Source: a virus
Length of the DNA stretch: 22,545 nt
Strand: one strand, 5' to 3'
Virus record (IMG/VR): IMGVR_UViG_3300044627_003126
Coordinates: 1-22,545 of that record
The notes beneath the pieces are model-generated. The model was not told the DNA's origin. It made no database searches and worked only from the letters and a program-made list of their open reading frames with translations. A program made the position numbers and the translations under genes. Below, piece by piece: positions 1 to 22,545 of the stretch (the stretch's first letter is position 1; every line of letters begins with the position of its first letter).

Positions 1-9
1 TTAAAATCC

Positions 10-447
10 ATGTTAAATTACTATGAAGTTAATTTAGGTGGAAAGAAAGATGAAAAGATGACTAAAAAGGAATTAAACAAGTTTTTAGACACTTTTAATC
101 AAATTCTTGATTTCTATACATTGCAAGATATAATGAAAAGGATAAAAGATAAAAGAAAAGAAGAACTTGGGGATGAAGGGGATGATGATGATTTTATGAT
201 GCCACGAAAACATGAAGATGAAGATACATTTGAAAACGAAATGATGAAAGATCCAGAAGATTTCTTTGGAAAAAAAGATTTATCTGGTAATAACAAAAAT
301 TTCAATGATCCAATAGATACTGATATAAATAAATTTTTGAAGTGGCTCACTATGATACTATATTCAGGTGACCATTCAGTTATTATCACCGAAGATAAAG
401 GTGGAATCAATATCAGATTAGTAAAAATAAACAAAGGTAAAAAATAA
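10..447 (+). CDS. Acidic hypothetical protein, possibly 5'-partial
   Basis: I do not recognise this 145-residue protein. The middle is very acidic (a DEGDDDD run near residues 54-60, then Glu/Asp-rich sequence to about 85), and the last 35 residues look like a small beta-rich domain ending in a basic tail (KINKGKK). The reading frame stays open to the left edge, so the gene may start before the window. A second in-frame ATG at 58 (MTKKELNKF) is an alternative start; a purine-rich GGAAAG stretch lies upstream but is rather far away. The gene ends 3 bases before thyX, so the two are probably co-transcribed. The charge pattern would suit a scaffold-like or nucleic-acid-mimicking protein, but nothing in the sequence proves that. 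Confidence 0.6.
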   Translation: MLNYYEVNLGGKKDEKMTKKELNKFLDTFNQILDFYTLQDIMKRIKDKRKEELGDEGDDDDFMMPRKHEDEDTFENEMMKDPEDFFGKKDLSGNNKNFNDPIDTDINKFLKWLTMILYSGDHSVIITEDKGGINIRLVKINKGKK

Positions 448-450
448 GTT

Positions 451-1116
451 ATGTCCGTAAGATTAGTTTCGATCACAAACCCATCAGAATTAGTTAAATT
501 TACCGAAAAAGGTAAAACTACAAAGGTTTCACCAGAAGAATTGATTGTTTACATTGCGAGAGTAAGCAATCCAGATAATCAGATGAATATGGAAACTGCT
601 CCAAAATTGATAAACTATTTGATTAAACATAAACACTGGTCACCATTTGAATTTGTAGATATGACCGTTGAGATTGTAACTAGAAGAAGTATTGCAGCTC
701 AAATACTTCGTCATAAATCATTTTCTTTCCAAGAATTTTCACAAAGATATTCAACGGCAACAGAAATTCAATCCATTGAATTAAGAAGACAAGGAAAAAC
801 AAACCGTCAAAGTTCGGAAGAAGTAGTTCCGGATTTTACATTAGAACGTGATATCGAACAACATTTTGCTAATTCAAAAATGTTATATGATAAATTGATT
901 AAAAATGGTATATCAAGAGAAACTGCTCGTGATGTTCTTCCATTATCAACAGAAACCACTATGTATATGAAAGGTTCTGTTCGTAGTTGGATTCACTATT
1001 TGGATCTTCGCTGTTCACCCGATACACAAAAGGAACATCGTTTGATTGCAGAAGGGATAAAATCAATTTTTATCAATCAATTTCCGAACATTTCGGAAGC
1101 ATTAAATTGGAAATAA
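451..1116 (+). CDS. thyX: Flavin-dependent thymidylate synthase ThyX
   Basis: ThyX makes dTMP from dUMP using methylenetetrahydrofolate as carbon donor and NADPH with FAD for reduction; phages use it to feed DNA synthesis. The 221 residues fit the family length. The signature RHRxxSxNExSxRY is present as RHKSFSFQEFSQRY at residues 87-100, with Lys for the third Arg and Gln for Asn. Other family landmarks are HWSPFEF (62-68), ETARDVLPLST (157-167) and LRCSPDTQKEHR (186-197), which matches the C-terminal substrate-binding segment. It begins 3 bases after the preceding gene and has only a weak AAAGG-like ribosome site at about 433-437. The neighbouring methyltransferase-like gene may belong to the same nucleotide-metabolism block. 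The Arg-to-Lys change is conservative and the enzyme is probably active. Confidence 0.93.
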   Translation: MSVRLVSITNPSELVKFTEKGKTTKVSPEELIVYIARVSNPDNQMNMETAPKLINYLIKHKHWSPFEFVDMTVEIVTRRSIAAQILRHKSFSFQEFSQRYSTATEIQSIELRRQGKTNRQSSEEVVPDFTLERDIEQHFANSKMLYDKLIKNGISRETARDVLPLSTETTMYMKGSVRSWIHYLDLRCSPDTQKEHRLIAEGIKSIFINQFPNISEALNWK

Positions 1117-1133
1117 TATAGGAATTTAATTAT

Positions 1134-1661
1134 ATGACTTACGAAAACGATAATGGTTTTGCTAAAGAAATAATATATTGTGGAATTGGACAATATGAAA
1201 GTCTTTTACACTTTGGTGCGTGTGATGAAAATTTATTTTTTCTTCCGATATTAGATGAATTGGGGTTGGATATACAATATACAGCTGTGGATGTTAAGGA
1301 TGAAGTAAAAAAACTTTTTACGGATTTTGAGCCATTGGAAAGAACTAATACTTGGATTTCACATCAAGAATCCATGCAAGAGTTTATAGATAATATGGAA
1401 GACGAAAGATACACATGGACATTACTAACTGGTGTATTCAACAAACCACTTTATAGTGAAAGACAGTATCAATTTATAGATACCGTTATTAAAAAATGTT
1501 TAGAATTTTCGGATAATGTTATTTTCACAATAAATGAAAATGCCGATGATAGTTTCAAATATAGTATGATTTATCTATATTCACATTTTACAAATGCATT
1601 TGAATCCGTTACTGTAAAAAAGATAGGTGCGGGTAAATATATTTTTCATATAAAAAATTAG
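1134..1661 (+). CDS. Methyltransferase-like hypothetical protein
   Basis: This 175-residue protein has the pattern of a small class I SAM-dependent methyltransferase: a first strand and glycine turn (EIIYCGIGQYES, residues 12-23) where motif I would lie, an acidic strand end (YTAVDVK, 49-55) where motif II would bind the ribose, and a strand followed by TGVFNKP (about 99-105) similar to the 'SGxFN' motif of some phage methyltransferase-fold proteins. The glycine loop is poorer than the usual GxGxG, so cofactor binding is uncertain and the protein might be inactive. AGGAA at 1120-1124 is a good ribosome site 9 bases before ATG. It lies between thyX and a small membrane protein, in the same direction. 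The fold is inferred from motifs only; no substrate can be named. Confidence 0.55.
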   Translation: MTYENDNGFAKEIIYCGIGQYESLLHFGACDENLFFLPILDELGLDIQYTAVDVKDEVKKLFTDFEPLERTNTWISHQESMQEFIDNMEDERYTWTLLTGVFNKPLYSERQYQFIDTVIKKCLEFSDNVIFTINENADDSFKYSMIYLYSHFTNAFESVTVKKIGAGKYIFHIKN

Positions 1662-1671
1662 GAGTAAGGTT

Positions 1672-1950
1672 ATGGAAGGAATTTTTGTAATAGTATTACA
1701 AAGTGTGATACCATTTTTAATCGGTGGCGGTGGTGTTTGGCTGTATTTTCGTGATAAATTTACGGAAGTATTAACGGAATTAGAAGATAAAAAATCAATA
1801 ATCAAGGCAATACACGAACACGCCGATCAAATAGAAAGAGTGAATGTAAAAATTCAATCAAAAAAACATAATGCAAAGGTTGCCAAAGAAAATGTAAAGG
1901 TAACGAAACCAATTTCTAAAAAAACAACAAAAAAAAGTGATAAAAAGTAA
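1672..1950 (+). CDS. Small membrane protein with lysine-rich tail
   Basis: The 92-residue product has one hydrophobic segment at about residues 4-26, with a GGGG turn in it, then a short amphipathic helix (residues 28-62) and a strongly basic tail rich in Lys to the end. This suggests a single-pass inner-membrane protein with the charged domain in the cytoplasm. A strong TAGGAG site at 1659-1664 lies 7 bases before ATG. I cannot assign a family. Single-pass proteins of this size in phages include holins, antiholins and inner-membrane spanins, but no lysis gene partner is seen next to it, so a lysis role is only one possibility. The basic tail could also touch nucleic acid. Confidence 0.6.
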   Translation: MEGIFVIVLQSVIPFLIGGGGVWLYFRDKFTEVLTELEDKKSIIKAIHEHADQIERVNVKIQSKKHNAKVAKENVKVTKPISKKTTKKSDKK

Positions 1951-1966
1951 CTTTTATTATTGATAT

Positions 1967-1980
1967 ACATATTTATGATA
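1967..1980 (+). promoter_or_regulatory. ATATTTAT-type spacer element, candidate late promoter
   Basis: The spacer before the Fib_succ-domain gene contains ACATATTTATGATA. The same ATATTTAT core recurs in the spacers at 4247, 7156 and 16456. Because a gp55-type late sigma factor is encoded in the window, this could be a -10-like late promoter element. It is 40 bases before the ATG. Function is inferred only from recurrence and position. Confidence 0.3.
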
Positions 1981-2003
1981 AGAGTAAAATTTTTTTTCAA
2001 AAG

Positions 2004-2009
2004 AAGGAG
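2004..2009 (+). promoter_or_regulatory. Very strong ribosome binding site
   Basis: AAGGAG stands 6 bases before the ATG at 2016. The surrounding AAGAAGGAGATATA (2001-2014) is identical to the core of the phage T7 gene 10 ribosome site as I know it, and a T-rich run lies just upstream. This predicts heavy translation of the following gene, consistent with a virion or abundant surface protein. Confidence 0.75.
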
Positions 2010-2015
2010 ATATAA

Positions 2016-2645
2016 ATGGCAGTAGTAACAATAGGAACTCAAAAATGGAGTGACACAAATCTTTCTGTTTCAACATTCCAAGATGGTACTCCAATTTCTG
2101 AAATTTCATCATCTGAACAATGGGATGAATATGCAGCAGCAGGAACACCTGGTTGGTGTTATTACAATTTTGATTCAGGCAATGCACAAACTTATGGCAA
2201 ACTGTATAATTGGTATGCAGTATCATCATCCAATGCAATTTGTCCTACTGGTTTTCGTATTCCTACTAATGCAGATTTTGCAACATTAGCCGCACATCAG
2301 GGTGGTTCAGGTGTTGCTGGTTTGAAATTGAAAAATACTGATAACTGGTTAACCCTAACCAGAAGAAATTCAAACGGAACAAATAGTAGTGGATTCAAAG
2401 GAAATCCTGGTGGATATGTTAAATCTTCAACTTACGATTTTTGGGATCAAGGTTGGAGTGCAAATTTTTGGACACAAACAACAGCATCAGCAGAAGAAGT
2501 AGTTAGTAGACGATTATATTGGTCTGACGATACATTTAATGCATTAAATGCACCAAAAGACATGGGATTATCAGTTAGACTACTTTGTACAGGTTCAACA
2601 CAGCAGTGTTCTGACGGTGACTTTGATATTACAAATATGTTCTAA
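2016..2645 (+). CDS. Fibrobacter major paralogous domain (C-type-lectin-like) protein
   Basis: Almost the whole 209-residue protein matches the Fib_succ_major domain (TIGR02145/PF09603 type): TIGTQKWSDTNLSVSTFQDG at residues 5-24, a Trp/Tyr-rich centre, YGKLYNWYAV (about 60-69) followed by CPTGFRIPTNADFATL (75-90), and LGLSVRLLCT near the C-terminus. In bacteria the domain is usually part of secreted lipoproteins; here there is no signal peptide, so it more likely reaches the outside as part of the virion. The fold is related to formylglycine-enzyme/C-type-lectin folds that phages use for receptor binding. Its ribosome site is exceptionally strong. It could be a tail-tip or head-decoration adhesin; that role is inference. 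No reverse transcriptase or template repeat was seen, so nothing shows diversification. Confidence 0.8.
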   Translation: MAVVTIGTQKWSDTNLSVSTFQDGTPISEISSSEQWDEYAAAGTPGWCYYNFDSGNAQTYGKLYNWYAVSSSNAICPTGFRIPTNADFATLAAHQGGSGVAGLKLKNTDNWLTLTRRNSNGTNSSGFKGNPGGYVKSSTYDFWDQGWSANFWTQTTASAEEVVSRRLYWSDDTFNALNAPKDMGLSVRLLCTGSTQQCSDGDFDITNMF

Positions 2646-2660
2646 TTTAGGAGAGGTTGC

Positions 2661-3191
2661 ATGAAAAAATTTATATCATTCTTAATGATTAGTTTATCTC
2701 TTGTTATTCTTGGATGTAATGAAAATCCATTACCAACATCAGATACAACTATTTTTGAAAAAAGAACTCCAATTCAAAAAGATTCGGTTAAAAGACGTAT
2801 TCCCATCGAACAAGTATTGCCTTGCTTGGGATTGACAAGAGAACAAGATAGTGTGATAAGATTGATTTTGAAAGAAGAAAAAAAATGTAGTATTGAATGC
2901 AAAAAAGAATTTCAAGAATCAATTAAAACACTTCGTCAAGAATACAATGCAAAGATGGAAAAATATCGCCGTGTTGAAAAAACAGATGAAATAAAAAAGG
3001 AAATCGAAATAATTACTTTTGAGTTTCGTCAAACACAAAGAGATTTAGAAAAAGAATATAAGTTAAAAATGACAGAATGTGCTAAAAATCTAAATACTGA
3101 TATTGAAGCTCTTTTGAGAAAAGACCAACTTACTCTTTGGAACATTTGGAAGGCAACTGGAAAAGTTCCATGCGATAGAGTTAAACCATAA
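2661..3191 (+). CDS. Lipoprotein with LTxxQ-like motif and coiled coil
   Basis: The N-terminus is a textbook lipoprotein signal: MKKF, a hydrophobic core, and ILGC with the lipidated cysteine at residue 19. The mature protein (about 158 residues) contains LGLTREQDSV (residues 57-66), resembling the LTxxQ motif of the Spy/CpxP periplasmic chaperone family, then a long charged helical stretch (about 75-150) and a second DQLTLWN segment near 155-161. Extra cysteines occur at about 55, 77, 81, 140 and 172. A strong AGGAGAGG (2649-2656) precedes ATG, and an intrinsic terminator follows. A phage lipoprotein made in the infected cell would sit in the periplasm; superinfection exclusion or envelope-stress damping are plausible roles, not shown. 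The family link rests on short motifs. Confidence 0.75.
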   Translation: MKKFISFLMISLSLVILGCNENPLPTSDTTIFEKRTPIQKDSVKRRIPIEQVLPCLGLTREQDSVIRLILKEEKKCSIECKKEFQESIKTLRQEYNAKMEKYRRVEKTDEIKKEIEIITFEFRQTQRDLEKEYKLKMTECAKNLNTDIEALLRKDQLTLWNIWKATGKVPCDRVKP

Positions 3192-3226
3192 TCCATGTTC
3201 GGAATGGAAAGGGTAAACCCCTAATG

Positions 3227-3257
3227 ACCCCTACAATTTGTAGGGGTTTTTTATTTT
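3227..3257 (+). terminator. Intrinsic terminator after the lipoprotein gene
   Basis: A perfect 9-bp stem (ACCCCTACA at 3227-3235 with TGTAGGGGT at 3239-3247) closes a 3-base ATT loop and runs straight into TTTTTTATTTT. It lies 36 bases after the lipoprotein stop codon. A second copy of ACCCCTA at 3217-3223 could compete for the same 3' arm, giving a weaker alternative stem. Confidence 0.9.
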
Positions 3258-3259
3258 GC

Positions 3260-3290
3260 TTTGATCGTATTCATAAATTTTGTATATTGA
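3260..3290 (+). promoter_or_regulatory. Possible promoter for the UV endonuclease gene
   Basis: Between the terminator and uvsE the AT-rich spacer holds TTTG at 3260-3263 and, about 20 bases later, TAAATTTTG (3274-3282) followed by TATATT (3284-3289). This loosely resembles a Bacteroidota TTTG/TAnnTTTG promoter or a sigma70-like -10 box, but neither match is exact. A promoter is expected here because a terminator cuts off upstream transcription. Confidence 0.35.
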
Positions 3291-3321
3291 TATATTATTC
3301 ATTAAACATTAACGCCAACCT

Positions 3322-4227
3322 ATGAAACTTGGATATGCCTGTATAAACATGACTTTATCAAAAGATAAAATCACTACCAATCGTTCCATGATTAAAAAAA
3401 CATTCCTACAAAAAGGTTTAGATTACTGTTCTGAACTTGCCTATATGAATGTTGTTGATATGGAGAAGATTATCAAATGGAATGTTCAAAACGGTATTTA
3501 CTTATTCCGCACATCTTCTAATGTATTTCCTTGGGGTTCTGAATATGATTTGGAACAACTAAAAGATATTGATAAAATCAAGATTGTCCTCAAACGAATT
3601 GGTGATTATGCAAAAGAACATGGTGTTCGTCTATCATGTCATCCTGGACCATTCAATGTTTTGTGTTCACCTAATCCTGATGTTGTAAAGAATACCATAA
3701 TTGATTTGGAACTACACGGTAAAGTATTTGACATGATGGGATTATCACATACACCATACAATAAAATCAACATACATTGTAATGGTGTTTATGGTGACAA
3801 GAACGCTTCACTTGACCGTTGGTGTCAAAACTTTCAATTACTATCCCATAGTGTTCGTTCAAGACTTACCATTGAGAATGATGATAAACCAAATATGTAT
3901 TCGGTTAAAGACCTTATGAAAATTCACGAATGTTGTGGTATTCCCATTGTATTTGATTATCACCACCACCAATTTTGCACTGGCGATTTGACTGAACAGC
4001 AAGCACTTGAACTTGCCATATCAACATGGCCAGAAGGTATTACACCTGCAGTTCATTATTCTTCATCAAGACTTAAAGAGACTGGTAATCCAAAAGAAAA
4101 ACCACAAGCTCATGCAGACTACATATTGGAAAAAATCAACACATACGGACATGATCTTGATATTATGTTAGAATGTAAAGCAAAAGAACTGGCTCTCAAA
4201 CGATACCTAACAGAATACGGAATCTAA
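3322..4227 (+). CDS. uvsE: UV damage endonuclease (UVDE/UvsE family)
   Basis: UVDE nicks DNA 5' to UV photoproducts and starts an alternative excision repair pathway; it folds as a metal-dependent TIM barrel. The 301 residues match the usual length. Landmarks in order: LGYACINM (3-10), FRTSSNVFPW (62-71), HPGPFNVLCSP (107-117), INIHCNGVYGDK (149-160), LTIENDD (182-188), FDYHHH (211-216), VHYSSSR (244-250), HADYI (264-268) and MLECKAKE (282-289). The likely metal ligands H107, H152, E185, H214-216, H245 and E284 are all present. No Shine-Dalgarno sequence precedes ATG, but the family similarity begins at residue 2, so the start is sound. It is set apart from its neighbours by a terminator upstream and a hairpin downstream, and uses CGN arginine codons more than the tail genes, suggesting a separately acquired, independently expressed cassette. 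Confidence 0.93.
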   Translation: MKLGYACINMTLSKDKITTNRSMIKKTFLQKGLDYCSELAYMNVVDMEKIIKWNVQNGIYLFRTSSNVFPWGSEYDLEQLKDIDKIKIVLKRIGDYAKEHGVRLSCHPGPFNVLCSPNPDVVKNTIIDLELHGKVFDMMGLSHTPYNKINIHCNGVYGDKNASLDRWCQNFQLLSHSVRSRLTIENDDKPNMYSVKDLMKIHECCGIPIVFDYHHHQFCTGDLTEQQALELAISTWPEGITPAVHYSSSRLKETGNPKEKPQAHADYILEKINTYGHDLDIMLECKAKELALKRYLTEYGI

Positions 4228-4233
4228 CTCAAA

Positions 4234-4284
4234 ATCCCAAAAGTTCATATTTATCTGTATGTATTTATGAACAATGATTGGGAT
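4234..4284 (+). promoter_or_regulatory. Long hairpin ending 4 bases before a start codon
   Basis: Two nested 7-bp arms can pair: ATCCCAA (4234-4240) with TTGGGAT (4278-4284), and GTTCATA (4243-4249) with TATGAAC (4266-4272), leaving a 16-base loop. The only Shine-Dalgarno-like bases (GGGA, 4280-4283) for the gene starting at 4289 are inside the outer stem. It could regulate translation of that gene or end the uvsE transcript, although no T-run follows. Confidence 0.55.
4246..4254 (+). promoter_or_regulatory. ATATTTAT-type spacer element, candidate late promoter
   Basis: CATATTTAT occurs 35 bases before the ATG at 4289, with a related GTATTTATGA at 4261-4270. Both are within the hairpin region, so the resemblance to the other spacer elements (1967, 7156, 16455) may partly reflect the inverted repeat. 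Confidence 0.25.
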
Positions 4285-4288
4285 ATAA

Positions 4289-5356
4289 ATGTCATACAAA
4301 TTATTCTCTCTGAAAAATCTAATCTGGTTTTGTGCTATCGGATTGGCAGTATTTTCAGGATACTACTCTGTTTATGGTATATCCAAACTATTTTCTGGTG
4401 GTTCTTGGTCGATCGTGGGGATGGCCGGTATGCTGGAATTTTCTAAATTAGTGGTTATCACATTCCTACATGACCACTATAAAACCCTAAAAACCACTTT
4501 CAAAGTATATCTAATGTCTTCCGCTGTTATTCTTATGATATTAACATCGGTTGGTGTTTACGGGTATCTCACTAATTCTTATCAAGAAACTGCAAAAGAA
4601 ATATACGAAACACAAAATAAGATTGCATTGATTGATAAAAAGAAAGAAATCTTCCTTGAACAAAAATCACAAATAGATACTCTAGTAAAACAAAAGGGGC
4701 AGAGAATATCATCTTATGATCAATTGAGATTAACACAAGAAAATTCTCTGAATAATCAATTAACACAGAAAAAGGGAACAAAGGGTTTACAAAAAAATAT
4801 CCAATCTGTTGATAATTCTACACAAACATTAAACAAAGAAATATCGGAACTAAATCAAAAATCTATTGGTTTATCTGATAGTCTTGCTAAATTGGAACAA
4901 GAAAAATTAGTTCTTGAAAATTCAACATTTACTTCTGAAATAGGACCACTGCTTTATTTGAGTAGATTAACTGGTGCTCCTATGGACATCATTGTAAATT
5001 GGTTCATATTAGTATTAGTTTCAGTATTTGATCCACTTGCAGTTAGTTTGGTAATTGCAGCAAATCATTTAAGACATAAGGAATTGGAAAAACAAATTCC
5101 ACCAGAAGATGATGATTCTCCGCCACCAACTAAAAAAGAAGAAGTTGTGGAAGATGTTGTAGATGTTATATTACCATCCGAAGAAATAAAAATACAAGAT
5201 GTTGTTGTTAAGAAAAAACAAAAATTAAAAAAAGAAAAAAAACCTTTGGAAGTTAAGGAAGAAAATGTTATATTAGATCAGCAAAACGAACAGATGGCAT
5301 TTTACCAAGAAAGTTCTCGTCCTGATTTAGGATATAGGAGAGGTGTAAACGTGTAA
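4289..5356 (+). CDS. Multi-pass membrane protein with long coiled coil
   Basis: This 355-residue protein has hydrophobic segments at about residues 10-32, 40-60, 73-95 and 233-258. Between the third and fourth lies a roughly 130-residue charged coiled-coil stretch (100-215) rich in Gln, Lys and Leu. The C-terminal 90 residues are cytosolic in character: acidic and proline-rich (PPEDDDSPPPTKK), then a basic KKKQKLKKEKK run. The N-terminal pattern (GYYSVYGISKLF, then a helix with MLEFSKLV, then LTSVGVYGYL) resembles a membrane protein family common in T4-like phages of marine bacteria, whose role is unknown to me. It would sit in the host inner membrane during infection. Its ribosome site is weak and may be hidden in the hairpin just upstream. 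Confidence 0.75.
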   Translation: MSYKLFSLKNLIWFCAIGLAVFSGYYSVYGISKLFSGGSWSIVGMAGMLEFSKLVVITFLHDHYKTLKTTFKVYLMSSAVILMILTSVGVYGYLTNSYQETAKEIYETQNKIALIDKKKEIFLEQKSQIDTLVKQKGQRISSYDQLRLTQENSLNNQLTQKKGTKGLQKNIQSVDNSTQTLNKEISELNQKSIGLSDSLAKLEQEKLVLENSTFTSEIGPLLYLSRLTGAPMDIIVNWFILVLVSVFDPLAVSLVIAANHLRHKELEKQIPPEDDDSPPPTKKEEVVEDVVDVILPSEEIKIQDVVVKKKQKLKKEKKPLEVKEENVILDQQNEQMAFYQESSRPDLGYRRGVNV

Positions 5357-5390
5357 AATGTCTTAAATTTATTCAACGAAGGAGTTTTAT

Positions 5391-6050
5391 ATGAATGATT
5401 TTTATGAAGGTGAAGAATCGGTTGAACAAAAACCGGTAAACAATAAATCCAAAGAAGTTGAAACTGATATTCCTGTTAGATGGAAAGAAGCAACAACACA
5501 GATGGATTATGGTATTGATGTTGAAGCATCTTCTGTTTTATTATTCGGTGAAATAATGGATGGTTCTTTATATGACATTATCACTCGTATTCGTGCAATA
5601 CTACATATGAGAAAAGATGAACAAAAAAATGATCCAATCAATTTAATAATAAATTCAGATGGTGGTTCGGTATATGAAGCACTTGGTATTATTGATTATA
5701 TCCAAAGTCTTGATGTAAAAGTAAATACTATATGTAGAGGAAGGGCAATGTCTGCTGCTGCTCTAATACTCTGTGCAGGAACTGGTGTTCGAGCTGCATC
5801 ACAATACTCTACAATCATGTTCCATGAAATTAGTTCTGATATTTACGGTAAATCATCTGATATGAAAGCTAATGTTCAACACATGGAAAAATTGGAAGAA
5901 ATACTTTTAGAAATACTTAAATCAAACTCAAATAAAGATGTAGAATTTTGGAAAAATGTCACAATAAAGGATTATTACATAACACCAAAAGATGCTCTAA
6001 ATCTTGGTGTAATAGATGCAATTATTCCTCCAAAACATAAGAGAGGTTGA
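5391..6050 (+). CDS. ClpP-family serine protease
   Basis: The 219-residue product is a ClpP/crotonase-fold peptidase. The catalytic triad is visible: Ser121 in GRAMSAAALILCAG, His145 in IMFHEIS, and Asp194 in IKDYYITPKDAL, with spacings like E. coli ClpP (Ser97, His122, Asp171). INLIINSDGGSV (83-94) is the oxyanion-hole glycine strand, and LNLGVIDAII (203-212) is the usual C-terminal segment. About 40 extra N-terminal residues are acidic and look unstructured. GAAGGAG at 5378-5384 gives a strong start. No Clp ATPase is in the window. Phage ClpP-like enzymes can be head-maturation proteases or can join host Clp ATPases; the neighbours here are membrane and late-sigma genes, not capsid genes, so the role stays open. 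Confidence 0.88.
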   Translation: MNDFYEGEESVEQKPVNNKSKEVETDIPVRWKEATTQMDYGIDVEASSVLLFGEIMDGSLYDIITRIRAILHMRKDEQKNDPINLIINSDGGSVYEALGIIDYIQSLDVKVNTICRGRAMSAAALILCAGTGVRAASQYSTIMFHEISSDIYGKSSDMKANVQHMEKLEEILLEILKSNSNKDVEFWKNVTIKDYYITPKDALNLGVIDAIIPPKHKRG

Positions 6051-6051
6051 T

Positions 6052-6423
6052 ATGATGATAACTATAATCGCACTAACTATATGTTTGGGTATTTCTCTTT
6101 TTGTTAATATGAATTTAACAAGAAAGTTTGAGAAGTTAGAACAGATGGCAGAAGAAAGTGTTGATTCTCTATTAGAAAATGAAAAGTTTTTAACAGAATT
6201 AAGAAATAGAATACGGTCACAACAATCCTATTTAAGACAATTAGATAGGATTGGTTCGTTTGAAGCAGATGATGAAACTGGATATTTCTTCAAAGAAATG
6301 AAAGATATTATGAATGATATTGCAGTTTACTTTGGTGAAAACCCAATAGATGATGAAAAGAAAAGTATTCTTGAAAGACAAAATCAAGCAGATGTTTCCT
6401 TTGATAAGGAAGGTTGGTTATGA
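6052..6423 (+). CDS. Small N-anchored membrane protein
   Basis: The likely start is ATG 6052 (or the adjacent ATG 6055), because AGAGG (6042-6046) sits just upstream; a longer frame from 6016 would overlap the protease gene and lacks such a site. The 123-residue product begins with a transmembrane helix (about residues 3-20) followed by a charged helical domain (22-75) and an acidic C-terminal part. I recognise no family. The stop codon overlaps the start of the sigma factor gene in an ATGA (6420-6423), which implies translational coupling and perhaps a matched dose of the two products. It could tether a partner to the membrane; there is no direct sign of what. Confidence 0.65.
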   Translation: MMITIIALTICLGISLFVNMNLTRKFEKLEQMAEESVDSLLENEKFLTELRNRIRSQQSYLRQLDRIGSFEADDETGYFFKEMKDIMNDIAVYFGENPIDDEKKSILERQNQADVSFDKEGWL

Positions 6424-7154
6424 AACAAAAAAGAAGTCCTAAAAAGCCAAATGTTTACTTTACAAAAGAAACTGAAAATGCAATAGTTCTTTACAATGAA
6501 CTAGATGATGAATTCCAAAAAAACTTATTATACACTCAAAAAATACATCCTGCTTTTTACAAACTCGCAGAAATTATGATTCACCGTTTTAAGTTTTACA
6601 ATTTTGATGTTTCACACGAAGACGTAAAACATGAAGTAATTGCTTTTTTACATGAAAAAATAAACAAGTATAAAGCAGAAAACGGTAAAGCATTTTCTTA
6701 TTTTTCTATTGTTGCAAAAAATTATTTGATAGCAGAGAATAATAAAAACTATTATCATTTTAAGAGAAGTCAAGGTATTGATGCAATAGACATTGAAAGA
6801 AATATAGTAAATGAAAAAGTTAGAATGGATTTGATAGAAGAAAAGAGAGATTTTATAGACATATTTGTAAATGTTTTTGAGAAAAATTTAGCGTTGTTTT
6901 TTAGCAAACAAAGAGATATACAAGTTGCTGATTCTATAATTTACCTTTTTAAGACAAGAGAGAATATAGAAAATTACAATAAGAAGGCAATTTACATATT
7001 AGTAAGGGAAAGAACTGGTGTCAGTTCTCAATATATTACAAATGTAATCACGAGAGTAAAACAAATTTATAGCAAACTTTATGTACAGTATAAAGATGGA
7101 AGAAATATAGAAAATTTAACTTGGTATCAAATCCAAGACATTATTAACAAATGA
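6420..7154 (+). CDS. Late-transcription sigma factor, gp55-like
   Basis: This 244-residue protein resembles the gp55 sigma factors of T4-like phages, which direct host RNA polymerase to late promoters. The diagnostic region is FYNFDVSHEDVKHEVIAFLHEKINKY with KAFSYFSIVAKNYLI and a stretch of Asn/Lys/Tyr after it (about residues 58-120), matching the sigma region 2 equivalent. The C-terminal half has a helix-turn-helix-like segment (VRERTGVSSQYITNVITRVKQIY, about 195-217). It is longer than T4 gp55 (185 residues). The true start is ATG 6420, with AAGGAAGG at 6406-6413 and an ATGA overlap with the upstream stop; a TTG at 6414 is less likely. Partners gp33 and the gp45 clamp are not in the window. 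The spacer motif ATATTTAT may be its target, which is inference. Confidence 0.75.
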   Translation: MKQKRSPKKPNVYFTKETENAIVLYNELDDEFQKNLLYTQKIHPAFYKLAEIMIHRFKFYNFDVSHEDVKHEVIAFLHEKINKYKAENGKAFSYFSIVAKNYLIAENNKNYYHFKRSQGIDAIDIERNIVNEKVRMDLIEEKRDFIDIFVNVFEKNLALFFSKQRDIQVADSIIYLFKTRENIENYNKKAIYILVRERTGVSSQYITNVITRVKQIYSKLYVQYKDGRNIENLTWYQIQDIINK

Positions 7155-7165
7155 TATATTTATTG
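7155..7165 (+). promoter_or_regulatory. ATATTTATTG spacer element, candidate late promoter
   Basis: TATATTTATTG ends 2 bases before the ATG at 7168, which has no Shine-Dalgarno sequence. The same ATATTTATTG decamer core recurs (as GATATTTATTG) at 16455. If it were a -10 element the transcript would begin inside the next gene and would serve the spike gene at 7514 instead. Confidence 0.3.
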
Positions 7166-7167
7166 AT

Positions 7168-7545
7168 ATGAACTTTGATCAAGAACTTTTTGGCAATAAA
7201 AAATTTTCTGATTTACTTAAAGACATTTACGATAATCAGAAAAAGAAAGATCGTCAGATAAATTTACTTATTGCTGACTTAAAACCGATGCTTAATAACA
7301 TAAGCGATGCTTCTATTTTAGTGCCAGCAATAAAAGATTTTATGGAAGTTTCTGTTAAAAATGATGAACATCTAGTAAAATTGGCAGCAGTTGTTCAAAG
7401 AGCAATGTCTAATAAAACAGAAGAATCTAATTCGTTCTTGACAGATGATGAAAAAGAAGAACTTATGAAAAGTATTCAACAAATTCAAGAAGAACAAGAG
7501 GAAGTTGTTACAGATGAACGCACAAAAAACGATAATCAATGGTAG
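7168..7545 (+). CDS. Conserved small virion-cluster protein
   Basis: This 125-residue protein is helical and charged, with no membrane segment. Its opening (ELFGNKKFSDLLKDIYDNQKKKDRQINLLI, described here by positions 6-35) and the PMLNN..DA..LVPAIKDFMEVSVKNDEHLVKLA stretch resemble a small hypothetical protein that I associate with the tail gene clusters of T4-like marine phages. That similarity from residue 6 onward supports the start at 7168 even though no ribosome site is visible. The C-terminus is acidic and Gln/Glu-rich. The last 32 bases overlap the start of the spike gene, which points to coupled translation. Its function is unknown; a baseplate assembly or chaperone role would fit the position. 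Confidence 0.65.
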   Translation: MNFDQELFGNKKFSDLLKDIYDNQKKKDRQINLLIADLKPMLNNISDASILVPAIKDFMEVSVKNDEHLVKLAAVVQRAMSNKTEESNSFLTDDEKEELMKSIQQIQEEQEEVVTDERTKNDNQW

Positions 7546-10069
7546 TGAATTTGAAAATGTACCTGCTGAAGTTGTCAGAGTGGATTTTACAGGTGCAGAT
7601 AAAGAAAAACTGTATACCATTTATTGTAAACTTTTAGGTTCGTTCGGATCTCAAACTCAAAATAATATAATTGCCGCTCGTGCACTTGATGTTAATATAA
7701 AAAACATCCCGATAAAAGGCGAAGTTGTTATGCTAATAAAAGGTCCAACTGCATATAATAGTGCATTACGAACCGGACAAGAGTATTACTATACAAATCC
7801 CATATCAATTCAAAGCTCAATACATCACAACGGTATTCCTGGTGTTACTGACTTCACAACACAGACAACACAGACAGAAACAGAAAAAAGAAAAAATGCC
7901 GAAGATGGTGCTTGGAATAAAGTAGAAAATAAATTAAATGTAACAAAAACAATAGATCCTGGATTTCCAGAGCGTATAGATGTATACCCAATTCAACCAT
8001 ATCCAGGAGACATAATAATTGAAGGCAGATGGGGGCAATCAATAAGATTGGGTTCAACTATTGATGAAAGAAGATCTTATCCACAAAGACCATTATGGAA
8101 AAAGGGATTGGGTGATACCGGAAATCCAATTTTAATAATTTCTAATGGAACAAATCCTGAAAATAAACCATTCAACCAATTCATAATAGAAAATCCAGAT
8201 AAAGATGATTCTTCAATTTGGATGACATCTGGACATGAACTACAATTTACACCTGCATCAAAAGCACTTGCTGCTGCACAAAATAGAAAGGTTGATTTAC
8301 ATACTACAAATCAATGGGCAGGAAATCAAATACTAATTGCAACAGATAGAATTATATTGAATGCTAGAAAACAAGAAATAATGGCATTCTCTGCTGAAGG
8401 TATAGGATTATCAAGTGATAAAGGTGTGACTATTGATGGTGGTCAAGTTGTTGAAGTTGAATCTTCTCGTATAAATTTAGGAATAAATGCGGTTTCTCCT
8501 GTTTTATTGGGGGATAAAACAATGCAATGGTTAGGTGATTTATGTGATGCATTGGGAGAATTGTGTTCTCATATAACATCACAAACCCATCCGACTGGAA
8601 CAGGACCATCAGGACCTCCAATAAATGCAGGTTCTTTTAGTGCAGTTGCTTCAAAAATAAAAGGATTAAGAGGAAGTCTAAAATCATTACCAAGTGATTT
8701 GGTTTTTGTTTGTGAAAAATCAGGTGGTCCATCGAAGGCAGAACAAGATGAGGCAAAGAAAAGAGAAGAAACAAAAAGTGGTTATGTAAAACCTACGGAA
8801 GAATTAAACAATGATCCTCTCGGTACTGATGATGATCCAGCTACACCAACAGCTACTAATGTTGTAACTATAACAAAAGAAATTGATAATATAGAAGAAC
8901 AAAAGAAAAAGATATTAGAAAACTTAAAATCAAAAACAGGTGATTCTGCTGCGGCAAAAGATAATTCTGATGCAAATCCAGAACAAGGTAATTTAGAAAA
9001 AGCTCCAAATGAAACACCGCAAATAGATACTACAAAAATTGATCAAGATCCTCCTGAAATTATTTATTCATCTAGAACTAGAAGTAAGGGTGTATCTATA
9101 AAATATAAAGGCGTTACATACATAGTTGATACAAAAGGGACTGAATCTGATGGCAATGATTTAGGACAAACTTCATGGTTGGATGATACCTTTACTGTAA
9201 ATTCAACGGTAATAAATCTTTCACAATTTGCTGGAAAATCACCAGAAGAAAGGATTAAAATAATGGATCAGGCATTATTAGGATCTATACCAAATGGAAC
9301 ATCCGGAACATCTGGAACATCCGGAACATCTGGAACAAATACCGCTGATGTGATTCCAAATACAATTTCTCCAGAGTTTCCAAATGGAATAACATTTAAT
9401 GAATTAGGTTTGGACAAAACAAAAATGAAATTGATAAATGGAAGATGGGATTATACCGGAAATATAGAATTTACATTAGATAAACCCATGAAAAAATTTA
9501 ATCAACCAGATGGTTCTGTGTTGAGGGAAATTCCAATACCATTTGGAAATGTAAACGGTATATTCACTTGTTCAAATTTAGGGTTAAAATCATTAACCAA
9601 TGCTCCACAAGAAGTTGATTCGTTTGATTGTAGTAAAAATAAAAATATAACATCTCTTGTTGGTGGACCTAAAAAGGCGGTATTTTTTGATGCAAGTAAA
9701 TGTAGTTTGGTAAATCTTGAAGGTTCTCCAACTTATGTTGATGCATCATTCAATGTATCGCGAAATAATTTACAAAGTTTGAATGGAATACCAAAGCAAT
9801 ATGGATCCGGATGTCAATTTGAATTACAAGGAAATGTTGGTATAAAATCATTGTCTGGAATTGAATCAACAGAAGATAAACCTATTGCATACTTAAATGT
9901 TAGGGAATGTAATTTAACAAATGAAACTATTTTTGAAGGAGTTACTTCACTAATAATAAACAGATCAAAGGGTCAATTTAGCGGTGGTTCACAAACAAAT
10001 GGTAAACAGTTAGATGAAAATTTAATAAAGGAAACAACTGGTGCGTTTTCTATTTATGTTAAGTATTAA
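7514..10069 (+). CDS. Baseplate central spike protein (gp5/gpV-like) with C-terminal LRR domain
   Basis: The start is ATG 7514, behind AAGAGGAAG (7496-7504); a TTG at 7505 is possible but unneeded. The 851-residue product has an OB-like N-terminal region (residues 1-115), then YPGDIIIEGRWGQSIRLGS (about 158-176), and a gp5/gpV-type needle segment (about 255-395): repeated short beta strands with ILIATDRIILNAR, LLGDKTMQWLGDLCDAL, and SHITSQTHPTGTGPSGPP. A polar linker follows to about 600, including a GTSGTSGTSG repeat (595-608). The last 170 residues are leucine-rich-like repeats of the 'FxCSxNxLxxLxGxP' type. In contractile tails such spikes pierce the outer membrane. No lysozyme domain is seen in it; cell-wall enzymes are encoded two and three genes downstream. 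The LRR tail is unusual for this family and is paralogous to the end of the next protein. Confidence 0.7.
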   Translation: MNAQKTIINGSEFENVPAEVVRVDFTGADKEKLYTIYCKLLGSFGSQTQNNIIAARALDVNIKNIPIKGEVVMLIKGPTAYNSALRTGQEYYYTNPISIQSSIHHNGIPGVTDFTTQTTQTETEKRKNAEDGAWNKVENKLNVTKTIDPGFPERIDVYPIQPYPGDIIIEGRWGQSIRLGSTIDERRSYPQRPLWKKGLGDTGNPILIISNGTNPENKPFNQFIIENPDKDDSSIWMTSGHELQFTPASKALAAAQNRKVDLHTTNQWAGNQILIATDRIILNARKQEIMAFSAEGIGLSSDKGVTIDGGQVVEVESSRINLGINAVSPVLLGDKTMQWLGDLCDALGELCSHITSQTHPTGTGPSGPPINAGSFSAVASKIKGLRGSLKSLPSDLVFVCEKSGGPSKAEQDEAKKREETKSGYVKPTEELNNDPLGTDDDPATPTATNVVTITKEIDNIEEQKKKILENLKSKTGDSAAAKDNSDANPEQGNLEKAPNETPQIDTTKIDQDPPEIIYSSRTRSKGVSIKYKGVTYIVDTKGTESDGNDLGQTSWLDDTFTVNSTVINLSQFAGKSPEERIKIMDQALLGSIPNGTSGTSGTSGTSGTNTADVIPNTISPEFPNGITFNELGLDKTKMKLINGRWDYTGNIEFTLDKPMKKFNQPDGSVLREIPIPFGNVNGIFTCSNLGLKSLTNAPQEVDSFDCSKNKNITSLVGGPKKAVFFDASKCSLVNLEGSPTYVDASFNVSRNNLQSLNGIPKQYGSGCQFELQGNVGIKSLSGIESTEDKPIAYLNVRECNLTNETIFEGVTSLIINRSKGQFSGGSQTNGKQLDENLIKETTGAFSIYVKY
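9296..9337 (+). repeat. 9-bp tandem repeat encoding Gly-Thr-Ser linker
   Basis: Four in-frame copies of GGAACATCY (alternating C and T at the last base) plus a partial fifth encode GTSGTSGTSGTSGT. The tract separates the needle/linker part of the spike from its LRR domain. A related tract occurs at 14747-14797 in the GH19 protein. Confidence 0.9.
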
Positions 10070-10103
10070 GGTTTTTCAAAATTATTTTATTTGGATGTAA
10101 TAC

Positions 10104-12203
10104 ATGGCAGGTAAATCTACATACACAATAGATAAAAAAGATTTTATATTTTCAGTTTGTTGGGAAAAGATAGAGGCAAGTGGTACAACATTTCCAAAAA
10201 AATATGAATTTGTAGAGTGTCCAAATGATCCAAATTCAACTGAAAATGCTGCAAGATATAGAAAAGAAGCAAGAATTGTATCATTTGGTAGAGAATTTTG
10301 TTCTGCAATAACTTGGAATGGATCCGAAGGAGCACAATACTATATTAAAAATAATGTTTATATTGGTGATGATACTTGTCCTATTGAAGATAAAAAAAAT
10401 CAACCAGTAGAAATAAAAAAAGAAGATACCGTTGCACAAATGTTTTCAAAAATAAATGATGGTAAAAATATATCAGAAGAATTGAACAAAACAGAAGAAG
10501 TAAAAAAAGAAACATCAGGATTTTTAAGTAGTGTGAGTAGCACTATTTTATCCGGTATATCTAATTTTAATGATTTGAAAACGTTATCATTGAATAAATT
10601 AGAAACTGCAGCAACTTCTATTGGAATAAGTAAACGCAGTCTAAATAAACTGATAAACATTACAGATAAAATTGATGCTAGAGGTTTAATTGGTGGTGAT
10701 ATAAATTCTACAAAACAAATGTTATTAGGTGAATTGGAAAATACCAATCTTTATGATGTTGCTAAAACTCCTGAAGTATTGGGGTTATTATCCGAACAAC
10801 TTGGTATATCGGAAGCAAATCTTGAAAAAATGTTAAATACAGCTGAAAATGTAAGATCATTATCAGACATCACATCCATAGAACAATTTATGAATATGGA
10901 TTTTGCATTCAAAGAAAAATTTGCATTAGATAATTTTATACCAACTGATATGTTAGACGATGTAATGCCAATATCATTACAACTTCTTTCAAACGATGAA
11001 AATGTTAGAAGATTAGCAGAAGAAAATGCAAAACAATTACTTGGTCGAAAAATAATGGAGATGGTTTCTCCAAACGTGGCCGAATTAACACCTGGACAAG
11101 ATTTGGGTTTACCTAATTTTTTACAAAATTTTTCAAATATGGATTACAGAATACAAAAAGTTGCTGCAGTTGCTTTAGGATTTGGAACAGAAGAAGCTGC
11201 TGTTCTTGAATGTAGAAACGTTATGGATCAATTAAAACAATATAGAGAGTTGGATGAACAATCAAATTCATTAAAAAATTCATTATATGACCATGCAAAT
11301 AAATTGTATACCGATAGAGATCTAAATCCAAAAATTATTGATGATTATTTGGAAGAACATGGTTTGAAAGAGGAAGAATTGATAAAGGCATTGAATGTTT
11401 CAGATAAGTTATACGCAACAACAATAAAAACATCATACTCATCTGATACAGGTGATTGGGCAGGCGATTCATCTGATGGTAAGGTTCCAACTGAACCGGA
11501 TGCATCCAGTCTTGAAACAAATGCAACAGGTCAAATTCCTGCCGCTATTGTAATACCAACTATAAACGAAAGATTGATAATAAAAACAGAAACACCGGCA
11601 GGTACAAGATTTGATTACAATGGTAGTTTGGAATTTAAGCGTGAAGATTTGGTAAATGGAAAGATACCAGTTAAATTTACAAAAGTAAATGGAAATTTTG
11701 TATGTAAAAATATAGGATTGAAAACATTAGAAAATTGTCCTGAAATTATCGGTGGTGAATTTGATTGTTCAAATAATGAATTGACAAATTTAGTTGGTGG
11801 ACCAAATGAAGTTGGATGGAATTATAGATGTTCAAATAATAAACTTGAAAGTATAAAAGGCGTTGCATTTACAATAGGTGCATCTCGTAACGATTCATTG
11901 TTTAATTGTTCTAATAATCCATTGCAATCGCTAGAAACAGGTAGACAACAAGAGGTTACTATATTTGGTAGAGGTATGTTATGTACTGATACAACCTTAA
12001 AAAGTTTTGCCGGAACTGCTTTGGATATTAAAGGGACAATGGATGTTCGTTCAAATGATTTACGTCATATTGATTTATTTGCTAACGCCATAGTAAGAGT
12101 TGGAAATGAAATCAGATTGGATGGTCAGAAGAACACAGAAAGGTTTAATCTTGAAGAAGTACAACAAAGAACTGGAGCAAAAACAGTTTCATTAAATAAG
12201 TAA
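10104..12203 (+). CDS. Large helical baseplate-region protein with C-terminal LRR domain
   Basis: I do not recognise the main part of this 699-residue protein. The N-terminal ~95 residues form a compact domain with four cysteines (19, 39, 66, 92). Residues about 105-450 are almost all helical, with repeated short helices of similar length (SLNKLETAATSIGISKRSL, EVLGLLSEQLGISEANLEKM) suggesting a helical-repeat or coiled-rod region. A polar Ser/Asp/Thr linker (about 455-490) leads to an LRR-like domain (525-650) with VNGNFVCKNIGLKTL, FDCSNNELTNLVGGP and CSNNPLQSL. The LRR is clearly related to that of the upstream spike. Its place between the spike and the wall hydrolases suggests a baseplate hub or tail-tip component. 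Its ribosome site is weak (GGATG). It is too short and too composite to call a tape measure. Confidence 0.7.
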   Translation: MAGKSTYTIDKKDFIFSVCWEKIEASGTTFPKKYEFVECPNDPNSTENAARYRKEARIVSFGREFCSAITWNGSEGAQYYIKNNVYIGDDTCPIEDKKNQPVEIKKEDTVAQMFSKINDGKNISEELNKTEEVKKETSGFLSSVSSTILSGISNFNDLKTLSLNKLETAATSIGISKRSLNKLINITDKIDARGLIGGDINSTKQMLLGELENTNLYDVAKTPEVLGLLSEQLGISEANLEKMLNTAENVRSLSDITSIEQFMNMDFAFKEKFALDNFIPTDMLDDVMPISLQLLSNDENVRRLAEENAKQLLGRKIMEMVSPNVAELTPGQDLGLPNFLQNFSNMDYRIQKVAAVALGFGTEEAAVLECRNVMDQLKQYRELDEQSNSLKNSLYDHANKLYTDRDLNPKIIDDYLEEHGLKEEELIKALNVSDKLYATTIKTSYSSDTGDWAGDSSDGKVPTEPDASSLETNATGQIPAAIVIPTINERLIIKTETPAGTRFDYNGSLEFKREDLVNGKIPVKFTKVNGNFVCKNIGLKTLENCPEIIGGEFDCSNNELTNLVGGPNEVGWNYRCSNNKLESIKGVAFTIGASRNDSLFNCSNNPLQSLETGRQQEVTIFGRGMLCTDTTLKSFAGTALDIKGTMDVRSNDLRHIDLFANAIVRVGNEIRLDGQKNTERFNLEEVQQRTGAKTVSLNK

Positions 12204-12216
12204 TTAGAGAAAATAC

Positions 12217-13197
12217 ATGGCAGAAGTAACAGATTTAACAACGGAAACAGATAGAGTTGAAGAAAGTCTTGAAGGTGCAGAAGTAATTGGACCATATAGA
12301 CGGCAACTCCTTGAATATAGACCTACAACACAAGAGGAAGAAGAATTTATTACAATAGATACTAGACAAAACGATTGGTCTGATATTGCACTTGGATTAT
12401 ATGAACAAATTTCTAGTGAACTTCCATCCGATACATTATATGAAGGAGGTGGTATTGCAGGTGCGTGTATTGATCCTGCAACAGGAAATGTAGGAACATT
12501 AGTGAATACTGATCCCGGAACAGGACAACAATCAATCGTTCCTACTGGAACAACCGTAAAAAATGTAACAACACCAACTACTGGTGGTACTATACCAAAT
12601 GTACAAGCAACCACACCAACGCCAGGAAATCTTACAGAATTACAAAAAGAAATAGTAAATCAGGCCGTTGATTTTTTACAACTGAAACCACCAGGACAAA
12701 AATGGGAAAACGATAACCGTGCAATAGATAGTGCATTGACAAGTTTGAGACAAAAATTCCCAAATAAATCAGGAATGGCACCGGATATGTGGTGTGCACT
12801 ATTTACAACGGTTTGTGTTAATGAGGCGTGTAAAGTTGTTGGTGCAAAAAATACCTGTCCAATTACTCTTGGTGCATCTGCATCTGTTACTGGAAATAAT
12901 CCACCTGTAAGTACAATTCCTGAACCAGGTGATATAATGTGGAAATGTTGCGGTGGAAGAAGTGGCCATGTTGGTATAGTAGTTTCCGTATCATCAAATG
13001 GCGGAATTTTAACAATAGAAGGTAATATGGGTGATGCAGTTGCCATGCGTAGATATAAAAATAATGAAGGCATGAAATTCAAACACGCAGGTAGAATGCC
13101 ACATACTGGAAGAGCAAGACCAGTTAATGGATATGGAAAATTAGAAAATCTTGCAGCCGCAGGTTATCTTAAAGGTGGAAAATGGAAAACAACATAA
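12217..13197 (+). CDS. CHAP-domain peptidoglycan hydrolase, tail-associated
   Basis: The C-terminal half of this 326-residue protein is a CHAP (cysteine/histidine-dependent amidohydrolase/peptidase) domain: Cys193 in MWCALFTTVC, His251 in PGDIMWKCCGGRSGHVGIV, and an acidic/Asn pair in TIEGNMG (Glu268, Asn270). CHAP enzymes cut peptidoglycan peptides or the amide to the glycan. The N-terminal 65 residues are acidic and may dock to the baseplate (an LysM-like or gp53-like role for residues 49-66, TRQNDWSDIALGLYEQIS, is possible because T4-like gp53 and LysM-type segments share such a 'D.W..IA...Y' pattern). A Thr/Pro/Gly-rich linker spans about 85-138. The location inside the baseplate cluster, and the lack of a nearby holin, argue for a virion-borne enzyme used at entry rather than a free endolysin. 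Confidence 0.85.
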   Translation: MAEVTDLTTETDRVEESLEGAEVIGPYRRQLLEYRPTTQEEEEFITIDTRQNDWSDIALGLYEQISSELPSDTLYEGGGIAGACIDPATGNVGTLVNTDPGTGQQSIVPTGTTVKNVTTPTTGGTIPNVQATTPTPGNLTELQKEIVNQAVDFLQLKPPGQKWENDNRAIDSALTSLRQKFPNKSGMAPDMWCALFTTVCVNEACKVVGAKNTCPITLGASASVTGNNPPVSTIPEPGDIMWKCCGGRSGHVGIVVSVSSNGGILTIEGNMGDAVAMRRYKNNEGMKFKHAGRMPHTGRARPVNGYGKLENLAAAGYLKGGKWKTT

Positions 13198-13210
13198 TTT
13201 GGAGAATTAA

Positions 13211-16200
13211 ATGGCAGTAAGTATTTCACCTTTGATGAACGATCCAGCTTTTAATGGAACCAGTAAAAATAAAACGGATAAAAAATTATTTTTACAGGCA
13301 TTACCTGCTATCCTTGGTGCATATAAAATGACAAATACTTTTAGATTGGTTCATTTTTTAGGTCAAACCGCGCATGAAACTGGTAATTATTTTTATGAAG
13401 AAGAAATTGCAAGTGGAGAAAAATATAATGGTAGATCTGATTTAGGTAATAAACAACCGGGAGATGGACCAAAATTTAAGGGCAGAGGATTTGTTCAATT
13501 AACAGGAAGACATAATTACACTTTATTTCAAAAAAAGACTGGTGTTGATTTTACTTCTACATTAGATGCTGCTAGAAAAGTTCTTCAACCACAATATCTG
13601 TGGAGTTCTGCCGGTTGGTATTTTTTAGAACAAAGACCTAAATTTTTTGGTGTTGCTGATCAAGGTATAAATAATAATACTATTCTACCTATATCAAAAT
13701 TTGTAAACGGTGGAACAAATGGACTTGCGGATCGTCAGAAAAAAACATTTCATTTTGGTAGTCTGTTCGGCCAAACAAACCAAACAGTTTCGGTTCCAGT
13801 ATCATCTACGAATCCAATAGCAACTCCTGTTGTAAGCACAACAACCGGAACAACAGATGTTACAAATAATGGAGCAACTCAGCCTGCTGCCGCATCTGCA
13901 GTTTGTACTGATATGGACAAATTAGATGGTAAATTAAAATCAAACGAAGGTCCTAATGGTGCCGGTGATGTTGCTTTTGATCCAGTTCCACCACCAAAAA
14001 GAGATACACCGATTCGTAGTGACGGTGGATTAAATCATAGATTTTATCAGAGACCATCGAAAGAGGGATTGCCAGCAACTCTTGAAGAAATGGTTAATAA
14101 GAAAAATAAGTGGTATAAAAGATATTGGGCATATAGACCAAATGAGGGTCTTGGGTTTGGTTCTGAAAAATTTGAATCAACTATAACTCAAAATTCAAAA
14201 AATTTAATAACATCGTTGATACCATATTGGCCTCCTGTTGATCTTCCTGTATCTGCATCTGTTAGTGGATCAAAACAATCTGGAGATTTAGATCCAAAAC
14301 CAACGGTAAATGGTAGTTGGAAAAATTTAATAAATGGTCAAGGTGATATTAAATCGGTTTGGGATATTCCAATACTTTTGAATACATACGATGTTGGTGT
14401 ATTTAATCAAAACATAGGTTATACATTTGAAGCCGGAAATGAATTACACATGACTATTTTGCCAGAAAAAACAGTAATAAATCGTGGTAAAAGTTTGGGT
14501 ATTGGTAGTGGGACAAATACTATTACAACTGAAAAGGCAAATAAAGATTCAAGTTGGCAACATTGGCCAAAATGGGATGGTATATGGGTAAAACATTGTC
14601 TTAATAGTTCAGGATATACAACATTTGCTGGTATAGATATTAGTGTTGATCAATATCATCAAACAATTCTTGCCGGTGGTAAAGGTGGTGGTAAATTAGT
14701 AAACATTCCAGGATATATCGAAACTGCTGTATCTGGCTCTGACAATTCTGGAACATCTGGAACATCCGGCACAAGTGGAACAAGTGGAACAAGTGGAAAT
14801 TCTACTGAAACGGTGAACACTAAAGCAAAAAATAAAAAAGTTGCAAAAGAAAAAGTAAAAAAAGAAAAAGACTGGTCATGGAAAGAAATGCTTGCAAATA
14901 GTAAACAAGACGGTATATTCAAACCAAGTAAATTGTGGTTCCAACCAACGTATCTAAATGCAGATGAAAAATTACAAGATGGTGATATTGCCATTTTTAT
15001 TGTAGATTATCATTTTACAAAAGACGGAAAATTTACACCAAAAGGTGAAAAATTACTTAAAAAAATAATTGAATTAAATTGGAAGTTGGCAATAGTTTCT
15101 ACCATTCCACATCATACATCACAGAGTATAAAATGTAGAGCAGAAGTTCTAGCATATTTAGATGAAACTGGAGAAATGATTACAATAGGTGGTGATACAA
15201 AACCATACAAAGGCGATTCTACTGCTGAAATTGGATCACATATTGCAGTAAAAACAACAAGTATACATGAAATTGCCGGTTTACAATCTGATTCTTGGAT
15301 AAATGGATCGGTTGTAATTTCAAAAGTAAAATCTTCACCATCGGAGGATCAAAGAGAAGGTGGTTTGAATACAAAGTTTTATATTTCTGAAATTATGGAT
15401 AAATACATAAAAGAAATAGATAATCAACCTGAAAAACTTACTGGAAGATTATTCAATTTTATACGAGAAAAAATAAAATACAAACCCCAGGCGGCACCAG
15501 TTCAAACAGATACAGGAGGATCAACTGGTACAGTTGTAGGTGCAGGTGCAGGTGGATTAGGTGCATCATCACCACCACCAAACATAGTAGTTCCTGCTGG
15601 ACAAAGAGTTTTTGCGGGTGGATCAAAACAAAATGTTTATGGCCAATCATTGGGTTGGATATTGGTATTATGGTCTCATGTTTTGAAAAGATATGTAATA
15701 ACACAAGGTGCAAAAAAAGGAAATGTTATTTGGAAAGATTTTGCTATAGGAAATTTAGGACAAAGTAGATCTTTAGCAGATACCAAGGCAGGAGGTCCAG
15801 GACGTTCTACTTCAAGTTTACACGCTGCATTACTTGGAAATGATATAACATTTCATCATCCAGAATATACTGATGTTGTTGATGGTCGTAGACCAAGTGG
15901 TCCTGTTCCAGGTTTAACACCATTTCCAACGTACAATACTGTAAAAGGACAGATACCAAATTATTGTGCAAAAGGAAATACTGTTCCAGTTTATGGTGCA
16001 AATGTACCACCGTGCACAGGTGCTGCTATGTTTTTTAGTGATTATGGACAAGAATTATACAACTTAAAATTGAATATAGCCAGAAATCCAAAAAAATTCA
16101 TAGACCAATATGGATTTCCAGCAACTACAGCAGACCGTAAACACGGTGCTCCTGTTTTGCCATCATTTGGATTACATAATATAGATTGGGGACAGGATGT

Positions 16201-16432
16201 TTTTGGTAAAGGAAAATATCCAGATAAATGGCCGTTGGATGTCAAACAAGGACCAGCAAAAGGTGGTGCACATGAATGGGGTTGGCGAGAATGGGCACAT
16301 CTCCAGGCACCTGATAAAATTCAAGTTCAACTATGGAGTGCATACACAACAGATTTGTGGGCATCTGCAAAATTAAAACCGGCAGATATGCTTAATGGTG
16401 ATAAACGTGCATTATTTTATTCAAGAAAATAG
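13211..16432 (+). CDS. Giant multidomain tail protein with N-terminal GH19 lysozyme domain
   Basis: Residues about 20-187 of this 1073-residue protein are a glycoside hydrolase family 19 (chitinase/lysozyme-type) domain: FLGQTAHETGNYFYEEE (49-65, general acid Glu56), KFKGRGFVQLTGRHNY (88-103), WYFLE (136-140) and ISKFVNGGTNGLADRQ (161-176). A Ser/Thr/Asn linker (189-230) leads to a middle region with IRSDGGLNHRFY and many aromatic residues, which I do not recognise, then a GTSG repeat linker (513-528), a Lys-rich stretch, another unknown domain (about 555-760), a Gly-rich linker (about 770-790) and an unknown 275-residue C-terminal domain rich in Trp and His. GGAGA at 13201-13205 precedes ATG. 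GH19 cleaves beta-1,4 glycan bonds of the wall, complementing the adjacent CHAP enzyme. The rest may form a tail-tip scaffold or bind receptors. Confidence 0.85.
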   Translation: MAVSISPLMNDPAFNGTSKNKTDKKLFLQALPAILGAYKMTNTFRLVHFLGQTAHETGNYFYEEEIASGEKYNGRSDLGNKQPGDGPKFKGRGFVQLTGRHNYTLFQKKTGVDFTSTLDAARKVLQPQYLWSSAGWYFLEQRPKFFGVADQGINNNTILPISKFVNGGTNGLADRQKKTFHFGSLFGQTNQTVSVPVSSTNPIATPVVSTTTGTTDVTNNGATQPAAASAVCTDMDKLDGKLKSNEGPNGAGDVAFDPVPPPKRDTPIRSDGGLNHRFYQRPSKEGLPATLEEMVNKKNKWYKRYWAYRPNEGLGFGSEKFESTITQNSKNLITSLIPYWPPVDLPVSASVSGSKQSGDLDPKPTVNGSWKNLINGQGDIKSVWDIPILLNTYDVGVFNQNIGYTFEAGNELHMTILPEKTVINRGKSLGIGSGTNTITTEKANKDSSWQHWPKWDGIWVKHCLNSSGYTTFAGIDISVDQYHQTILAGGKGGGKLVNIPGYIETAVSGSDNSGTSGTSGTSGTSGTSGNSTETVNTKAKNKKVAKEKVKKEKDWSWKEMLANSKQDGIFKPSKLWFQPTYLNADEKLQDGDIAIFIVDYHFTKDGKFTPKGEKLLKKIIELNWKLAIVSTIPHHTSQSIKCRAEVLAYLDETGEMITIGGDTKPYKGDSTAEIGSHIAVKTTSIHEIAGLQSDSWINGSVVISKVKSSPSEDQREGGLNTKFYISEIMDKYIKEIDNQPEKLTGRLFNFIREKIKYKPQAAPVQTDTGGSTGTVVGAGAGGLGASSPPPNIVVPAGQRVFAGGSKQNVYGQSLGWILVLWSHVLKRYVITQGAKKGNVIWKDFAIGNLGQSRSLADTKAGGPGRSTSSLHAALLGNDITFHHPEYTDVVDGRRPSGPVPGLTPFPTYNTVKGQIPNYCAKGNTVPVYGANVPPCTGAAMFFSDYGQELYNLKLNIARNPKKFIDQYGFPATTADRKHGAPVLPSFGLHNIDWGQDVFGKGKYPDKWPLDVKQGPAKGGAHEWGWREWAHLQAPDKIQVQLWSAYTTDLWASAKLKPADMLNGDKRALFYSRK
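14747..14797 (+). repeat. Second Gly-Thr-Ser linker tandem repeat
   Basis: Five to six in-frame 9-base units of the form TCNGGAACA or AGTGGAACA encode SGTSGTSGTSGTSGTSG. Serine codons switch from TCT/TCC to AGT across the tract, so the peptide is conserved more than the DNA. Same peptide as the repeat at 9296-9337 in the spike gene. Confidence 0.9.
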
Positions 16433-16454
16433 ATCATGATATATTTTTGTAATA

Positions 16455-16465
16455 GATATTTATTG
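16455..16465 (+). promoter_or_regulatory. ATATTTATTG spacer element, candidate late promoter
   Basis: GATATTTATTG lies in the 63-base spacer after the giant GH19 gene, 33 bases before ATG 16496, with AAAAAGG (16481-16487) as ribosome site between. This is the most promoter-like placement of the four spacer elements and would serve the gp25-gp6 operon. Confidence 0.4.
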
Positions 16466-16495
16466 TAAAGTTAAACAAATAAAAAGGTTTATAGC

Positions 16496-16933
16496 ATGGA
16501 TAGTGAAAATTTTTTCAAAAAAATTCGTAGCATAATAAGAGAAGAAATTGATTATGCTTTAGAAAAAAAAATACCTAAAAATTCTGTTTCCAAATCATCT
16601 CAAACAAAAGAAATAGAGCACGGAATGAAATTGTATAAAGAACAATACAATGGTAAAAAACCTGCGGTAAAAAAACCTACTGCAAGTAATTCTAAATTTA
16701 ATTCAATACAAGATATTTTGAATGAAACAAAAAGAACATTAAACGAAAGTATGGAAATGGAAAGAGAATTTACCTTTACATCAGATATGGCTGAAAATTT
16801 TGGTTATTCAAATCAAAGCGCTGCTATTCCACAAGGATATTCTTCCAATGATATACCAGAAAATGTAATGGATGCATTGACAAAAGATTATTCGGCTCTT
16901 ATGAAAGCAATAGATGAAAAGAAAGGGAGATGA
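16496..16933 (+). CDS. Small structural-cluster protein before gp25
   Basis: This 145-residue protein starts with an amphipathic helix (FFKKIRSIIREEIDYALEKK, residues 6-25), then a Lys/Ser-rich flexible stretch (28-70), a helical Asn/Glu/Met-rich part (about 73-95) and a C-terminal helix ending KAIDEKKGR. It has no membrane segment. Similar short proteins with an N-terminal 'REEIxxAL' helix lie beside gp25 in other T4-like phages as I remember them, but I know no function. AAGG at 16484-16487 gives a fair ribosome site. The stop is 3 bases before the gp25 start, and its last codons hold the gp25 ribosome site, so the two are likely coupled. A baseplate wedge accessory role is a reasonable guess. 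Confidence 0.65.
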   Translation: MDSENFFKKIRSIIREEIDYALEKKIPKNSVSKSSQTKEIEHGMKLYKEQYNGKKPAVKKPTASNSKFNSIQDILNETKRTLNESMEMEREFTFTSDMAENFGYSNQSAAIPQGYSSNDIPENVMDALTKDYSALMKAIDEKKGR

Positions 16934-16936
16934 TAA

Positions 16937-17440
16937 TTGGCACTTTATAGAAGAAAACGAGTAGTTGTAAACACCCCTAATGTTGATATTCAATTAACAA
17001 AACCAATAGGGATAACTATTCCATTCAATAAACCGAGTGGAATTTTTAATCAAAGTTTTACAAACCATGAACAAGTTTTTTCTAACTTAAAAAATTTATT
17101 ACTGACAAATAAGGGTGAACGGTATATGCTTCCGGAATTTGGAACAGATATACGTGCAGTTCTTTTTGAAAATATAACAAGTGAAGATGCATTTACAAAT
17201 TCAATAAATGGGGAAATTGAATCGGCAATATCCGAATGGATGCCTTATTTGGTAATTACGGAACTCGAAACAACAATTCCATCATACGATCAAAGAATTG
17301 ATGAACAAGAACATTCCGTGAGAATCAAATTAGTTGTTCAAATTGGTTCAACAAACATTTATTTACCAATTCAAATACTTATATCTGATACCGGAGAATT
17401 AGAAATAAGAGAGGCAGTCTACAATGGCAGATTTAGTTAA
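16937..17440 (+). CDS. Baseplate wedge subunit, gp25-like
   Basis: Gp25 family proteins (GPW/gp25) form the core of the baseplate wedge in contractile tails and injection systems, next to gp6. The 167-residue product shows VNTPNVDIQLTKPIGITIPF (11-30), EQVFSNLKNLLLTNKGERYM (45-64) and PEFGTDIRAVLFENI (66-80), the family's signature EPR-type core, then a beta strand domain with IRIKL-like strands to the end. The start is TTG at 16937: GGGAGA (16925-16930) lies 6 bases upstream, and the family similarity begins at ALYRRKR; no in-frame ATG is suitable. The end overlaps gp6 by 17 bases. It is a little longer than T4 gp25 (132 residues). Confidence 0.92.
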   Translation: MALYRRKRVVVNTPNVDIQLTKPIGITIPFNKPSGIFNQSFTNHEQVFSNLKNLLLTNKGERYMLPEFGTDIRAVLFENITSEDAFTNSINGEIESAISEWMPYLVITELETTIPSYDQRIDEQEHSVRIKLVVQIGSTNIYLPIQILISDTGELEIREAVYNGRFS

Positions 17441-19313
17441 AAAAGATATTCGTTACTTATCAAGAGATTTTACTTCTCTTAAACAAAATCTTATTGATTT
17501 TGCTAAAAATTATTTTCCGAATACATATCAAGATTTTAATGAAACATCGCCTGGAATGATGTTTTTAGAAATGGCAGCTTATGTAGGAGATGTTTTATCG
17601 TATTACACCGATGTTACATTGCAAGAATCAATGATATTACATTCTAGCGAAAGAACCAATGTATTAAACATTGCACAGTCACTTGGTTATATGCCAAAAA
17701 ATAGAATAGCTGCAACTGTAAGTTTGGATGTATTTCAAATAGTTCCTGCCATTGCGAGTGGTAGTTCTATTATTCCTGATTATTCTTATGCATTTGCAAT
17801 AGAACCTGGAATGGTTGTAGGATCTGGAACAGGAACTACTGTTGAATTTAGAACAATAGACTACATTGATTTCAAATTTAGTAGTAGTTTTGATCCAACA
17901 GAAGTTACACCATTTGAAGTTGATGCAAACGGAGAAGTATTATTTTGGTTATTAAAAAAATCTGTAAAAGCTGTTTCCGGAACAATACAAGCAATAAATT
18001 ATGAATTTACGGATCCAAAACCATACGATAGAGTGACATTACAGGATCCAAATTTAATAGAAATACTATATGGTATAGATTCAGACAATAACGTTTGGTA
18101 TAATGTTCCTTATTTGGCAGTTGATACAATTTTCGATCCGGTTGTAAACATATCAAGAAATGATAGAACACTATCAAAACACAGAAATGAAACACCGTAT
18201 TTATTAAAGTTAAAAAAAGTTTCTAGACGATTTACCATTAGAACTGTTGATCTTGGAACGTATGATATACAATTTGGTGCAGGTGTTTCCGATTTAGATG
18301 ATGAACTTTTAATTCCAAATCCAGATTTGGTCGGTAATTCATTGATTGGAACTGAAACAGCAACATCTGCAGATATTGATCCATCAAATTTTCTTTATAC
18401 AAAAACTTATGGATTGGCTCCAAATAACACAACACTTACAGTATACTATACAACGGGAAATGGTATAAATGATAATGTTGCAAGTGATACATTAACCAAT
18501 GTAATAACAAGAGAAATTTTATTAGATGAAACTGGATTGGATCCAGTTTTATATCAACAGGCGGTTGCAAGTTTAGCAGTAACAAATCCCAATCCTGCTG
18601 TTGGTGCAAAAGATTTAGAAGATATAAATGAAATCAGACAAAATGCTCTCGCATCTTTTGCTTCACAAAATCGTGCAGTAACAAAAGAAGATTATATTAT
18701 TCGTGCTTATAGTTTACCAGCAAGATATGGTTCTATTGCAAAGGCATATATTTCAAAAGATACACAGCTTATTTCAAACGCAATTTACAATAGTGATAGA
18801 GTTCAAAATGACTTGGCATTAAATTTTTATGTTCTTGGTTACGATTCAAACCAAAAACTTACAATGATAAATGATGCAACAAAAGAAAATTTGAAAACAT
18901 ATCTAAATCACCACAGAATACTTACAGATGCTGTTAATATAAGAGATGCATACATAATAAACATAGGTATTGAATTTGATGTTATCATATTACCTGATCA
19001 AAATAGCAATCAAGTAATTCTTCGATGTATAAATGCTCTTAAAAAATACTTTGATATAAAAAAATGGCAAATAAACCAACCTATTGTAATAAGTAATATA
19101 TTTACCGAATTGGATAAAGTAGAAGGGGTTCAAACTGTTGTTGATGTAAAAATTAAAAACTTGTATGACACAACTCTTGGTTATTCACAACACGCATATA
19201 ATATACAAGAAGCAACAAAAGATGGAATAATTTTTCCCTCACTTGATCCTTCTATATTTGAAATAAAATATCCAGATAATGATATTATTGGTAAAGTGAG
19301 GGCATTTGGATGA
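17424..19313 (+). CDS. Baseplate wedge subunit, gp6-like (baseplate J family)
   Basis: Gp6/J proteins form the ring of the baseplate and drive the shape change on infection. The 629 residues are close to T4 gp6 (660). The N-terminal block is well conserved: DIRYLSRDFTSLKQNLIDFA (8-27), NETSPGMMFLEMAAYVGDVLSYYTD (39-63, key residues Pro43, Glu49, Tyr53, Asp56), then ERTNVLNIAQSLGYMPK (76-92). The family's RAVTKEDYIIRAYSLP and YGSIAKAYISKD segments are near 413-440. GAGAGG at 17409-17414 precedes ATG 17424. It overlaps gp25 upstream (17 bases) and the next gene downstream by ATGA (19310-19313), so the three are one translationally linked unit. Confidence 0.92.
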   Translation: MADLVKKDIRYLSRDFTSLKQNLIDFAKNYFPNTYQDFNETSPGMMFLEMAAYVGDVLSYYTDVTLQESMILHSSERTNVLNIAQSLGYMPKNRIAATVSLDVFQIVPAIASGSSIIPDYSYAFAIEPGMVVGSGTGTTVEFRTIDYIDFKFSSSFDPTEVTPFEVDANGEVLFWLLKKSVKAVSGTIQAINYEFTDPKPYDRVTLQDPNLIEILYGIDSDNNVWYNVPYLAVDTIFDPVVNISRNDRTLSKHRNETPYLLKLKKVSRRFTIRTVDLGTYDIQFGAGVSDLDDELLIPNPDLVGNSLIGTETATSADIDPSNFLYTKTYGLAPNNTTLTVYYTTGNGINDNVASDTLTNVITREILLDETGLDPVLYQQAVASLAVTNPNPAVGAKDLEDINEIRQNALASFASQNRAVTKEDYIIRAYSLPARYGSIAKAYISKDTQLISNAIYNSDRVQNDLALNFYVLGYDSNQKLTMINDATKENLKTYLNHHRILTDAVNIRDAYIINIGIEFDVIILPDQNSNQVILRCINALKKYFDIKKWQINQPIVISNIFTELDKVEGVQTVVDVKIKNLYDTTLGYSQHAYNIQEATKDGIIFPSLDPSIFEIKYPDNDIIGKVRAFG

Positions 19314-20482
19314 TATATGTAATATACCCAGAAAAAGATGCAACAATATACGAAAGAACGGAATCAAAAAATACCGGTCTTGATTCTATATTAGAAGTTT
19401 CACATATACTAATTGGCACTGCATCAAGGTATAATAGTAGAGTTCTGATGAAATTTGATACAAGTCAAATCGAAGAACAAGTGAGTGCAGGAAAAATTCC
19501 TGAAAATGCAAGGTACTATCTCATATTAAAAACTGCTGAAGTTAGAGAAATTCCACAAGAATATACTTTATATGCATATCCTGTATCATCTTCTTGGACA
19601 AATGGAACTGGAAGATTTGTAAACAATCCAATAGTAAACGATGGTGTATCATGGCGATATAGAACATCAGCAAATGTTGGAACAGAATGGGATATACCCC
19701 CAACAACTGCTAGTTTAGAATGGGATGATGTATCGGAAACATGGATTCAAGATGACGGAATATGGGGAAATAATGTACCAACTGCAACAGTTACATCATC
19801 TTATTTTTCAAAAGAAGGTGGTGGAACTTGGTGGGATTACGATAATGTTGAATGTACACAATCATTCTCTTTTGAAACACAAGATGTTTATATGGATGTT
19901 ACATCTATTTTTAGTAAATGGATTACTGGTTCGGGAAGATTTAATAACGATGGACTAATTTTGAAGTTTAGTAATGAATTGGAATCTTCGTTTGAAACTA
20001 TCAACAGTTTGAAGTTTTTTGCAACTGATAGTAATACAATATATGTTCCAAGAATCCACGTTATTTGGGATGATCAGTCATTTGTAACAGGAAGTTTAAC
20101 AGAAGTTGGTGAAAATAGTCTAAACTTAAATGTTAAAATGAAAAAGTTTTATTCCCAAGATGAAAAGGCAAAAATTAGAATATATGCAAATGAAAGATTT
20201 CCACAAAGAAGTTATACAACACAATCTTATCATATGATAAATTATCACTTACCGTCTTCATCTTATTACGAAATTAGAGATGCCCACACAGATGAGGCAA
20301 TCTTGCCATTTAACTCAACTGGTTCAAAAATAAGTTGTGACGAAAGTGGAAATTATTTCAATCTATGGATGAATGCATTTCAACCTGAAAGATTTTATAG
20401 AGTTGTAATAAAAGTTGAAAGAGATGGTGGTGATGTTGTAGAAATGTTTGATAATAATTACTACTTTAAGGTTACGAGATAA
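19310..20482 (+). CDS. DNRLRE-like virion structural protein
   Basis: The N-terminal half of this 390-residue protein resembles the DNRLRE domain of surface proteins: YPEKDATIYER (6-16), SKNTGLDSILEV (19-30), SRVLMKFDTSQIEE (43-56), YLILKTAEVREIP and TLYAYPVSSSWTNGTGRF (85-102), VYMDVTSIFSKWITG (193-207) and DGLILKFSNELES. Trp/Asp-rich turns fill the middle. The C-terminal part (about 265-390) looks like two further beta domains. There is no signal peptide, so it is a virion protein; position right after gp6, where T4 has gp7 and gp8, suggests a baseplate edge, fibre-attachment or carbohydrate-binding role. The domain match is by pattern and not certain. Translation is coupled to gp6 through ATGA. 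Confidence 0.75.
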   Translation: MIYVIYPEKDATIYERTESKNTGLDSILEVSHILIGTASRYNSRVLMKFDTSQIEEQVSAGKIPENARYYLILKTAEVREIPQEYTLYAYPVSSSWTNGTGRFVNNPIVNDGVSWRYRTSANVGTEWDIPPTTASLEWDDVSETWIQDDGIWGNNVPTATVTSSYFSKEGGGTWWDYDNVECTQSFSFETQDVYMDVTSIFSKWITGSGRFNNDGLILKFSNELESSFETINSLKFFATDSNTIYVPRIHVIWDDQSFVTGSLTEVGENSLNLNVKMKKFYSQDEKAKIRIYANERFPQRSYTTQSYHMINYHLPSSSYYEIRDAHTDEAILPFNSTGSKISCDESGNYFNLWMNAFQPERFYRVVIKVERDGGDVVEMFDNNYYFKVTR

Positions 20483-20484
20483 TC

Positions 20485-21420
20485 ATGGCAATGTTAAAAA
20501 GAGATCCTGAAAATGGAAGAATAATAAGTTATACACCAATTAGTGATAAAAAAAATGAAGGGGTACTTGATGTTGCATTACTCGATGGTAGATATATTAG
20601 AAGTGATTTTGTAAATTTTGTAAATGTAAAATTTTCTTCTTTGCCAGATGCAATAAATGCAGAAAGAGTTGTATCTCAAAAAATATCTGCAATTAAAGAT
20701 CAATCGCTTCTTCCTGGAGAATTTGAGAGAATCACTGGTCAACCACAACCACCAAATTTATTACCGGAACAAATTCAGGCACTCGCAGCAAAAGAATACC
20801 TTAAAAGTATAGGAAATTTGATAGATACTGATAGTGATAGTACATTTGCTTTACAATCAAAAATTGATGAATTGCAGGCACAATTAGAACAAAAGGATTC
20901 TATAATAAGTGATCAATTACAAAGTATCAACAATTTTGATGATGTATTGGCATCTATTGCTTACGAAAGAAATGTTGCAATAAATAGAAATGACAGATTG
21001 AGAGAGGCAAATATATCATTACAACAACAAGCAGACGAAATACTGTTTAGAACAGAACTTGAAGTTGCAAAACAAAGAGAACAATCAATTCAATCTGCAC
21101 AAGATTTGAAGAACTCTTTATTAAATGTTGCCGATAAAACTGCAGAGATAACAAATTTGCAATCACAGTTTAATGATGTATCTCAAAATTTAAGTGGTGT
21201 ACAAAATGATATTGGTGGAATACAAAGTGATATAGTAAGACAAGAAAGTTTACTACAAGATGTAGATACCAAATCAAGTGATGCGGCAAATCAAGCAACG
21301 GATGCAAATAATAAAGCAGATGCATCATTGTTTAGAATGGAAGAGGCAAATGACAAAATAAGTGATATTTCAGAAGACGATAATGCAAAATCGGCATTTG
21401 AAAAAGTATTCCCAATATAA
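20485..21420 (+). CDS. Coiled-coil structural protein
   Basis: This 311-residue protein has a short folded N-terminus (residues 1-70, with NGRIISYTPIS and LLDGRYIRSDFVNF) and then a Pro-rich joint (QPQPPNLLP, about 86-94). From about 100 to the end it is nearly all helix with heptad-like Gln/Leu/Ile/Asp spacing: KIDELQAQLEQKDSIISDQL, QSIQSAQDLKNSLLNVADKT, and repeated SDAANQATDANNKADAS units typical of trimeric phage fibre stalks. It starts 2 bases after the previous stop and has only a poor ribosome site, so it depends on read-through translation from upstream. A short fibre, stalk or whisker-like part attached at the baseplate is likely; the exact partner is unknown. 'DGRY' near the N-terminus is common in fibre attachment segments. 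Confidence 0.7.
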   Translation: MAMLKRDPENGRIISYTPISDKKNEGVLDVALLDGRYIRSDFVNFVNVKFSSLPDAINAERVVSQKISAIKDQSLLPGEFERITGQPQPPNLLPEQIQALAAKEYLKSIGNLIDTDSDSTFALQSKIDELQAQLEQKDSIISDQLQSINNFDDVLASIAYERNVAINRNDRLREANISLQQQADEILFRTELEVAKQREQSIQSAQDLKNSLLNVADKTAEITNLQSQFNDVSQNLSGVQNDIGGIQSDIVRQESLLQDVDTKSSDAANQATDANNKADASLFRMEEANDKISDISEDDNAKSAFEKVFPI

Positions 21421-21432
21421 TAACAAGTTACA

Positions 21433-22545
21433 ATGAATAATTTTAGATATTCAAATATAGAAGAAATACTTGCTACCAAAAGTTTTATCCGTGGTAACAG
21501 ATTTAGAGAACAGAATTTAAGAAGAAAATTGGTTGTTCCTATTCTTAACGCAACTACTGCTGTTGAAGATCCTACCAGTATTGAACTTCATGTTTTTTTA
21601 GAAAATGGAACTTATATTGAGGGTGGTTCATTATATGATATTCCTTTTGTAATCGAAACACGAGAAGAAACTTTTTTAGTAGATGGGGAAAGACGAGTTT
21701 ATGACCGAAAGTATGCAATAGTAGATGTTCATAAACATTTACACGAAAACTTAAAATTACCAACTGGAAAATATAAAATTGTATACAATTTTATGAACAG
21801 TTTGGTAGGTGGTCCTTCAAATGCACCAAATAGAGTGTTCATATCAGATATATCTCCCGATAGAAAAGAATTAAGACTTGCGATAAAACAACTTGAAAAT
21901 GAATCTGCAAAACAAGAATTAACAAAATTTGTTTTGGATTACTTAAAAGATTCTTACTATATGCCACCAATAGTTTTGAACTTTGGTGAAAACATGATAG
22001 TTGATGTTATCAATGTTGCTACTGACGGTGATGCTAATTTCTTTTATGTAAAGTTATATGATCCATTACCGAGAGAAATAGATTTATACTATGAATGTTG
22101 GGTTGGAAGACAAACATTAAAACCTTGGATAGATACCGTTGATATATTGACACAAGAAGAAGAAAAAGGTATTCCATTTATTAAAGGACCTAATTTTGAA
22201 GTAAATTATGATTACTGGTTATCAACGGAAACTGATTACAAATCATGGAATGATTTATTATCAACCAATGTTCAAACATCCCAAGAGATATTGAACAGAT
22301 ATGTTCTTAATAGTGGATCGTCAGTAAATCTGAACATTGATTTTAGAGAGTTTGAAAATTTTGTATTTTATTCATCTGCTGAAGAAAGAGTTGAAAACTT
22401 TTTTTACAAAATAGGTTTGGTAGAAAATTACAATACACAACTTTCTTTATTGAACACTTATACTGGATCAGTAAAGGCAAATGTAACTAAATTAAAAGGT
22501 TTGAAAGACAAACTAATATCCGGATTTGATAATTTTGAGAAATGG
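21433..22545 (+). CDS. Large virion structural protein, 3'-truncated by window edge
   Basis: An open frame of 371 codons runs from ATG 21433 to the right edge without a stop, so the gene is longer than shown. It opens MNNFRYSNIEEILATKSFIR, then has alternating beta-rich and acidic segments, including PTGKYKIVYNFMNSLVGG (about 112-129) and RVFISDISPDRKELRLAIKQ (about 136-155), GENMIVDVINVATDGDANFFYVKLYDP (about 187-213), and a helical part with YSSAEERVENFFYKIGLV (315-332). The 'ISPDRKELRL' segment resembles large structural proteins found near the baseplate genes of T4-like phages of marine bacteria. No clear ribosome site is visible 5' of ATG (spacer AACAAGTTACA). It is the last gene in a run of co-directional tail genes. 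Function beyond structural is unknown. Confidence 0.75.
   Translation, partial: MNNFRYSNIEEILATKSFIRGNRFREQNLRRKLVVPILNATTAVEDPTSIELHVFLENGTYIEGGSLYDIPFVIETREETFLVDGERRVYDRKYAIVDVHKHLHENLKLPTGKYKIVYNFMNSLVGGPSNAPNRVFISDISPDRKELRLAIKQLENESAKQELTKFVLDYLKDSYYMPPIVLNFGENMIVDVINVATDGDANFFYVKLYDPLPREIDLYYECWVGRQTLKPWIDTVDILTQEEEKGIPFIKGPNFEVNYDYWLSTETDYKSWNDLLSTNVQTSQEILNRYVLNSGSSVNLNIDFREFENFVFYSSAEERVENFFYKIGLVENYNTQLSLLNTYTGSVKANVTKLKGLKDKLISGFDNFEKW

Follow-up and report, generated by a model that had tools for sequence, protein, structure and literature searches.

Predicted cell-wall hydrolases with exchangeable modules at two conserved baseplate-cluster positions of a viral contig and its relatives

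Comparison of a virus record (IMGVR_UViG_3300044627_003126; 22,545 nt, a 22.5-kb genome fragment and not a complete genome, hereafter the window) with its relatives points to a baseplate gene cluster in which the gene order is fixed and the enzymes carried at two conserved mounts appear to be interchangeable. The original prediction had described two adjacent virion proteins with complementary wall hydrolases at this place and had missed the comparative pattern, which is the stronger finding. Quite probably, the two proteins are baseplate-mounted virion-associated lysins whose catalytic modules are exchanged on fixed mounts, their presence in the virion and their activity being predicted from the genes. 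The shuffling of receptor-binding modules in tail fibres is well known, and the wall-cutting enzymes of the baseplate appear to do likewise. This provides a testable case in which wall penetration, beyond adsorption, may be under diversifying pressure, and the naturally matched combinations of carrier and enzyme could be used for testing the determinants of wall-penetration specificity.

Gene order and domain content of the cluster

Protein scans of viral contigs were used to collect the near relatives, to which 80 contigs anchored on gp6 were added. The window encodes, in this order, a spike, a 699-aa protein, a CHAP protein, a GH19 protein, a 145-aa protein, gp25 and gp6 (Table 1), and gp25 together with the gp6/J-like protein just downstream confirms the baseplate-cluster setting. 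The CHAP and GH19 proteins, whose positions are referred to as slot 1 and slot 2, are encoded by open reading frames located exactly where they had been placed before (12217-13197, 326 aa, and 13211-16432, 1073 aa). Two complementary hydrolase families were thus matched in adjacent proteins between the spike and gp25/gp6, as originally proposed.

Table 1. Features of the baseplate cluster in the window
Feature	Coordinates	Strand	Evidence
Spike (gpV/gp5-like), C-terminal LRR-like domain	7514..10069	+	PHROG baseplate protein E 0.008; alignment with relatives; AF2
699-aa protein	10104..12203	+	LRR-like C-terminus as in spike; retained at the same position in near relatives
Slot-1 N-terminal ~90 aa	12217..12486	+	Retained in near relatives despite different enzymes behind it
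Slot-1 CHAP domain, Cys193/His251/Glu268	12790..13026	+	Pfam CHAP E 3.8e-8; invariant residues; dN/dS 0.11
Slot-2 GH19 domain, Glu56 and Glu64/65	13259..13771	+	phrog_181 E 2.8e-29; PDB endolysins E 5.6e-20
Slot-2 conserved core, residues 226-764	13886..15502	+	45-98% identical among relatives, flanking modules differ
Slot-2 C-terminal module	15551..16429	+	dN/dS 0.07; VanY/M15-like module in this place in relatives
Small conserved protein (145 aa), slot to gp25	16496..16933	+	Found in most relatives of sufficient sequence length
Baseplate wedge gp25/gpW	16937..17440	+	PF04965 E 5.9e-10
Baseplate wedge gp6/gpJ	17424..19313	+	phrog_219 E 1.2e-21

The CHAP domain of slot 1 matched PF05257 over residues 192-270, scoring 34.1 bits (cut-off 26), and the proposed catalytic residues Cys193 and His251 were invariant across four homologues, as were Glu268 and Asn270. 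The ~90 residues at the N-terminus of this protein are probably its virion-docking part.

The GH19 domain with Glu56 that had been read at the N-terminus of slot 2 was recovered at about residues 17-187 by two PHROG endolysin families (phrog_181, and another with E 1.2e-24), and residues 24-178 matched the solved endolysins 9hnv (E 5.6e-20, the best solved match) and 9ms7 (E 2.6e-19). In the alignment with 9hnv, both Glu56 and Glu64/65 fall opposite glutamates. The catalytic glutamates of other GH19 endolysins are spaced nine residues apart, and from this spacing Glu65 may be the second catalytic glutamate. The Pfam GH19 profile PF00182 gave 14.4-16.1 bits on the window, under the curated cut-off of 25.5, and the homologous module of one relative (L009) cleared that cut-off with 30.6 bits; given the matches to PHROG and solved endolysins, there is little doubt that the domain belongs to GH19. 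Behind the GH19 domain lies a conserved core, which had been suggested by eye, from W-x-G and TIGGN motifs, to be DUF2272 (PF10030), and this assignment was rejected, there being no Pfam match at E <= 10 and, by hhalign to a CHAP set, a weak match of only 60% over 35 columns. The C-terminal module was without a match in PDB, Pfam or PHROG, and its homologues were confined to two near-identical contigs. An AlphaFold model of the whole 1073-aa protein was unusable (pLDDT 34.7).

In T4 the lysozyme is located inside the spike gp5. Pfam, PHROGs and a PDB profile search matched no lysozyme domain in the spike of the window, and nothing resembling a lysozyme is seen in its AlphaFold model, in agreement with the original description of a spike without lysozyme; since residues 1-600 of the model are mostly of low confidence (pLDDT is about 90 or more in the LRR part), the absence of a lysozyme domain is likely rather than proven. 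The LRR-like C-terminal domain is common to the spike and the 699-aa protein (30% identity over 215 aa), and relatives have it in a further protein as well, of 528-536 aa and encoded downstream of gp6.

From the spike through the variable genes and the small protein to gp25 and gp6, the gene order recurred in the gp6-anchored contigs. In 27 of the 45 contigs in which both ends of the interval from spike to small protein were recognised, the interval contained a gene of at least 150 aa, and in the other 18 it did not. The enzymes recognised there comprised CHAP, GH19, GH24, M15/VanY, a C39-type peptidase (L028) and NAGPA (L017); in many outer relatives the interval held short proteins with no recognisable hydrolase. 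One contig (L024:1485-5276) encodes a single slot protein of 1263 aa with a VanY/M15-like N-terminus, a weak Pfam match (E 0.098), and a C-terminus resembling the slot-2 core. When genome contigs were searched, no relatives were found with the core as query, and gp6 retrieved four MAG contigs, which are 42-48% identical, come from mixed origins and are uninformative on the host.

Exchange of catalytic modules between relatives

Within the clade of the window, slot 1 retains the ~90-aa N-terminus and slot 2 retains a core of ~480-540 aa, and the enzymes attached to them vary (Table 2). Besides the architectures listed, a NAGPA-like domain occupies slot 1 of L102, and GH19 occupies the slot of the cultured phage Mel-JY01. 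The glycosidase of slot 2 is GH19, GH24 or none. The slot-1 domain of the L099 type is named only NAGPA-like because its support is weak (the best Pfam match, E 0.011, comes from a single one of the five members; hhalign 66%). The N-terminal part of slot 2 in relatives, here termed esterase-like, has Ser, Asp and His residues that do not vary among the aligned sequences, and its Pfam matches to alpha/beta-hydrolases are weak.

Table 2. Module architectures of the two slot proteins
Contig	Slot 1	Slot 2
Window	CHAP	GH19-core-unmatched C-terminal module
L097	CHAP	esterase-like-GH24-core-VanY
L098, L101	M15	esterase-like-GH19-core-VanY
L099, L114	NAGPA-like	esterase-like-GH24-core-VanY
L106	CHAP	esterase-like-GH19-core-VanY
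L103 group	GH19	esterase-like-core-(VanY-like)
L108, L113	NAGPA-like	esterase-like-core-VanY-like

Non-homologous glycosidases were found on cores that are 94-98% identical, with the breaks at conserved linkers. The cores of L101 and L102 are 97.9% identical, yet one protein carries GH19 and the other GH24, and their esterase-like and VanY parts are 34% and 46% identical. L098 and L102 have cores that are 94% identical, together with 34% identity in the esterase-like part and 85% in the VanY part; between L097 and L099 the identities are 91% in GH24, 33% in the esterase-like part and 49% in the VanY part. These pairwise comparisons show that the modules have been exchanged independently of one another. 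The DNA alignment of L098 and L099 ends within slot 1, restarts in a stretch of 123 bases in which the esterase-like part ends and its linker follows, and after a second gap across the glycosidase restarts just before the core.

On a tree of the concatenated small protein (16496), gp25 and gp6, the enzyme class of slot 1 required 8 changes against a mean of 7.8 for shuffled labels, so that no clustering by phylogeny was detected, a result that is weakly powered because only 15 tips are labelled; the slot-2 glycosidase required 4 changes on the same tree. Across the window genes and the exchanged modules tested, dN/dS ranged from 0.09 to 0.36, with 0.07 for the slot-2 C-terminal module, indicating purifying selection and thus that they are in use. 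The value for the GH19 module of L098/L101 was 0.21; that for the GH19 domain of the window itself is uninformative, as it differs from L005 at three positions only.

The near relatives are all metagenomic contigs, and the mosaic could in principle have arisen from chimeric assembly. We consider this very improbable, because the same architectures recur in several contigs (L103-L105, L107 and L109; L099, L102 and L114; L098 and L101), mostly with different sample numbers, and the breaks fall at linkers, with intact reading frames and with purifying selection on the modules.

Entry, lysis and the nature of the substrate

Both slot proteins contain domains of the peptidoglycan-hydrolase type with the active-site residues present, and their genes lie inside the virion structural cluster. 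The GH19 domain matched mostly endolysins, as would be the case if the GH19 and CHAP proteins served lysis and happened to lie in the tail cluster. Against this stand the large conserved non-catalytic parts of the slot proteins, their fixed place by the spike and wedge genes, and the two complete cultured relatives, Microcystis phage Mel-JY01 (host Microcystis elabens) and Flavobacterium phage immuto, each of which has a separate stand-alone GH19 gene of ~205 aa. Mel-JY01 (PP395634, a complete 190-kb record with a gp6 71% identical to that of the window) has one GH19 protein of 343 aa in the slot (WWT39505, annotated as putative chitinase) and, 69 kb away from it, a stand-alone GH19 gene of 204 aa, whose product is WWT39389. 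In immuto no hydrolase was recognised in the slot, and gp191, a 206-aa frame with GH19 annotated as endolysin, adjoins the holin. The window, being a genome fragment, showed no endolysin gene of its own. On the evidence of the relatives and of the slot proteins themselves, an endolysin role of the latter is highly unlikely. Given their fixed place and the separate GH19 gene in both complete relatives, the slot proteins probably serve entry rather than lysis, and the simplest reading is that lysis would be carried out by the stand-alone GH19 enzyme and entry by the slot proteins.

A further alternative is that the target is not peptidoglycan but a surface polysaccharide or exopolymer, for instance a capsular or chitin-like glycan. 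The GH19 family includes chitinases, among which the Mel-JY01 copy is annotated, and the relatives carry the NAGPA-like phosphodiester glycosidase and the alpha/beta-hydrolase-like part. However, the modules found in place of GH19 or alongside it are typical peptidoglycan enzymes (GH24, M15/VanY and CHAP), and the best solved matches are endolysins, and we regard a polysaccharide target as unlikely.

Under the preferred reading of entry through peptidoglycan, both proteins would be virion-associated lysins located at the baseplate, close to the spike. On infection, peptide bonds would be cut by the CHAP domain, as an amidase or endopeptidase, and the glycan by the GH19 domain, peptidoglycan being the putative substrate of both, and the combined cuts may make a local opening through which the tail tube can pass. 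The ~90-aa N-terminus of slot 1 and the ~500-aa core of slot 2 would act as fixed docking mounts, and the catalytic modules would be swapped by recombination between relatives at the conserved linkers. With mounts fixed and catalytic modules exchanged, the spike-wedge site would thus be an evolutionary tool holder. A more far-reaching proposal, which we put forward tentatively and consider doubtful, is that the spike-wedge region is a dedicated exchange site at which as many as four or five activities against the envelope (esterase-like, glycosidase, D-Ala-D-Ala peptidase, CHAP peptidase and phosphodiester glycosidase-like) have been independently recombined onto conserved baseplate mounts, matching the wall chemistry of the host, with the slot-2 core as a catalytically dead CHAP-like scaffold.

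Comparison with known systems and upstream genes

Like T4 gp5 and phage P2 gpV, the spike of the window is encoded near wedge genes of the gp25/gp6 type, with predicted wall cutting at the baseplate; unlike in T4 gp5, no lysozyme was detected in the spike and the enzymes are separate proteins. In phage phi29, gp13 has a second, glycosidase domain. The protein is a known tail-tip hydrolase (PMC9662197). HydH5 of Staphylococcus phage phiIPLA88 is virion-associated and joins CHAP and LYZ2 in one protein (PMC3150257), and the tail modules of enterococcal phages encode lysins of several types, some of which have more than one lysin domain (PMC10194240). A kit of two enzymes for peptide and glycan, originally presented as unusual, is accordingly ordinary in kind. 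The window resembles HydH5 in pairing a peptide cutter with a glycan cutter encoded in a morphogenetic module, virion association being predicted here from the genes; unlike that single staphylococcal phage protein, it has two adjacent baseplate-cluster proteins, GH19 and exchangeable modules. Enterococcal tail lysins were reported to group by viral genus (PMC10194240), whereas here the enzyme class varies among close relatives with a nearly identical carrier. In the openly accessible papers searched, no case was found of the one-by-one exchange of baseplate lysin modules on a conserved carrier among close relatives. Mel-JY01 shares the gene order and a GH19 slot protein with the window but has a single slot protein, with neither CHAP nor a core-bearing second protein.

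Upstream of the tail genes, the window encodes ThyX (451-1116), a Fibrobacter-major-domain protein (2016-2645), a UvdE UV endonuclease (3322-4227) and a ClpP-like protease (5391-6050). The Fibrobacter-domain gene was not found in the near-identical contig L006. When positions 1-3200 of the window were compared with L006, divergence changed sharply upstream of the UvdE gene, where ThyX is 91% and the next protein 52% identical to the window; from the UvdE gene onward the identity is 100%.
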